DNA of 64,000 bases from Pyrinomonadaceae bacterium (GTDB lineage Bacteria; Acidobacteriota; Blastocatellia; Pyrinomonadales; Pyrinomonadaceae): assembly GCA_014380365.1 (NCBI GenBank), contig JACMJZ010000025.1, positions 62,001 through 126,000 on the forward strand, written 5' to 3'. The translations under genes were made by a program, and so were the position numbers. Below, piece by piece: positions 1 through 64,000 of the stretch (its first letter is position 1; each line of letters starts with the position of its first letter). The notes beneath the pieces were generated by a model. The model was not told the origin of the DNA, did not search any database, and saw only the letters and a program-made list of their open reading frames with translations.

Positions 1-52
1 GAAAAATAGCCTTACCTAAGAGTCCCGGTTCTACAGAAGAGCGGACCGATTC

Positions 53-697
53 TCAGAGTTGAAGAAAGTTTTCCAGCACTTGCCGCCCCTCGGCGTGCTC
101 TTCGTCGAAGAGTTCCGGGTGAAACTGGACGCCAAACAAGGGTCGGTTCTCATGCTGCATGGCTTGGATCGCGCAGGTTTCATTGAAGGCGGTGCGCCGA
201 AAACCTTCGGGCAACGCCTTCACTTCGTCAAAGTGAGAATGCCAAACGGTGAACCGCTGAGGCAGATCCTTGAAGATCCCCTCCTGCCCCGCGTCACCGG
301 TTGTTTCAATCGCGAAGTAGCCGCGTTCGCGTTTTGCGCCTTCGTATCCTTCCCCCGGTTCCAACCTTCCCATCAAACCGACTGGCGCGCCAAACGCCGC
401 CGCGATCTGTTGATGGCCGCCACAGACCCCGAGTATTGGACGCCGGGCGTTCTTGATCACATCAACCACGCCATCCAGCGAGCCTGGAGCGTACTTGTCC
501 CAGGGATGGCTTTGACCACTCAAAACAATATGCGAAGGACCAACAGCCTCGACCCGCTCGAGCGAAACTGCAGGGTAGGGCTCGGTAAGTATCTCCACTC
601 CCTCCCGCATTCGACCCAGCGCCGCTCGCAATTCGCGCGGACTCGCGCCCTGGCCGTCAAGCGTGTTGTCGATGAGATAGATGAGCGACGCACTCAT
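53..697 (-). CDS. Class I glutamine amidotransferase-like protein
   Basis: A 214-residue triad glutamine amidotransferase domain on its own, the kind that releases ammonia from glutamine for a synthase partner or, in stand-alone form, acts as a gamma-glutamyl hydrolase. The nucleophile elbow GVCGGH carries Cys92, and the motif FHPE supplies His193 and Glu195, so the Cys-His-Glu triad is intact. The frame stays open upstream to 814, but the ATG at 697 is preferred because the extra 39 residues are basic and unlike the family, while the family-type strand (LIYLIDNT) begins straight after this Met. No synthase partner lies beside it; the next gene is an unrelated propeller lipoprotein. The acceptor substrate cannot be told. 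The family call is firm, the exact role is not. Confidence 0.85.
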   Translation of the reverse strand: MSASLIYLIDNTLDGQGASPRELRAALGRMREGVEILTEPYPAVSLERVEAVGPSHIVLSGQSHPWDKYAPGSLDGVVDVIKNARRPILGVCGGHQQIAAAFGAPVGLMGRLEPGEGYEGAKRERGYFAIETTGDAGQEGIFKDLPQRFTVWHSHFDEVKALPEGFRRTAFNETCAIQAMQHENRPLFGVQFHPELFDEEHAEGRQVLENFLQL

Positions 698-785
698 AGG
701 ACAAGGGTACAAGCGTACGGCAAAAGGGTAAAGCCGGAGGTACCGGCGGGACGTTGCTGGTTTGAGATCGCGGCCAATCGGAAAA

Positions 786-850
786 GGCAATCCACGAATT
801 ACACGAAAGTTCACGAAGAAATCTTAGTGTTCCCTCGTGTGATTTCTGGA
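786..850. repeat. Inverted repeat, 'ccacgaattacacgaa' type
   Basis: A short intergenic element with the strings TCCACGAATTACACGAAA and CCCTCGTGTGATTTC, able to fold on itself. A related piece (ATTCGTGTGATTTCGTGG) occurs at 16104-16161. It lies upstream of the start of the amidotransferase gene and has no coding potential. Confidence 0.5.
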
Positions 851-872
851 CCGGCCTTCTTGAAGTCGGAAA

Positions 873-2183
873 CTACCTGGCAGGGGACAAAGCGGGTGGC
901 TGCATAAGCTGCTGGCTTTCCTTTGGACCGAGGGCGAAAAGCTTGCCGTTGAATGCGCCGATGTAGATTCGACCATCAAGGACCGCCGGCGTGGAGTTTA
1001 TGTTTTCACCAATTTTCAACTCCCAAAGGCGTTCCCCATCTTTCGCTGAGAGCATGTACATCCACCCTGACTTATCGCCGAAGACCACGCGGCCGTCGAC
1101 CACCGGCGCGGTACCCCAGATAGGCGCGCGCACCAGGTGCTTCCATACGAGCTCGCCTTTGTCTGCGGTGAGGCAGTACATAAAACCGTTGTTGGAGCCG
1201 ATGTAGATCTTGTCCTTTACCACAATGGGACTGGCCCAGAAGCCGCTGCGCTCTTTGAAATTCCGGCTCAAGCCGCCATCCGCTTTAAACTTCCAAACCA
1301 GCTCGCCGTTTGCCTGCCGAAAGCTATAAACGTAACCGTCTTCGGCTGCCGTGTAGACAAATCCATTGGCGACTGCTGGAGTGGAATCTGAATCAGCGCC
1401 GATGCGCGCCTTCCAGACCGTCGACCCATCCTCCGTTTTCAGGCAGTAAAGATCGCCCTGCTCAGTGCCGATGTAGAAATGACCGTCAGCCGCCGCCAGG
1501 CTCCCCTCCATCGAACCGAGCCGCTCGGTCTTGTAAATCAACGAGCCGTCTTCAAAGTTGAGACAATAAAAAAATCCGTCTTCACTTCCGAAGTAGACGC
1601 GGCCGTCTATAACCGCGGCGGTGCCGTCTATTTCAAATCCTGTTTTGTACTTCCAGAGCAGCGTTCCATCGTTGGCGTTGAGACAATAAAGGTGGTGGTC
1701 CAGCCCGCTCGCCAGGAGTCGATCGCCCACGATGGCCGGGGTGGACTTCAGACTGTCTTCTGTCTTGAAGCTCCAGATCAGGCTGCCGTCGTTTTTGTTC
1801 AGACAGTAAAGAGTGCCGTCAGCCGAACCGAAGTGGACGCGATCCTCGCCAACAGAGGGCTGGCCGGGCCAACTGGTTCCGCCCCAGGGATCTTTGTGCA
1901 AACGACCGGAAGTAAACTTAGTTTCGAATTCCCACAAAACTTCGCTCGGGCGATCTGACCAGGGCCCGGTGCCGTAGAAGTTCCGCGAAGTATTCCCTAA
2001 CCAGGTGGGCACTGCGGTGGGCGGCGGCGCGGGCCGATCGACTTTAGTTTCCGCAACAGTTTCTTTGACGAGTTTGCTGCCACAGCCGGTAAGCGCGAAC
2101 GAAGAAGCGAGCAGCAATAGCAGGCTAAGCGCGCCCTGGAAGTGATTACGCCTACTAAATGGGTTTTCTAAAGGAGAGTTCAT
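873..2183 (-). CDS. PQQ-like beta-propeller lipoprotein
   Basis: A 436-residue exported protein. A signal peptide ends in the lipobox LTGC near residue 33, so a lipid anchor in a membrane is expected. The rest is a beta-propeller of about eight repeated blades of roughly 40 residues, each with a core like DGxLYCLNxxDGSLxWKxK, the pattern of the PQQ/BamB propeller family. Such proteins are scaffolds or cofactor-binding dehydrogenase propellers. No cytochrome or alcohol dehydrogenase partner is nearby and none of the conserved PQQ dehydrogenase residues is obvious, so a scaffold role is more likely. The ATG at 2183 was chosen over the longer frame to 2240 because it sits directly before the signal peptide. 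BamB is possible, but the length and the absence of bam neighbours leave it open. Confidence 0.85.
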   Translation of the reverse strand: MNSPLENPFSRRNHFQGALSLLLLLASSFALTGCGSKLVKETVAETKVDRPAPPPTAVPTWLGNTSRNFYGTGPWSDRPSEVLWEFETKFTSGRLHKDPWGGTSWPGQPSVGEDRVHFGSADGTLYCLNKNDGSLIWSFKTEDSLKSTPAIVGDRLLASGLDHHLYCLNANDGTLLWKYKTGFEIDGTAAVIDGRVYFGSEDGFFYCLNFEDGSLIYKTERLGSMEGSLAAADGHFYIGTEQGDLYCLKTEDGSTVWKARIGADSDSTPAVANGFVYTAAEDGYVYSFRQANGELVWKFKADGGLSRNFKERSGFWASPIVVKDKIYIGSNNGFMYCLTADKGELVWKHLVRAPIWGTAPVVDGRVVFGDKSGWMYMLSAKDGERLWELKIGENINSTPAVLDGRIYIGAFNGKLFALGPKESQQLMQPPALSPAR

Positions 2184-2230
2184 GGGGGGATAAATCAAAA
2201 TTACGATTGTGACGGAACGGTCTAGAAGTT

Positions 2231-2286
2231 CAGAGTTCAAGCTTTAGCTTGTTCTTGCCAGGAGCAGCCTAAAGGCTGAACTCTAA
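2231..2286. repeat. Inverted repeat family B, copy 1
   Basis: Arms of the type CAGAGTTCAAGCTTTAGCTTG and CCTAAAGGCTGAACTCT face each other in the gap between dapF and the propeller gene. Two further copies lie at 35683-35747 and 48279-48344. It can form a hairpin in transcripts of either strand. Confidence 0.7.
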
Positions 2287-3170
2287 ACTGCTGGCCTGTT
2301 GGCCAACCATTCACCGCCATAAATTACTTCAGCTGCCCCGGTAATGACAACCTCGCCGTCCTCCCGCCAGTGAATCTTTGCTTCGCCGCCCTGCATTATC
2401 ACCTTCACCAGCCGTTCAGTTTTGTTCTTGATCATTGCGGCGACAGCCGCGGCGCAGGAACAGGTGCCCGAAGCCTCAGTCTCGCCGACGCCGCGCTCCC
2501 AAATTCGCAGGCTAATTGTTTTGCGATCATCGACCCGGACAAATACCACGTTGGTGCGATCGGGAAACTGCTCATGGCGTTCAATCGCCCTGCCGATAGA
2601 GCGCCAGTCGAGCGCGTCGAAGTCGTTCACGAAGATGCAACAGTTTGGGTTTCCCATCTGTAACGCGGTAACCCTGAACGTTGCGCCATCGACGCCGAGT
2701 TCATAGTCGACGACTTTCTCGAGCGGCGGCTCAGTCAGCATGGGTATTGACGGCGAGTCAAACTTCGGTTGGCCGAGTTCTGAATCAAAAACGTAACGTC
2801 CCGGCCCGGGATTCTCCAGCAACGTGTATCGCTTGACACCCGAGCGCGTGCTCAGGCGAAGCTGCTGGGCGCTCCAGAGTTTTTGGTAGTAGAGATAAGA
2901 CGCGGCGCAACGCGTGCCATTGCCCGACAGCCCCGCCTCGCTGCCGTCGGGATTGAAGATGCGGACGTGAAAATCAGCCGCTTCGTTTTCCGCAGGACTT
3001 ACAACTGCAATGCCGTCCGCACCTGCGCCGTAGTGGCGATTGCAGATTCGCCGCGCGAAGTCGCCAAGCTTCACGGCCTCGGCGGATGGCGCGATTTCGT
3101 TTAGAAACTTCTGCTCGATAACGATGTAGTCGTTCCCGAAGCCATGAAATTTGATGAAGCGTGGAGACAT
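2283..3170 (-). CDS. dapF: Diaminopimelate epimerase (atypical second active-site Cys)
   Basis: Converts LL- to meso-diaminopimelate in the lysine and peptidoglycan precursor pathway in the cytoplasm. The length (295 residues), the N-terminal FxKxHGxGNDxI strand, the first catalytic motif SGNGTRC (Cys88) and the later IWERGVGET segment all identify the DapF fold. The oddity is in the second half: the family motif ACGTGxC reads ASGTCSC here, so the position of the second catalytic cysteine is Ser234, with cysteines at 237 and 239 instead. The usual NPH substrate motif reads NPN. Either a neighbouring Cys takes over, or this is a variant racemase/epimerase of the superfamily. The start ATG at 3170 gives the normal N-terminus. 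Confidence 0.85.
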   Translation of the reverse strand: MSPRFIKFHGFGNDYIVIEQKFLNEIAPSAEAVKLGDFARRICNRHYGAGADGIAVVSPAENEAADFHVRIFNPDGSEAGLSGNGTRCAASYLYYQKLWSAQQLRLSTRSGVKRYTLLENPGPGRYVFDSELGQPKFDSPSIPMLTEPPLEKVVDYELGVDGATFRVTALQMGNPNCCIFVNDFDALDWRSIGRAIERHEQFPDRTNVVFVRVDDRKTISLRIWERGVGETEASGTCSCAAAVAAMIKNKTERLVKVIMQGGEAKIHWREDGEVVITGAAEVIYGGEWLANRPAV

Positions 3171-3245
3171 ATTCAGATAGTCCGAAGCAAACCTTTAGTT
3201 CCAAAAGATCGGACACTCGCCCGGACAACGTTGATAATCGTTCGT

Positions 3246-3347
3246 ACCCCGAAGGGGTGCCACTGTTGTTCTGGCACCTCCTTCGGGGTGCTGAACAATT
3301 CCCTTGGCTACCGGTGGTCTGCGCTACGCTCCGACCACCGGCTACTA
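3246..3347. repeat. Pair of intergenic inverted repeats
   Basis: Two hairpins in a row between the DD-peptidase and dapF: ACCCCGAAGGGGTGCCA facing TGGCACCTCCTTCGGGGT (3246-3289), then GGCTACCGGTGGTCTG facing CGACCACCGGCTAC (3307-3347). No coding potential; either could end transcripts but neither has a T-run. Confidence 0.65.
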
Positions 3348-3422
3348 TCTCTCACGCCTTCAGCGTGAACAACGCAAAGGCTGAATTCATAACTGCGGGC
3401 TAGCCCTCTGGATCAGTAGCAG

Positions 3423-5165
3423 CTACGATCTTCCTGAGAAGGACGCCAGCAGTATCGCAATTGGATCGATGCACACGGATGGCGGGTCCGTACTCCCCGG
3501 ATAGTTATTCACCATGATCGAGAAGACAAGCCGTTCACCAGACGCGCTGGTCACAAAACCCGAAAGGCTCGACGCGGAACTCAGCGTGCCGGTCTTGGCG
3601 CGAACGTTGTTTTCAGCAGCCGTTCCCTTCATGCGGTTTCGGAGCGTGCCGTCGACTCCGGCAACCGGCAATGCGTCACGAAACGCGGCAGCATAGCGAT
3701 GCGAGTGCATATACGTGAGCATCTGCAGAGTCGCCTCGGGTGTGATCATATCGTTACGCGAAAGACCTGACCCGTCAGTCAGCGACAGCGACGACGGATC
3801 GACACCGGCTTCTTTCAGAAATGTTTTGACAACTTCAATACCGCGGCCTTCGCTGGTGCGACTCGGATTCGGCGGCGGCGCGGCCACAGACGAACTGAAC
3901 TCTCCCAATGTGCGCAGAATTAATTCAGTATAGAGATTCTGGCTCGGCTTTAAGGTTTGCGCGGCTATCTGACTAAACGGGACCGACTCTTTCCGGGCGA
4001 TCTCAACAGGCTGCACTCCCAATGTTGAACTAAGAACCAAGTTTGTATTGGGAAGTATCCTCACTCCTTTGGGAACAATGCTGCCGCCGGAATAAGAGTC
4101 GACGGTTCGCGTCTTCCCCTTGATCGTCACGCCCTGTTGCGCGAGCGACGCCCGCAGGAGATAAGCAAACAACAAAGCCGGACGCGAGATTGCCAAACGG
4201 CCGTTGTAGCCTCGGTCGTCGAGTGCAATTGCACCGCTAAACTCAACCACGTCGGAATTGAGCGCACGATAGATCTCCAGGTCTCTCTTGGTTCCATTCG
4301 GAGCGGTGACTACACGGTTGGTAATTCGCAGCAAAGGATCGGGTGGGCCGGTTGTGATCACAGCTGGTGCGCCCACCTTGTTTCCCGGTTTGACGGAAGT
4401 GTCCAGGTAATTGTCGTTGACGGTGAGCGCGCTTACCTCCGCGCCATACCACCACTGCAGATCCTCCCATTCCCAGCCAGTCCCATAAGGCGGCCCCGTG
4501 AAATGAGATTCATCGCCAACCAGGTCGCCATCCACGCGCTTCACGCCGGCGGCGACGATGCGAGCGGCGAGATCGTCGATACCCTTGAAGTAGTTGCCTT
4601 CGTTGAAGCGAAAACCGATGGACGGATCGCCGCGGCCGTAGATGATGAGGTCGCCCTTGACCACTCCCTTCGCATCCGGTTTGGCGGGCGCGTAAACAGA
4701 AGTTACAAAACGATAATCGGGCGAGAGTCGATCGATGGCCGCCGCGACGGAATACAGTTTCATGTTGGAGGCCGGACGCAGGAGCTTATTCGCGTTTGAT
4801 TCAAAGAGGACCTGGCCCGTGTCCAAAGATGCGACCTTGATACCGACCATCGCCTGGGCTAGCTCGGGCTTTCGCAAAACTTCGGAGATACGAGACTGCA
4901 ACTCCGCGACTGTTCGTGTGACCTGCGCCGGCGCCGGTGCTCGAAGCGGTACGACGGTCGGGGTAGGCGATCCCGACGGAACCGGAGTGGCAATTGGAAC
5001 CGGGCTCGGCGTGGGCGTAGCGACAACAACAGTCGCCGGCTCAACTCGCCGCTCGCGCTGCGGCGGTGGCTGTTGCTGCGCGCTTGTAACTGGAGCGATG
5101 GATAAAACCAGACAGAAAAGCAGGAGTGACGCTAGAGCTGTAAATGTAGGTCTGTTTTTATTCAT
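3423..5165 (-). CDS. dacB: D-alanyl-D-alanine carboxypeptidase/endopeptidase, PBP4 family
   Basis: A periplasmic class C penicillin-binding protein (peptidase family S13) that trims or cuts D-Ala cross-links in peptidoglycan. In the 580-residue form starting at 5165, a signal peptide covers residues 1-29. A Pro/Thr-rich linker follows at about 45-75, then the serine peptidase core: SxxK at Ser133-Lys136 (SNMK), SxN at Ser469-Asn471 (SRN) and KTG at 524. All three catalytic motifs are intact, and the long insert between SxxK and SxN is typical of PBP4. An upstream frame to 5291 would begin inside an inverted repeat, so the ATG just before the signal peptide is preferred. Neighbours are unrelated; it looks monocistronic. 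Confidence 0.9.
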   Translation of the reverse strand: MNKNRPTFTALASLLLFCLVLSIAPVTSAQQQPPPQRERRVEPATVVVATPTPSPVPIATPVPSGSPTPTVVPLRAPAPAQVTRTVAELQSRISEVLRKPELAQAMVGIKVASLDTGQVLFESNANKLLRPASNMKLYSVAAAIDRLSPDYRFVTSVYAPAKPDAKGVVKGDLIIYGRGDPSIGFRFNEGNYFKGIDDLAARIVAAGVKRVDGDLVGDESHFTGPPYGTGWEWEDLQWWYGAEVSALTVNDNYLDTSVKPGNKVGAPAVITTGPPDPLLRITNRVVTAPNGTKRDLEIYRALNSDVVEFSGAIALDDRGYNGRLAISRPALLFAYLLRASLAQQGVTIKGKTRTVDSYSGGSIVPKGVRILPNTNLVLSSTLGVQPVEIARKESVPFSQIAAQTLKPSQNLYTELILRTLGEFSSSVAAPPPNPSRTSEGRGIEVVKTFLKEAGVDPSSLSLTDGSGLSRNDMITPEATLQMLTYMHSHRYAAAFRDALPVAGVDGTLRNRMKGTAAENNVRAKTGTLSSASSLSGFVTSASGERLVFSIMVNNYPGSTDPPSVCIDPIAILLASFSGRS

Positions 5166-5213
5166 TCTTATGGTGGAAGCTAATCTAGTTTGGTGGTTAT
5201 AGTCGACTTCTTG

Positions 5214-5336
5214 CTGGGACCGCGGGCGTCGCGCCCGCAATGAGCGCGTAGCGCGAACAATGCGCTCGACCCGGATCATGAAAAAAAACACGTTGAATCT
5301 GTCGCGGCTTGCGGGCGGGGGCGCCCGCGGTCCCAG
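5214..5336. repeat. Inverted repeat family C (CGCGGGCGTCGCGCCCGC type)
   Basis: Outer arms TGGGACCGCGGGCG and CGCCCGCGGTCCCA enclose a second GAGCGCGTAGCGC palindrome. It fills the gap between the kinase and the DD-peptidase, so the latter's promoter must lie in or next to it. A related fragment with GCAGGCATCCTGCCTGC is found near 53962. Confidence 0.7.
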
Positions 5337-5360
5337 TAAACAAGTCGAATCACAACCGGC

Positions 5361-7835
5361 CTACTCGGCGGGCGATGATTTGATGCCGGGCGGCGCGTGA
5401 CTGGCACGGACCGCAGCCATCAAGTCCTGGAAGCGCTGATCATCTCTCAACGCCGCCCAGTTAGGATCACTTTCGAAGCAGAGCAGATTTGCGTTGCCTA
5501 GAGCAATCGCCCGCTCCATCCACTGGAAAGCCTCATCTCGCATCCCTTCGAGCGCATAGACTGACGCGACAGAATAAGCGATATCCGGATCCACTTCAGC
5601 GTTGCGAAACACCGCCGGCGTAAGTTGCGCGAGCGCCTCAACGTGCTTGCCCTGCGCGCTCAAGAACATGGCCATGAAAGGACGAATGCCGTGCATGTTG
5701 GGATGGCTCGCGGTGGCCTGTTGCATCAATTCGGCAGCAGCATCAGTTTGTCCTGTGTAGTAGAGCGAAAGCGCGCGGAAGGTTTTGACTAACGGATTAT
5801 CCGGATCCCCGGCGTGATCCAATTGGCGGGACACCTCTTCGAAGTTTCCCATGTACATATAAACGAGCGCGCGATTGTAGCTCGCCACGACATGCGCCGC
5901 CGGATCCAGACGCATCAGCCGTTCATAGCTTCGCAACGCGCGGCCATACTCGCCGTCGAGCCGGTGCAGCGTAGCTTTGACGAAATGCACGACCGGCTCA
6001 TCCGGCGCCTCGCGCCGCGCCTGCGCCACTTCCTCGCGCGCCTTCTCCTTCTGTCCTCGCCAGAGATAGACGAAGACCATCAACATGCGCGCTTCGATCA
6101 GTTTCGGATCAATCGCCAGGGCCTTGATGAATGCGGCTTCGGCACGTTCGTAGTCTTCGGCGCCGCCAAAGCCTTTGAAGACGCGGTTGACGAAGGAAGC
6201 GCCGAGCCCGTCGTGAGCAAGGGCGAAATTTGGATCGAGCTCGATAGCGCGCTGAAAATGCTCGATGGCGGCATCGCAATCCTGCTGGGCCACGGTGCGG
6301 AAGATGAAACGCGCAAAGAGATCGCGCCCGCGGAGATACTGCTCGTAAGCAGCCGCGTTTTGCGTTGACGGTTTTGCGATGCCGTCCAGTTCAGCCGGAC
6401 TCAATTCCAGGCGAAGGCCCTCCACTATTCGCTGGGCAATCGTGTCCTGCACCGCGATGATGTCAGCTGCGGAGGTGTCTATCCGGTCACTCCAGAGGAT
6501 GTCGCCCGAGCCGACGTCCAAAAGTTGGGCCGTCACGCGAAACCGGTCTCCGGCGTGAATGAAGCCCGCGGTCAGCACGGCGTTGACATGCAGCTCCTGA
6601 CCGATATCGCGCGCGTCCATCTGTCCTCCCTGATACTTGGCGATAACTGAAGACGGTCTAACAACCAGGGATCGCACGCGGGCGAGCTCGGTTATTACTG
6701 CATCGGCAAGTGAAAACTCGTAAAAACTCGAAGCGGGGTCATTACTCAAGTTGCGGAAACACAACACGGCCAGGCTCTTCTTTTCCTGGTCCGCGATGGT
6801 CGTGAATGGCGTCTCATGTATCGTGGGCTTGGTGGGCGTCGTCATTCCGGGAGCGGACGTTGCCGAGTCTTTTGTTCTCGACTTCAGCCAACGCATCGCT
6901 CTCGAGACAGGATTCGCGCCCGTCAGGTGGCGCGCCGGCTCTGGCGTGACACTCGCAAATGGTTGGCCCGTGGCTTCCGACGCCGAGACCTCCTGGAGCA
7001 CGGCCCGCAGTTCATCGCGCACCTCTTCCATCTTTTGAAAACGCCGGCGCGGTTCCTTTTCCAGGCAGCGATCCAGGATCTGCTGGAGGCGCGCCGGAAT
7101 CTCCTGTTTCCTTAACTCGGCAACAGGCCGGGGTGCATCGTGCAGCACGGCGTGACGTACGTCGATTGTTGTCTTGCCGCGAAACGGCCAGGTACCGGTG
7201 AGCATTTCGTAGAGCAGCACGCCCGTGGAAAAGATGTCAGCACGCTTGTCCACACGATCGCCGCGGGCCTGTTCGGGCGCCGCGTAAGTTGCGGTGCCGT
7301 AGGGCACGCCGACCTCGGTCAAGTCGGTGCGATGCATCGCAGCCTTCGCGCCCTGTTCTTCGTCGTCAAGCAACTTCGCCAGGCCGAAATCCAAAACCTT
7401 TACCTGCCCTGAAGGCGTGACCATCACGTTTCCGGATTTGATGTCGCGATGGATTATTCCGCGAGCATGGGCGGCCGCGAGTGCGTCAGTGACTTGCAGG
7501 GCTATCAGGAGCGCGCTCTTCAACTCGAGCGGATGTCCGTCAACGAGCTGCCGCACGTTGCGACCTTCGACGTGTTGCATGGCGATGAAGTGGTGTCCTT
7601 CCGCCTCGTCGAGATCGAAGATCGTGCAGATGTTTGGATGGTCGAGAGAAGAAGCAAGCCGTGCTTCGCGTTCGAAACGTTTGAGGTTGGCCTCGCGCGC
7701 GGTCAGTTCAGCCGGCAGGACTTTGACGACTACGGTGCGTCCGAGTTTTGCGTCGGTGGCTTTGTAAACCGTGCCCTGCCCGCCAACGCCGAGCTTTTCG
7801 AGAATCTTGTAATGGCCGAGGGTCTTTCCGATCAT
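5361..7835 (-). CDS. Serine/threonine protein kinase with TolB-like and TPR regions
   Basis: An 824-residue cytoplasmic signalling protein. Residues 8-290 form a Hanks-type kinase: glycine loop GVGGQGTVY, Lys38, catalytic HRDIKSGN with Asp131, DFG at 149-151, and an APE-like motif (AAPEQARGD). Residues about 350-490 (AVLCFRNLSND... DIAVQDTIA) match the TolB amino-terminal-like segment seen in many kinase and adenylate cyclase fusions, which probably binds a ligand or partner. From about 510 to the end the chain is TPR-like helical pairs. No transmembrane segment is apparent. This architecture is common in Acidobacteria. No substrate is encoded next door. All catalytic residues are present, so it should be active. 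Confidence 0.9.
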   Translation of the reverse strand: MIGKTLGHYKILEKLGVGGQGTVYKATDAKLGRTVVVKVLPAELTAREANLKRFEREARLASSLDHPNICTIFDLDEAEGHHFIAMQHVEGRNVRQLVDGHPLELKSALLIALQVTDALAAAHARGIIHRDIKSGNVMVTPSGQVKVLDFGLAKLLDDEEQGAKAAMHRTDLTEVGVPYGTATYAAPEQARGDRVDKRADIFSTGVLLYEMLTGTWPFRGKTTIDVRHAVLHDAPRPVAELRKQEIPARLQQILDRCLEKEPRRRFQKMEEVRDELRAVLQEVSASEATGQPFASVTPEPARHLTGANPVSRAMRWLKSRTKDSATSAPGMTTPTKPTIHETPFTTIADQEKKSLAVLCFRNLSNDPASSFYEFSLADAVITELARVRSLVVRPSSVIAKYQGGQMDARDIGQELHVNAVLTAGFIHAGDRFRVTAQLLDVGSGDILWSDRIDTSAADIIAVQDTIAQRIVEGLRLELSPAELDGIAKPSTQNAAAYEQYLRGRDLFARFIFRTVAQQDCDAAIEHFQRAIELDPNFALAHDGLGASFVNRVFKGFGGAEDYERAEAAFIKALAIDPKLIEARMLMVFVYLWRGQKEKAREEVAQARREAPDEPVVHFVKATLHRLDGEYGRALRSYERLMRLDPAAHVVASYNRALVYMYMGNFEEVSRQLDHAGDPDNPLVKTFRALSLYYTGQTDAAAELMQQATASHPNMHGIRPFMAMFLSAQGKHVEALAQLTPAVFRNAEVDPDIAYSVASVYALEGMRDEAFQWMERAIALGNANLLCFESDPNWAALRDDQRFQDLMAAVRASHAPPGIKSSPAE

Positions 7836-8158
7836 GGAAAGTCAGATGGTTTCTATTTGTGAAACGAAGCCTGGGAAACGAAGCCCGAGCATCGCTCACA
7901 CAGACGCCTCCGGTCAACTCAAGAGCGTGTGTTTTTCTGGATCTCGAAAAACAAACCAATCCGCGGCAGGCGAGAATGGTGGTAAGTGCAGGAGATAGGC
8001 AGAAGAGCGGGGGCAAGCCCGCCTTCCTGACCACGAGCTGATGGGAGTTGAAACGCGATGCGGGGCACTAGCCCGACCGTCAGGGAGGGCTCATTCATGC
8101 ACCCGGAGCCCTCCCTAACGGTCGGGCTAACGCCCCGGAGATTTTTGTAAGCATAAGA
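7836..8158. repeat. Gene-free gap with two dispersed repeats
   Basis: No gene is convincing here. At about 7980-8040 there is a block reading AGGAGATAGGCAGAAGAGCG and GCGGGCAAGCCCGC-like arms. At 8061-8137 lies a full copy of inverted repeat family A, with arms of about 32 bases beginning CGGGGCACTAGCCCGACCGT. The promoter of the kinase gene should lie near 7840-7900, but no clear hexamers stand out. Confidence 0.6.
8061..8137. repeat. Inverted repeat family A, copy 1
   Basis: Left arm TAGCCCGACCGTCAGGGAGG and right arm CCTCCCTAACGGTCGGGCTA enclose a short loop; the outer ends CGGGGC and GCCCCG also pair. Other copies are at 19095, 20143, 31167, 34720 and 40362, and a fragment lies inside phoR. 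Confidence 0.8.
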
Positions 8159-11100
8159 TTACAGGCCGAAGCGGCTGCGATACTCCCCGGAAACGAGGAA
8201 CGACTTAACCATCTGCGCGTTGCGGAAGTCGCCGCCAAACTCGTTGAGTTTCCCGAGCCAAAAATTGTAGCCCTCGAGGCTGTTGTCGGGCGGGTCAGGG
8301 GGGTTGCGTTGCAGGTAGCCGAAATATTGCATGAGCACAAATGCGGGGCTGAGTTCGCGTTGCGAGAGAGTTTCGCTTTCTGCTATGCGCCGCAGCACCC
8401 GGGCGCGGGCAGAAGTTTCAGAGCTGGTGGTCGAACCATTAAACTCCGCGACCGCCGCCGCAACTCCATTGGCTGTCAGCGGACTGCCAGCCTTCGCGTT
8501 AAGCGAATTCACAAACTCCGCCGGGGATAAACTGAGCGGATACTGAGTCCTGAAATTCGACCGCTCGACAAAGTCATTCAGGTAAGCAGTCTTGTTTGCT
8601 TCGAGCAATTGCTGCCAGCCCGGTACGTCTACGACAACGCCCTGCGCGATCGTCCTGGCATCCAACAGGAACTCATTCAGGTATTTCGGCGACTGCGCAA
8701 ACGCCGCCTTGTAAACACGGTGGACCAGAAACCCCGTTTCCTGGAATTCAATCGAAAGAAAGAAAGCTGCCGAGACGTTGATGCGGCGATCTTCCACGCA
8801 GGCTGCATTCGTTCCGCAAGCCAGTATCTGGTTTGACCAAAAAGCGAGTCCAGCCGCATCAGGTTCCCGGTTTAGAAAATCCCGGTAGTGCTGGCGCACG
8901 AAGAATTGCGCCTCGTCCACCGGGTTGGGATCAGCGGGCGCGCTGTCATTGTCACTGATAGTTAGCGTTGCCGAGGCGAGGCTGCCAAGCACCGCGCCCT
9001 GAGGGAGACTCAAGGTAACGGTCAGTTGCTCGGCGCTCTCAACGAAGGCATCGTCAGTAATGAAGATCGTAAACGTCCGCGTGGTCTCGCCGGGAGCAAA
9101 TAAGAGTTGGCCGATTACTGCACCCGTGTCCTGGCCCTGGATTCCCGTCCCGTTGCTTGCCGAATAAGTGACCTCAGCTTCCGCCGATGTGTCGCCCGTG
9201 CGGCTGACCGTGATTGTAATCGTGGCGGTCCCTTCTGCCACGCTGTAGTTTGCGGCGCTGAACTCGATGATGCGCGGCGCAGTCGTAAAACTTGCCGTCT
9301 CGTTGAAACCCAGAGCGCCAAACGAGCGGCTTGACGGGTTGAAGATGTGATCGGGCTTGGAGGCGGTCACAATGTAGGGAGCCCCCGCCGGCAGCGAGCC
9401 AAAGGAGTAGTGCCCGTCGGCGCCGGTCGTGAAGGTTGAGATTGGTCCAAGCGAACCGGAGAGGGCCACAAAAACGCCCGCAACCGGGCTGCCGATGGCG
9501 TTGGTCACGTTGCCGCTGATTGTGTGTGTGTTCAAAGTCACGATGAATGCGACCTGCTGGCTCGCCGCGAGATTTGTGAAGGTTTGGCTCGCTGGGGCGA
9601 AAGAATGGTACGGGAGCGAAGGCGCAACGGAGTAGTCGCCCCCTGCCGGCAGGTTCGCAAAAGAATACTGTCCGGCGGAATCCGTAGTAGCCGTGGCCGT
9701 TTGAGAACCGGAAAGCGCGACCGTGATTCCAGCAACGCCCGTGTTGTTAACATTGGCCACGCGCCCGCTGATGAGGTGGCGATTGCGCGTTGCTGCAAAG
9801 TTAGCGGTATGACTAGCGGCGAGGTTGTTGAGTGTCAAACTAGCGGGCGTGAACGTGTAGTGCTCTTTCGAAGGTGTGACGGTGAAATTACCTTCGGAAG
9901 ACAAGGTGAACGAATAGTTGCCCCCGGCGTCAGTAGTCGTAGTGCTGGTCTGTGAACCGGAAAGCACCAGGGAGACCCCGCTGAAGCCTGCTCCATTCTC
10001 CGTCACGCGACCGCTAACGTTATGGGCCACAAATGTGCCGGTGAAATTTCCGGTCTGATTTGAACCGAGATCATTGAATACCAAACTCTGCGGTATCCAG
10101 GAGTAGCCGGTCTTGGACGACACAACTGTGTAGTTGCCACTACCGGGGAGGTTCGCAAACGCGTAGGCGCCGGTTGAATCTGTGGTTACGCTGGAGGTCT
10201 GAGAGCCGGAAAGGTTAACTGTTACGCCCGAGAGGCCACTGCCATTTGATCCGGTGGCGCGGCCGCTGATGCTGTAGCGGTTAAGCGTGGCGGTGAAGCT
10301 TGCGGTCTGGGCAGCGGTGAAATTGTCAAAGGTCTGGCTGGGCTGGGCGAAAGTGTAATGTGCCTTTGCCACCGTCATGGTGTACGAGCCACCGTGCGCC
10401 AGCTGGTAGCTGTAGTCGCCATTGGCGTTTGTGACAGTGGTGCCGCTAGAGAACCCTGAGAACGTCACAACCGCGCCACTCAACGCTGCGCCACTCGACG
10501 CATCCGTGACGCGGCCGCTGACCGTGTGCGTAGTAAAGACTGCCTGGTAATTTTGGTTTTGATTCGCCGCCAGGTTGTTGAAGGTCGAGAACGACGGACT
10601 AAACGTGTAACCGACGAGCGTTGGGGTCACCGTGTAATCGCCACCACCGGGGAGGTTCGCAAAAGCGTACGCGCCGGTTGAATCTGTGGTTACGGTGGAG
10701 GTCTCGGTGCCCGAGAGGTTCACTGCTATGCCCGGCAGGCCACTTCCATCTGATCCGGTGGCGCGGCCACTGATGCTGTGACGGTTAAGCGTGGCGGTCA
10801 AGTTTGCCGTCTTGGCCGAGCTGAGATTGTTAAAGGTCTGGCTGGGCTGGGCGAACGTGTAGTGTGCTTTGGCCACCGTCATGGGGTACGAGCCACCATG
10901 TGGCAGTTGGTAGCTGTAGTCGCCGTTGGCGTTCGTGACGGTGGTACCGTTCGTGGAACCAGAGAACGTCACAACCGCGCCGCTCAATGCTGCGCCAGTC
11001 ACCGCATCGGTAACGCGCCCGCTGACAGAATGGGTAGTATAAGTCGCCAGGTAATTATGGTAGTGATCCGCGGCGAGGTTGTTGAAGATCCGGGACGACG

Positions 11101-13222
11101 GACTAAAGGTGTAGGAGATGAGCGTTGGGGTCACCGTATAGTTCCCCTCCGAAGCCAGGCCCGTGAAGGAGAAGGTGCCGGTGTTGTCGGTCGTCGTCGT
11201 TCCAGTCTGCGAACCCGAGAGGGTAATAGTGACGCCGGGCATCGGGTTGTTATTCCCATCAACGAGAATTCCGTTGATGGTATAGGTCACAAAGGTTCCA
11301 GTGAAATTTGTACTTTGGTCGCCGCCAAGATCCGGAAACGTTTGACTCGCGGGGGAGAACGTATAACTGGTCTTCTGTGGTGACACGGTGTAGTTACCGC
11401 CCGCATCGAGGTTTGCGAACGAGTAGTTGCCGTCAGCCCCGGTGTTCATGGTTGCGCTTTGCGCACCCGAGAGAGTCACGGTGACGTCGGCCAGACCCGC
11501 GCCCGCGGGATTTGTCACCCGTCCGCTGATTGCGTGGTGGTTGAAAGTGGCGGCCGAGTCAAAGACTTGATCTCCCGTCGGGGTAACGATGGTGCGGCTG
11601 CTGGGATTGAGCGTGTGATGGGTCAGCGTGGGCGTCACTGTGTAGACACCGCTGGTGGGAAGGTTGGAGAAGTGATACTGCCCTGCGCTATCCGTGGTCG
11701 TTGTGACTGACTGCCCACCGCTCAGGGTCACCGAGACTCCCGGCAAGTTTTCCCCGCTCTCGCCTGTGATACGCCCAGTGATGGCGAACTTCGGCGCCGG
11801 CGCGCCGTCGAGATAAGCGGCCAGCGCCGCACGAGCGCCGTCAACACATTCTGCGTCGGCGCCACACTCCAGGATTCGGTCGGACCAGTAGAAATGGGCC
11901 GCCGGGTCGGGCTCGCGTGCGAGGATTGCCATGAACTGCTGGCGAACGTGTTGCACGGGATCCTCGTCAGGCGTTGCCGTGGTGATTACGTTGGTGATTT
12001 GCGCCTGGGAGTCGAGGTGAGTGTAAGTGGAGTTGATGACGGTGAGCTTCCCGGTTGCGGAGTCAGCCGCGATGCGGTCAGCAGCGTCAACGCACTCTGT
12101 CTCGTCAATGATGGCATTGCCGACGTTGAGAAGATTAATCGCGGAGCCTGTATTGTGGCTCCACCCATAGTGCGATTTTTCGATCAGCACGTTCTCGATG
12201 CCGTCGAGATAATTACCGGTCGTGCCAAAGTTGGAGACGTTTATGAAGATGGCCGTGATATAGAGAAGATCGATCGGGAAGATGGGACTGGAATGGTCAG
12301 GCCTATTCGAAATGCCAACATAACCGCCCTCGTCAAAAAACACGCTGCGGACAACCGCCTCTCTCCGGGGTGAATCATTATCCGGCGGCGCGGCGTTGCC
12401 GAGATTGACCCAGGAGAGGGGTGCGGTATGCATCTTTCCATATAACTCAGCGCGCTGACCGTAATCCGCAAAAACCGATTCCTGGATGGTAATGCCCTTC
12501 CAATACAGGTTCTGAATAATCGAGGAATAAACGCCGCTCGAGCACGTGCTTCCCAACACGACGCTCTGCTCAAAAGTGAGGTCACTGCGTACCGCTTGCA
12601 CAATTGCTCCGCCTTCCTCCAGGCTGCTTAAACCATAGAATTCGCAGTGTCGGATGGTGGCCTTCGAGATGTCAGTGAGCGCGAGGGTGACCAGAGCATC
12701 GTTATTCACTCCGGGTGTGCCGATGAAGACGACGTCTTTCATCAGGAAGGTCTCGAGGCCGGAAATAGAAAGTGCGTTTTGGAGCTCGCCGGTGCGGGGG
12801 GCAAACTCCGACACCAGGTCGAGCCCATGTGTTAGATCGTTCCCGGCCGCGGTCGGCGGCGGAACGGGCGTAGATGATTCAACTCCCTGAATCGTAACGG
12901 AAGTGGCCAGGCCCGTGAAATCCTTCTGGACGGGCGTGTTGATGGCGTAGCGTCCGGCGGGCACGAACAATGTTCCACCCCCGGCATTGGCAATAGCATC
13001 CAGAGCGCTTTGTAGTGCTGGCCCATCATCAGCGACCCCATCGCCTACTGCACCGAAGTCACTGAGATCGAAGTCGTCTTCAGCCACTGCGCGGCTGGCG
13101 CCTCGGGAAGCGGCGTTTGCAGCGTTACTCTCAGGCGCCCTGCTGGTCGGAGCACCCCAGCGCATAGCCGCAGTCGCCGGCAGTACCAGCGTTATTAACA
13201 AGAGGAGAGCTGCTACCTTCAT
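8159..13222 (-). CDS. Giant secreted beta-helix protein with ten Ig-like modules, Calx-beta and DUF4214
   Basis: A 1687-residue exported protein with a signal peptide at 1-19. Residues about 50-400 begin with FGAVGDGVADDGPALQSALD, the entry motif of pectate-lyase-3/GH28-type right-handed beta-helices. A short DUF4214-like piece follows (REPDPAAHFYWSDRIL). Then come ten modules of about 80 residues of the carboxypeptidase-regulatory/CNA-B type, each starting like ISGRVTxxxGxxLxGVxVTLSG and ending YTFxPxxxTFNNL. After them lie a Calx-beta domain (AEGTATITITVSR) and a C-terminal DUF4214 region of about 240 residues. Modules 4-5 and 6-7 are close copies of each other, pointing to a recent two-module duplication. 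A role in cell-surface adhesion or polysaccharide binding is inferred. No sortase or type IX signal was recognised. Confidence 0.85.
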   Translation of the reverse strand: MKVAALLLLITLVLPATAAMRWGAPTSRAPESNAANAASRGASRAVAEDDFDLSDFGAVGDGVADDGPALQSALDAIANAGGGTLFVPAGRYAINTPVQKDFTGLATSVTIQGVESSTPVPPPTAAGNDLTHGLDLVSEFAPRTGELQNALSISGLETFLMKDVVFIGTPGVNNDALVTLALTDISKATIRHCEFYGLSSLEEGGAIVQAVRSDLTFEQSVVLGSTCSSGVYSSIIQNLYWKGITIQESVFADYGQRAELYGKMHTAPLSWVNLGNAAPPDNDSPRREAVVRSVFFDEGGYVGISNRPDHSSPIFPIDLLYITAIFINVSNFGTTGNYLDGIENVLIEKSHYGWSHNTGSAINLLNVGNAIIDETECVDAADRIAADSATGKLTVINSTYTHLDSQAQITNVITTATPDEDPVQHVRQQFMAILAREPDPAAHFYWSDRILECGADAECVDGARAALAAYLDGAPAPKFAITGRITGESGENLPGVSVTLSGGQSVTTTTDSAGQYHFSNLPTSGVYTVTPTLTHHTLNPSSRTIVTPTGDQVFDSAATFNHHAISGRVTNPAGAGLADVTVTLSGAQSATMNTGADGNYSFANLDAGGNYTVSPQKTSYTFSPASQTFPDLGGDQSTNFTGTFVTYTINGILVDGNNNPMPGVTITLSGSQTGTTTTDNTGTFSFTGLASEGNYTVTPTLISYTFSPSSRIFNNLAADHYHNYLATYTTHSVSGRVTDAVTGAALSGAVVTFSGSTNGTTVTNANGDYSYQLPHGGSYPMTVAKAHYTFAQPSQTFNNLSSAKTANLTATLNRHSISGRATGSDGSGLPGIAVNLSGTETSTVTTDSTGAYAFANLPGGGDYTVTPTLVGYTFSPSFSTFNNLAANQNQNYQAVFTTHTVSGRVTDASSGAALSGAVVTFSGFSSGTTVTNANGDYSYQLAHGGSYTMTVAKAHYTFAQPSQTFDNFTAAQTASFTATLNRYSISGRATGSNGSGLSGVTVNLSGSQTSSVTTDSTGAYAFANLPGSGNYTVVSSKTGYSWIPQSLVFNDLGSNQTGNFTGTFVAHNVSGRVTENGAGFSGVSLVLSGSQTSTTTTDAGGNYSFTLSSEGNFTVTPSKEHYTFTPASLTLNNLAASHTANFAATRNRHLISGRVANVNNTGVAGITVALSGSQTATATTDSAGQYSFANLPAGGDYSVAPSLPYHSFAPASQTFTNLAASQQVAFIVTLNTHTISGNVTNAIGSPVAGVFVALSGSLGPISTFTTGADGHYSFGSLPAGAPYIVTASKPDHIFNPSSRSFGALGFNETASFTTAPRIIEFSAANYSVAEGTATITITVSRTGDTSAEAEVTYSASNGTGIQGQDTGAVIGQLLFAPGETTRTFTIFITDDAFVESAEQLTVTLSLPQGAVLGSLASATLTISDNDSAPADPNPVDEAQFFVRQHYRDFLNREPDAAGLAFWSNQILACGTNAACVEDRRINVSAAFFLSIEFQETGFLVHRVYKAAFAQSPKYLNEFLLDARTIAQGVVVDVPGWQQLLEANKTAYLNDFVERSNFRTQYPLSLSPAEFVNSLNAKAGSPLTANGVAAAVAEFNGSTTSSETSARARVLRRIAESETLSQRELSPAFVLMQYFGYLQRNPPDPPDNSLEGYNFWLGKLNEFGGDFRNAQMVKSFLVSGEYRSRFGL
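10260..11035. repeat. Duplicated two-module unit inside the giant surface protein
   Basis: The stretch around 10288-10450 is nearly repeated at about 10795-10960, an offset of about 507 bases, which is two protein modules. Shared strings include AAAGGTCTGGCTGGGCTGGG and TTGCCACCGTCATGG or its near match. It marks an internal expansion of the module array. Confidence 0.75.
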
Positions 13223-13556
13223 TCTTGACCTTCGTGATCACCCACACGCCGACGCTGTATTATCGCCAACGGGCAAATTGAAGGGGCGAATTGTTTTGTG
13301 AGGCCGGTGATAAAACCGAATGATAGCCATCGATTAGATCGGGATCGGGGGGCTCCACAAGAGTATACCCTATTTGATGTCCTGGTTGGCACCCTTAGTT
13401 GGTTTCCGATCTGCGCGCACACGAACTGTTAGACGGGCGGCCCGACTTCAAAGTCTAAAAAAGGAAATCCTGAATAGAACCAGGGTTTGAAAGGAGCAAA
13501 CGCCAGCGGTTCGACAGTGAGGTCGTCAATGTGGGGTCAGATGGAAACGGCGCCCA
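13223..13556. other. Gene-free gap upstream of the giant surface protein
   Basis: The 334 bases between the heptose kinase stop and the start of the surface-protein gene hold no convincing coding frame. Both genes are on the minus strand, so the promoter of the surface-protein gene should lie here. No strong promoter hexamers, hairpin terminator or member of the repeat families was seen. Confidence 0.4.
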
Positions 13557-14552
13557 TCACGAATCAAACGCGAAGGTGGCCAGCAATTCCGCGGAGCCGA
13601 TGGTGGCCGTGCCTACCTTACCAACTACAACTCCCGCGGCATGATTGGCCAGGGTGGCTGCCTCAAGCATCGTCGCGCCGGCTGAAAGTGCGGTGGCCAG
13701 AGTTGCGATTACCGTGTCGCCGGCGCCGGTAACATCATAAACTTCGCGCGCGGTGGTGCCGACGAAAACTGGATCGCCATCGCCTTCGACCAGCATTATT
13801 CCGCGATCCCCGCGCGTGATCAGGACAGCATCACAGCGGAGTCTTTCCCGAATTAGCCGCGCAGCCCGGTGCAGGCCCTCGTCGGAGTCTTCGTCGAGAT
13901 TTGTCATTCGCAATGCTTCGTGATGATTGGGCGTGATCAAAGATGCGGGATGGTAGTGGGGGAAGTTTCGGATCTTCGGATCGATGAGCACCGGCATCCG
14001 TTCGTAAGCCAGACTCAGAATCTCTTCAAGAATATGCGGCGTGACCACGCCCTTGTCATAATCCGAAACCACCAAGGCGTCGGCGTCCTGGACAGTTTGT
14101 TTTAGTGACGCGATGATGCGCTCCTCAACTGAACCGTTAACCGGTGTGCGCAGTTCGCGGTCAGCGCGCACCACCAGTTGGCTATGCGCAATGATGCGTG
14201 TCTTGGTTGTTGAAGGCCGTTCCCCATCGACGATGAGATATTCGTCTTTTTGAAGTGGACTCGCTGCTTCCAATCGCTTGCGCAGCCGTTCACCTGCTAC
14301 ATCGTTTCCCACCACGCCAATTACACACGTCTGCGCGCCCAGCGCTACGGCGTTGGCAAGCACATTCGCCGCGCCACCCAGATGGATCGACTCGCGCCGG
14401 ATATCCACGACCGGCACCGGCGCCTCCGGCGAAATGCGCGTGACGTCGCCCCAGACAAATTCATCGAGCATCACGTCGCCGAGAATTACGATCTTGCGCT
14501 CGCCCATCGATTGAATGATTTCGTGGGCGCGTTGTTGCGTTAGTTGGGACAT
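13557..14552 (-). CDS. rfaE1: D-glycero-beta-D-manno-heptose-7-phosphate kinase
   Basis: Phosphorylates heptose 7-phosphate at C1, an early step toward ADP-heptose for the lipopolysaccharide inner core. The 331 residues form a PfkB-fold sugar kinase: ILGDVMLDEFVWGDVTRISPE at the N-terminus (characteristic of HldE/RfaE domain I), HLGGAANVLAN for sugar binding, and the C-terminal signature TGAGDT with the catalytic Asp. No cytidylyltransferase domain follows, so this is the split, kinase-only form. The ATG at 14552 is used; the longer frame to 14594 would overlap the preceding gene. It lies 10 bases downstream of a GT9 glycosyltransferase, which fits an LPS heptose operon. Confidence 0.9.
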   Translation of the reverse strand: MSQLTQQRAHEIIQSMGERKIVILGDVMLDEFVWGDVTRISPEAPVPVVDIRRESIHLGGAANVLANAVALGAQTCVIGVVGNDVAGERLRKRLEAASPLQKDEYLIVDGERPSTTKTRIIAHSQLVVRADRELRTPVNGSVEERIIASLKQTVQDADALVVSDYDKGVVTPHILEEILSLAYERMPVLIDPKIRNFPHYHPASLITPNHHEALRMTNLDEDSDEGLHRAARLIRERLRCDAVLITRGDRGIMLVEGDGDPVFVGTTAREVYDVTGAGDTVIATLATALSAGATMLEAATLANHAAGVVVGKVGTATIGSAELLATFAFDS

Positions 14553-14562
14553 GATCGAACTC

Positions 14563-15759
14563 TTACATTCCGCTTTCTCTGAGAACTCTTTCAATCGCGG
14601 CCATCACGCGTGTGACCGGCACGCGCAAGATACATTCCGGCTGTGCAAATTTCTCGCAGAAGTAACCATGACACGGTTGACAGTCCATCTCCTCAAAAAC
14701 AAACTCCGCGGCCGCCCCCGGAGCGTCTGAAACCCACGGCCGCCAGTGGGTCGTGTTGGAAGATCCAAAGATTACCACCGCGGGAGTTTCCACGGCCGCA
14801 GCCATATGAGCAATGCCGCTGTCATTGCCAACAAATAACCGCGCGCGCGCCAGCAAAGCCGTAATCTCCGGCAAAGATAGGTCGCTTAACGACACGACCG
14901 GCGCTGAAGTGTGGCGCCTGAGTTCCTCCACCGTGTCCGTTTGCGCTGGCGTAGTTATGACGACGACCGGCAGGCCCAGGTCTGACAACCCCTGGGCCAC
15001 ATGCCCAAACTTTTCCGCGGACCACTGCTTGGTCGCAAACGCCGCCGCCGGATGGAGCGCCACGAAGGGTACGCCTTCCAAGCCGGCATTTTGAAGTCTG
15101 GCCGCCACAGCCACAGACGCTGATTCAGTAACAGCGAGGTGAGTGGGCGGGCGGTCGCTCACTGGAATTCCGGTCCATCCCAGCAAAGCAAGTTGTTGTT
15201 CGACGGAATGTGTTTTCTCTCGTCCCCAAAGGAATGATGACGACGGCGAAAGATGGTTGTGCAGGCGCGCATACTGATAAGTTTCGAAGCCGACGCGATA
15301 CTTTGCCCCGGTCGCCCGCGTCAAAAGCGTGGCGGTGGTGCCGCCGTGCAAGTTGTACACAACGTCGTAATGATTAGCGCGCAGGCGGTGAGCGATTCGC
15401 ACACGCGATGAAGCGCGTCCCTTCTCGACAGTGATGATGTTATCGACATGGGGATGGCCTTCGAGGACGGGCGCCACCCAGTCTTCCACGAGGATATCGA
15501 TTGCAGCGTCAGGCAGAAACCGTCTTAGCGCGTAAAGCGACGGCGTCGACAAAACAGTGTCGCCGATTGAGCGCAGGCGCACGACCAGCACACGTTCAAC
15601 CGTTTTCCAATCCCACCGCGCCGGCGCGAGTGGCTGCGGCGAGTCTGTCACTCCCGCAATGTTGGCCGACTGCGGCCCGCCGTCCGCACCGGGCAGGTTT
15701 CCCATCGCCAGTTTCCGCAGTTGTGGAGACGATTCAACTATGTCCTTAAGGCTATTCAA
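14563..15759 (-). CDS. Glycosyltransferase family 9 (heptosyltransferase-like)
   Basis: A 398-residue cytoplasmic-face GT9 enzyme that should add a heptose or related sugar to the lipopolysaccharide core. The GT9 core starts at about residue 52 with VERVLVVRLRSIGDTVLSTP and carries the donor-binding motif GNDSGIAHMAAA, followed by VVIFGSSNTTHWRPW. The C-terminal CQPCHGYFCEK and ECI segment with four cysteines is also seen in some GT9 members. The frame begins with TTG at 15759; an ATG at 15705 is a possible alternative and does not affect the domain. Its place between a Trm112-like gene and the heptose kinase supports an envelope operon. Confidence 0.85.
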   Translation of the reverse strand: MNSLKDIVESSPQLRKLAMGNLPGADGGPQSANIAGVTDSPQPLAPARWDWKTVERVLVVRLRSIGDTVLSTPSLYALRRFLPDAAIDILVEDWVAPVLEGHPHVDNIITVEKGRASSRVRIAHRLRANHYDVVYNLHGGTTATLLTRATGAKYRVGFETYQYARLHNHLSPSSSFLWGREKTHSVEQQLALLGWTGIPVSDRPPTHLAVTESASVAVAARLQNAGLEGVPFVALHPAAAFATKQWSAEKFGHVAQGLSDLGLPVVVITTPAQTDTVEELRRHTSAPVVSLSDLSLPEITALLARARLFVGNDSGIAHMAAAVETPAVVIFGSSNTTHWRPWVSDAPGAAAEFVFEEMDCQPCHGYFCEKFAQPECILRVPVTRVMAAIERVLRESGM

Positions 15760-15782
15760 AGGGGCTGTTCAAGTTTCTTAAG

Positions 15783-15974
15783 CTATTCGGTTTCTGCTTT
15801 GTCTTCGACTTCGATTGTCGCTTCGTCGACCAGCATCACGGGAATGTCGTCGCGGATAGGATAAAGGCGGTGGCATTTGACGCACTTCAAGCCGTTGCCA
15901 TCCGCTTTCAACTCAACCTTTGCCTTGCAAGCGGGGCAGGCGAGTATGTCCAGTAAATCCTGACTGATTGCCAT
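15783..15974 (-). CDS. Trm112 family zinc-ribbon protein
   Basis: A 63-residue protein of the Trm112/YcaR family, small zinc-ribbon partners that in other organisms stabilise methyltransferases or sit beside lipid A and LPS genes. It has CPAC at Cys13-Cys16 and CVKC at Cys31-Cys34, then RLYPIRDDIPVML, the family's characteristic YPIxDGIPxML block. The ATG at 15974 is chosen over a frame running to 15989 because it gives the usual MxxxLLDILACP start. It lies 23 bases upstream of the GT9 gene on the same strand, so it probably leads the LPS operon. Confidence 0.85.
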   Translation of the reverse strand: MAISQDLLDILACPACKAKVELKADGNGLKCVKCHRLYPIRDDIPVMLVDEATIEVEDKAETE

Positions 15975-16312
15975 GGGCTTAGACCTCACATTTTGCGGTT
16001 TCGTAGGCTACACTGAAGCGTCAGAAAAAGAAGCGTCTAAAAGGCCAGAGCTTATCATAAGACGGTAAACACAGCGTGCCTGTAAGGCCAAACCAATGAA
16101 AAACGATCCACGAGGTTCCAAGAAAGAACACCAGGGTAATTCGTGTGATTTCGTGGATCATTATTTCCGTCCAACTCCTGGTCAAAAACAAGGAGTTCAA
16201 AGGTGTTGCCACAGTCCGACTGGCAAATGGTAGGATACGCACTGTCGAGTTGCATTGATTGTTATGACCCTTCGCTCTCGGCAGAGACGTTCCAAACTTC
16301 TGATAATAATCC
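15975..16312. other. Divergent promoter gap with a dispersed repeat
   Basis: This gap separates the minus-strand LPS operon from plus-strand genes. It contains a foldable repeat at 16104-16161 (GATCCACGAGG and TCGTGTGATTTCGTGGATC) related to that at 786-850. Short frames on both strands have no recognisable sequence and are not called. A small plus-strand frame from 16264 is described with the following gene. Confidence 0.5.
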
Positions 16313-17074
16313 TTGTCATTAGAATTCGCCGTTCAATTTCCTTGCCGGTTGCGCGCTAGTTATTCCGAGAAACATCTGCGCGAGTGGGGCCGGCTCAGCA
16401 ATCTCCACGCCCGCCTGACTACGGGCGATGTCAGCGTGCCCACGCTGGATAAGCTTGAATGGGTGGAGAACGCTCGCGAGGAAATGGAAATGATGCAGGC
16501 GGCGACCTCCATCTGTCCCAGTTGTCCCGCGTGTTTGCCTGAGGACGTGGCGGGTGACGGCGAGGTAGTGGGATGTCTCGGGAGGATCAACTATCCAATC
16601 GAAGCGCAGTTTGAGAAATTTCTGGCCGACCGCGTACAGCTGACACTCGACACCCTCGACCACGCTGACCAACCACGACTACTAAGAATCCTCGTCGATC
16701 CTGAATCGCCATTCGATGGCGAGGCGACGAAAGATCTGAGGCGCGTTACTACCCCTGAAGGTTTGCGCTTCTTCGAGCTGCGAGTCCCGATTCGTTTGTC
16801 GCGCGCTGGAACTCAACTTACGACCGATAACATTTTCGATCTGTTGGCCGGATTCCGTTCCGAGGACTCCTACGAAACAACTTATGTTCGCGAACTACCA
16901 AATGGGGCTACCGCCGACTACTACGATTTCCTCGATCTCATCCTCCGCAATGATCTGACTCAATCCGAAACTGTGCGTCTTACCGATCGAAGCAATACCT
17001 ATCCGCAGTTTCTCCGTTTGCTTGCCGCAATCGAACGAGGCGAAGTCTTGAACGCGCGGGTGCTGCTGGATTAG
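16313..17074 (+). CDS. Hypothetical protein, uncertain N-terminus
   Basis: I do not recognise this 253-residue protein. It has two features worth noting: a cysteine cluster CPSCPAC near residue 68 with another Cys about 20 residues later, and a mostly acidic soluble sequence with a YDFLDLILRNDL segment. There is no signal peptide in this frame and the first start is TTG at 16313, just after a stop. A different frame from the ATG at 16264 encodes a basic, hydrophobic leader (RRSKLLIIILVI) that ends in a stop at about 16360. The true product could join the two by a frameshift, real or from a sequence error. The gene stands alone between divergent and convergent neighbours. Confidence 0.55.
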   Translation: MSLEFAVQFPCRLRASYSEKHLREWGRLSNLHARLTTGDVSVPTLDKLEWVENAREEMEMMQAATSICPSCPACLPEDVAGDGEVVGCLGRINYPIEAQFEKFLADRVQLTLDTLDHADQPRLLRILVDPESPFDGEATKDLRRVTTPEGLRFFELRVPIRLSRAGTQLTTDNIFDLLAGFRSEDSYETTYVRELPNGATADYYDFLDLILRNDLTQSETVRLTDRSNTYPQFLRLLAAIERGEVLNARVLLD

Positions 17075-17136
17075 CCGCGTTCACCTGCCGCGATTCGCTC
17101 TTCCCCTCGGCCAAAAGAAATTCAGGATTCAATTTC

Positions 17137-17180
17137 AGTTAACACTGATTTAATGTTGCGTTCACTTAGCCTTAAGGCCA
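17137..17180 (+). promoter_or_regulatory. Candidate Pho box array upstream of the porin
   Basis: Four consecutive 11-base units: AGTTAACACTG / ATTTAATGTTG / CGTTCACTTAG / CCTTAAGGCCA, aligned on a (G/T/C)TT(A/C)A core. PhoB sites are built of 11-base direct repeats, and the same core recurs upstream of pstS. A possible -10 (TAAATC) lies at 17198. The match in the last unit is weaker than in the other arrays. Confidence 0.5.
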
Positions 17181-17317
17181 CCAAGTCATTTTGTGAGTAA
17201 ATCCGTGTCGGGCTTTAATTAGTTGCTAGTTTCGTAGACTTTGAATCTTGTCGCCAGTTGATTAGAACGGTTCACCTTTCTGCGGAAAGCTTGAAAAGAA
17301 CATCAGGAGTGAAAGCT

Positions 17318-19087
17318 ATGTTGATTGCTCAAACCTGGAAGTTTGCCTTCTCGCTCTTATTTGCAGCGGCGCTCGTTTCTTGTGCTTCGCGAGTGCCGGC
17401 GCAAAGTGTGACTCAGAATTCAGGATCGCCATTGTCCGATAGCGAGAAGTCGACGCGACTCGAATCGCCTGCGCCGATCAAGAAAAACCTCGTCGACGTC
17501 CCCGGTTCCAACGAAGAGCGACTCGGCGCGCTGGAGCGGGCCCTCGAACAGCAGACTGCCAAACTTGACCAACTTCATAAGATTATTCTCGAGCAGCAAA
17601 AAACAATTCAACTCCTGACTGGGAGTGGCAAGGGCGTCCCGCCCATGAATCACGCGCAAGATGCGCGTGCCACGATCCAGCCCGTGAATCACGCGGAGGA
17701 CAAGCGTCCCCCATTGAGTGTTGAAGAGCGACTGAAAAAGGTTGAGGGGCGCGTGGCGGATATTGGGCCGGTGAAGTTCAGCGGCGACCTGCGTCTGCGG
17801 TCCGAATCATTCTTTGGATTATCAAACAGTCTGGCGAACGGCAATAATCCCGCGGTGCTGGGCAACGAGCTGAGCATGCGTCACCGCTTGCGCGTGCGTG
17901 CGCGGCTGGCGATGACCGGCGCGATTGGCGACGAGTTTGAATGGGGCTTGCGTCTGGCTAGTGGCAGCTTTGCCGACAACATCTCGACGAACCAGACCCT
18001 GACGGACTTTTACAATCGCAAGCCTTTTGGGCTTGATCAAGCCTTTATCAGTTACAAGCCGCGCGGCGTTCCCGGCCTGCGTCTCCAGGGTGGGAAGTTT
18101 GAAGCGCCATGGATGTCCACCGAGATGACGATCGATAGCGACGTCATGATTGAAGGCCTGAACGAGTCGTATACGCGTAAGTTTGAAAACTCGAAGTTGA
18201 CGGAACTCAAGTTCGTGGCCTGGCAATCGCCTTTCCTCGAACGCAACTCTGCTTTTGTGCGCAACAGTAATGGCACCGTCAACATCGAGCAGTCGCGGCG
18301 CGGTGGACGCGACCTGGCGCTCTACGGCGGACAAGTCAGCTCAAGCTTCGCGTTTAATCCGAAGGTGGGCCTCAAGCTTTCCTTGGCTGATCTCTATTTC
18401 TCCGGCACGCAGTTCATTTCGCCGGTACAGGTTTGGGGCAATCAATTACAGCTTCCGGTAACTTTCACCATCCCCGCTTCGGGCTCGACGCCGGCGCAAA
18501 CGATTACTACTCAAGTTTCGATCCCGCGTGATTTTCTCGTTGCCGGAAATGGCAACCTGGGTCTGACGAATGCGAGTAACAACGCGACCAACCGCGACGG
18601 GCGTCTCGCTTCCGGTTTCAACCTTGTCGACCTGCTTGCCCGTCTGGAGTTGAAACACAGTAAGCGTTGGCCCGTCACCGTCCTGCTGAATTTCGTGACG
18701 AACACGCAGACGCACGACGTGGTCACGGCTGGACCCGGCGGCGCCGATTTGATACTTCCCAACAACGAGAACAATGGATTCTGGGGTGAAGTCCAGATAG
18801 GGCAAACGAAAGCTCGTGGCGACATGCAGTTTGGTTACACGTTTATGCAGATTGAAAAAGACGCGGTGCTGACGCCTTTCAACATGTCTGACATAACGCA
18901 ACAGTCTGACATGCGCGGCCACCGCCTGGTGTTTTCCTACGCTGCCGATCCGCGCGTGACGTTTACAGTAACCGGCATCGTTACCCAGCGCCCGAACGGA
19001 TTGCTCGGCCCCTTTGGAACAACTCCGCCCGGTTCGTTTAATCTGCCGACCAAGCGGCTGCAACTCGACACGGTCATAAAGTTCTAG
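17318..19087 (+). CDS. Outer-membrane porin, Porin_5-like
   Basis: A 589-residue exported protein expected to form a beta-barrel in the outer membrane. Residues 1-29 are a signal peptide (cleavage near VPAQS; an LVSC lipobox-like string is also present). A coiled-coil segment follows at about 70-105 (LERALEQQTAKLDQLHKII), then from about residue 150 alternating amphipathic strands: VKFSGDLRLRSESFFG, HRLRVRARLAM, GLRLQGGKFEAPW. The last residue is aromatic (VIKF end), as in outer-membrane barrels. This layout fits the putative-porin (Porin_5) family. The ATG at 17318 has an AGGAG 8 bases upstream. A dispersed repeat is inserted in frame at 17636-17712. A candidate Pho box upstream suggests induction by phosphate starvation and uptake of anions. 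Confidence 0.8.
   Translation: MLIAQTWKFAFSLLFAAALVSCASRVPAQSVTQNSGSPLSDSEKSTRLESPAPIKKNLVDVPGSNEERLGALERALEQQTAKLDQLHKIILEQQKTIQLLTGSGKGVPPMNHAQDARATIQPVNHAEDKRPPLSVEERLKKVEGRVADIGPVKFSGDLRLRSESFFGLSNSLANGNNPAVLGNELSMRHRLRVRARLAMTGAIGDEFEWGLRLASGSFADNISTNQTLTDFYNRKPFGLDQAFISYKPRGVPGLRLQGGKFEAPWMSTEMTIDSDVMIEGLNESYTRKFENSKLTELKFVAWQSPFLERNSAFVRNSNGTVNIEQSRRGGRDLALYGGQVSSSFAFNPKVGLKLSLADLYFSGTQFISPVQVWGNQLQLPVTFTIPASGSTPAQTITTQVSIPRDFLVAGNGNLGLTNASNNATNRDGRLASGFNLVDLLARLELKHSKRWPVTVLLNFVTNTQTHDVVTAGPGGADLILPNNENNGFWGEVQIGQTKARGDMQFGYTFMQIEKDAVLTPFNMSDITQQSDMRGHRLVFSYAADPRVTFTVTGIVTQRPNGLLGPFGTTPPGSFNLPTKRLQLDTVIKF
17636..17712. repeat. Dispersed repeat inserted in frame in the porin gene
   Basis: The segment reads GGGCGTCCCGCCC, ATGAATCACGCG, CAAGATGCGCGTGCCACG, then a second GTGAATCACGCG and GACAAGCGTCCC. 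It encodes about 25 residues with no hydrophobic pattern, between the coiled coil and the barrel. The palindromic make-up is that of intergenic elements rather than of coding DNA. Confidence 0.6.
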
Positions 19088-19094
19088 GAATGCT

Positions 19095-19222
19095 CGGGGC
19101 ACTCGCCCGACCGTTAGGGAGGGCTCAGATCAGTTCGCCGTTGGGAAACGCTGAGCCCTCCCTGACGGTCGGGCTAGTGCCGTCTGACTCGATCCCTCCC
19201 TGACGGTCGGGCCACTGCCCCG
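19095..19222. repeat. Inverted repeat family A, copy 2 (extra arm)
   Basis: One left arm (GCCCGACCGTTAGGGAGGGC) is followed by two right arms (CCCTCCCTGACGGTCGGGC at about 19158 and again near 19195), so this copy is one and a half elements long. It directly follows the porin stop codon and may end its transcript. Confidence 0.75.
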
Positions 19223-19229
19223 TTCGCAT

Positions 19230-19556
19230 TTCTTAACCGGGATTTAATTTCGCAGTAACCACGAGTTAGCATTTCGCGTTCATAGTCCTTCCAGATACTC
19301 GTTACTGGTGGCTGGCACGAGCGTTTGCTAAGGACCCGAGGCGCTTCGTGGAGATAATCTCAACACGCCGATAGCTGCACTGGTTCAGGGGGAACAGCGC
19401 GGCGGGGAAAATCGGAGATAGAGATCGCCGCTTCTACTGAGTATTCCCGCCAACAACACCTGACACATCCGGCTTCTGGAACCAACCCGGATGTGTCGCG
19501 GTCTTTAGTGCTCATTCTTTCAGCCCCGGCGGCAGCCGACCGCCGGGGCATTTTTT
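19230..19556 (+). ncRNA. Candidate structured small RNA
   Basis: A gene-free stretch with ordered secondary structure: a possible stem GCGGCG / CGCCGC at about 19401-19434, an alternative pairing of GGCGGGGA with TTCCCGCC at about 19443, a perfect 11-base stem GACACATCCGG (19462-19472) with CCGGATGTGTC (19487-19497), and a strong terminator at 19523-19556. It does not show the marks of tmRNA, RNase P RNA or SRP RNA. It could also be a long leader of the response regulator gene, but the terminator comes before that gene. Confidence 0.35.
19523..19556 (+). terminator. Rho-independent terminator
   Basis: A perfect 10-base stem GCCCCGGCGG / CCGCCGGGGC with a 7-base loop, followed by A and six T. 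It is the best intrinsic terminator in the window. Confidence 0.85.
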
Positions 19557-19644
19557 CAGCAGAAACCCGACCCCGGGGAGCGCCGCAGCCAGCGTGGGGT
19601 GGGACGGTAAGGGAAGGGCTCCAAAACTCGAACCAAAGTCCAAG

Positions 19645-19676
19645 CCCTTGCTGACGCGCGGGCTTCCGTTACGCGG
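19645..19676. repeat. Half element of repeat family A
   Basis: The string GCCCTTGCTGACGCGCGGGC is the variant arm also found in the family A copies at 20143 and 31167. Only one arm is recognisable here, just upstream of the pseudo-receiver gene. Confidence 0.55.
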
Positions 19677-19717
19677 GGTTTCTGTTACACCGGGACGCTA
19701 ACTCTATGGGAGATGCA

Positions 19718-20134
19718 ATGAGTTGGAATGAACTTCTGCCGACAATCATGGTGGCTGACAGCGATGAAGACGAACGCTGTCTGATGAAGTCAATATTAGA
19801 GTTGAAAGGCTTTCAGGTGCTGGAGGCGCTTGATGGCCAGGAGGCGATCGAGATAGCGGTGCGGAAGCGGCCTGATCTCTTGCTGATCCAGTTGAAGCTG
19901 CCGGTCGTCAGCGGGTTCACTGCGATCCGTCGGATTAAGAAGCACGACGAGTTAAGGGACGTTCCCATCATAGCGATTTCATTTAACAATCCCACGTCAA
20001 ACCACAACCTTGCACTGGCGGCAGGTTGTAATGCGCACGTTGAAAATCCCATCGAGTTTGACTTGCTTGACGCGCTAATCGACCGGTTGTTGCCGGGCGA
20101 TCGGCTGCCGCTTGCGTCAGCGCTGATTCAGTAG
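19718..20134 (+). CDS. Stand-alone receiver-like protein lacking the phospho-Asp
   Basis: A 138-residue CheY-like domain with no output domain. The fold is clear (TIMVADSDEDERCLMKSILELKG, then PDLLLIQLKLPVVSG, then VPIIAIS, then ENPIEFDLLDAL). The chemistry is missing: the phospho-acceptor position is Gln58 instead of Asp, the second acidic-pocket residue is Ser15, and the conserved Lys is Asn110. It cannot be phosphorylated in the usual way and is probably a protein-interaction module. The ATG at 19718 is chosen because GGGAG lies 5 bases upstream; an in-frame ATG at 19706 is possible. No kinase is adjacent. Confidence 0.8.
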   Translation: MSWNELLPTIMVADSDEDERCLMKSILELKGFQVLEALDGQEAIEIAVRKRPDLLLIQLKLPVVSGFTAIRRIKKHDELRDVPIIAISFNNPTSNHNLALAAGCNAHVENPIEFDLLDALIDRLLPGDRLPLASALIQ

Positions 20135-20142
20135 TTGCCCAG

Positions 20143-20215
20143 CGGGGCAGTAGCCCGCGCGTAAGCAAGGGCGCCCAAGCGTAACGCCCTCCCTTACGGT
20201 CGGGCCACTGCCCCG
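20143..20215. repeat. Inverted repeat family A, copy 3
   Basis: Outer arms CGGGGCAGTAGCCCG and CGGGCCACTGCCCCG. The left inner arm is the GCGCGTAAGCAAGGGCG variant, while the right is the CGCCCTCCCTTACGGTCGGG form. It separates the pseudo-receiver from the next small gene. Confidence 0.75.
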
Positions 20216-20245
20216 AGCTACCATTCGATCACGAAGGACACCGCC

Positions 20246-20494
20246 ATGAACCTTAACGATCACGGTATCTATAAACTTCCTGATGGCAGAGAATTTGTTG
20301 TGCGCGCCGGGCGCCATGGAAGCTACGTGCTCCATGACCTGCGAATGGGCGTTTCCAGTGCACCCGTGTACCTGATCGACGGCTCCGGACAGTTTCTTTC
20401 ATGGGGAAAGCCGACGCGCTGGAATCTTGGCGATCTTAGCTACACCGGCCGCAGATCAATTCCTCAGGGTCAGAGACTGGTTGATACGCGCTAA
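20246..20494 (+). CDS. Small hypothetical protein
   Basis: An 82-residue protein that I do not recognise. It begins MNLNDHGIYKLPDGREFVVR with alternating beta-type residues (YVLHDLRMG, PVYLIDGSGQFLSWG), suggesting a small beta-rich domain. A GAAGGA motif 7 bases before the ATG supports translation. Its stop overlaps by 4 bases the stop of the convergent CHAD gene. It has no signal peptide or cysteines. Confidence 0.6.
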   Translation: MNLNDHGIYKLPDGREFVVRAGRHGSYVLHDLRMGVSSAPVYLIDGSGQFLSWGKPTRWNLGDLSYTGRRSIPQGQRLVDTR

Positions 20495-21558
20495 CGCGAC
20501 CGTCGCGAAGTGGAGCCGGCCTTCCGAGGTGCCTTGGCGGCGTTTGTCGCAATATGAGATGCAAGCGACGCTGATGAGTCAAGTTGAACAATCTTGCGAA
20601 GTTGCTCACTGCGATCGCTTGTTTCCCAGTCCCGCCAGCGCGCGAGGGCGCTGCGAAGATGTTTGGTTCGTTGTTTGACGAAGTGATCAAGAAGCCAGAT
20701 CGAAGCTGCTCCGCGTTCCGAGTCTCCCGTGCCGTTCTCAGCAGACTGCCTGCCTTTCCCGGATAACTCGTCACCAAACTCAACGATCCAGACATCGCAA
20801 TCGTGAAGTTCGCCCAGAGATGACTGCAGCGCCGCCACCCGAGTGGAAAAAGGAGCGAGCTTTCTACCCCAGCACTTTTCAAATAACTCCAGCGCGTAAC
20901 GAAGCCGCTTGGCGGCAATTCGCATCTTGTGCAGAGGTTTGACCTTCAGCGGGTGATACAGGCTGTCACTTAGTTTCTCAAGCTCTTTGAGGCGATCCAG
21001 GATCGTGGCGCGCGCGACCGCGCGATAGGAGGGTCGAGCGGCTGCGCTCGCACCTCGCGCTGATTTCCTTCGACTCGCCACCGGTTCGATGGCTGCCTCG
21101 ACGGCTGGCAGGAAGTCTGAATGAAGTTGCGTCAGGCAAGCCTCGTCCAGAATAGGTATTAACTCTTCGCGGGCTGCGATTCGCTTTGCTCGACGGATAT
21201 CCGCAAGTTGCTGAATTCCGGAAGAAACTTTGGGCGGCGCTTTGGTCGCAAGTTTTTCCAATGCAATTATCGCAACGTCCTGATCGCGCACTTGGCCGAG
21301 GGCATCGGCAATTTCCTTTATTCCCTTAAGCGAGTTCGCAATGCGACGCTTTCGCGCGTACGGCATAAAATCACGTAATGCGCTGCGCAGCCGGCGCGAG
21401 GCCACGCGCATGTCATGGACGCCTTCAGGATCGTTTTCGTCGAGAGCACGCTCGCGGAAGCCGCACATCTCTCCCAACCTGACGGTGACTACCCGTCGGA
21501 TTGCGGCCGTTGCTTCCGCATCGCAATCTATCCCGGAAATCTGTTTTGGCTTCGCCAT
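20491..21558 (-). CDS. CHAD domain protein
   Basis: A 355-residue protein of the CHAD family, helical domains rich in conserved histidines and basic residues that bind polyphosphate. The hallmark VHDMRVASRRLRSALRDF is at about residues 46-64, and a second LHKMRIAAKRLRYALELFEKCW at about 210-231 shows the usual internal duplication. It is the last gene of a minus-strand set (two thymidylate-kinase-like genes, Ppx/GppA, CHAD) with gaps of 7, -4 and 6 bases. The neighbourhood with exopolyphosphatase supports a role at polyphosphate granules; this is inference from family context. Confidence 0.88.
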   Translation of the reverse strand: MAKPKQISGIDCDAEATAAIRRVVTVRLGEMCGFRERALDENDPEGVHDMRVASRRLRSALRDFMPYARKRRIANSLKGIKEIADALGQVRDQDVAIIALEKLATKAPPKVSSGIQQLADIRRAKRIAAREELIPILDEACLTQLHSDFLPAVEAAIEPVASRRKSARGASAAARPSYRAVARATILDRLKELEKLSDSLYHPLKVKPLHKMRIAAKRLRYALELFEKCWGRKLAPFSTRVAALQSSLGELHDCDVWIVEFGDELSGKGRQSAENGTGDSERGAASIWLLDHFVKQRTKHLRSALARWRDWETSDRSEQLRKIVQLDSSASLASHIATNAAKAPRKAGSTSRRSR

Positions 21559-21564
21559 CTTGGA

Positions 21565-23130
21565 TCAGGCTCGTTTAGCTTTTGTGGTGCGCGCGCTAAA
21601 GCTGAGGCTGCACTGGAAAGCCTGCTCAAACATTTCTCGCCTGAGCTCGGCCTCCCGCAGCTCATTTGAGCAGTCGAGCGCGCTTCTTAACTGGATCGCC
21701 AGGATATCTCCCTCGCGAGTGCAGCGGAGCTCACTTACGCGACCGTCGTGACTTCTATCCAGCGCATCGGCCACGCGCACAATAGCGCCGAGACGACAAA
21801 CTGTTTCCCGATCTGCCGTATTCAGCGACGCGTATTCCAGGTGACGTTCCTTCGGCGGCGAGCCACGATGATAGCGGGCGATGTTTGCAATCACGGCGCG
21901 CTCGGCTTCGGAAAAACCGGTCAACTCAGAATTCTCGATCAAATAGAGCGAGTGCTTGTGGTGGGATTCGTGGGCGATGTGGTATCCGACGTCGTGTAAC
22001 AAAGCAGCGGCAGACATCAACGTCCGTTGATGACGCGTGAGATTCTCCGTGGCCGCCAGGCTGTCGAAGATCGTTTCGGCCAATCTCGCCACCTGATGCG
22101 AGTGCGCTTCTTCGTAGCCGAAGCGTCTTCCCACTGCGTGAACACCGCGCAATTTGTGATCGGAAAAGTCAGGCATTGGCGGGAGCGACTCCGCTTCCAG
22201 TTCACGCAAACGATCGATAATTACTCCTTCGCGCAAGGCAGAGTCGCAGGTGGTGAGCACATTCATTCCTAGAGCGCGCATTGCGCCTTCAAGTATCTGG
22301 CCGCCGGCCACAATAATTTCCGAACGTTGGGAGCTAATGCCCGGCAGCGAGCGCCGCTCCGCGATGTTCATGCTCGCCAGGTCAGTGTTCAGCCGCGCCA
22401 GCTGGCTAAGAGCGATCTCCGCCTCAGCCGGTTGGGCTGCCTGGTTCTTACGTTCTGTGTCAGTCGCTAGGCGCGAACGAAGCACCGCACCCACGGCCAG
22501 GATCGTCCCCGAAGTCCCCGTCGCTTGATGCCAACGACCACCGCGTAGCTCTCGAGCCGGTCGTTCAAAGGCAGCCCGGATCTCATTTTTCAGGTTGCTA
22601 AGCTCTTTCGATTTTGGCGGGTCGTTAGGAAGGAACCGTTCGGTCAATGCCACCGCACCTACCTTCACCGAGAAAAGCGAAAGGGGTAGGCCGTCACGAA
22701 ATACCGAGATTTCAGTCGAGCCGCCGCCAATGTCAATGTTGATATTCGTGGCGCCACCGCAGCCTTGCGACGCGGCCAGCCCGATGAGCCTGGCCTCCTC
22801 GATACCGGAGAGAATCTCCACACGGATGCCTGTCTGTCGCTCGACTTCCTTGATGAATTCGGCCGAGTTTCTTGCTTCACGAACGGAAGCCGTGGCAATC
22901 GCGATGATGGCTTCGGCGCCGCGCGCTTCTGCTATTGATTGGAAGCGCTTGATGCAAGTTGCCGCGCGTTCGATGGCCGAGGGTGCGAGATGCCCGTTCC
23001 GTAGCGTTTCCTGGCCCAGGCGGACCACGTCCTTTTCGCGCGCGAGGACCGCGAAGGAGTCGCTTGCCGCTGCATCAACAACTGCAAGTTTGATCGAGTT
23101 GGATCCAATGTCTATGGCGGCGAGTTTCAA
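21565..23130 (-). CDS. ppx: Ppx/GppA phosphatase family protein with HD domain
   Basis: Degrades polyphosphate from the end or hydrolyses pppGpp. The 521 residues start with an ASKHA fold: AAIDIGSNSIKLAVV at the phosphate-1 site, IATASVREARN, and INIDIGGGSTEI at the phosphate-2 site with the catalytic Glu in the usual position of the GTGSVREA-like loop. A C-terminal HD-type helical domain includes LLHDVGYHIAHESHHKHS. The start is TTG at 23130, overlapping the preceding stop by 4 bases (TTGA), which indicates translational coupling. Operon partners are two nucleotide-kinase-like proteins and CHAD, pointing to polyphosphate metabolism. Ppx and GppA cannot be told apart here. Confidence 0.88.
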   Translation of the reverse strand: MKLAAIDIGSNSIKLAVVDAAASDSFAVLAREKDVVRLGQETLRNGHLAPSAIERAATCIKRFQSIAEARGAEAIIAIATASVREARNSAEFIKEVERQTGIRVEILSGIEEARLIGLAASQGCGGATNINIDIGGGSTEISVFRDGLPLSLFSVKVGAVALTERFLPNDPPKSKELSNLKNEIRAAFERPARELRGGRWHQATGTSGTILAVGAVLRSRLATDTERKNQAAQPAEAEIALSQLARLNTDLASMNIAERRSLPGISSQRSEIIVAGGQILEGAMRALGMNVLTTCDSALREGVIIDRLRELEAESLPPMPDFSDHKLRGVHAVGRRFGYEEAHSHQVARLAETIFDSLAATENLTRHQRTLMSAAALLHDVGYHIAHESHHKHSLYLIENSELTGFSEAERAVIANIARYHRGSPPKERHLEYASLNTADRETVCRLGAIVRVADALDRSHDGRVSELRCTREGDILAIQLRSALDCSNELREAELRREMFEQAFQCSLSFSARTTKAKRA

Positions 23131-23924
23131 CTGGCTGCTGATTTCTCGAGCTTGTCTTGAGGCGTCGTAGATATTGGTTTTCGCGTTGGGTCGTCGGCGG
23201 CCTTCATTTTCGTTTGAGGAACGGGCGCTTCGACGACTGCCGGCGGATCGTCAATAACTTTGGCCACCGAGCGTCGCAGATCGGCTGCGACGCTGCGAAC
23301 CGAACGCGATGCGTTCATCACGTGAAAGCCATACTCAGAACTCATCCTGTCGAAGACCTGGAGCATTCGCGTCTGATACGCGATGAAACTATCGTAGAAA
23401 TCCTCTCCTAAGTGGATATCACGGCCGGATTCCCAGTAGTCAAAACCTCTGCCCGACACCAGCACCCGGGTCACCAGCTCCTGTGCCGACTGAATTCTCA
23501 GATAGAAGACGGCATCCGGCACCAGCGACATGCCATAGATCGAGCGAATCCATCCGGAGTCTATTCCACGAACTTCGGCCCGCGCCATCGCAGAGTAAAT
23601 ATAACGATCGGTCAAGACAATAAATCCCGAACGCAGCGCCGGCAACATCTCGTTTTCAAGCCGATCAATAAAGTCCGTGGCGTAAAAGAGCTGCATCGTA
23701 AGACGGCCCAGGGTATGGCCGGTCTTTGCTTCTTTGATGCCGCGGCCCGCCAGCACGGATCTGGTCATACCCGTATCGAGCACGGCATGGCCACGCGACT
23801 CCAGCCAGGTGCGCAGCAGCGCGATATGGGTCGAGCGCCCGACGCCATCCGTTCCCTCGACTACTATCAGTTTGCCGGTGTAATGCTCTTGCTCCGCTCC
23901 CGGTAGCGGCGTGCCGTAAAACAA
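23127..23924 (-). CDS. Thymidylate-kinase-like protein, Walker A Lys replaced by Arg
   Basis: A 265-residue P-loop protein of the thymidylate kinase superfamily. The phosphate loop reads GTDGVGRST, so the usual invariant Lys is Arg30; the DRYIYSA motif that follows the first half is kept. The C-terminal 40 residues are Pro/Lys-rich and appear disordered. It is a paralogue of the next gene upstream, with which it shares LHATDF/LFYATDF and DRY motifs. The frame starts with TTG at 23924, 7 bases after the upstream stop. Loss of the Lys suggests a weak or regulatory subunit. With Ppx and CHAD downstream, a polyphosphate or nucleotide-phosphate role is plausible but unproven. Confidence 0.8.
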   Translation of the reverse strand: MFYGTPLPGAEQEHYTGKLIVVEGTDGVGRSTHIALLRTWLESRGHAVLDTGMTRSVLAGRGIKEAKTGHTLGRLTMQLFYATDFIDRLENEMLPALRSGFIVLTDRYIYSAMARAEVRGIDSGWIRSIYGMSLVPDAVFYLRIQSAQELVTRVLVSGRGFDYWESGRDIHLGEDFYDSFIAYQTRMLQVFDRMSSEYGFHVMNASRSVRSVAADLRRSVAKVIDDPPAVVEAPVPQTKMKAADDPTRKPISTTPQDKLEKSAAS

Positions 23925-23931
23925 TTGGTTC

Positions 23932-24609
23932 TTAATTGGCTTTGGACCGCCTCTTTTTCAAATGTCGCACGATGATGTTTCTCATTTCTCGTTGCTGTGC
24001 CTCAATCGAACGGGTTGCATCTATCACCGTCAAGCCAAACTCGTCCACCATGCGATCATACTCCTCCAGAATCTTCCCCTGGAAGATTGTAAAACTCTTC
24101 TCCGGATCGTCAGTCCAACCCATGTCTAAGCCGGCCTCGTAATATTTGAGGTTGGGCCTTCCGGAGATTATGCGTTCAACTGCAATGTCCAGGGGCGCCC
24201 TGAAGAAGAAGCCGACGTTAGGCTTTACTGCAAACTTGTAAACATCGCGCACCCAATCGCGAGCGCAGCCGCGGGCAACGTCGCGAGCAAACGCCGTGTA
24301 GATGTAACGATCTGCAAGCACGATCGCGCCAGCCTTCAGTGGCGGAATGATGTCACGTTCGGTGCGATCCGCGAAATCCGTAGCGTGGAGGAGTGAAAAA
24401 GTCGCGGGCGTAAAGATGTGTCGTTTTTTGGCGCGCCTTGTCGTATCTTTGACCAATGGCGATGAATTCCATTCGGAGTAGAACACCGGATAGCCTTCAG
24501 CCTTCAACCATTGATAGAGCAGCGCCAACTGCGTGGACTTCCCGCTTCCGTCCGTGCCTTCTACTACGAAGAGCTTGCCCGGAAAACGGTGGCTTCCGTA
24601 AGAAATCAT
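23932..24609 (-). CDS. Thymidylate-kinase-like protein, intact P-loop
   Basis: A 225-residue P-loop kinase. GTDGSGKSTQLALL is a complete Walker A, and LADRYIYTAFARDVARG carries the DRY motif of dTMP kinases. The specificity region (GRPNLKYYEAGLDMGW) is unlike housekeeping Tmk, so the substrate may not be dTMP. It leads the four-gene operon with its Arg-loop paralogue, Ppx/GppA and CHAD. The divergent sixA gene starts 62 bases away, so both promoters share that gap. Gene duplication followed by divergence is the simplest reading. Confidence 0.82.
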   Translation of the reverse strand: MISYGSHRFPGKLFVVEGTDGSGKSTQLALLYQWLKAEGYPVFYSEWNSSPLVKDTTRRAKKRHIFTPATFSLLHATDFADRTERDIIPPLKAGAIVLADRYIYTAFARDVARGCARDWVRDVYKFAVKPNVGFFFRAPLDIAVERIISGRPNLKYYEAGLDMGWTDDPEKSFTIFQGKILEEYDRMVDEFGLTVIDATRSIEAQQREMRNIIVRHLKKRRSKAN

Positions 24610-24670
24610 TCAGACAAAATAACAGATTAGTGTTACAGAGAGGTAAACGACCGAGCCAAGGAATGTCGAG

Positions 24671-25168
24671 ATGAAAACACTCTTTCTTTTGAGGCACGCA
24701 AAATCGAGTTGGAACGATGCAAATCTCCAGGACTTTGATCGGCCTTTGAACGCTCGCGGTTTGAGAGGCGCCGAGCTGATCGGGACGTTCATTAAGAAGG
24801 AGAAGGTGTCATTTGATCTGGTTTTGAGCTCTCCCGCTGTCAGAGCCCGCGAAACGATCGAAATTGTGCTGAAGACCGCGAAGCTGGCGGCCGAAGTCCG
24901 TTATGACCAACGAATATATGAAGCCAGCCCGCATGTTCTGATCGAAGTCATTACCCAGATTGAAGAAGAAAAAAGCAAGGTTCTATTGGTGGGGCATAAC
25001 CCGGGAATTGAGAAACTGTTGGAAATGTTAACGGGAGGAATCACTCACGTGGCGACGGGTACCTTTGCCAAAATCGACTTGAAGGCTGCCAAGTGGAGCA
25101 AGGCCCTGGAAGCGCAGGGCACTCTCGATTGGGTGGTGAAGCCAAAAGAGCTGGGCGCAGTTGGATAG
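24671..25168 (+). CDS. sixA: SixA-like phosphohistidine phosphatase
   Basis: A 165-residue member of the histidine phosphatase (phosphoglycerate mutase-like) superfamily. SixA removes phosphate from phosphohistidine on phosphorelay or phosphotransferase proteins. It has the LLRHAKSSW signature with nucleophile His9, the SSPAVRARET block, and VGHNPGIEKLL with the second catalytic His. The small size and RHAKSSW motif fit SixA rather than larger mutases. It is transcribed away from the nucleotide-kinase/ppx operon across a 61-base gap. The cellular substrate is not evident from context. Confidence 0.85.
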   Translation: MKTLFLLRHAKSSWNDANLQDFDRPLNARGLRGAELIGTFIKKEKVSFDLVLSSPAVRARETIEIVLKTAKLAAEVRYDQRIYEASPHVLIEVITQIEEEKSKVLLVGHNPGIEKLLEMLTGGITHVATGTFAKIDLKAAKWSKALEAQGTLDWVVKPKELGAVG

Positions 25169-25184
25169 CTCCCCTGAATCGTGC

Positions 25185-25400
25185 TTAGCGTTCGCTGACA
25201 AACTCCCCGGCACTCACCCGCTTTTGACCGCTCAGGCGTTTAGCCAGATCCGCGTAGAAGCATCTCAAACACAAGCCATACGAATCCTCGCTCGCCTTCT
25301 CTCTAATCTTCGTTCCACACGAAACGCATAGGATCTGAAAATGCTGGCGCAACTCATTGCCGCTGATTTTAAGACTCAGTCTTGCCGCTTTTTCGGCCAT
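25185..25400 (-). CDS. Small zinc-ribbon protein
   Basis: A 71-residue basic protein with two cysteine pairs, CVSC (25 and 28) and CLRC (44 and 47), spaced like a zinc ribbon, followed by a helical tail (FYADLAKRLSGQKR). I do not recognise the family. GGGAGGA about 8 bases before the ATG supports translation. It is convergent with sixA, the two stops being 16 bases apart. It could bind RNA or protein. Confidence 0.6.
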   Translation of the reverse strand: MAEKAARLSLKISGNELRQHFQILCVSCGTKIREKASEDSYGLCLRCFYADLAKRLSGQKRVSAGEFVSER

Positions 25401-25725
25401 CTCAAAAGTCCTCCCAATAGTTTTTTCGGAGAAACTTTAGCGCTCGCGTGTTACGCGGGCGTGGCCGCGCCGTTAAATGAGCCTTAAGAAACCTGGAGAG
25501 CGCGTTCAGAGTAAAGCCAGATACAGTTCAGTTTATCTTTCCGGCTAGATCGCCTGCCGATAGACCTGTGGAAAAAACTTATATCCAGCCAGTTAACATT
25601 TTGGTAGCATGCGGTTAACATGTTGGTAACATCGCCGCAATGGCGCTGTCTCTCCAACGGTCCGAACCAACTGCACACCGACGCACGCCCAAGTCTTCGC
25701 CGGTACAAACCTGGGAGGAAGCAAG
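25401..25725. other. Regulatory gap before the HExxH protein
   Basis: The 325 bases hold no gene. They hold the divergent starts of the zinc-ribbon gene and of the HExxH protein. A four-unit 11-base repeat array (described separately) lies at 25592-25635, about 90 bases before the TTG start. A palindromic GCGGGCGTGGCCGCGCCG patch sits near 25456. Confidence 0.5.
25592..25635 (+). promoter_or_regulatory. Candidate Pho box array upstream of the HExxH protein
   Basis: Four consecutive 11-base units: GTTAACATTTT / GGTAGCATGCG / GTTAACATGTT / GGTAACATCGC. The consensus G(T/G)TA(A/G)CAT repeats exactly every 11 bases, the architecture of PhoB-type operators. This is the cleanest array in the window and shares its core with those before pstS and the TonB receptor. 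Confidence 0.6.
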
Positions 25726-26526
25726 TTGCTACCCAGATCGCAAGGAATCTCTTTCTCTAAAGTGGCTCGCGTCGCCTGCGTAGTCGCTATTGTTCTGCCC
25801 TTCGGTTCATGCCTATCTTCCAACTTAATAAAAGCAGCGGAGAGCCAGAGCCATATTTTGTGCAGGGACAATATCTCCAACGTGCGTCGCCAGGAACTTG
25901 CAGGGAAACTCCGAAAGATAACTGGATGGTCCGACCTTGATTTCGATCCTTCGGGTGGTTTGCACGGCGGACACGGAAGCGCAACAGGTGGATCGAAAAC
26001 TGCTCGGGAGTTTTTAGCCGGAGTAATGCGTGGGCCGGCCGTGGTAGTACTTGAGGATGCCAGCAAGAATCCTGACGTAGCGTTTTGTCGCGTCAACCCG
26101 GCTCGCTGGACGAAGGATGCTGAGGGGAAACCAGCAGCCTATGTCGTGCAAATCGATTTTTCGGACTTCGAACAGGTTACGGGAGACGAGCGCGCGCTCG
26201 AAGCCTTTGATGTTGGCTGGGGCTTGCTTCATGAGCTTGATCACGTCGTCAACGATTCCCCAGATGCGAATTCCCTGGGCGAAGCGGGCGAGTGTGAAGA
26301 TCACATCAATCAGATGCGGAGCGAATGCAATCTTCCCCAACGAGCAGACTACTACTTCACGCCCCTACCGCTTACCCCAGACCCAGTATTCATAACTCGC
26401 TTAGTTCGGTTGGGATTCGAGCAGGAACAAACGCCGCCTAATAAGAAGAAACGTTACTGGTTAGTCTGGGACGCCAATGCCGTCGGCGGCCTTGATGTGC
26501 AGAAACAGATAGCCTCGTTGAGATAA
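25726..26526 (+). CDS. Secreted HExxH putative metalloprotein, predicted Pho regulon member
   Basis: A 266-residue exported protein of unknown family. A hydrophobic signal segment spans residues 12-27 and ends in GSC, so it may be a lipoprotein. At 169-173 it has HELDH, a zincin-type HExxH, followed by acidic residues (GEAGECEDH, 186-193) that could give the third zinc ligand. A peptidase or phosphoester-cleaving role is possible. The start is TTG at 25726, supported by GGGAGGA 6-7 bases upstream. The 11-base repeat array about 90 bases upstream suggests induction by phosphate limitation. It lies between sixA and the TonB receptor of the pst region. Confidence 0.6.
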   Translation: MLPRSQGISFSKVARVACVVAIVLPFGSCLSSNLIKAAESQSHILCRDNISNVRRQELAGKLRKITGWSDLDFDPSGGLHGGHGSATGGSKTAREFLAGVMRGPAVVVLEDASKNPDVAFCRVNPARWTKDAEGKPAAYVVQIDFSDFEQVTGDERALEAFDVGWGLLHELDHVVNDSPDANSLGEAGECEDHINQMRSECNLPQRADYYFTPLPLTPDPVFITRLVRLGFEQEQTPPNKKKRYWLVWDANAVGGLDVQKQIASLR

Positions 26527-26595
26527 GCTTCCTCTTTCGCATCACCGATCCATCACGTTCTAACTCGCTATTGCCAAGGCGCAAACGCGTTCGCT

Positions 26596-26835
26596 TTACT
26601 GCTTTTCTGAAGGACGATCCGTTTCAACTATCTTTGGTAGCTCTCTTGGTGAGGGAGTGCAGTGTGGAGTGATCTCGACCCTCACGGGCCACGTGCGCGT
26701 CGCGGTCAGTTTCTCCAGCGTCGAGTGAATCTTGAAAATCACTTCCTTTAGATCCTTCAATTCGCGCGGTGATCTTTCTTTGGCGGAGAATAATGCGGTA
26801 GCGATCTCGCTGCTAAGTTCGTGTGAAATTGCCAT
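26596..26835 (-). CDS. Small hypothetical protein
   Basis: A 79-residue frame from the ATG at 26835 (open further to 26901). The N-terminal half is helical (ELSSEIATALFSAKERSPRELKDLKEVIFKIHSTLEKL), the C-terminal half polar and Pro-rich. There is no recognised domain, and the ribosome-binding site is weak. It faces the HExxH gene and is divergent from the TonB receptor. It may be real but could be fortuitous. Confidence 0.35.
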   Translation of the reverse strand: MAISHELSSEIATALFSAKERSPRELKDLKEVIFKIHSTLEKLTATRTWPVRVEITPHCTPSPRELPKIVETDRPSEKQ

Positions 26836-26914
26836 AGAGTCACCGGGAATCTGAACAGTGTCTGAATTGCTGGAATGATATTGTTTGGAAGTGCGGTGCA
26901 TCCTACACTTGTGC

Positions 26915-26947
26915 TGTTACGTCAGTGTTAATTCAATGTTAATAAAA
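26915..26947 (+). promoter_or_regulatory. Candidate Pho box array upstream of the TonB receptor
   Basis: Three exact 11-base steps: TGTTACGTCAG / TGTTAATTCAA / TGTTAATAAAA. A -10-like TAAATC lies at 26960, 12 bases after the last unit, close to the spacing of PhoB-activated promoters. The receptor ATG is about 230 bases downstream, so a long leader is implied. Confidence 0.6.
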
Positions 26948-27000
26948 CTGCCTGGCCGCTAAATCTCAATCCTCCTCACTCCACTTGCAGTAACAAATAT

Positions 27001-27026
27001 TTAAGGTGCAATTCACAGCACCTTAA
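27001..27026. promoter_or_regulatory. Perfect 9-base inverted repeat in the TonB receptor leader
   Basis: TTAAGGTGC and GCACCTTAA flank an 8-base loop. It lies between the candidate Pho promoter and the coding start, and could be a repressor operator or an RNA hairpin. It has no T-run, so it is not a simple terminator. Confidence 0.45.
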
Positions 27027-27174
27027 CCTCGCGTCGTTAGATTCCACTTTTGCAACCCAAGCCAGGATGTTCAATCAGAGACAAGAGACTCTCAGCGTTC
27101 AATTGTTCAAAGGAACCTGATAGGTGCAAACCACCACTTCCACATTTCATTTCTTAATCACAGGAGAATCATTC

Positions 27175-30100
27175 ATGCATAGGACGACCCCCCAAACGCG
27201 TGGTCGCGTTTCACACGTTTTGATCGCGCTCGCGGCGGTGCTCTCATTCATGTTGTTACCTTTATCGGCGGCCGCTCAGTCGGGCGCAGGTGGAACGCTA
27301 AGCGGGATCGTTCAGGACCCTAATGGCGCGAATATGCCAGGCGTAAGTGTGACGGTGCGAAATATCGCCACCGACGCGTCGCGCACTGTGACCACCAACG
27401 ACGATGGACGCTGGACGCTTCCCGGATTGTCGGTAGGAACTTATCAGGTCACTTACGAGCTAGTAGGGTTTAAGAAATTGATAAGGGATGCAATACAGAT
27501 AGAAGCGTCGGTCCCGCGAACGCTCGAAGACAAGCTGGAGATCGGCGATGTGGGCGCCGTGGTGAACATCACGGGCGGGGAGTCCCTGGTCGCGGCAGAA
27601 ACAGCGACCACCTTCCGGCAGCTTTCATCTGAAGACCTGGTGTCTGTGCCGACTTCGACGCGCAGCTTCACTCAACTCCTGTCAACGGAAGCGGGCGTGA
27701 ATACAGAATTGTCGCCGGTACTCACAAACGGCAACGGCAATCAGTCTCCATCGGTAAATGGAACGCGTACGACCAGCACGAGCCTCTTCTTTAACGGTAT
27801 AGACGCCACCAATATTACTTCTAATGAAGGTTCGCTCAACGACAACATCGCTCCCGCACCTGAGACGTTGCAGGAGGTGAAGCTGCAGACGAGTCTCTAC
27901 GACGCTTCAACCGGTCGTTCCGGCGGTGGCAACTTCCAGCTCGTGACCAAGCAGGGAGGCAACTCCTTTAACGGGTCGGCTTACTATTTTCTCCAAAATG
28001 AAAAGCTGAATGCCAACGACTTCTTCTTTAACAAAGAGGGCATCGATAGACCCAAAGCCCGACGCAATGAAGCCGGCTTCACCCTCGGTGGCCCAGTAGT
28101 TAGAGAGAAGTTCTTTTTCTTCGGCAGCTACCAGTACACGGATGCGATTACCGGCTTTGTGCCGACGGCCCGGAGTACCACGTCGCTGCCGCTTGCCTTC
28201 ACCCTGCTCGGCGACGACCGCTCGGCGCAGGCCATTGCAAACGCCTTCAATCAAGCACGTGACCAGTATCGTCTCGCACAGAGCCCAATCTTGCCGGCGG
28301 TTTGTAGCTCTACGCCGCTTCCCGCCGGATGTTTGACAGCGGCTGACATCTCCCCGGTCACCTTGAGACTGCTAAACTTGCGCAATCCCGCTACCGGCGG
28401 TTTCATTCTGCCTTCGACGACCGCCGGTGGACGGATCATCGGCTACGACCGAACCAATCGTACCGCTGGCTTGATTTCGACGCGGCCTTTCCAGTTTGGC
28501 AATTCCCCGGGCATCACCTCGCGCTCGTTGTTCGAGGACAATCCGCTCATGCAGCAGCTCAATGTGCAGCCCTCCGAGTTTAAGCAGCACCAGTTCACGA
28601 GCCGGCTCGACGGACGCTTGAGCAAGAGCAATACATTGAGCGGCGTCTTTTTCTTCAGTAACTTCCCGGCGCTCGACTCGTTTCCTGATCCTTCAAGCCT
28701 GGCTTCGCCATTCACGTTGCGCAGGGCCGATCAAAACAGAACGCTTTCGATCTCCGATCAGCACGTCTTCGGACCTACCCTGATCAACGAAGCGCGGTTC
28801 GGATACTTCCTTCTGAACAATACTCGCACGCTCGACGATCCGTACCTAACCGAGGAATACACCAGCGCCGCAGTCGGCATTTCCAACCCCGCGCTCCTGT
28901 TCGATGACAGTCCCGGCACGCGGCGGCTGGGCCACTTCATCGGCCGTCCCGGCACCAACATGTCGCAGTTTTCCTTTGGTGGACCCAACGACTCATTCAA
29001 CCAGCGCAAACAGCAAACGTTCAGCTTCTCAGACAATCTCACCTGGATTAAGAGCAATCACACGTTTCGGTTTGGTGGCGATCTGAAGCGGCATCAATAC
29101 GACTCGAGTCTGCCGGAAGAACAGGCGACTGAATTTGAGAAGTTTGACAGTTTCACTCAACTGCTGACGGGAAACGCCACGGAGGCTGACACGCAGTTTG
29201 GCGTCACTACCAAGACCTTTCAGTTTAGGGACTACAGCGCTTACATCGCTGACGATTGGAAAGTGACCAACAACTTAAGTTTGAACCTGGGTCTGCGATA
29301 TGAGTTGTTCATGTGGCCCACTGAAAAAGACGGTCGCATCGGCAACTTCGATTTTTCGAGCTTTGCACCGTGCTTTACCCAAGCCGGCGGGGGCAACGCG
29401 CTCTGCGATAGTCCTTCGCCCGGTTTCATCGTTCCGGCAAACGTCCAACCGACTGGGTTGGGAAATGTCGATGCCGCCATCGCCTTGACAGCCAGAGCTG
29501 GTAACAATCACACGCTCAACGGGCAAGACACCAACAACTTCGCGCCGCGCATCGGCTTCGCCTATTCTCCGCTCGAATCGAAGCGTTTGGTCGTTCGCGG
29601 CGGATTTGGCTTTTTCTATGACCGGCCCTCGGCCTCGTTTATAAACACCGTATTCAGCAACTATCCTTTCCTGCGCGAGATCGAAATTACCGTTCCTTCC
29701 GGCAACGTGCCGATCGCAAACGCATTCGGCGCACAGCCGACAACGCTGCCGCTTAGCAGTTGGCTACCGTTCCGTATCACGCGCGCTTCGGGAGTCGGAG
29801 GCAGCTATGCGATTCGCGACAACACGGGAGTTACCCTGGATGCTCGTGGCGTCACCACTCCTCCGGGAAACATCGCCGAGACGTTTGAGTTTCGCGCGGT
29901 GGATCGCGATCTGAAGACACCGTATGTCCAGCAGTGGAATATTGGTTTCCAGTATGAATTGACGAAGAGCTTGCTCTTTGAAGCACGCTACGTCGGCACG
30001 CGCGGCACGAACCTGTTGCAGGCCCTTGCCTTTAATCAGGGGTTCGACCTGAACGACGCAAGTACGCCGGATCATATTTATGAGCGCTTCAATCAGGCCT

Positions 30101-31158
30101 ACCTGGCGGCCGGTTCACCGAACGGCCCGCTGAACGCAGGTTCGAACGCGCGTGACCGGGGGGTTGGCAGGGCGTTCGGCTTTGCGAATCCGTATCGAGT
30201 CGGCAACTCCGCCACTTGCGTCGGCAGCGTGCTGGGTGGGGTAGCGGGTGCACCCGTGGATCTGAACCTGGCAAACCCGATCACCTGCTCCGGCACAACG
30301 ATTGGCGGTGGTCAGGTTATTAACTTCGAAGCGCGCGTGCCCGTCCTTGGCTTTAACGTTCCGGAAGCGTTGATCCTGCGTTCGAACGGGGAGTCGCGCT
30401 ATGACGGTGCGCAGTTCAGCGTAACCCAGCGTTTCTCTCGCGGTCTTCATTTTAACGCCGCCTATACCTGGTCCAAGTCGATGGATACAAGTTCGACTGA
30501 TCCAGGTAGTACGGCTGGCTCCGGCAAGCCGGACGTTCCCAACACGGGCTTTGTGGTACAGGGCGACCTGCGCAATCTCGAAGCTAACCGGTCAGTGTCC
30601 GACTTCGATCGCACCCACCGCTTCAGCCTCAATTTCGTTTACGACATTCCAACCAGTTCCCGGAGTAAATTCCTGACTGGCTGGCAGCTCTCTGGTTTCT
30701 TCCAGGCGCAGACTGGTACGCCCTACAGCATCTTTGCACCTGAGCCGGAGCTGCAAACCGCACCGCAATATCTCGACGTCGTGCGTGGCGCTGGTGGGTT
30801 GTATCGACTTGGCTTTGGCAGGCCGAGTGTGTGCGGCGCGCTCGACGTGCAAGGAACCGACATAACCGAAAGGGCTTTCGATCGCGATGCTCTTTGCACA
30901 GCCTTTGGTCAGAATGGAAACCTGGGCCGAAACGTGCTGCGCGCTTCAGCGCAGTCCCGATTCGATTTGGGATTCCTGAAGACCACGAAACTTACCGAGA
31001 ACGTAGCCTTCGAGCTCGGCTGGGACGTTTTCAACGTCTTCAACCGCGCCAACTTCGCCTCGCCTGATTTCGAGTTGGGCAGCCCTGACTTTGGTCGCAT
31101 CACGAGCACTGTCGGCGGCCCCCGCGTTATGCAGGTTAGGGCAAAGCTGAAGTTTTAA
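27175..31158 (+). CDS. TonB-dependent receptor, Oar-like, predicted Pho regulon member
   Basis: A 1327-residue outer-membrane transporter driven by TonB. Signal peptide 1-35 (ending SAAAQ); a carboxypeptidase-regulatory-like Ig domain at about 40-125 (LSGIVQDPNGANMPGVSVTV); a plug domain (VPTSTRSFTQLLSTEAGV, then FFNGIDATNI); then a large barrel with many SRFDLGF- and FRFGGDLK-type strands, ending VMQVRAKLKF with a terminal Phe. This is the Oar-like type that is abundant in Acidobacteria. The ATG at 27175 has AGGAG upstream; the frame opens earlier at a GTG. The Pho-box-like repeats upstream and the pst cluster downstream suggest uptake of a phosphorus-containing ligand, but the substrate is not shown by the sequence. 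Confidence 0.88.
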   Translation: MHRTTPQTRGRVSHVLIALAAVLSFMLLPLSAAAQSGAGGTLSGIVQDPNGANMPGVSVTVRNIATDASRTVTTNDDGRWTLPGLSVGTYQVTYELVGFKKLIRDAIQIEASVPRTLEDKLEIGDVGAVVNITGGESLVAAETATTFRQLSSEDLVSVPTSTRSFTQLLSTEAGVNTELSPVLTNGNGNQSPSVNGTRTTSTSLFFNGIDATNITSNEGSLNDNIAPAPETLQEVKLQTSLYDASTGRSGGGNFQLVTKQGGNSFNGSAYYFLQNEKLNANDFFFNKEGIDRPKARRNEAGFTLGGPVVREKFFFFGSYQYTDAITGFVPTARSTTSLPLAFTLLGDDRSAQAIANAFNQARDQYRLAQSPILPAVCSSTPLPAGCLTAADISPVTLRLLNLRNPATGGFILPSTTAGGRIIGYDRTNRTAGLISTRPFQFGNSPGITSRSLFEDNPLMQQLNVQPSEFKQHQFTSRLDGRLSKSNTLSGVFFFSNFPALDSFPDPSSLASPFTLRRADQNRTLSISDQHVFGPTLINEARFGYFLLNNTRTLDDPYLTEEYTSAAVGISNPALLFDDSPGTRRLGHFIGRPGTNMSQFSFGGPNDSFNQRKQQTFSFSDNLTWIKSNHTFRFGGDLKRHQYDSSLPEEQATEFEKFDSFTQLLTGNATEADTQFGVTTKTFQFRDYSAYIADDWKVTNNLSLNLGLRYELFMWPTEKDGRIGNFDFSSFAPCFTQAGGGNALCDSPSPGFIVPANVQPTGLGNVDAAIALTARAGNNHTLNGQDTNNFAPRIGFAYSPLESKRLVVRGGFGFFYDRPSASFINTVFSNYPFLREIEITVPSGNVPIANAFGAQPTTLPLSSWLPFRITRASGVGGSYAIRDNTGVTLDARGVTTPPGNIAETFEFRAVDRDLKTPYVQQWNIGFQYELTKSLLFEARYVGTRGTNLLQALAFNQGFDLNDASTPDHIYERFNQAYLAAGSPNGPLNAGSNARDRGVGRAFGFANPYRVGNSATCVGSVLGGVAGAPVDLNLANPITCSGTTIGGGQVINFEARVPVLGFNVPEALILRSNGESRYDGAQFSVTQRFSRGLHFNAAYTWSKSMDTSSTDPGSTAGSGKPDVPNTGFVVQGDLRNLEANRSVSDFDRTHRFSLNFVYDIPTSSRSKFLTGWQLSGFFQAQTGTPYSIFAPEPELQTAPQYLDVVRGAGGLYRLGFGRPSVCGALDVQGTDITERAFDRDALCTAFGQNGNLGRNVLRASAQSRFDLGFLKTTKLTENVAFELGWDVFNVFNRANFASPDFELGSPDFGRITSTVGGPRVMQVRAKLKF

Positions 31159-31166
31159 CCGAGCCG

Positions 31167-31246
31167 AAGCCCGACCGCTAGGGAGGGCTCTTCACTTCGG
31201 CAAGGAAGTAGTCTTTTGGGGAGCCCTTGCTAACGCACGGGCTTCC
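31167..31246. repeat. Inverted repeat family A, copy 4
   Basis: Left arm AAGCCCGACCGCTAGGGAGG, right arm CCTTGCTAACGCACGGGCTT. The arms are imperfect and mix the two arm variants of the family. It follows the TonB receptor stop directly. Confidence 0.7.
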
Positions 31247-31262
31247 GCTTGGAATAAGCGAT

Positions 31263-31631
31263 ATGTCACAAACAGAAATGTCGATCACTGAGCAGGAAAC
31301 CCCGCAACCAATCGCTGACGACGTTTATGACGACGGCTATTTGCGGGTTGAACATAAAAACTATTACGTGTCGTGTTCGGGCAGTTCAATCAGGCTGCCC
31401 CGGACCGAGTTTCTGATTTTTTCCCGCCTGGTTCGCACCCCGGAAAGGATCGTTACGGCGGCCGAGCTCTGGGAATGCGCCTGGGGAAACGAAAAGCCGG
31501 TCAACGCCGAGAGCCTGCATGTCTACATCTACAGGCTGAGAAACAAACTCGCTGCCTGCAAACTGAGCATCGACACCATGGTTAACGTCGGCTACCGCCT
31601 CTTGCTTGACGGGCGGAAAACTGGGGACTAG
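31263..31631 (+). CDS. Stand-alone OmpR/PhoB-type winged-helix protein
   Basis: A 122-residue DNA-binding protein. Residues about 25-115 form an OmpR-type winged helix: IRLPRTEFLIFSRLVRTPERIVT, then AESLHVYIYRLRNKLAAC, then MVNVGYRLL, the usual transactivation loop, recognition helix and wing. There is no receiver domain, so it is not controlled by direct phosphorylation. It sits between the TonB receptor and pstS, with the pstS Pho box about 6 bases beyond its stop. It may fine-tune the phosphate genes. The ATG at 31263 is preferred over a start inside the upstream repeat. Confidence 0.8.
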   Translation: MSQTEMSITEQETPQPIADDVYDDGYLRVEHKNYYVSCSGSSIRLPRTEFLIFSRLVRTPERIVTAAELWECAWGNEKPVNAESLHVYIYRLRNKLAACKLSIDTMVNVGYRLLLDGRKTGD

Positions 31632-31636
31632 CCACT

Positions 31637-31680
31637 GTTCACGCAGTCTTCAGATGTAGTTCAGATAGATGTAACACCAC
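31637..31680 (+). promoter_or_regulatory. Candidate Pho box array upstream of pstS
   Basis: GTTCA, CTTCA and GTTCA begin at 31637, 31648 and 31659, exactly 11 bases apart; a fourth, weaker unit (TGTAACACCAC) follows at 31670. A -10-like TAGGAT is at 31686. PhoB activates promoters whose -35 is replaced by such 11-base repeats, and pstS is its classic target, so this site anchors the proposed consensus. Confidence 0.65.
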
Positions 31681-31722
31681 ACACCTAGGATTCCGGAGCG
31701 AATCAAACTTAGGAGAAAGATT

Positions 31723-32760
31723 ATGTTGCCTGGCTGGAACGCTTCCCGATTAACGGCTTCGCTCGCCATTGTGTGTCTTACCTTGCTTTCATTTGCCTGT
31801 GGCGGCGATGGCGGCACTGGCTCAGGCAATGAAACAACGGTTATCAAGGTTGATGGCTCAAGCACCGTCTTCCCGATTACCGAAGCAGTAGCCGAGGAGT
31901 TTCAAAGAAGTGGCAAGGTAAAGGTCACGGTAGGAATTTCCGGCACCGGCGGCGGTTTCAAGAAATTCGTCCGCGGCGAAATTGATGTTGCGGATGCTTC
32001 CCGCCCCATCCTTGCCGAGGAAATGTCACAGGCGAAAGCCAACGGGATCGAGTTTATCGAACTGCCTGTCGCCTTCGATGCGCTAACGGTGGTCGTCAAC
32101 AATCAGAATGATTGGCTGATGTCGATAACGGTCGCTGACCTGAAAAAAATCTGGGAGCCAGGCGCGCAGGGCAAGATCACGCATTGGAACCACGTCCGCC
32201 CGGAATGGCCGAATGAGAAGATTGCGCTCTTTGGCGCCGGCGCCGACTCAGGGACCTTTGATTACTTTACGGAAGCGATTGTTGGCAAGGCCAAGTCGAG
32301 TCGCGGAGACTACACCGCCAGCGAGGACGACAACGTGCTGGTGCAGGGCGTAGAGGGAAATAAGTATGCGCTTGGCTACGTTCCTTATGCCTATTACGCG
32401 CCGCACAGCAAGAGGATGAAGGCGCTCGCTATTGAGTGGGAGAAGGCCAAAGTGCCGGGGGCGGTTTTGCCAAGCCCCGAGAACGTTCTCGCCGGAACCT
32501 ACAACCCGCTGTCGCGCCCGTTGTTCATCTACGTCAGTCGCAAGTCGATGGATAAACCGGCCGTGAAAGAGTTCGTCGAGTTTTACCTTAAGAACGTGAA
32601 GACTCTGGCGGCAGAGGTGAAGTACGTTCCTCTTTCTGAGACTGCCTATCAAATGGCCACGCAGCGTTTGGCCTCGATGCAAACTGGCTCCGGCTTCGGC
32701 GGCGTACCCGAAGTGGGCTTGCCAGTCGAAGAAATACTGAAGCGGACCCCCAAAACCTAA
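31723..32760 (+). CDS. pstS: Phosphate ABC transporter substrate-binding protein
   Basis: Captures inorganic phosphate outside the inner membrane and delivers it to PstCA. The 345 residues start with a signal peptide ending in SFAC near residue 26, a likely lipobox. Then come KVDGSSTVFPITEAVAEEF, the PstS phosphate-binding loop, and ISGTGGGFKKFVRGEIDVADASRP, the second one; GAGADSGTFDYFTEAI supplies further phosphate ligands. It opens the pst-pho cluster behind a candidate Pho box. A perfect palindrome after the gene may attenuate read-through into pstC, so that PstS is made in excess. Confidence 0.95.
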   Translation: MLPGWNASRLTASLAIVCLTLLSFACGGDGGTGSGNETTVIKVDGSSTVFPITEAVAEEFQRSGKVKVTVGISGTGGGFKKFVRGEIDVADASRPILAEEMSQAKANGIEFIELPVAFDALTVVVNNQNDWLMSITVADLKKIWEPGAQGKITHWNHVRPEWPNEKIALFGAGADSGTFDYFTEAIVGKAKSSRGDYTASEDDNVLVQGVEGNKYALGYVPYAYYAPHSKRMKALAIEWEKAKVPGAVLPSPENVLAGTYNPLSRPLFIYVSRKSMDKPAVKEFVEFYLKNVKTLAAEVKYVPLSETAYQMATQRLASMQTGSGFGGVPEVGLPVEEILKRTPKT

Positions 32761-32788
32761 TCGACTTAGCATCAATGGTTTCCTTTTG

Positions 32789-32814
32789 TAGGGGCACGGC
32801 ATGCCGTGCCCCTA
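32789..32814. repeat. Perfect 26-base palindrome between pstS and pstC
   Basis: TAGGGGCACGGCA is followed directly by its exact complement TGCCGTGCCCCTA, with no loop. It lies 29 bases after the pstS stop and 19 before pstC. As RNA it would form a stable hairpin able to protect the pstS end or attenuate transcription. It may also be a mobile repeat. Confidence 0.8.
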
Positions 32815-32832
32815 TGAGTCGCTTAAAGGTGC

Positions 32833-33804
32833 ATGGAAGAGATACCTAGCCTTCAACATCCGGTTGCTGCCGCCGCTGACCTGGCGCAGCATTCGCCGCC
32901 CGCTGAAACCCCTTCAGCAAGAAGACGTCTGTCCCGTTTGAAGGAGCGCTTCATTGAAGCGCTATTGTTTCTGGCTGCCTTCTCATCGGTAGCGATCACG
33001 TTGGGAATTGTTGGGACCCTGGTCTATGAGTCTTCGACATTTTTTGCCCACGTCTCAATAAGAGAGTTTCTAACTGCTCCGCTTTGGACGCCGCTATTCT
33101 CGCCGCCTCGCTTCGGCATTATGCCCCTCGTGATGGGCACCCTGGTCACTACTGCGGTTGCGCTCGCGGTCGCCTTACCGATTGGCACCGTAGTCGCCAT
33201 CTATCTGAGCGAGTTTGCTCCGGTGCGAGTGCGGGAAGTCATCAAGCCAGCGCTTGAACTTCTCAGTGCGGTGCCGACCGTGGTCTACGGCTACTTTGCG
33301 TTGCAGTTTATGTCGCCGTTGCTGCAAAAGGTTTTTCCGGGCTTGCCCACCTTCAACATGCTGAGCGCTGGAGTGGTGATGGGAATCATGATCATTCCCT
33401 ATGTCAGTTCGCTTAGCGAGGACGCGATGCGCGCTGTTCCGATGTCGCTGCGCGAGGGCGCTTATGCGATGGGCGCGAACCGCATCATCACCGCGATTCG
33501 AGTCGTTTATCCCGCAGCACTGTCAGGCATCGTCGCTTCTTACATCCTGGCGATCTCCCGCGCTATTGGCGAAACGATGATCGTGGCGATCGCCGCCGGG
33601 ATGCAGCCCAACTTGACACTGGATCCGCGCGAGCCGGCCGCGACTATCACCGCATTCATCGTGCAGGTTAGCCTGGGTGATCTGCCACACGGCAGCATCG
33701 GCTACCAATCGATCTTCGCGGCGGGCGTTACGCTTTTCATCATGACGCTGATTTTCAATATCCTCGGTTACATACTGCGCAAGCGTTTCCGAGAGGTGTA
33801 CTAG
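32833..33804 (+). CDS. pstC: Phosphate ABC transporter permease PstC
   Basis: One of the two membrane channel subunits of the Pst importer. The 323 residues include an N-terminal cytoplasmic tail and about six transmembrane helices, beginning LFLAAFSSVAITLGIVGTL. The cytoplasmic coupling motif is REGAYAMGANRIITAIRVVYPAALSGI, followed by SRAIGETMIVAIAAG, which is typical of PstC. The pstA start follows its stop after one base, so the two are translated together. AAAGGTG precedes the ATG. Confidence 0.95.
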   Translation: MEEIPSLQHPVAAAADLAQHSPPAETPSARRRLSRLKERFIEALLFLAAFSSVAITLGIVGTLVYESSTFFAHVSIREFLTAPLWTPLFSPPRFGIMPLVMGTLVTTAVALAVALPIGTVVAIYLSEFAPVRVREVIKPALELLSAVPTVVYGYFALQFMSPLLQKVFPGLPTFNMLSAGVVMGIMIIPYVSSLSEDAMRAVPMSLREGAYAMGANRIITAIRVVYPAALSGIVASYILAISRAIGETMIVAIAAGMQPNLTLDPREPAATITAFIVQVSLGDLPHGSIGYQSIFAAGVTLFIMTLIFNILGYILRKRFREVY

Positions 33805-33805
33805 C

Positions 33806-34714
33806 GTGAGTGACTTCAAGCACATCATTGCGAAACGCAAGCGCCAGGATTTCCTCTTCAATATCGTCGGCATCCTCTGCACGCTCGTCGGTATTTTGAC
33901 TCTGGGAGCGCTACTCGCGGATCTTCTGATCGATGGTCTGGTGCGAATTAACTGGACGTTTCTCACCTCGTTTCCGTCACGCTTCGCCGAACGCGCCGGC
34001 ATTCTCTCCTCGTGGGTGGGAACTCTGCTCATCATGATTGTCACTGCGGCTACCGCTGTGCCGCTGGGAGTTGCCGCCGGAATCTATCTTGAGGAATATG
34101 CGCGCCGAAACTGGGTGACGAACCTGATCGAAATAAATATCGCTAATCTTGCTGGCGTGCCATCGATTATCTATGGCCTGATGGCGCTGAGTCTGCTGGT
34201 TTACCAGTTTCGGTTGGGCCAGAGTGTGCTAACCGGCGGCCTGACACTCGCCTTTCTGATTTTGCCGATTGTGATTGTCGCCACTCGCGAAGCTTTGCGG
34301 ACCATTCCCCAGGGGATACGCGAGGCGGCCTACGCGCTTGGCTCGACGAAGTGGCAGGTGGTTAGACATCACCTGCTGCCTTATTCATTGGGCGGAACGA
34401 TGACCGGGATCATCATTGCCCTATCCCGTGCGATTGGTGAGACTGCACCGCTGATTACTATCGGAGCGCTGACGTTCATTGCCTTCCTGCCGCCGCCGCC
34501 GATCAAAGGCCAGGCGCCATTTGTTTCGTTTGAGTGGCTGACGTCGCCGTTTTCAGTGTTGCCGATTCAAATGTTCAATTGGGTTTCGCGCCCCGATCAG
34601 GACTTCGTCGTAAACGCCGCGGGCGCCGGATTGGTATTAATCTTTGTGACCTTACTGCTGAACGCGATTGCGATCGCCATTCGTTACCGCGTGCGCAAAC
34701 GAATCAAGTGGTAG
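33806..34714 (+). CDS. pstA: Phosphate ABC transporter permease PstA
   Basis: Second membrane subunit of the phosphate importer, 302 residues with about six transmembrane helices. The coupling loop is EAAYALGSTKWQVVRHHLLPYSLGGTMTG and is followed by SRAIGETAPLITIGA, characteristic of PstA. The start is GTG one base after the pstC stop. After the gene a family A inverted repeat separates it from pstB. Confidence 0.95.
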   Translation: MSDFKHIIAKRKRQDFLFNIVGILCTLVGILTLGALLADLLIDGLVRINWTFLTSFPSRFAERAGILSSWVGTLLIMIVTAATAVPLGVAAGIYLEEYARRNWVTNLIEINIANLAGVPSIIYGLMALSLLVYQFRLGQSVLTGGLTLAFLILPIVIVATREALRTIPQGIREAAYALGSTKWQVVRHHLLPYSLGGTMTGIIIALSRAIGETAPLITIGALTFIAFLPPPPIKGQAPFVSFEWLTSPFSVLPIQMFNWVSRPDQDFVVNAAGAGLVLIFVTLLLNAIAIAIRYRVRKRIKW

Positions 34715-34719
34715 AACGT

Positions 34720-34798
34720 GGCAGTAGCCCGACCGTGAGGGAGGGCGTATCTGACAACGAGAGGGGAACGCCCTCCCTGACGGTCGGGCTACTGTCCC
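34720..34798. repeat. Inverted repeat family A, copy 5
   Basis: Arms GCAGTAGCCCGACCGTGAGG and CCTGACGGTCGGGCTACTGT enclose a short loop, between pstA and pstB. It does not seem to break the operon, as there is no T-run. Confidence 0.8.
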
Positions 34799-34814
34799 GA
34801 TCCGTGATCGGTTG

Positions 34815-35648
34815 ATGACTATGAAGGAAGAGTTTGCTCGCGTTCGGGTGAGCCAGGAAATCAGCGAGGGGGCCGGCGGCACGGGCGATGCGCCGATCAA
34901 GTGTCAGGTCGAGGACCTGAACTTCTACTACGGGAAGCTGCAGGCGCTCAGGAACATCAACATGGTCTTCCCCGCCAACCAGGTGACGGCCATCATCGGC
35001 CCATCGGGTTGTGGCAAGTCTACGCTGGTGCGCTGTTTCAATCGGATTCACGATCTTTACCCGGAGACGCGTTACGAGGGAAAGATCATCCTACAACCCA
35101 GCGGGATTAATCTGATCGGCCCGGAAACCGATCCGCTCGAAATGCGCATGCGCATGAGCATGGTATTTCAAAAACCCAACGCGTTTCCTAAGTCGGTATT
35201 CGAAAACGTGGCCTTCGGTTTGCGGCTACGAGAGATCAACGGGAAGGACCTCAGTGGTCGGGTTGAAAAGGCGCTACGTGCGGCGGCGCTCTGGGACGAG
35301 GTCAAGGATCGTCTGCGCGAATCGGCCTACACTCTTTCCGGCGGTCAGCAACAGCGGCTTTGCATTGCTCGCGCGCTGGCAACTGAACCGGAGATGTTGC
35401 TGTTTGACGAGCCAACTTCAGCCCTCGATCCAATCGCTACCGGCAAGATCGAAAGTCTTATTTTCGAACTGAAGAAAAACGTTACCGTGGTGATCGTGAC
35501 ACACAACATGCAACAGGCTGCGCGCGTTTCTGATTCCACGGCGTTCATGTACCTGGGCAAGCTCATCGAGGTGGCTCCCACGAAGAAAATGTTTGAGAAC
35601 CCGTCCAACAAATTAACCGAGGAATACATCACCGGGCATTTTGGGTAG
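34815..35648 (+). CDS. pstB: Phosphate ABC transporter ATPase PstB, first copy
   Basis: ATP-hydrolysing subunit on the cytoplasmic side of the Pst importer, 277 residues. Walker [11 protein letters not shown]-loop [20 protein letters not shown] signature [16 protein letters not shown], Walker [13 protein letters not shown] and the switch [12 protein letters not shown] are all intact. The start region contains TTG, ATG and ATG in succession (34812, 34815, 34821); 34815 is a compromise. A second pstB follows at once. Confidence 0.93.
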
Positions 35649-35682
35649 ACTTATGGAAGGCATTTCGGCAACAAGGGAGCAG

Positions 35683-35747
35683 TTCAGAGTACAAGCTTTA
35701 GCTTGCTTCTGCGCGCAAGCGGCAACCTGAAGGTTGTACTCTAAACT
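35683..35747. repeat. Inverted repeat family B, copy 2
   Basis: AGAGTACAAGCTTTAGCTTG faces GCAACCTGAAGGTTGTACTCT, between the two pstB genes. The start of the second gene lies outside it. Confidence 0.8.
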
Positions 35748-35775
35748 TCTTGACTCTGACTCCGAACTTACACTG

Positions 35776-36618
35776 ATGTCAACGGACCTTTCAAAACCAG
35801 ATTCCCGCTTGCTTCCCGGCTCCGCCGCTACTCCGGTCGGAAGCGTTGGCGCGGCCACTCGGCCGGCGAAGATTAGTGTGCGGCATCTCAATTTCTATTA
35901 CGGCAAGTCGCAGGCCCTCTTCGACATTTCTCTCGACATTCCTGAGCGGATGGTAACGGCCTTCATCGGCCCTTCCGGCTGTGGCAAGTCAACTTTTTTG
36001 CGCACGCTCAATCGCATGAACGACATCATTCCGGGCACACGCGTCGAAGGCGACATCCTGATAGACAATGCGGACATCTACGCATCTGCGACTGACGTCG
36101 TCGATTTACGCCTCCGAGTCGGAATGGTGTTTCAGAAGTCGAACCCGTTTCCCAAATCAATCTTCGACAACGTGGCTTACGGGTTAAGAATCAACCGGAT
36201 GACGTCGAGCAAGAGCGACCTTAAGGCCCATGTCGAACAGGCGCTCAAAGACGCTGCCATCTGGGAAGAGGTGAAGGATCGCTTGAACCAATCCGCGCTT
36301 GGTTTGTCAGGAGGCCAGCAACAGCGATTATGTATTGCTCGAGCGCTCGCCATCCGTCCCAGCGTGATCCTGATGGACGAGCCTGCGTCGGCATTGGATC
36401 CGATGGCCACGGCTAAGATCGAAGAGTTGATCGTTGAGTTGAAGAAGCAATACACGATTGTGATCGTGACTCACAATATGCAGCAGGCTGCGCGCGTCTC
36501 CGACATCACCGCGTTCTATTGGTTGGGCAAGTTGATTGAAGTCAATCCCACCGACAAGATGTTTACGAATCCGATCGAAAAGCTGACGGAAGACTACATA
36601 ACAGGAAGGTTTGGGTGA
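35776..36618 (+). CDS. pstB2: Phosphate ABC transporter ATPase PstB, second copy
   Basis: A 280-residue PstB paralogue with complete ATPase motifs: GPSGCGKST (Walker A), [45 protein letters not shown] and [12 protein letters not shown]. It has a longer, low-complexity N-terminus than the first copy. The ATG at 35776 is used because the frame before it reads through the inverted repeat. Only one PstCA pair is visible, so the two ATPases may form a heterodimer or serve alternative conditions. Confidence 0.92.
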
Positions 36619-36646
36619 AACTACCGATTGGAAACAGGAAATGAAT

Positions 36647-37306
36647 ATGGAATACCACAGACATCTCGATGATGAACTCGACTCGCTGCGCGACCGCGTC
36701 TTGCTGCTGGGCGGCGAAGCTGAAGCGGCGCTCGAGCGGGCGATGAATGCGTTAACAAACCGCGACAGCGAACTCGCGCGGCAGGTGCTCGATCAGGACG
36801 ATCAAATAGATCAGCTGGAAGTGGAAATTGATCGCCAGTGCATCGACATCATTGCCTTGAGGCAGCCGGCGGCGCGCGATCTACGCTTTGTGATCTCGGT
36901 CGCAAAGATGGCTCCGGTGCTTGAGCGTATCGCCGACCACGCGGCCAACATCGCGCGCGTGGCCATCGATCTCAATAACGAGCCCGAGCTGAAGTCGGTT
37001 GTTGATCTGAGACAGATGGCCGAGCATGCGCTGCGGATGTTGCGAGCCGCGCTCGATGCTTTTACTTCAAACGATGCGATGGCAGCCCGCGAGGTCATCA
37101 AGAGTGATGCCGAAATTAACGAACTCTATAACCACATCTTCCATCGCCTGATTGAGCTGATGGTGACCGAACCAAGTACGGCCACGCGAGATGCGCGCTG
37201 GCTTTTTGTAGCCAAACATCTGGAGCGTATCGGCGATTACGTTACGGACATCTGCGAGTTGACCGTCTACATGGCCGAGGCCGCGTTCATCAAACATTTC
37301 AAATAG
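36647..37306 (+). CDS. phoU: Phosphate signalling protein PhoU
   Basis: Couples the Pst importer to PhoR and represses the Pho regulon when phosphate is plentiful. The 219 residues form two similar three-helix PhoU bundles, with the metal-binding E/D-rich helices AKMAPVLERIADHAANIARVA (first) and AKHLERIGDYVTDICELTVY (second). The start at 36647 has AGGAA about 7 bases upstream; ATG 36641 and TTG 36611 are alternatives. It ends before an inverted repeat that precedes phoB. Confidence 0.93.
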   Translation: MEYHRHLDDELDSLRDRVLLLGGEAEAALERAMNALTNRDSELARQVLDQDDQIDQLEVEIDRQCIDIIALRQPAARDLRFVISVAKMAPVLERIADHAANIARVAIDLNNEPELKSVVDLRQMAEHALRMLRAALDAFTSNDAMAAREVIKSDAEINELYNHIFHRLIELMVTEPSTATRDARWLFVAKHLERIGDYVTDICELTVYMAEAAFIKHFK

Positions 37307-37320
37307 AGTACAACTTTGAA

Positions 37321-37392
37321 GTAGGACAGACATTCCTGTCTGTCCTTGTTCCCGAAGAGTGAAAAATAGACAGGCAAGAATGCCTGTCCTAC
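37321..37392. repeat. Inverted repeat family D
   Basis: GTAGGACAGACATTCCTGTC faces ACAGGCAAGAATGCCTGTCC and ends CTAC, in the gap between phoU and phoB. Only 3 bases separate it from the phoB ATG, so its hairpin could cover the ribosome-binding site. Confidence 0.75.
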
Positions 37393-37395
37393 AAA

Positions 37396-38103
37396 ATGCA
37401 ACGACCGATTCTTATTATCGAAGATGACCCCGACATCTCCGAAAGCTTGAAGTACAATTTCGAGCGCGAGGGACTGACGGCGATCACCGCCTTGACCGGC
37501 GAAGCTGGATTGGCGGCTGCACTCAACGAGCGCGACCCGCCGTCGTTAATTATTCTGGACTTGATGTTGCCGGGAATGAGCGGGAGTGAGTTGTGTCGCA
37601 GGCTCAGGAGAGAGCCCGCCACCAGACGCACGCCGATCATTATGTTGACGGCCAAGGCGTCGGAATCGGAACGCGTCGCAGGATTGGATCTTGGCGCTGA
37701 CGATTACATCACCAAGCCTTTCTCGGTGCGTGAGCTGCTGGCGCGCGTGCGCGCTGTGATGCGTCGCACCGACGAGTCGAAAGGGAAGACTTACGAAGAC
37801 GATCATCTGGTGATCGACTTCGACGACATCCGCGTTGTCTGCGATGGAGGCAAGGTCAAACTCACTAACAAGGAGTTTAACTTGCTGACTGTTTTGGCGA
37901 AGAGCGCTGACCGGGTGGTGACGCGGCAACAGTTGCTGGATCACGTGTGGGGTTACAGCTATTACGGCGACGCGCGCACGTTGGATGTCCACATCCGCCG
38001 ACTCAGGCAAAAGCTCGGCGACTGCGGTCACTGCATTGAAACGGTGGTCGGTGTCGGCTACCGCTTCGTTGGCTGCCAGCGACCCAGCGCCAACGGCGCG
38101 TAA
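37396..38103 (+). CDS. phoB: Phosphate regulon response regulator PhoB
   Basis: Activates the Pho regulon when phosphorylated by PhoR. The 235 residues comprise a receiver domain (acidic pocket IIEDDPD, phospho-acceptor Asp55 in IILDLMLPG, Lys107 in DYITKPFS) and an OmpR-type winged helix (LTNKEFNLLTVLAKSADRVVT, then DVHIRRLRQKLGD, then VGVGYRF). All switch residues are present. phoR begins 10 bases after its stop. It is the presumed reader of the 11-base repeat arrays at 17137, 25592, 26915 and 31637. Confidence 0.93.
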   Translation: MQRPILIIEDDPDISESLKYNFEREGLTAITALTGEAGLAAALNERDPPSLIILDLMLPGMSGSELCRRLRREPATRRTPIIMLTAKASESERVAGLDLGADDYITKPFSVRELLARVRAVMRRTDESKGKTYEDDHLVIDFDDIRVVCDGGKVKLTNKEFNLLTVLAKSADRVVTRQQLLDHVWGYSYYGDARTLDVHIRRLRQKLGDCGHCIETVVGVGYRFVGCQRPSANGA

Positions 38104-38113
38104 TGAGTTCGTC

Positions 38114-39532
38114 ATGTCCAAACGCAATGCTTTTTTGATCCTCGTCTGCGCAGTTTTCGTCGCCATTGTTCTCCTCTTGCCTTCCTTCACAGCGCGAGCG
38201 ATTACAGCAAGTTTCATTCTGTTAGTGGGCCTCATCTGCCTTATCAAAGCGTTCTCAACAAAAACTCCAACCGTAGAGTTTCAATCAACGAGCGTTACTG
38301 CAAACCTGAAGGACGAAGAACCGTCTCAGGAGATTTTCGCCCTTGGGAAATTGTTTGAAGCAACTATGAATGGCATGCGCGAGGGGTTGCTCGTCGTTGA
38401 TAAAGACATGCGCATCGTAGCTTCAAACACAGCAGCGCACCGGCTATTTAATCTTTCCCGGGGCAAGCTCGACGCCCAGCGCCTCACCGAGCTCACTCGC
38501 AATCCGGCTATCTACAGCGCCTTTCTGGATGCTCTTAAAGGAACAGAACGCAGCGGCGTCAAGGTTGAAACTCCCGGTCCGGAGCGTTTGGTCTTTGATC
38601 TTCGCGTGGTCCCACTGGCCAGATCCAGCGGAAGCCCGCGCATTACTTCGGGCTCCAATGGACGCAGCTCGGATGAGCTGCAGGCAACGCAGGCAGCCGA
38701 AGGTGCACTCGGGGTATTCATCGACATCACGCGCATCGAGCGACTGGAGCACGTGCGGCAGGAATTTCTTTCCAACGTTTCGCATGAACTGCGCACTCCG
38801 CTCACGGCCATCCTGGCGTTTGTTGAGACGCTCGAAGCTGGCGCCATTGACGATGCCGAAAGCGCCCACCGCTTCCTGTCCATCATTCGCAAGAACGCCA
38901 ATCGGATGAATGAACTCATCGGAGATATTCTCGAGTTGAGCGCCATCGAAGCGGGTAACGTGGCCGTGAGAGCCGAGCAAGTGGAACTGAATCCGATTGT
39001 TAACGATGTAATTTCATCACTCGCAACTAAGCTGGAGTCACAGGGCGTTTCCGTCATCAACGCGGTTGCTTCTGAGGCAACCGTTTTCGCGGATGCGCGA
39101 CGCCTCGAACAAATGTTGACTAACCTGGTGGAGAACGCGATCAAGTTCAGCCGCGAGAACGGCAAGGTGACGATCAGGTTGGAAAGCGGTGGCCGAGGGA
39201 GTAGCCCGCGCGTCAGCAAGGGCGTCGAGATTCTTGCCATCCAAGGCGAAACGCCTCCGCGCGATAAGATTATTGTAGAGGACACCGGAGAAGGCATCCC
39301 GGCGCAACACCTGGAACGACTGTTCGAAAGATTCTACCGCGTCGACCGCGCGCGTTCGCGCGACATGGGCGGGACGGGATTAGGCTTGGCCATTGTGAAG
39401 CATTTGGCGCGTGCCCACGGCGGCGAAGTCACTGTCACTTCCGAGCTGGGCAAAGGCAGCACCTTCACCATCGAGCTCCCGGTTTCCTTGCGGGTCGCTG
39501 AAGAGCACGCCCGCTCCACTAACCCACATTAA
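38114..39532 (+). CDS. phoR: Phosphate regulon sensor histidine kinase PhoR
   Basis: Inner-membrane kinase that phosphorylates PhoB. In the 472-residue form starting at 38114, two N-terminal membrane helices (7-25 and 30-47) are followed by a PAS-type region (about 75-205), the H-box FLSNVSHELRTPLTAIL with His224, and the ATPase lid: N-box LTNLVENAIKFS, G1 VEDTGEGIP, F-box FERFYRV and G2 GGTGLGLAIVKH. There is no large periplasmic domain, as usual for PhoR. Between the N and G1 boxes sits an unusual insert (about 358-385) that encodes a piece of repeat family A. The frame opens earlier inside phoB, but this ATG begins the membrane segment. Confidence 0.9.
   Translation: MSKRNAFLILVCAVFVAIVLLLPSFTARAITASFILLVGLICLIKAFSTKTPTVEFQSTSVTANLKDEEPSQEIFALGKLFEATMNGMREGLLVVDKDMRIVASNTAAHRLFNLSRGKLDAQRLTELTRNPAIYSAFLDALKGTERSGVKVETPGPERLVFDLRVVPLARSSGSPRITSGSNGRSSDELQATQAAEGALGVFIDITRIERLEHVRQEFLSNVSHELRTPLTAILAFVETLEAGAIDDAESAHRFLSIIRKNANRMNELIGDILELSAIEAGNVAVRAEQVELNPIVNDVISSLATKLESQGVSVINAVASEATVFADARRLEQMLTNLVENAIKFSRENGKVTIRLESGGRGSSPRVSKGVEILAIQGETPPRDKIIVEDTGEGIPAQHLERLFERFYRVDRARSRDMGGTGLGLAIVKHLARAHGGEVTVTSELGKGSTFTIELPVSLRVAEEHARSTNPH
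39195..39228. repeat. Fragment of repeat family A inside phoR
   Basis: GTAGCCCGCGCGTCAGCAAGG at 39201 matches the variant arm of the copies at 20143 and 19645. It is in frame, encodes SSPRVSKG, and lies within the ATP-binding domain. Confidence 0.7.
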
Positions 39533-39618
39533 ACAACACGAAATCTATTTCCAGTTCGAGTAATTTCGTTGTAATTAGTGGATGGTTTGCCTTCTTCTGG
39601 CCGTATTTGTTGTCTGTC

Positions 39619-40332
39619 TTACTTTTTCTCTTCATCAAGCTGTCTGAGCGTGTCGAGGATGAGGTTGGTGTTACTCGCCGCTTGAATGCCGACAGGAAAC
39701 GCAGCGGACGCTAGTTGAAATTCAAAACTACCGGTTGTTATCTCCACCGTCTTTCTGAATGCCAGCTCGCCCGTCACGCCCACTGACTCTGCGTCAACAA
39801 TTCGTCCTTCGTTGAAAAAGACCCGCGCACTCTGCGTTTCGTTTGAGAGCTCGAGGGTCCCCGTCAGCTTTGCGTTTTCGATTACCTGGATCGCGTCGAA
39901 CACGTTTATGACAGACAGGTCGCCCGCAAGGGTGGCGAAATTCATTTGGCGATCGGCGGATGGCGCGGCTGCGGGTTGTAAGTCGGGACGCCGGGCTCGC
40001 CGGATGGCTTCCAAACCGCTGGCGATATTGATGCGCTCGTCGAGTTGCTTTGCTTCCAGAAGTCGATCGTAAGCGTCGTCGAACTCGTCTCGCTCGATGT
40101 AGAGACGGGCCAACGCTAAACACTGTCGCGCGGCTTCGTCTGTCTGCTTATGCGAGATGCAGATTTCGCGCATGCGTTCGCGGAGAGGAATGGAGCGCGG
40201 ATTTCCTTCGATGGCCGCGCTCAACCGTTTGATGGCTCGCTCCGGCGCCTGATACTTGATGAAAAGCTCAGCGTCGAGCAGCGCGGAATCGACCTCGCTT
40301 ACGTGCTCCGATTGTGATGGAAGGTCAGGCAT
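39619..40332 (-). CDS. TPR-like and DUF4388 domain protein
   Basis: A 237-residue cytoplasmic protein. Residues 15-125 are TPR-like helices (ALLDAELFIKYQAPERAIKRLSAAI). From about 140 it has FATLAGDLSVINVFDAIQVIENAKLTGTLELS, then ARVFFNEGRIVDAE and GSFEFQL, the pattern of DUF4388 (PATAN), found in bacterial signalling and motility regulators. The ATG at 40332 is preferred to a GTG at 40353. It is convergent with phoR and is probably not part of the pho operon. Confidence 0.8.
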   Translation of the reverse strand: MPDLPSQSEHVSEVDSALLDAELFIKYQAPERAIKRLSAAIEGNPRSIPLRERMREICISHKQTDEAARQCLALARLYIERDEFDDAYDRLLEAKQLDERINIASGLEAIRRARRPDLQPAAAPSADRQMNFATLAGDLSVINVFDAIQVIENAKLTGTLELSNETQSARVFFNEGRIVDAESVGVTGELAFRKTVEITTGSFEFQLASAAFPVGIQAASNTNLILDTLRQLDEEKK

Positions 40333-40361
40333 TCTGCGAGCGAAGTTTAGCACAGGAGGAT

Positions 40362-40455
40362 CGGGGCAGTGGCCCGACCGTCAGGGAGGGCTCCGCACTA
40401 AGTTTCGATGTTGATGAGCGACTACGCCCTCCCTAACGGTCGGGCCACTGCCCCG
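40362..40455. repeat. Inverted repeat family A, copy 6
   Basis: CGGGGCAGTGGCCCGACCGT and ACGGTCGGGCCACTGCCCCG are perfect complements. The loop is longer than in other copies. It fills the gap between the second TonB receptor and the DUF4388 gene. Confidence 0.85.
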
Positions 40456-40460
40456 GAGTG

Positions 40461-43400
40461 TTAGAAGTCGAAGCGGATGCCGATGCGAACCTGACGCGGG
40501 CGGAGTGTGCGGGTGGCGACGAGAAATGAATCCAGGAACGCTTGACGTTGTGCCGGCGTTGCGGTCGGCGACAAAGAAGTGAAGTTTATAAACTCGCTGC
40601 CAAAACTATAGACCGTCTTGTTGAGCACGTTATCAAATTCGACGACCGGGCGCAGCCGCATCTTTTCGCTCACCTTGAATTCGCGGGTGATGTTGAGGTC
40701 AAGAAAAAACTGTCCTGGCCCTTGTCCGGCGTTACGCGGGAGATTTCCCAGTTGACCAATTGTGGGTAATGAAAAGGAGTTCAGGATCGCCGGGTCGATT
40801 GGTTCGCCGCGCGCGCGCCAGCGAAGCAGGGTTGGATCGCCGTTGAAAATCGGACGATCATTTCCCACGTCATCGAGATTTCGATCAGCGCCGCCGATGG
40901 AAATATTGAAGGGAGCGCCGGAGGTGATACGCCAGATTGGGGAGATGCGCAGCTTGCCCAGGGCGCGCGGCGTGTCGAAAGTGCCGGAGAAAACAAATCG
41001 ATGCCGCCGGTCAAGCAAGCTCCGCGAACGCTCCCCCTGAAAGTTTCCCGCCACGACTGCATCAGAGGTGTTGACGATGCCGTCGTCCCTGAGTTTTGAA
41101 AGCGTATAGGCACCGCGAAACGAGAAGGCAAAGCCATTCTTGTTGGAGCGAAATCTCCGTCGCAGCTCGAGCGTCAGGCCGTGATAGAAACTATTTCCCA
41201 CAGAAATCAACTGTTCCACTTCTCCACGACTTGGGTCGGGTCGCAGGTTATTCAAGGCTGCAATTGCGGCGTCAACCGTTGTCGACGAAGAGAAGCTGTT
41301 GAGGTTGAAGAGCGTGACGGGGACGCCAAACTCGTTGACGCATCCACCCGAATCGGCATTGGTTGGATTGAACGAGCCGGCGCAGCGCGCGGGATTCGTG
41401 GGGTTGAACGGCCCCAAGACAAACCGCACCAGCTCGCCCGCGCCACCGGCGTTGTAGATGGGACGTGTTCCGGACGGACTGGCAAAGTTTACAAAGTCGC
41501 GCGACGCCAGATACTCGCTGAAGTTTTTGAAACCAGCAGGGAGCCGCGGCGCGTTTGCATTGAACTCCCGCCAGAGATGAAGGCCGCGGTTCCAGGTGTA
41601 ATTGGCTTCAAACACGAACGTCTTTCCAATTTCACGCTCGAAGCCGACGTTTGCCTGATAGCTCTCCGGAATGCGCAGCGAAGGATCGAGCCGCCGCGAG
41701 AAGCCTGTGTTGAGCACGCCAAACTGTTTCACGATCTCTGAATCGGCGGTAAGCACCTGGGGAAACTGAAGCCGGGTCCTGATGAAATCCCGGCGGAAGG
41801 TGTCGTTGCCCAATTGCCCAGTCGCGGGATCGATCAGATCGTCTGTGTCGAAGAATCGCTGCTGCGCGCCGAGCGTGAAATCGTCAATCGTGCGCAGGAG
41901 CGCGCGGTTGTAGAAGATGCCCGCGCCTACTCGGATCACCGTCTTCCCGGACTTGAAGGGATCCCAAGCGGCGGCAATACGCGGCGCAAAGTTATTTCGG
42001 TCGACCAGGATCGTTTCGTTTTCCCAGCGCAGACCGAAGGTCACCACGAGGTTTGAGGCCAGACGCACTTCGTCAGAAGCGAACAATCCGACGTACGTGT
42101 TGCGCTGAGTGGAAGTGGAGAGAAAGTTTTGGCGAAAACGACTGGCTTGCCCGGCCAGAAAATCGCCGGCGCTGTCGAAGCTGTAGGTACCGGAGGCGTC
42201 CGAGAGGTCGATAAAGGTCGACTTGATTCGCTGCATGTCGGCGCCAAACTTCATCGAATGGGAGCCGCGCACGTAAGCAAAAATATCCTGAAACTGAATG
42301 CGCTCTTCAAGTCGGTCTGTGGCGCCGATCGTCGATGAGCCGGCGACGAGCTGCCCGGTTTGAGTTATCTCACCCGGTAATAGCGGCGGGGCGTCGTAGT
42401 CGATAATGATGACCGGCCTTGACCCGCCGCGCGCCTCAACGGCGGGCGTCAACCGGGAGAATTGCAGGCGTGCCTGATTGACCGCGGTAGCCGAGAACAC
42501 AAAACTGTCTGAATAAGAGATCGCATCCGTCTTCCGCGTTTTCGCTTGCAGCGCTTCCGCCAGCCGGTCACCGCCGCCAAACTGACGTAAATCAGTTAGC
42601 CGGCCGAGCTGGAGGAGAAAGGCGCCGTTGTGAAGTTCTCCAAACTTGTGATCCACTCGGGTGGTAAAGATGTGATTGCGTTGCGGCGTGCTCAGTCCCT
42701 GGATGTAAGGCGCAATCTGAACTTCGGAACTCGGCGCGCTCGCGTTTTCCAAACGGCTGGCCCCGGGCAACGTCGGCGCGGGTAGCGGGAAGAGCGAGTT
42801 TTGCGCCACCGGCACGAAGGTATTGATCAGAGCTGAATCCTGGGTCGTGCTGTGTTCGTAGGCAGTGAAGAAAAACGTCTTGCTGCTGCCGTCATAGCTG
42901 AGCGGCCCGAGAAACTTCGGGAGGGTGACTGGCCCACTGAGCGTGAAGCCGGGATTGTGTTCAGTAAAGGGCAGCCGGCTGACGCCGATGCGATTGTTAT
43001 TGAACGTGTTTGCATTAAACCAATCGTCGCGGAAGAAATAGAAAGCGCGGCCACGGTATTTGTTTGAGCCGCCGCGCGTCTTGATGTTTATGCGGCCTCC
43101 TGAGGCGCGGCCGTATTCCGCGGAAAACTGATTGGTTATCACCTGCACTTCTTCAACGCCTTCAATCGAAGGTTGGAAACGTTCGCGTGCGGCGCGGTCG
43201 TCGTTGTTGTCCAAGCCATCGATGGTGATGTTGTTGGAGTAGGCTGGTCCGCCCGCGAGTGCGAAGGTGCCGGCCTCTTCGGGCGTACTGGCGTTAGCGG
43301 AGTTTCGATCTTCCGCAAGGTCACGAGTCGAAAGTGGCTCTTCAGTAACACCGCCAAGCGTGAATATCAGATCGAGAGGCGAACGCGTCGAGACCGGCAA

Positions 43401-43868
43401 GGCCTCAACTTCATGTGTGGTGACTGTGCCACCTACGACAGTACGCGTCGTATCCACGGCAGGGGTCTCAGCAGAGGTAACCTCGGTCACTGCCGTCACG
43501 CCCTGCGGCAGCAAAGTAATATCCAATTGAACGTTCTGGCCTGCGATGGTTGTGAGGTCCGTTCTTTCCTGGGTAGCAAATCCCGTCGCCGAGATGCGCA
43601 GAATGTAAACACCGGGCTCGAGTTGAATAATGCGATAGCGGCCCTGGTCATCGGAAGTAGTTGTACGAGTCGTGTTCGTCTTAACTAAAACCGTCTCGAC
43701 CGTTGCGCCGGGAATCACTGCACTGTTTTGATCGATTATCCGTCCCTGGAAGGTAACGTTGTCGAGATCCTGTGCAGAAACATTTGTTGTTGCGGCCAGA
43801 TGCACGACCAGGAAGAGCAGAGCCGAGAGAAGCGTCGAGGCGACAAAGGATAGGGCGGGCCTTTTCAT
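40461..43868 (-). CDS. TonB-dependent receptor, Oar-like, second copy
   Basis: A 1135-residue outer-membrane receptor. Signal peptide 1-32; an N-terminal carboxypeptidase-regulatory Ig domain (VTFQGRIIDQNSAVIPGATVETV); a plug segment (LPVSTRSPLDLIFTLGGV, then NITIDGLDNND and VQVITNQFSAEYGRASGG); then a long barrel ending RPRQVRIGIRFDF with a terminal Phe. It is of the same general type as the receptor at 27175 but clearly different in sequence. There is no Pho-like repeat array upstream, so it is likely to have a different substrate and control. The ATG at 43868 starts the signal peptide; the frame is open to 43910. Confidence 0.88.
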   Translation of the reverse strand: MKRPALSFVASTLLSALLFLVVHLAATTNVSAQDLDNVTFQGRIIDQNSAVIPGATVETVLVKTNTTRTTTSDDQGRYRIIQLEPGVYILRISATGFATQERTDLTTIAGQNVQLDITLLPQGVTAVTEVTSAETPAVDTTRTVVGGTVTTHEVEALPVSTRSPLDLIFTLGGVTEEPLSTRDLAEDRNSANASTPEEAGTFALAGGPAYSNNITIDGLDNNDDRAARERFQPSIEGVEEVQVITNQFSAEYGRASGGRINIKTRGGSNKYRGRAFYFFRDDWFNANTFNNNRIGVSRLPFTEHNPGFTLSGPVTLPKFLGPLSYDGSSKTFFFTAYEHSTTQDSALINTFVPVAQNSLFPLPAPTLPGASRLENASAPSSEVQIAPYIQGLSTPQRNHIFTTRVDHKFGELHNGAFLLQLGRLTDLRQFGGGDRLAEALQAKTRKTDAISYSDSFVFSATAVNQARLQFSRLTPAVEARGGSRPVIIIDYDAPPLLPGEITQTGQLVAGSSTIGATDRLEERIQFQDIFAYVRGSHSMKFGADMQRIKSTFIDLSDASGTYSFDSAGDFLAGQASRFRQNFLSTSTQRNTYVGLFASDEVRLASNLVVTFGLRWENETILVDRNNFAPRIAAAWDPFKSGKTVIRVGAGIFYNRALLRTIDDFTLGAQQRFFDTDDLIDPATGQLGNDTFRRDFIRTRLQFPQVLTADSEIVKQFGVLNTGFSRRLDPSLRIPESYQANVGFEREIGKTFVFEANYTWNRGLHLWREFNANAPRLPAGFKNFSEYLASRDFVNFASPSGTRPIYNAGGAGELVRFVLGPFNPTNPARCAGSFNPTNADSGGCVNEFGVPVTLFNLNSFSSSTTVDAAIAALNNLRPDPSRGEVEQLISVGNSFYHGLTLELRRRFRSNKNGFAFSFRGAYTLSKLRDDGIVNTSDAVVAGNFQGERSRSLLDRRHRFVFSGTFDTPRALGKLRISPIWRITSGAPFNISIGGADRNLDDVGNDRPIFNGDPTLLRWRARGEPIDPAILNSFSLPTIGQLGNLPRNAGQGPGQFFLDLNITREFKVSEKMRLRPVVEFDNVLNKTVYSFGSEFINFTSLSPTATPAQRQAFLDSFLVATRTLRPRQVRIGIRFDF

Positions 43869-44306
43869 TTTCCGTGAATCTGTAACTAAAACCGCTAAAC
43901 GGGGAACCACCTGGGTTGTAGGGAGCTTAGAGCGAAGCGAAATCTACCACGCGACAGTTGAGACAAACAAGGCTGGTCGGGGAGACCCCGGTGCGTTCAT
44001 GCCGCATTTATGCGGCTAGCCCGCAGGGCAATTAGGCCAGCCGTTTTACGGCTGGTTCAAAGGTGAGAAGATATTCTTGAGGCCGTGTCAACGGCCTTAT
44101 CTAATCAAAGTGATCTATTGGGTTCGAGGATGATGTAAGCACGCTGTTCGGTTGGATGCCGCTCTGCTTAACCAGCGCTACAAGCGCTGGCCAACGTCCC
44201 ATCGGGCTAGCCCGATGAATCGGGCAGGTATCGACCTAGCTCGAATGGCGCGCAGGCCCGCCAGCAAAGCCTCCAGCGTTCCGCACGGACGGCGGCAAAT
44301 CAGTCG
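43869..44306. repeat. Palindrome-rich gap between hspR and the TonB receptor
   Basis: No gene is seen. Short hairpins follow each other: CCGCATTTATGCGG, AGCCGTTTTACGGCT, AGGCCGTGTCAACGGCCT, CCAGCGCTACAAGCGCTGG and CGGGCTAGCCCG. These look like worn copies of small dispersed palindromes. The receptor promoter must lie in the right part of this stretch on the minus strand. Confidence 0.6.
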
Positions 44307-44729
44307 CTACCGCTCGCGGTTCTGATTAGAAATTCTCACTGAGATGCGACGGCGGAGCGCGGCGGTGCGGGTGACGGGGACGAGCGCGTCGGAGGTGCCT
44401 TCTGCGGGCGGCTCGACAAAGTTGGTCAACTCGTCGGCGTGTGACTGGAGATATTGGAAGAACCGCTCAAACTCCTGCTGCATCGACTCCATCTTCTCCC
44501 GCATGTTCATAATGATCTCGACACCGGCGAGGTTCACACCAAGATCGCGCGTAAGCGAAAGAATCAGCTCGAGCCGCGCTAGATCAGGATCGGTGTAGAG
44601 GCGCGTGTTGCCTTCAGACCGCGAAGGCTTGAGAAGTCCCTCGCGTTCATACATGCGCAACGTCTGCGGATGCAGGTTGTATTGATCCGCCACCGCGCTG
44701 ATTGTGTATGTTTTCAGTTTGCGTTTCAT
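44307..44729 (-). CDS. hspR: Heat-shock repressor HspR (MerR family)
   Basis: A 140-residue MerR-type regulator, the third gene of the dnaK operon. The helix-turn-helix YTISAVADQYNLHPQTLRMYEREGLLKPSRSEGNTRLY is the HspR signature, followed by a long coiled-coil helix (VEIIMNMREKMESMQQEFERFFQYL). HspR binds HAIR repeats and uses DnaK as co-repressor in other bacteria. Here the operon order dnaK-dnaJ-hspR supports the same feedback, but no good HAIR site was found upstream of dnaK. Confidence 0.9.
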   Translation of the reverse strand: MKRKLKTYTISAVADQYNLHPQTLRMYEREGLLKPSRSEGNTRLYTDPDLARLELILSLTRDLGVNLAGVEIIMNMREKMESMQQEFERFFQYLQSHADELTNFVEPPAEGTSDALVPVTRTAALRRRISVRISNQNRER

Positions 44730-44737
44730 AACTACGT

Positions 44738-44863
44738 GGGTATCAGGTGCCGGGTGTCAGGTGCCAGGGACGGGTGCCGGGTATCAGGTGTCGGGTGCCA
44801 GGTATCAGCTTGATTCTAACCGACACCCGATACCCGACACCCGATACCTGGCATCCGACACCT
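44738..44863. repeat. Low-complexity inverted repeat between dnaJ and hspR
   Basis: Many copies of GGGTATCAGGTGCC / GGTGTCGGGT-like words on one side face CGACACCCGATACC words on the other. It separates dnaJ from hspR by 132 bases and would form a long hairpin in the operon transcript. Confidence 0.7.
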
Positions 44864-46037
44864 ATTCCAATCCCATCTCCACTCGCGGGTTCTCGCCGTT
44901 GAGCTTTGCATACTGCCGCAGCAGTTCCTTCGTTTCTTCCGAAATCATTTTCGGCAGCGTCACTTGCGCTTCGACAAACTGATCACCGCGCGCGCCCGGG
45001 TTGCGCAGAGACGGCGCGCCACGCTGTCGCAAACGAAACTTCTGGCCTGACTGGGTGCCCGGTGGAATCCGCAACTGCGCCTTGCCCTCAACAGTCGGCA
45101 CTTCGATCTTCGCCCCAAGAGCTGCCTCGGGAACGGTTATCGGAACCGTGACGTAAATATTGTCGCCTTTGCGCGTAAAGTATTTGTGCGTCCCGACGTT
45201 GGTGATGATGTGCAGATCGCCGGGCGGCGCGCCGAGTCGTCCGCCTTCGCCCTTGCCGGGAATGCGGACGCGCGAGCCAGTTTCAACTCCCGCTGGAATA
45301 CGCACTTTGACAGTCTCAGATTTTGGCAATGTACCTTTGCCTTTGCACAACGAGCACGGCGCTCGCCTACGTCCGGTGGCGCCGCAGTCCGGACACTCCT
45401 GCGCAAAACGCAGACGTCCGCCTGCGCGTTGGACCTGGCCCGAACCTTTGCAGGTGGAGCAAACCATCACCGGGCCACCGATGTCGCCCGCGCCATTGCA
45501 ACGCGAACATTGTTCGGAGCGGTTGACGGTAAGGTTTGAAGTTAATCCCTGGATAGCCTCTTCAAATGAGACGGCGAGAGGCATTTCGATGTCCGCGCCT
45601 TTTTTTGGTTGAGGCCTGGGGGGGTCCTGCTCTTTCGCTGCGCCCCCGCCAAAGAGATCAGCAAAGATGTCGCGAAAGCTTGAGCCACTACCACCACCCG
45701 CACCGCCGGGAGTTTGAGTTGTGCTCCAGTCGAAGCCGCTGAAATCAAATCCGGGAGCAGCACGACCCGTTCCTGCAGCCGGGCCAGCGCCGCGCGCGGC
45801 GGCGTTTGCAAGATTATCGGAATACTCGCCAAAGCGATCGTAAACCTTGCGCTTCTTTGGATCGGAAAGCACGTCGTGCGCTTCGGTGGTTAACTTGAAA
45901 CGATCTTCCGATGCCTTGTCTCCCGGGTTTACGTCGGGATGATATTTTCGCGCGAGCCGGCGATAAGCCTTCTTGATTTCTTCAGGCTTAGCGTCGCGCT
46001 TGATACCCAGGGTTTCGTAGTAGTCGTGCTTGGCCAT
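44862..46037 (-). CDS. dnaJ: Chaperone DnaJ
   Basis: Co-chaperone that stimulates DnaK ATPase and hands over substrates. The 391 residues contain the J domain (DYYETLGIKRDAKPEEIKKAY, with HPD in RKYHPDVNPG), a Gly/Phe-rich linker (about 80-130), four zinc-finger CxxCxGxG-type repeats (CSRCNGAG, CSTCKGSG, CPDCGATG, CSLCKGKG) and the C-terminal substrate-binding domains. It lies 79 bases downstream of dnaK and upstream of hspR. No grpE accompanies it. Confidence 0.95.
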   Translation of the reverse strand: MAKHDYYETLGIKRDAKPEEIKKAYRRLARKYHPDVNPGDKASEDRFKLTTEAHDVLSDPKKRKVYDRFGEYSDNLANAAARGAGPAAGTGRAAPGFDFSGFDWSTTQTPGGAGGGSGSSFRDIFADLFGGGAAKEQDPPRPQPKKGADIEMPLAVSFEEAIQGLTSNLTVNRSEQCSRCNGAGDIGGPVMVCSTCKGSGQVQRAGGRLRFAQECPDCGATGRRRAPCSLCKGKGTLPKSETVKVRIPAGVETGSRVRIPGKGEGGRLGAPPGDLHIITNVGTHKYFTRKGDNIYVTVPITVPEAALGAKIEVPTVEGKAQLRIPPGTQSGQKFRLRQRGAPSLRNPGARGDQFVEAQVTLPKMISEETKELLRQYAKLNGENPRVEMGLE

Positions 46038-46047
46038 TTTGAGGGCA

Positions 46048-46116
46048 GTGAATAGTAAATAGTGACAAGTGACAAGTTGGGAGAAAACTCGTCATTTATC
46101 ACTTGTCACTGGTTTT
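46048..46116. repeat. Low-complexity hairpin between dnaK and dnaJ
   Basis: AGTGACAAGTGACAAG faces CACTTGTCACTGG across the dnaK-dnaJ gap. It may stabilise the dnaK part of the message. It resembles the CAGTGGGCAGTGAGC-type arrays near 53.1 and 53.9 kb only loosely. Confidence 0.55.
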
Positions 46117-48039
<1,923 letters not shown>

Positions 48040-48391
48040 CTTTTTTGTCTCCAAAACAATATTTTGGGGCTAGTTAACACCAAGCCGGACCGTTTCTCGG
48101 CCGACGTTTCCTTGCTCTTGCAGGTGCTCTTGACTCCCTATTAGACCCACTCATAAGTTAATTTGAACGGGACGGTAATATAATACCTGAGTCCCTCGCT
48201 GTCAACTTTGACGCGGCTGTTGCGGCGGTTCGACAATGCGGGCCTTGGAAGGTTGAAGTGGGACTCGGGAACACCGGTGTTGAGAGTACAAGCTTTAGCT
48301 TGTTGTTTGCGGACGGGCAACCTGAAGGTTGTACTCTGAACACCTGTGACCCACCGCTCGTCGGCCGCTGAGTTGCCGTATCCGCAAGGTT
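48040..48391. other. dnaK promoter region and repeat
   Basis: This gap contains the dnaK promoter on the minus strand and an inverted repeat of family B (48279-48344). A CTTGACT half-site at 48129 and ACTCATAAG at 48149 weakly recall HAIR but with the wrong spacing. No gene is evident. Confidence 0.5.
48279..48344. repeat. Inverted repeat family B, copy 3
   Basis: TGAGAGTACAAGCTTTAGCTTG-like left arm and GCAACCTGAAGGTTGTACTCT-like right arm, with a GTTTGCGGACGG loop. It is nearly the same as the copy between the pstB genes. Confidence 0.8.
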
Positions 48392-49012
48392 CTACCGCTT
48401 TGGTTCAGCCTCGGGAGGGGTTTTGTTTCGGTCGTCGTTCATGAGCTTGGAGACGAAGAATACGTAATGGAGCCCGGAGAGGAGCGCCAGGGCAAAGACG
48501 GCAGCATAGACCGTCGGGAGGTAGAGCCCGGTGTAATAAGGCACACTGGCAGCAAACATTATCGCGGTAATGCCAACGATCTGAACGGTTGTGTTGAGTT
48601 TCCCCAACCAGGAGGGACGGAAGCCGCGAAATCCCGTCATTATGTTAATTGCTGCGGCGCCGACGATGATAAAGACATCGCGGCTAATCACAGCGACCGT
48701 GACCCAGAAAGGCACGGGGAGATGGCTCGGGAGAGGTTGAGGGAACACGCTGCGCATGGAAAGGACAATGAAAGCCGTGACCAGCATAAGTTTGTCGGCA
48801 ATCGGATCAAGGATGGTCCCCAACTGTGACTCCTGATCGAAGCGGCGCGCTAACAGGCCGTCGAGTCCATCCGTTAGTCCGGCAATTACAAACGCCGCGA
48901 GCGCGAGGATGAACCGCTGATAGAAAAGCAGTGTGACAAAGACAGGAATCAGCACCATCCGGAAGACGGTGAGCATGTTTGGAACGGTAAGAATCCGGGA
49001 GGACGAGGACAT
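48392..49012 (-). CDS. pgsA: CDP-diacylglycerol-glycerol-3-phosphate phosphatidyltransferase
   Basis: Makes phosphatidylglycerol phosphate in the inner membrane, the committed step to acidic phospholipids. The 206 residues have the CDP-alcohol phosphotransferase motif with Asp48, Asp51, Ala55-Arg56, Gly65, Asp69 and Asp73 (TDGLDGLLARR then GTILDPIAD), plus about five membrane helices. The TTG at 49015 is immediately followed by the ATG at 49012, which is chosen. Other members of the superfamily use different alcohols, so PgsA is the most likely call, not a certain one. Confidence 0.85.
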   Translation of the reverse strand: MSSSSRILTVPNMLTVFRMVLIPVFVTLLFYQRFILALAAFVIAGLTDGLDGLLARRFDQESQLGTILDPIADKLMLVTAFIVLSMRSVFPQPLPSHLPVPFWVTVAVISRDVFIIVGAAAINIMTGFRGFRPSWLGKLNTTVQIVGITAIMFAASVPYYTGLYLPTVYAAVFALALLSGLHYVFFVSKLMNDDRNKTPPEAEPKR

Positions 49013-49088
49013 CAATTAGTTAAGAACCGGATCGAGAAAATCGAACAGAACCGAAGCAGTGGCGATCGGGATCGCGTTAACGAACACG

Positions 49089-49622
49089 CTAGCCTGCCGA
49101 TACGACCGTTGGAATGAATTTCCAGGAAATGGTGACGCGGGCGCCCGGGTCAAGTGCTTCCACGCGGAACAGTGCATAGTGATCATTGTCCCGATCCTTG
49201 GTATGTACAAGGTACATGTGACCGACAATCGCCTTTACGCTGGGCTCGCTCGTAGGCTCGGTATATGCGGGAAGCGCCGAAATCTTAAAGTCATCTGACC
49301 AATTGAACGCACCTAAATCCTTAATCCGGCTACAGTCGTCCGTCACAATGGTTACGTCAAAGGCATCCGGCATCGTGCTGTTCCCGAACAGCAAATCCCA
49401 ATTGTTTCGGGTGACAGCTAACGCAGCGTCCCCGTTTACACCATACTTAAAACTAAATGCAGCTTGCGTGTAGTTATCGACGCCGTCAACCTTCTTGCGC
49501 GCCGAAAGGGTAACAGTTTGCGGGGCGTCGCTCGGCGTTTGAGAAAGCACCGTCGTTCCCGGAAGGGGAAGCACTGCAAAAGCGATTGCCAGTAGGGCCA
49601 GGGAAATGTGCTTGATTCTCAT
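49089..49622 (-). CDS. Secreted hypothetical protein
   Basis: A 177-residue exported protein of unknown family. Signal peptide 1-29 (HISLALLAIAFAVLPLPGTTVLS), then a small beta-rich domain with a conserved-looking KAIVGHMYLVHTKDRDNDHYALFRV stretch. The ATG at 49622 is supported by GAGGGAAAGC just upstream; two in-frame starts lie further out. It follows the metallophosphoesterase gene by 22 bases and may be co-transcribed with it. Confidence 0.65.
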   Translation of the reverse strand: MRIKHISLALLAIAFAVLPLPGTTVLSQTPSDAPQTVTLSARKKVDGVDNYTQAAFSFKYGVNGDAALAVTRNNWDLLFGNSTMPDAFDVTIVTDDCSRIKDLGAFNWSDDFKISALPAYTEPTSEPSVKAIVGHMYLVHTKDRDNDHYALFRVEALDPGARVTISWKFIPTVVSAG

Positions 49623-49644
49623 GCTTTCCCTCATGCTTTGCGGA

Positions 49645-50520
49645 CTACGTCGCGCATCGCAACTCAAGCAACGAAACTTCGGGTGGACACCCAAATCGTA
49701 CGGGTAGAACAACAGTGCCCAGACCACGAGTGATGTAAATCTGCGTGTCACCGCGCCTCGCCAACCCTTTAACCAAACGCCGGCGCGGACGCTCCGCAGC
49801 GCTTCGTTCTGAGCGCAGTCTTACCTGGCCGCCATGCGTGTGGCCGCTCAGGACCAGATCAACTCCCGCTCGCGCGGCACGGCGCAGAATAATCGGGTTA
49901 TGGGCCAGCAGGAGTTTCAACTCATCATCGCGCGCGCCCGCCAGCGCAAGCGGTAAATCTTCGAGTCCCACCATCGTGTCGTCAACACCCGCCAGCCAAA
50001 AAGCCGCGCCGTCCTTCTCGAAACGCATTCCCTGATTGACCAGCATCGTAATCCCTTCCGCTCGGAAGAGGTCCGTGATCAGCGCCGCATCCGTCCAATG
50101 GTCGTGATTGCCCAGCACCGCAAAGACGCCATGGCGCGCACGCAGTCTTCCCATCAGTTCCGCACAAGGCGCGGCATAGGTCCTCTCCTTGGAGACATAA
50201 TCACCCGTCAGCGCAATGATGTCGGGCCGCAGACTGTTCGTCGTTTCCACAGCGCGTTTAATTTGTTCGCGGCTGGTGAACGGGCTGTGATGGATGTCGG
50301 AAAGTTGAACTATGCGCAGGCCGTCGAATGCCTGGGGTAGACGCCGCAGAAATATCTTGTGGTGTTCAACTGTAAGACGGAAAGGCTCGGATAGTGCTGA
50401 ACGCGCAGCCTGACCCAGGTTGAGAGCAAGCGTCCGCAACGGAGTTTGCGGGCGCCCATCAGCTCGGGCGTCAAGCGCTGCGACACGACGGGGTTGCTTC
50501 CATCTAATGGGGGTTGACAT
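49645..50520 (-). CDS. Metallophosphoesterase, YkuE/YaeI-like
   Basis: A 291-residue calcineurin-type phosphoesterase. Metal-binding motifs in order: QLSDIHHSP (about 72-80), ALTGDYV, VLGNHDHW, AHNP and SGHTHGGQVRL. The N-terminal extension lacks a clear membrane helix, although related YkuE/YaeI proteins are membrane associated and act on lipid phosphates such as UDP-diacylglucosamine. The substrate here is not known. The downstream secreted protein and pgsA share the strand, which hints at an envelope-related group. Confidence 0.85.
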   Translation of the reverse strand: MSTPIRWKQPRRVAALDARADGRPQTPLRTLALNLGQAARSALSEPFRLTVEHHKIFLRRLPQAFDGLRIVQLSDIHHSPFTSREQIKRAVETTNSLRPDIIALTGDYVSKERTYAAPCAELMGRLRARHGVFAVLGNHDHWTDAALITDLFRAEGITMLVNQGMRFEKDGAAFWLAGVDDTMVGLEDLPLALAGARDDELKLLLAHNPIILRRAARAGVDLVLSGHTHGGQVRLRSERSAAERPRRRLVKGLARRGDTQIYITRGLGTVVLPVRFGCPPEVSLLELRCAT

Positions 50521-51116
50521 GAATTAGTTTGCTGTTGCTAGTCTGCGTATTCGTAGGGCGAACCAGTTAAGTGGGCACGTTAGAGATACTTTTGCCTGTT
50601 TACATGTCACTCCCGCTGGAAATGGGCGCTGTCTGGAATGTGGCGCATTATAGTGACGCGCCGGAAGGTAAGCAACCACCGCAAGCAAAAAACAACTTGA
50701 GAACTTGGGCTGTCTGAGGTCTGCTGATTCCGATGGCTACGGGGCTACCGTGCGCAACCCACCCACGATATCGCCGAAGTCCTGCCCTGAATGGGTACGT
50801 CCCGCACCTCATTAGCGCGCGTCTTCATCGTCGCTCACAATTCCCTCCTTAGTAATCTCCTTGCAAGTGTGTGCCTAAACGATGACAGCCACTCTCGCAC
50901 GCCAGCAATGACCTGCGTCACGAGTTGGCGGGACGATTCCCTTAACCAGGTCCTATCTGCGGGCATGGTGCTTGCCACAACATCCCTGTAACAACATTGA
51001 AAAGACTATCGAGAATGCAATCCGTGATTTAAATGGACTGAATCGCCTGTCAGGACCGCCCGGCCGGCTTCGCTAGCGGGTGGGCCTTTGGTTGATACAT
51101 TGAGAAGGAGAGGTTT
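50521..51116. other. 596-base gap with a repeat fragment
   Basis: No convincing gene: the only longer frame (about 66 residues from 50791) lacks recognisable sequence. Near 51048-51092 there is TCAGGACCGCCCGGCC followed by CTTCGCTAGCGGGTGGGCC, a worn copy of the element that is complete at 55486-55628. A good GAGAAGGAGAGG ribosome-binding site for the next gene closes the gap. Confidence 0.5.
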
Positions 51117-53111
51117 ATGAACAGGATCAAACTTTGGCCGCACATGACAATCGTAGCAGTGGTCGTTGCACTCGTTGCCGGCCTCGGCGTCGCCTATTGG
51201 ATGAGGCATGAACAGACTGCATCCGCCGAGGAGCTGCCTTATGCGGCACGCATCCAACGCGTGGATGGCGAGGTCGCTTTCAGCGACGGCGTTGCAAACC
51301 CTGACGCGGACGCGGATTGGACTCGCGCCACTCCAAATCAACCCTTCTCAGTCGGCGATCGAATTTACACACGCGACAACGCACGCACCTCGCTGGCGTT
51401 CAGCGGGCGCAATTTCGCGCGACTCGATCCCAACACATCGCTCGACGTAGTTTCGCTGAGCGACCGTCGCACCCAGCTCGCACTCCGCGACGGCTCGGCA
51501 ATGTTTGACGTCGGATACCTCGGGCCCGATGAAGTGTTTGAAGTTGCCACGCCCTATGGCGCAGTCAACTTTGATCAGCCTGGACTTTACAACGTCGGTT
51601 TCGATAACAACGGCGGCGTGCTGGTTTCAGTGTTGAGCGGACTCGCGCAGGTTGTCGGCTTGGGTGGCTCAGGCCAAATCAACAAGGGCGAAATTCTGAC
51701 GCTCCTGGGCCAGACCGCAGCCGAGCTGGCACTCTCGCGTCTGAATCCGGACGACGCCGGAGACATGATTGACGATTATTACGGCTACCAATATCCGGAT
51801 ACTTACGACGGTCGTTACCAGAACTACGACGCGTATCTTAACGATCCTTTCTATTACGACCCTTATCAGCGCAACGTGAGTTACCAGTATGCGAACCCGA
51901 TCATCCCGGGCCTCAACGATCTCGACTACTACGGCGACTGGCAGAATGTTGACGGCTATGGCAACGCCTGGCGACCGCGCGTCGATTCAGGCTGGGTCCC
52001 TTATCAGCAGGGCGCCTGGACCAACGATTATCCGTATGGGCCCACCTGGGTATCGAGCGAGCCCTGGGGCTACGCGCCATATCACTACGGGCGTTGGGCC
52101 AACGTCGGTAACCAGTGGTACTGGATTCCCGATGCAGCGAATACCACACCGGCTTATGCTCCGGCCCTCGTTGCGTTTGTTCCTTTAGACGACGCCAATC
52201 AAATCGGTTGGGTGCCACTTGCTCCGGGCGAGAGTTATGCGCCGCGTTACTACGACGCCAATTGGCAGCCGCAGTATCTCAGTCGGGCCAATTTAGCTCC
52301 GGCACAACTAGTCAATCTGAGCATACCCGGGGCAGTTACAGTCGTGCCCGTCGACGCATTCGGCCGCGTAATCGATCCGCGCAATGTGCGAAGGATTGAT
52401 CAGCAGCGTCTGGCGTCAGTGAGATCCACGCTCGATCCTTTGACGTTAACGCCGCTGAGAAACGCAGTGGTACGCTCCGCCTGGGGGCGCGGCAAGATTG
52501 AACTACCGCCGGGTATTGCGAAGAAACTTCGGGACACCCCGGTCTTTGTTGGCCGCGATATCAAGGAGTCGAAGTTTAGGAAGGAACTGGCGAAGTCGAT
52601 GCGCGTGGAACGCGTTTCCGATAATGACCGGAACCGGAAGTTCAAGGTTCGCGATGACCGAGACAAAAAAGACGATCGCCATGAACTACGTCAGGCAGAT
52701 CAAGCACGCCAGGAACGTCTCCGGGAAATAGATCGCCTTAACTCTGAAGCGAAACGTGGCAATAAGGAGGCGAGGCAACAGGCGCGTCAGCTCGAGCAAC
52801 AACAAAGAACAGCGACGCGTGAACAAGGGAATGCTCAGTCTCAGGCGATTCGCGCTCAGGAAAGAGCGACTCGACATCAGGAACGCGCGCAGCGCCAGGC
52901 TCAACAACAACCGCCGCGACAGCAGCAACCGCAAGGCCAGCGAGTAGCCAATCCGGCCCGGCCCCAGCCGCGAAGTGAACAGCCAAAAAGGCAAGAAGAG
53001 AGGCAGCAGTCTCGAGGCGAGTCAAAACAGGAACGCAAACAGGACTCGCCGGCCCAGCCAGGCGGCCAGGGTCAAGGCGGGGGCAAAAGCAAAGGTAAAG
53101 GAAAACCGTAA
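51117..53111 (+). CDS. FecR-like / DUF6600 protein with a Gln/Arg-rich tail
   Basis: A 664-residue protein anchored or exported by one N-terminal hydrophobic helix (10-28). Residues about 45-190 form a FecR-like beta domain (IQRVDGEVAFSDG, then VGDRIYTRDNARTSLAFSG, LRDGSAMFDV). Residues 220-400 are rich in Tyr, Trp and Asp with repeats such as GWVPYQQGAWTNDY and EPWGYAPYHYGRW, typical of DUF6600. From about 510 the chain is a long charged, Gln/Arg-rich helix, ending in a Gly/Lys-rich disordered tail. GAAGGAGAGG precedes the ATG. The function is unknown; such proteins occur widely in Acidobacteria. Confidence 0.75.
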   Translation: MNRIKLWPHMTIVAVVVALVAGLGVAYWMRHEQTASAEELPYAARIQRVDGEVAFSDGVANPDADADWTRATPNQPFSVGDRIYTRDNARTSLAFSGRNFARLDPNTSLDVVSLSDRRTQLALRDGSAMFDVGYLGPDEVFEVATPYGAVNFDQPGLYNVGFDNNGGVLVSVLSGLAQVVGLGGSGQINKGEILTLLGQTAAELALSRLNPDDAGDMIDDYYGYQYPDTYDGRYQNYDAYLNDPFYYDPYQRNVSYQYANPIIPGLNDLDYYGDWQNVDGYGNAWRPRVDSGWVPYQQGAWTNDYPYGPTWVSSEPWGYAPYHYGRWANVGNQWYWIPDAANTTPAYAPALVAFVPLDDANQIGWVPLAPGESYAPRYYDANWQPQYLSRANLAPAQLVNLSIPGAVTVVPVDAFGRVIDPRNVRRIDQQRLASVRSTLDPLTLTPLRNAVVRSAWGRGKIELPPGIAKKLRDTPVFVGRDIKESKFRKELAKSMRVERVSDNDRNRKFKVRDDRDKKDDRHELRQADQARQERLREIDRLNSEAKRGNKEARQQARQLEQQQRTATREQGNAQSQAIRAQERATRHQERAQRQAQQQPPRQQQPQGQRVANPARPQPRSEQPKRQEERQQSRGESKQERKQDSPAQPGGQGQGGGKSKGKGKP

Positions 53112-53533
53112 GAGAACAGTGGGCAGTGGGCAGTGAGCAGTGGACAGTGAGCAGTGGACAGTGAGCAGTGGAGTAACGCTGAAAGCGTTAGCTAATGTCA
53201 GCCCAGGGTTGTTGCAACCCTGGGATTCGAACGCACAAAAATCTGTTCGCGAACTCTGAAGGAGTTCGCGAACTCGCTTCGGCACGATTAGCCCAACGCT
53301 TTCAGCGTCTTGATTCTCGAGGGTGCACACAGTCCCAGGGTTGCTACAACCCAGGGCTGGAATTAGCCAACGCTTTCAGCGTTATTCATTTTTTAGTGTT
53401 CTCAGCCCGTAACCTCGCCCTGAAGCGGCGACACCTCGCTTGCAGTGGCGTTAATATGCGCCCTGGGGTTTCCACGCCCCACGGTATCTAATCAAAAGGC
53501 AACACTCAGCTTTCAAAACCATAAGGAGACCTC
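53112..53533. repeat. Repeat-filled gap
   Basis: First comes an array of CAGTGGGCAGTGAGCAGTGG-like words (53118-53172). Then a mosaic of palindromes: GCTGAAAGCGTTAGC, CCCAGGGTTGTTGCAACCCTGGG, GTTCGCGAACTC facing GAGTTCGCGAAC, and AACGCTTTCAGCGTT twice. No gene is visible. An AAGGAG site for the next gene is at its right end. Confidence 0.7.
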
Positions 53534-53878
53534 ATGAATCAATACGAAGTAAACCGCATGGCCCAGCGCCTTATTAAAAGTCAGGAAAAATTCGTCGCGA
53601 GTGTCCATCAAATCCACGAAGTAGTGGAAGGGTTGATTCACCACATGGCGGAGCAACGGCATTTCCTCGGCACTTTTCAGGAATTGTTTAGGTCGTGGAG
53701 CGACTTGATGCAAGCGCGGGAAGAAATGAGCGAGGCGTTTCTCAAACAGCTGGAGTCCATAGAGAAAGTTTATGCGGCAAGTTGCGTCGCCACCAACGAG
53801 AACAGCGAACGGATGGACAAGCTACTTTCAAAGGTCGAAGGCTATTTCGGCACCGGCGGTCTCGACTTCGATAACTAG
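53534..53878 (+). CDS. Small helical hypothetical protein
   Basis: A 114-residue, wholly helical protein (MNQYEVNRMAQRLIKSQEKF, then HQIHEVVEGLIHHMAEQRHF), with heptad-like hydrophobic spacing and no signal peptide. I do not recognise it. The AAGGAG 7 bases before the ATG is strong support for translation. It is isolated between two repeat-rich gaps. It could be a partner of the helical protein encoded convergently at 54082. Confidence 0.65.
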   Translation: MNQYEVNRMAQRLIKSQEKFVASVHQIHEVVEGLIHHMAEQRHFLGTFQELFRSWSDLMQAREEMSEAFLKQLESIEKVYAASCVATNENSERMDKLLSKVEGYFGTGGLDFDN

Positions 53879-54070
53879 TGACTAGTGATCAGTGTGCAGT
53901 GAGCAGTGAACAGTGAGCAGTGAGCAGTGGGCAGTGAGCAGTGAGCAGTGCCCACCTGGGAGCGCAGGCATCCTGCCTGCAATGAGCGCCGCTTCGGCGC
54001 GAACCGCTTGTCAGAACCGCCTGCGGTAGCGGGCGGGCACTGATGCTTCTTTATCCTCAACTGCCCACCG
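53879..54070. repeat. CAGTGAGCAGTG-type array and repeat fragments
   Basis: Eight or so copies of the word GTGAGCAGTG or a close variant run from 53883 to 53950. They are followed by GCAGGCATCCTGCCTGC (family C related) and by CAGAACCGCCTGCGGTAGCGG, a piece of the element at 55486. It separates two convergent genes. Confidence 0.7.
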
Positions 54071-54081
54071 GCCACTGCCCA

Positions 54082-54777
54082 CTATGCATTCGGTGTCGGC
54101 ACACCCCCCGCGGTCTTGGTCGTCGTCCGACTCGCCGCCCGATCCACAATCACGCGCGCGGCGCGATAGCCGGCCACGAAGTCCGGATCTGAGCGGCGAA
54201 ACAAATTCACCAGCCTGTCGATCTCGTTACGCAGAATACCACTCGCTTCACGGATGAGACCCGGCAGCGACTCGGTCTGGACCATCCGCGCTGCCGTTGC
54301 CGTGCGAGGATTTACCTTGCCGGCGTTGAAGGCCTGCAACGCCTGGTCGAGTTCGTCGAGATTCGCCTGCGTTACCTGCAAGGTCGCGAGCTCAGTTTTC
54401 CTGGCGTTCGCTTCTGCCAACACACTCGTTGCGCGATTCGATAATGCTTCGTCGTCGAACCGTTGCAGAGTCGAAGGCCTCACCGCCGTCAGCGCCGTAA
54501 GGTCGTGGTCATTGCTGCTGTGGCCCAACACTCCCAGCGCCTCGCACGTGAGAAACAAGACGTCTTCCAATGCATCGCGCGCAGCCCCCTTGTCTACAGT
54601 CGCGCCGGTAGGCGTTTCCTGTTTCTGTGCGGCCACGTCGATAGCGCCGATCTTATTTTTAAACTGCGTGACGGCCGTTTGCAGGGGCGCCATCCCGCTC
54701 CAGACAGAATTGTTGTCATCGAGATAAGCTCGGACAGTCTTAAACATCGTGGTGCGATTTCTTTGTTCGGTTTCCAT
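54082..54777 (-). CDS. Helical hypothetical protein
   Basis: A 231-residue, mostly helical protein of unknown family, without signal peptide or cysteine motifs. Segments such as RAYLDDNNSVWSGMAPLQTAVTQF and LVNLFRRSDPDFVAGYRAARVIVDRA suggest a long four-helix bundle. GGGAGG 8 bases before the ATG supports the start. It resembles structural or phage-like helical proteins only in composition, so no role is assigned. Confidence 0.65.
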   Translation of the reverse strand: METEQRNRTTMFKTVRAYLDDNNSVWSGMAPLQTAVTQFKNKIGAIDVAAQKQETPTGATVDKGAARDALEDVLFLTCEALGVLGHSSNDHDLTALTAVRPSTLQRFDDEALSNRATSVLAEANARKTELATLQVTQANLDELDQALQAFNAGKVNPRTATAARMVQTESLPGLIREASGILRNEIDRLVNLFRRSDPDFVAGYRAARVIVDRAASRTTTKTAGGVPTPNA

Positions 54778-54899
54778 AGGTGAGATCCTCCCAATCTGAG
54801 TTGAGTTTTGTGCCTAAGCGGATGTGAAACCGGCGGCCGGTGATGCGTCACCGGGAGCCGGCGTTGCGAGAACCCTAAGCAGTCATTGCATGACGCTGA

Positions 54900-55313
54900 G
54901 ACCGTACTGAACGACCGGAAATGCTATCGCAGGAACGGACCGGGGAGTTGCTGCACCCCGAGCCGCTATTGCAAGACTGAGAGCTGCCATTGAAAGTCCC
55001 GGGGTTATCGCTGAATAACTGAGAGCCGCCATTGAAGGTTCCGGAGCTGCAACCGAAAGAACGGGAGCTGCCATTGAAGCTGCCGGAGTTCCCGTTGAAC
55101 GCTCCGCAGCCGGCTTTGAAAGTTCCCGGAGCCGGCGTTGCACATCCCGGAGTCGGCTTTGAAGGTCAGGGAGATGACACTGAAAGACCCGGAGTTGGCT
55201 TTGAAGCACCCGGAGACGGCGTCGCAAGGTCCGGAGATGACGTTGAAGCTCCCGGAGACGGGGTCGCAAGGCCCGGAGTTGGCTTTGCAGGACCCGGAGC
55301 TGACCTTGTAACA
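54900..55313. repeat. 21-bp tandem repeat array, about 19 units
   Basis: Units such as CCCGGAGTTGGCTTTGAAGCA, CCCGGAGACGGCGTCGCAAGG and TCCGGAGATGACGTTGAAGCT follow without spacers. The consensus is roughly CCCGGAGNNGNNNTTGAAGNN. Units decay toward the left end, and one 22-base unit near 55101 shifts the reading frame. All the frames that stay open read as seven-residue repeats. Confidence 0.85.
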
Positions 55314-55831
55314 GGACCAAACCCGTTCGCAACCCCCTTATTACTAGCAGATACGCTTAATTGCGAGGATTTGTCCGCAGCGGCGTACGCCAGATAGACC
55401 GTAGACGCGATCCCAGTCAGCGGTTGCTTTGAATTAGTACACGTAGCCACCGGATGCCGCATAGCGGCGCGAAGAACGCGAAGATATGAAGTCAGTTCCA
55501 CCACGCGGTAGCGGGTGAATCGCCGGGGGTGCGTCGGACTGCCGTACCTCCGCCGTGTGGATTGTCCTCTCGGTGTAATCGTGCCAACTGCAACCCACCC
55601 GCTACCGCGTGGTGGTACTGACCTCATACCAACGGCCTGAAAGCCAACAGAGTAATGCCGACTTGTGACCGGATTAATTGAAACAGCAAATGAGAACAGA
55701 TTAGTAGGAATAAGAAATGAGCAGGGTGAGAGTAAAACAAACTTCATGAGAACAACCTCAACGCTGGCAAGACAGCGCCGTGGTAACGGTTGGGACCGGC
55801 GCCGCGCGAGAACGCGGATACTACAATCCAA
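55166..55831 (-). pseudogene. Doubtful Pro-rich frame running into the tandem array
   Basis: A 221-codon frame whose left part reads seven-residue units (TPGLATP, SPGASTS, SPDLATP, SPGASKP) before a TGA inside the array. After the 22-base unit near 55101, similar Pro/Ala units (AAPVLSV, AAPEPSM) continue in another frame (54883-55332). The right part crosses an inverted repeat and includes a hydrophobic stretch (KFVLLSPCSFLIPTNLFSFAV). It may be the decayed remains of a repeat protein, or no gene at all. Confidence 0.25.
55486..55628. repeat. Long inverted repeat (family E)
   Basis: Left arm of about 33 bases containing CCACCACGCGGTAGCGGGTG, right arm with its complement CACCCGCTACCGCGTGGTGG, around a 77-base centre. 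Fragments of it occur at about 51048 and 54014. The arms also extend to TATGAAGTCAG / CTGACCTCATA. Confidence 0.85.
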
Positions 55832-56378
55832 TTAACCTTTCGTTAATACAATTCAACGCTCCCGCGTGAATCAACTAACGCAATGAAAAGACCTCGTGAA
55901 CGAGCGCAATATACGCCCCGACACACCCCGCGTCAACTAAAAATTCCAGGAAGTTAACCGCACGTAGTGACTAACAACCAGACGGTCACCACCAAAATCG
56001 GGCACCGCCCCAACCGAAGGCCCGGACAGCTCTCTGTACGAAGCCATGGGCTACACGCGCAAGAGCGACCGCAAGTCCGGCCTGACTACAACGAAGAAGC
56101 CACCTCCGACGACTTAACGATGATCACCCGCTCTTTCAGAGGCGGGCCATCCCTCTACACGGCATTTTCACGACTCTAAGAATTTTCTTCCGATAGACTT
56201 GCTGTTTCAAACCGCAGCGCGACTAACAGCCGCTGACGAAAGGCTCGAGATCGAAGGAATGACTCGAATACATGCTGAGCATGGACGTTTGATTGCTGAG
56301 TGAATATACTCTCGACGCAGCCCTTCACTTACGATGAGATTAACTTCACGCATTAATAGTTCACCGGCGTCATATTAG

Positions 56379-56879
56379 ATGAAGAAGGTAACTCAACCCT
56401 CGCTTAGAGAATCGTCCAGAAACACTCGTCGAGTAGTAGCTCCGTCTTTCATCGGACTAAAGCCAGCCTCGTTGGCGAGTTCCTACGCCAAGCAGAGGAA
56501 TCGCGGGTCCGACACCGCACACGAGGTAATGCTGCGACGAGAGTTGTGGCATTTGGGTCTACGCTATCGCAAAACCGTAAGGACGCTTCCTGGCAAACCC
56601 GATATTGTTTTCTCGCGCAGGAGGCTCGCAATCTTTTGCGATGGTGACTTCTGGCACGGCCGTGAATGGCGCAAGCTTAGGTTGAAGCTAAAGGCAGGCT
56701 CTAATTCGAGTTACTGGTTGAAAAAGATTCAAAGCAACATTCAAAGAGATCGGCACAATCAGACTCTACTACAGTGTGCGGGCTGGACGGTGATTAGGCT
56801 GTGGGAATCAGACATCAAACGCGATCCTAAAAAAGAAGCGGCCTTGATAAAGAGGGAGATTGAAAAGCTAAGTCACTGA
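56379..56879 (+). CDS. vsr: Very short patch repair endonuclease (Vsr)
   Basis: Nicks next to T:G mismatches that arise by deamination of 5-methylcytosine, or acts as an effector nuclease in some restriction operons. The 166 residues include GKPDIVFSRRRLAIFCDGDFWHG, with catalytic Asp75 and the FWHG motif, then WLKKIQSNIQRDRHNQTLLQCAGWTVIRLWESDIK, the C-terminal Vsr signature. The first 40 residues are basic. It lies 30 bases upstream of the cytosine methyltransferase, a classic pairing. Codon use is more AT-rich than outside the island. Confidence 0.9.
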   Translation: MKKVTQPSLRESSRNTRRVVAPSFIGLKPASLASSYAKQRNRGSDTAHEVMLRRELWHLGLRYRKTVRTLPGKPDIVFSRRRLAIFCDGDFWHGREWRKLRLKLKAGSNSSYWLKKIQSNIQRDRHNQTLLQCAGWTVIRLWESDIKRDPKKEAALIKREIEKLSH

Positions 56880-56909
56880 ATTGCTCGGCTGAGCCTCTCT
56901 TACAGAAGT

Positions 56910-58256
56910 ATGAAGTTCATTGATTTATTTGCGGGTCTGGGGGGATTTCATCTCGCATTAAAGCGACTCGGGCATGAGTGTGTCTTTGCATGCGAATTAG
57001 ATCCAGAACTGCGCACTCTCTACGGCAAAAACTTCAGCCTCCAGCCCGAGGGGGATATACGCGATATTGAGATATCCAACATCCCGAATCACGATGTCCT
57101 GTGTGCTGGGTTTCCGTGTCAACCTTTTTCGAAGGCAGGAGAGCAACAAGGATTTGACTGTCCTAAATCGGGTGATCTCTTCGATTTTGTTCTTAAGATC
57201 ATACGATACCGCAAACCTCAGTACTTAATACTAGAAAACGTACCTAATATAATGCGCCATAACAACGGAAATACTTGGTTAGAATTGGAGTCTAGTTTGG
57301 AGCGGGTTGGGTACAACATCGATCACGAATACTTATCCCCACACAACTTCGGAATACCTCAGATTCGCGAAAGGGTTTTTATCGTTGGGAGTCGGTCTTC
57401 GTTGACAGGCTTTTCATGGCCGCAAGAAAGGTCGACCCAAAAGCTTTCCATCAACTCTATTCTGGATCAGAATCCCACTGAGGCCCGAGTCTTGACGCCT
57501 CAAGTGATTCAATGCCTTCGCGCTTGGCAAGAGTTCATTAGGCGTTTTCCTAAAAAGGAAGAACTGCCCTCCTTTCCCATCTGGTCAATGGAATTTGGAG
57601 CTACTTATCCCTTCGAAAACGCGACTCCGTACGCGCAAGATGAAAATGAGTTGCGCAAGTATAGAGGCAGTTTTGGAAGGTCTTTGAAAAATGTCACGAA
57701 GGACAAGTTGATGGACGCCTTGCCGCCGTATGCTAGATACAAAGAAGGTCATTTCCCGGACTGGAAGGTGCAGTTCATAAGACAGAATCGTGATTTCTAT
57801 AAGAGACACCAGGGCTTAATCAAAACTTGGCTGCCAAAGATCCTCGAGTTCCCGCCAAGTCTTCAAAAGTTTGAATGGAATTGTAAGGGTGAGGAACGAG
57901 ATCTCTGGAAATATGTTATTCAGTTTCGTGCCTCAGGGGTGAGGGTTAAAAGACCAACTACCGCACCGTCACTAATCGCAATGACGACGACTCAGGTCCC
58001 GATTATTGCATGGCAAAGGCGATATATGACCCCGAAGGAATGTGCTCGTCTCCAAAGTTTAGATAGGCTGAAGCACTTACCAGAAGCTTCAACAAAGGCA
58101 TTCAAAGCTTTGGGCAATGCAGTAAATTCACGACTAGTTGAGATTATTGCGATGGCTCTTTTCGCCTCTAGACAGCATAAGCACATGAATCCGACTCAGA
58201 GTAAAAAATTCAATTCAAATGGCCACGCGCGTCCACGCCAAATGAAATTGATTTAG
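56910..58256 (+). CDS. DNA (cytosine-5-)-methyltransferase
   Basis: Methylates cytosine at C5 in a specific DNA sequence. The 448 residues carry motif I FIDLFAGLGGFHLAL, motif IV GFPCQPFSKAG with catalytic Cys70, motif VI LILENVPN, motif VIII QIRERVFIVG, and motif X (KALGNAVNSRLVEII). A target-recognition region of about 180 residues lies between VIII and X (about 190-375). The recognition site cannot be read from the sequence. It is the modification part of the island, with vsr upstream and the MORC-like ATPase 6 bases downstream. Confidence 0.93.
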   Translation: MKFIDLFAGLGGFHLALKRLGHECVFACELDPELRTLYGKNFSLQPEGDIRDIEISNIPNHDVLCAGFPCQPFSKAGEQQGFDCPKSGDLFDFVLKIIRYRKPQYLILENVPNIMRHNNGNTWLELESSLERVGYNIDHEYLSPHNFGIPQIRERVFIVGSRSSLTGFSWPQERSTQKLSINSILDQNPTEARVLTPQVIQCLRAWQEFIRRFPKKEELPSFPIWSMEFGATYPFENATPYAQDENELRKYRGSFGRSLKNVTKDKLMDALPPYARYKEGHFPDWKVQFIRQNRDFYKRHQGLIKTWLPKILEFPPSLQKFEWNCKGEERDLWKYVIQFRASGVRVKRPTTAPSLIAMTTTQVPIIAWQRRYMTPKECARLQSLDRLKHLPEASTKAFKALGNAVNSRLVEIIAMALFASRQHKHMNPTQSKKFNSNGHARPRQMKLI

Positions 58257-58262
58257 GCTCAC

Positions 58263-59810
58263 ATGAAAGCGAAGATTCCGGAAACAATTAACATTAGACC
58301 GGGTGTAAGCATCCTCTCAGTGCTACGCCACCTCAATTACAAGCCGTGGTTTGCGCTCGCAGAGTTTGTAGACAATTCCCTACAAAGCTTTCTCGACCAT
58401 CGGAAAGAACTTGACCGTACGGAGGGAAAGAAAGTTAGGCTAATTGTCAACATCGAATTCGATCCCACCGACGCGGGCCAGTTAACGATAAGAGACAATG
58501 CAGCCGGTATTCATCAATCAGATTATGCAAGGGCATTTCGTCCAGCCGAGTTACCTCCAGACACTGAGGGCTTATCTGAGTTCGGTATGGGTATGAAAAG
58601 CGCCGCGTGCTGGTTTGCTCCTCAATGGACAGTTCGCACATCGGCGCTCGGTGAAAAGTTGGAGAGGACAGTATCGTTCAACATAGAGAAAATTGTTCAA
58701 GATAAGATTGAGGAATTGACAGTTGATGCGCGGCTCGCCCCGGAAAAAACTCACTTCACTGAAATAAAGCTATACAACCTTCATAAAGCTCCTCAGGGCC
58801 GGACGTTGAGTAAGATCAAGGAACATCTTGCTAGCATCTATAGATCTTTCATCCGGGAGGGGTTATTAGAATTAAAATTTGATGAAGAAGTCTTGGCATA
58901 CGTGGAACCAAAAGTCCTATTTGCTCCCTATTACAAGGACCCACCTCTCGCGCAGGCAAAGGACTGGCGCAAGGAAGTCGCATTTGATTTTGGGCTCGGA
59001 ATGCGGGCGCATGGCTTCGCGGCGCTACGAGAAACTGGTAGCACCTCTGGTGCGGGTTTTTCTCTTTTCCGACGTGGACGGCTTATTCAGGGAAGTGCGG
59101 ATGAGGGCTATCGACCCGAATATGTTTTTGGAAAGTCTAACAGCTTTACCTATCAGCGGTTGTTTGGAGAGTTACAGCTTGAGGGATTCGAAGTCAGCCA
59201 CACCAAAGATGGATTTCGATGGGATGAACATGAAGAAGTGTTTCTGGAGTTTCTGAGAGAGAGCCTCAACGAAAAACGCTTACCCTTACTCAGTCAGGCT
59301 GAAGGCTATCGGGCACGACCCAAGTTGGATGAATTAAGACATGGGGCAACTGTGGCGGCGGGACGTACCGCTGAAGTGATTGAGCGTGAGGTCCCACCAG
59401 TAATTGAAGAGCAGCTGACCTCGATCCCCGATGCTGGCGAGCCGCCAAAGGCGCTTCCTCTGGCGGAAATGGCAACGACCAGAGAAATTGAATTGGAACT
59501 CGATGGCAGCCAATGGCTCATTGTTTTGGAATTGACCGATGATCCAGGCGTTGGAGATTGGGTTTCCATTAGTGACCGTCCATTGACTGATAAGACCGGA
59601 ATCCGACGTCTTGGAGTTCGGCTATCTCTTGCTCACCCATTCATGCTTAGATTTGGCGGTGTTGAGCCAGGTCGCATCGAGCCCCTGTTGCGCGTAGCGG
59701 TTGCCATATGCTTGGCTGAGATAACCGCCCGAGATAGCGGGGTCAAGTCCGCTTCTACAATCAGGCGTAATATCAACCAGTTGTTAGGAACCGCGCTTTC
59801 CCAACCATGA
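58263..59810 (+). CDS. MORC-like GHKL ATPase
   Basis: A 515-residue ATPase of the Hsp90/MutL (GHKL) superfamily. The ATP site is complete: N-box ALAEFVDNSLQSF (Glu34, Asp37-Asn38), G1 IRDNAAGI (Asp78) and the G2-like GLSEFGMGMKSAACW lid. An S5-like domain appears to follow (about 200-340), then a C-terminal part with acidic strands (EIELELDGSQWLIVLEL). Such proteins were described in bacterial restriction-modification operons as relatives of eukaryotic MORC ATPases. They are thought to clamp DNA and drive remodelling after ATP binding. Its place between the methyltransferase and the Z1 protein fits that setting. Confidence 0.85.
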   Translation: MKAKIPETINIRPGVSILSVLRHLNYKPWFALAEFVDNSLQSFLDHRKELDRTEGKKVRLIVNIEFDPTDAGQLTIRDNAAGIHQSDYARAFRPAELPPDTEGLSEFGMGMKSAACWFAPQWTVRTSALGEKLERTVSFNIEKIVQDKIEELTVDARLAPEKTHFTEIKLYNLHKAPQGRTLSKIKEHLASIYRSFIREGLLELKFDEEVLAYVEPKVLFAPYYKDPPLAQAKDWRKEVAFDFGLGMRAHGFAALRETGSTSGAGFSLFRRGRLIQGSADEGYRPEYVFGKSNSFTYQRLFGELQLEGFEVSHTKDGFRWDEHEEVFLEFLRESLNEKRLPLLSQAEGYRARPKLDELRHGATVAAGRTAEVIEREVPPVIEEQLTSIPDAGEPPKALPLAEMATTREIELELDGSQWLIVLELTDDPGVGDWVSISDRPLTDKTGIRRLGVRLSLAHPFMLRFGGVEPGRIEPLLRVAVAICLAEITARDSGVKSASTIRRNINQLLGTALSQP

Positions 59811-59876
59811 AGCGAAGAATTCTCAAATTAATTTGATTGCCGGCCTTCTCAATCCTTGCCTGGAGGTAACATAAAA

Positions 59877-62045
59877 ATGGATTCACCCACCTCAAATCCT
59901 TGGTCACCAGAGATTGGCGATGAAACAGAATTTCTTCTAGAACAGTTCCCACCAGACAACAGGCAATCGATGAGAGATGAAGCGGTCGCAGTCTTGTCGC
60001 GATGCGTTCCGCCGACAGCCCCAGGAGGTCGTGAGACTGGTTTAGTTGTAGGTTATGTACAGAGTGGAAAGACAATGTCCTTTACCACGGTGTCTGCTCT
60101 TGCACAAGACAACCGCTACCGAATGATCGTAGTGATCACCGGCACAAAGACTAATCTTTTTCGTCAATCAACAGAACGGTTAATGCAGGATCTTCGCCTT
60201 CCAGATATTGGTCGCAAATGGAAACATTTCGCTAATCCCAATTTGCGTGGAACGGCACTCCGGAGCATCGAAAGCGCACTCCAGCGATGGGAAGACGAAT
60301 CCGTGCCCGAGGCTGATAGACAGACGGTGCTCATCACGGTCATGAAAAACGTCACTCACCTGAACAACTTGATTCAGTTGCTATCGTCCCTGGATGTTCA
60401 TAGCGTGCCGGTGTTGGTGATAGATGATGAGGCCGATCAGGCTGGGCTTAATACGATGGTAAACCAGGGTGCTGAGAGTTCAACCTACCAACGCCTCCTT
60501 AGCCTTCGCCGATGTTTGCCCCACCACACCTTTCTCCAATACACGGCAACTCCTCAAGCTCCGTTGTTAATTAATATCATCGATGCTCTGTCCCCAAGTT
60601 TTGCGGAGGTGTTGACTCCTGGACAGTCATACAGGGGTGGCCAAACATTTTTCGAGCACCAGCCAGCAGATCTCCTACGGATAATCCCTGATGGTCAGAT
60701 TCCCACGAACGATAATATTTTGACTGAGCCGCCGGAGAGTTTACTCGAAGCCATGCGAGTGTTTTTCCTGGGAGTTGCAGCGGGTATGCGAATACGGGCG
60801 TCACCCCGAAACAGGTCAATGATGGTTCACCCTTCTGTTCGGACTTTGCAACACGAAGATTTTTTCCGTTGGGTCGACGCTGCAATGAGAAGATGGCAAG
60901 CCATATTGGCGGAGCCGGAAGATGAACCTGATAGACAAGAAGTAATTATCGAATTTAGGGAGGCATATGACGATCTCGCTCAAACCGTCACAGACTTGCC
61001 TGCATTTGAAGAGTTGGTGGGAGCACTCCCCAGAGCAATACGCGAAACGGTACCCATCGAAGTAAACACTAGAGGTAACCGACGCACGCCGCCAGTAGAG
61101 TGGCATCAAGACTATTCGCATATTCTCGTCGGTGGGTCGTCTCTGGAGCGCGGTTACACGGTAGAAGGTCTGACGGTCACGTATATGCCACGAGGAAGAG
61201 GCGTTGGCAACGCCGACACCATCCAACAACGTGCGCGGTGGTTTGGTTACAAGGCGGATTACCTTGGCTATTGTCGAGTTTACCTTTCGGCTGGCACTGA
61301 GCAGGCTTATAGGGCGTATACGGAACACGAAGATGACATTAGGAATCGTTTAAGGGAACACGCCCTAACTGGTCGGCCTTTACGCGACTGGAAGCGCGCG
61401 TTCCTGCTGGACACGGCCTTACGGCCCACTCGGAACAATGTACTAGGACTGGATTACATGCAATCCGTTTATTCAAATCGTTGGTTTGAGCCCGACGCAC
61501 CTCATGATTCTCAGGACGCGGTAGCAGAGAATCGTGAGGTGGTGACGCAATTCGTTTCACGATATGAATTCGCCCCTGATACCGGCGACTCAAGACGGCA
61601 GCCCCATATGAAGCACTATGTTGTCTCGAGTGTGCCACTGAGGGATGCTTACGAGAATCTGCTTACGAAACTTCGGATCACTCGGTCAACAGACTCAACT
61701 CCTTTTACAGGATTATTACTTCAGTTAGAACGGTACCTTGAGAATAATCCGACCTCGACCTGTACCCTTTATCAGATGTCGCCTGATAAGCTTCGAGAAC
61801 GTAGCGTAAACGAAGATGATGAGATTCGAAATCTGTTTCAAGGTGCGTATCCGGATACCAAAGGTGAGATATATCGGGGCGATCGTTACGTACGGGCCGA
61901 TGGAGAACTCACGATACAAATTCACAATCTTCGCGTGCTAAGCGCTGGCGACCGTAAAGTCATTGCGGACAATGTTCCCGCGATCGCCGTTTGGGTGCCG
62001 TCAACGATGTCGAAGGACTGGTTGGTTCAGAATCAGAATCAATAA
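59877..62045 (+). CDS. Z1-domain helicase-like ATPase
   Basis: A 722-residue protein of the Z1 family. Walker A GYVQSGKTMSF has Lys65, Walker B is VLVIDDEADQAG (Asp183-Asp187), then QYTATPQAPLLI (a motif III-like TAT), and VGGSSLERGYTVEGLTVTYMPRG followed by DTIQQRARWFGYK, which is the motif V-VI block with the arginine finger. Z1 proteins accompany MORC-like ATPases in restriction-modification loci and probably move along DNA. The ATG at 59877 has GGAGGT 9 bases upstream; an earlier TTG frame is not needed. The C-terminal 200 residues match no domain I know. Confidence 0.88.
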   Translation: MDSPTSNPWSPEIGDETEFLLEQFPPDNRQSMRDEAVAVLSRCVPPTAPGGRETGLVVGYVQSGKTMSFTTVSALAQDNRYRMIVVITGTKTNLFRQSTERLMQDLRLPDIGRKWKHFANPNLRGTALRSIESALQRWEDESVPEADRQTVLITVMKNVTHLNNLIQLLSSLDVHSVPVLVIDDEADQAGLNTMVNQGAESSTYQRLLSLRRCLPHHTFLQYTATPQAPLLINIIDALSPSFAEVLTPGQSYRGGQTFFEHQPADLLRIIPDGQIPTNDNILTEPPESLLEAMRVFFLGVAAGMRIRASPRNRSMMVHPSVRTLQHEDFFRWVDAAMRRWQAILAEPEDEPDRQEVIIEFREAYDDLAQTVTDLPAFEELVGALPRAIRETVPIEVNTRGNRRTPPVEWHQDYSHILVGGSSLERGYTVEGLTVTYMPRGRGVGNADTIQQRARWFGYKADYLGYCRVYLSAGTEQAYRAYTEHEDDIRNRLREHALTGRPLRDWKRAFLLDTALRPTRNNVLGLDYMQSVYSNRWFEPDAPHDSQDAVAENREVVTQFVSRYEFAPDTGDSRRQPHMKHYVVSSVPLRDAYENLLTKLRITRSTDSTPFTGLLLQLERYLENNPTSTCTLYQMSPDKLRERSVNEDDEIRNLFQGAYPDTKGEIYRGDRYVRADGELTIQIHNLRVLSAGDRKVIADNVPAIAVWVPSTMSKDWLVQNQNQ

Positions 62046-62110
62046 AGTTACACCAGATATTCCTCACAATTGCAGAATTCAGGCCTCGTTAAATATCGAA
62101 GGAGATATAG

Positions 62111-62335
62111 ATGGCAATCGTTAGAAAACTTGAACGAATAACTCTTGGTAAGACCAAGCAGACTGAGGTTGAGAGTTGTACCTACTCGATTATCCAAAGC
62201 GATGATGGTAAGTACTTACAGATCGACTCCTACGGATCGGCTCAGCGCAAGGTGCGTGGCGGAAAGAGTCAGTCGATACGTTTTAGCCCCGAAGCAATAA
62301 TCCAACTACGTGAGATCTTATCGAAGGAGCTTTGA
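62111..62335 (+). CDS. Small island protein of unknown function
   Basis: A 74-residue protein (MAIVRKLERITLGKTKQTEV start), with alternating beta-type residues (YSIIQSDDGKYLQIDSYGS) and a short C-terminal helix (PEAIIQLREILSKEL). AAGGAGA 6 bases before the ATG supports translation. It follows the Z1 gene by 65 bases on the same strand and shares the island's composition. I recall similar small proteins beside defence genes, but no function is established. It may be a regulator, an accessory subunit or the last gene of the island. Confidence 0.6.
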   Translation: MAIVRKLERITLGKTKQTEVESCTYSIIQSDDGKYLQIDSYGSAQRKVRGGKSQSIRFSPEAIIQLREILSKEL

Positions 62336-63180
62336 GGTGACGCAATGCCCTGAAGCAGGTCAGACCGTACGCCCAATGATCGGTTGCGACAGCATGTTCT
62401 ATTGAGCAGCCACCTTAAAAGCTTCTTCCCACAACCCACTCTCGAACAAAACTTCCTACCCTTCGAGGGCAAATCGATTCGAATGCCAGAAAAGTTAACT
62501 GAGCCGAGTAGCGAGTTTCTTTCCTACCATCGCCGTAGGATTTTCGTTAGGTAGAGGGTTGGTTCTGCAACGCCGCAGCGGTCTATGTCCCGGTGGTGGA
62601 CCAGCACCCCACGCGGGTTGCCCGCGCGGGGACCCCGCGCTTTGCCCCACCAGCAACGCTCCTTTAGTCATTCGGGCTGCGCCCCGACTAATGGGGCGTA
62701 GCCACGGGGCAAATTCGAAATCGCTGCGGAAGGTCGGAGACCTTCCGCACATCAGACGGCGGAGCCGTCTTCAGCCAGCGAGCAGACAGTTAGGGTGAAT
62801 GGAAATTGGTGGCATTGCGGCTCGGCCGCGGCACAGTGCGGAAAGGCTACGCCTTTCCGGGAACGAGTGTCTCTATTTCTTTCCTGAGGCTGAGCCTCAG
62901 GAATGTGTGGGACGGAGCGGAACGGAAAGCCATAGGCTTTCCGCACGGTGCAGCGGCGGAGCCGTTCTCACGATGTAACCGGTGTCGTAAAGACTATCCA
63001 TTCGGACCGTGCCGGCGTCCAGCGAGTTCGCGTGCCGGCGTATCGGGGAATTAGACGAAAAACAGATCAACTCGCTCACCCTTGCGAAGTCCGATAGAAT
63101 CGGTTCGCGGCGAGTCGCTCCCACGACGGTGAGTATTGGAGAGCTTGAGCGCAAGTAGTCAGTAATCAGCCGAAACTCTC
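62336..63180. repeat. Palindrome cluster at the right edge of the island
   Basis: The 845 bases hold no convincing gene. Between about 62580 and 62975 at least six short perfect or near-perfect palindromes occur: GCGGAAGGTCGGAGACCTTCC, GACGGCGGAGCCGTC, GGAAAGGCTACGCCTTTCC, CCTGAGGCTGAGCCTCAGG, CGGAAAGCCATAGGCTTTCC and CCCGCGCGGGG. Most have 3-6 base loops. They may be folded RNA or copies of small mobile palindromes. The promoter of the next gene is within 63000-63180. Confidence 0.65.
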
Positions 63181-64000
63181 ATGGCATTGTCGCTTCAATC
63201 CAGCACCAATCAATTCAGCAGCAAACGGGGCATCGACAAAGCGTTTTCGACGGGCAGATGGTTGACCGTGTGCAAGACGCTCGTCCTCGTTGTCGCTGTG
63301 GTAGTCAGTTCGATGTCAGAGGTTGTAGGGCAGCGATCACCGACCCTGTCGCTAACGCTGCCGGTTCTGACAACGCCCGCGGCGCATCGATTTCAGAATC
63401 CTCCCGCGCAACTTGATGCGCAGGCGATTCAAACGCTGTTGCGTGAGGTGGAGGCCAAACATAAAGAGGCCAATGCGAAACTCGAATACTACTCCTACAT
63501 TCTGAAGCGAACGGAACATGAGCTGAATGACAAAGGTGAGGGGAAGAGGTATCGGGTGCATGAGTATCGAGTGTTTCCGCGTCGGGAAGGACTTCAGATA
63601 GCCGCAACGCTTAGTGAGAACGGAAAAGAGCTATCGCCGGTGAAGTTGGCGAAAGAGAAAGCGAGAGCAAACAAGGAATGGCAAAAGCATAGGAAGAAAT
63701 CAGAGGCCAGAGGTCAGAAGTCGGAGGTCACAAAGAGCGATGAGGGCAAGGCATTTCCCTGGTTCGACACGCTCGACTTCACCGCGATGCCGCCCGAGCG
63801 TATCGAGGATCGAGAGGTGGTGATCCTTAGCTTCCGGCCACGCGCGAAGCGTTCGGACGATACGCCTCAAAAAAACGTGGACAAATTCGTCGCGAGCCTG
63901 AAAGGACAGGTTTGGATCGACCCGGTAGAGAAGATAATTCTGAAGTTCCAGGCTGAGCTGACGAGGGATTTCAGCGCCGGCGGCCTCTCGGGTTGGCTTT
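63181..64000 (+). CDS. Secreted hypothetical protein, cut by the window edge
   Basis: An open frame of 273 codons from the ATG at 63181 to the end of the window. It has a late hydrophobic signal segment (TVCKTLVLVVAVVVSS, about residues 34-49), then a helical region rich in Glu/Lys (LLREVEAKHKEANAKLEYYS), then beta strands with KGQVWIDPVEKIILKFQAEL. The latter resembles the lipoprotein-carrier-like domain of secreted acidobacterial proteins. Residues about 174-184 (KSEARGQKSEV) look like an inserted low-complexity repeat, CAGAGGCCAGAGGTCAGAAG at DNA level. The 3' end is missing, so the family stays open. Confidence 0.65.
   Translation, partial: MALSLQSSTNQFSSKRGIDKAFSTGRWLTVCKTLVLVVAVVVSSMSEVVGQRSPTLSLTLPVLTTPAAHRFQNPPAQLDAQAIQTLLREVEAKHKEANAKLEYYSYILKRTEHELNDKGEGKRYRVHEYRVFPRREGLQIAATLSENGKELSPVKLAKEKARANKEWQKHRKKSEARGQKSEVTKSDEGKAFPWFDTLDFTAMPPERIEDREVVILSFRPRAKRSDDTPQKNVDKFVASLKGQVWIDPVEKIILKFQAELTRDFSAGGLSGWL

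Follow-up and report, generated by a model that had tools for sequence, protein, structure and literature searches.

A four-unit array of 11-base repeats that precedes the gene of a predicted exported HExxH protein (the HELDH gene) is probably a PHO-box operator for the PhoB encoded in the adjacent operon, which would make the gene a new, lineage-restricted member of the Pho regulon. The PHO-box array itself is well supported, because it scores highly with a matrix built without it, is connected to Pho genes by a reverse search, is kept with the syntenic gene, disappears along with it and is not found before distant homologues. Since a PHO-type array stands in front of the gene and a phosphate-uptake operon lies nearby, the HELDH protein is likely a new phosphate-starvation component and its gene, judged by this sequence context, likely a phosphate-starvation gene. 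Coordinates refer to the window, the whole 64-kb stretch of Pyrinomonadaceae DNA analysed (Table 1).

The array and its phosphate locus

PHO boxes are built of 11-nt direct repeat units whose consensus differs by species; PhoB/PhoP units read CTGTCAT in E. coli and GTTCACC in S. coelicolor (PMC4415409). The array at 25592-25635 likewise consists of direct repeat units placed head to tail with an 11-base period. We scored period-11 repeats of four copies by comparing 8 bases per unit; the null consisted of 20 sequences, 64 kb each, drawn from a first-order Markov model. The array was the top repeat of the window at 29/32, against null maxima of 24-26, and the exact four-unit periodicity described in the sequence-only reading is present in the letters as claimed. 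Its three-unit pattern has a single occurrence in the 4.98-Mb genome when 3 mismatches are allowed, and a genome pattern search found strict four-unit TTMA arrays to be nearly limited to the HELDH/pst locus, with one weak extra array outside it (contig C32, 11.7 bits).

The neighbourhood of the HELDH gene is a complete Pho locus. On the 3' side follow orf101 (divergent), an Oar/TonB-type outer-membrane protein (OMP), an orphan winged-helix protein and then pstS-pstC-pstA-pstB-pstB-phoU-phoB-phoR, while the 5' side holds SixA-like, thymidylate-kinase-like, Ppx and CHAD genes. Three or four 11-base units, of NTTAAC or NTTCA(C/G) type, are found at each of four neighbouring promoters, those of OMP-pst, pstS, orf101 and a small zinc-ribbon gene; in the window and in relatives alike, a TANNNT begins 16 bases past the start of the last unit in all four.

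From 36 sites of these four promoters we built a unit matrix, leaving 25592-25635 out. The matrix gives the withheld array 28.4 bits, the third-highest score in the window; nothing in 2 Mb of simulated sequence scored above 19.3 bits. Two high scorers outside the training set precede a putative porin gene (17138, 27.7 bits) and the gene of a receiver-domain protein (19232, 23.9 bits). Applied to HELDH orthologues, the matrix yields 24-32.5 for the four-unit type and about 16 for the two units of the type that has the proximal pair only. The units of the array thereby agree with the sites of established Pho genes in the same organism and family.

Table 1 Features of the HELDH/pst locus and related sites in the window.
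Feature	Position	Strand	Basis or remark
PHO array before putative porin (Porin_5, gene 17258-19087)	17138..17181	+	27.7 bits, outside training set
PHO-type array upstream of receiver-domain protein (19706-20134)	19232..19275	+	23.9 bits, outside training set
71-aa zinc-ribbon-like ORF, CxxC..CxxC	25185..25400	-	
PHO-type array of divergent small zinc-ribbon gene, -10 TAAAGT at 25434-25439	25445..25488	-	
Distal, weaker TTCAG-type 11-base array	25504..25536	+	11.9 bits, three units
Four-unit PHO-box array GTTAACATTTT/GGTAGCATGCG/GTTAACATGTT/GGTAACATCGC	25592..25635	+	Read from letters; 28.4 bits by matrix blind to site
Probable extended -10 TGGTAACAT (TGnTAACAT) within last unit	25624..25632	+	Motif in orthologous promoters
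CTGGG...CCCAG hairpin across ribosome-binding site and start codon	25711..25736	+	Only consensus pairs in leader, 11 sequences; little covariation
266-aa zincin-like protein (HELDH), TTG start, predicted to be exported	25726..26526	+	Signal-like N-terminus, motif, predicted fold
orf101, small conserved protein without known function, start MAISHELSS	26596..26835	-	
PHO-type array of orf101, ATTAACATTGA/ATTAACACTGA/CGTAACAGCAC, -10 TAGGAT at 26900-26905	26911..26943	-	
Canonical PHO array of OMP-pst operon, -10 TAGATT at 27038-27043	26989..27032	+	
Oar/TonB-type outer-membrane protein, CarboxypepD_reg and barrel	27160..31158	+	
Orphan OmpR/PhoB-type winged-helix protein, no receiver domain, between OMP and pstS	31227..31631	+	
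PHO array of pstS, -10 TAGGAT at 31686-31691	31637..31680	+	
pstS	31723..32760	+	TIGR02136
pstC, pstA, pstB, pstB, phoU, phoB, phoR	32833..39532	+	All but phoB: ORF reading and homology
phoB	37396-38103	+	TIGR02154 profile match, under curated cutoff

Conservation and reverse search

Relatives of the family preserve the order HELDH gene-orf101-OMP-winged helix-pst. Every syntenic family orthologue whose upstream DNA was inspected is preceded by the array or, failing that, by its proximal pair GTTAACATTYTGGTAACAT with minor differences; the conservation of the 11-base pattern among relatives, on which the sequence-only reading had made its claim depend, is thus seen together with the syntenic gene. 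In roughly half of the orthologues from the same genus only two good units are left, which counts against the main reading. Homologues from other families of this class do not adjoin pst and have no comparable array upstream. Losses follow the gene as well: in G015, where only a remnant of the HELDH gene is left, the core pair is absent, and G004, which has lost the HELDH gene, orf101, OMP and the greater part of the winged-helix gene, retains pst, phoB and the canonical PHO array. Across the family genomes searched, the strict core pair occurs only before the HELDH gene, apart from one second site in G007 that lies near a contig end and runs on into the same leader sequence.

This second copy of array and leader (L116, G007:C651) stands behind genes that by eye resemble those of arsenite permease and arsenate reductase, and the contig stops before the gene body.

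In the reverse direction, we built a model from seven arrays of the HELDH gene alone and ran it on the home genome and on 119 family genomes. The home genome returned only the array itself and the divergent promoter of orf101/OMP-pst, 1.3 kb off (E 0.098). Among the family genomes, the nine best matches all precede the HELDH gene or its second copy; one of the nine is in G133, of a genus outside the training arrays, which has the HELDH gene, the array and the synteny. As for the weaker non-self matches, 12 of the 19 inspected adjoin Pho genes (pstS 6, phoB 5, PhoU-like (PhoU_div) 1) and a thirteenth stands before an OMP orthologue. Of all the evidence for identifying the motif as the family's PHO box, this search is the strongest. 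The idea that a Pho-box-like array precedes the gene of an HExxH secreted protein is accordingly backed by the matrix, by synteny, across genera and by a blind search.

These results bear on two other accounts of the array. That the TAACAT sequences form a chance series of -10-like elements, read by no regulator, is extremely improbable: TAACAT does resemble a -10 hexamer and the pair is short in some relatives, but the phasing of exactly 11 bases, the conservation across genera, the lack of an array before non-syntenic homologues and the blind matches at pstS and phoB all speak against it.

We also consider whether the orphan winged-helix protein (31227-31631), instead of PhoB, reads the array. 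It has an OmpR-type DNA-binding domain and a gene situated between OMP and pstS; it accompanies the HELDH gene in most carriers and was lost together with it in G004; in G007, moreover, a paralogue lies just upstream of the HELDH gene, and paralogues are found near both copies of the array. However, the motif is also found at pstS and phoB in other genera, g9 and g6 among them, whose listed members G023 and G020 have PhoB and no orphan at E<=1e-15. We judge reading by the orphan protein to be quite improbable.

Promoter layout and direction of control

The promoter of the HELDH gene differs in geometry from the four canonical promoters of the locus, which counts against the main reading: measured from the beginning of the last unit, none of the 14 HELDH-gene promoters has the usual -10 (TANNNT) at +16. 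In 11 of the 14 the last unit carries TG-n-TAAYAT instead, in the remaining 3 the first pair does, and the array therefore probably contains a -10. We accordingly class the site as a PHO-box operator only, not as a PhoB-activated promoter of canonical layout. Because the array overlaps the probable -10, activation is not simply to be assumed; it is our default guess given the phosphate-acquisition genes that accompany the HELDH gene.

Under the favoured reading, phosphorylated PhoB would bind the 11-base units head to tail when phosphate is low and alter, most likely raise, the transcription driven by the extended -10 that lies inside the last unit. The distal TTCA array, which has counterparts upstream in several relatives, could perhaps act jointly with the proximal one. 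The product would then be exported and, given its motif, predicted fold and signal-like N-terminus, serve as an extracytoplasmic metallopeptidase of the zincin type.

The same operator might instead have the reverse effect: PhoB, once bound there, would cover the -10 and repress the gene under phosphate limitation. This is suggested by the last unit itself, which reads TGnTAACAT, and by the lack of a +16 -10 in 14 of 14 promoters, unlike those of OMP-pst, pstS, orf101 and the zinc-ribbon gene. On the other hand, the HELDH gene shares its locus, and its losses, with phosphate-acquisition genes, and the distal TTCA array could still activate. On balance we hold repression to be unlikely, though a serious alternative to activation by PhoB.

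A leader stem around the Shine-Dalgarno sequence and the start codon makes translational control possible. A riboswitch was considered for this hairpin and rejected, as the stem has merely 5 bp and shows little covariation; a search of the leader against Rfam gave nothing beyond one sub-threshold chance match.

The HELDH protein

The TTG start of the HELDH gene is backed by start codons at the equivalent place in relatives, and the N-terminus that follows it is a hydrophobic, signal-like segment. H169, E170, H173 and D180 are invariant in 19 homologues, so that the HExxH motif is conserved throughout this set. Pfam and NCBIfam searches with the protein gave nothing significant. With M85 and M91 profiles the best homologues reached E 0.0062 (M85) and 0.049 (M91), under the curated cutoffs, and the protein of the window had no match at E<=0.1.

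The structure search proposed for the HExxH domain gave a divided answer. The predicted structure (pLDDT 74.5) resembles zincins, many of which are among its top matches; the best VIA Z was 7.2, to GtgA over 131 residues, a level (about 7) that is no better than for other zincins and that unrelated structures also reach. Foldseek, on the other hand, found no match for the predicted structure in the PDB at E<=0.001. The predicted fold has some likeness to M85-type zincins (GtgA, NleC) and other HExxH zincins, and some homologues match M85/M91 weakly; all sequence matches fall under the curated cutoffs.

A 1051-aa homologue in G030 carries the HExxH domain (about 200 aa, 29-32% identity) at the C-terminus of an RHS-repeat protein. 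The HELDH version, in contrast, stands alone, with a signal-like sequence in front and pst adjoining; the RHS-repeat shell of an RHS polymorphic toxin is absent upstream of the domain in the 266-aa ORF. The sequence-only reading had supposed that the protein releases phosphorus from organic matter. As the protein looks zincin-like and is related to an RHS domain, with resemblances only to zincin metallopeptidases and the RHS C-terminal domain and none to phosphatases, direct phosphorus release finds no support.

A more specific scenario, which we consider speculative and clearly unlikely as a whole, is that the Pho regulon has taken in a stand-alone, exported relative of an RHS terminal domain. 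Starvation would then trigger an extracellular zinc protease directed against neighbours or surface proteins, from a promoter that merges PHO units with the -10 in a geometry distinct from known PhoB-activated promoters.

Relation to known systems

The sites of this locus share with known PhoB/PhoP PHO boxes the head-to-tail 11-base units and, at the four neighbouring promoters, a -10 fixed 16 bases past the start of the last unit. They differ from those of E. coli and S. coelicolor in the unit consensus, here CTTAACATGCA / TTCA(C/G), and the array of the HELDH gene differs further from PhoB/PhoP PHO boxes by overlapping the -10. The literature searched held no description of PHO boxes in Acidobacteriota and no direct precedent for Pho-controlled secreted proteases.

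Acidobacteriota are abundant soil bacteria, and our comparison provides a usable PHO-box matrix for Pyrinomonadaceae. The predicted regulon members comprise a porin, the OMP, two small proteins, pstS, phoB and the exported zincin-like protein. The promoter layout of the HELDH gene is unusual and directly testable.

Three further observations concern genes around these sites. Two adjoining thymidylate-kinase-like genes (23127-24609, minus strand) lie by Ppx and CHAD and could be polyphosphate-related kinases. In two genomes of other genera, G109 and G122, a gene for a secreted M48 metallopeptidase spans the pstS PHO box (L153 1271-2986, minus strand, and L155; genus g9); this placement suggests that exported zinc proteases may belong to the phosphate response more widely. 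Finally, small proteins resembling orf101 (MDLINELSNEL...) adjoin the pstS PHO box in other genera (L158, L159, L168), and their placement suggests that they may represent a conserved small protein of the Pho regulon.
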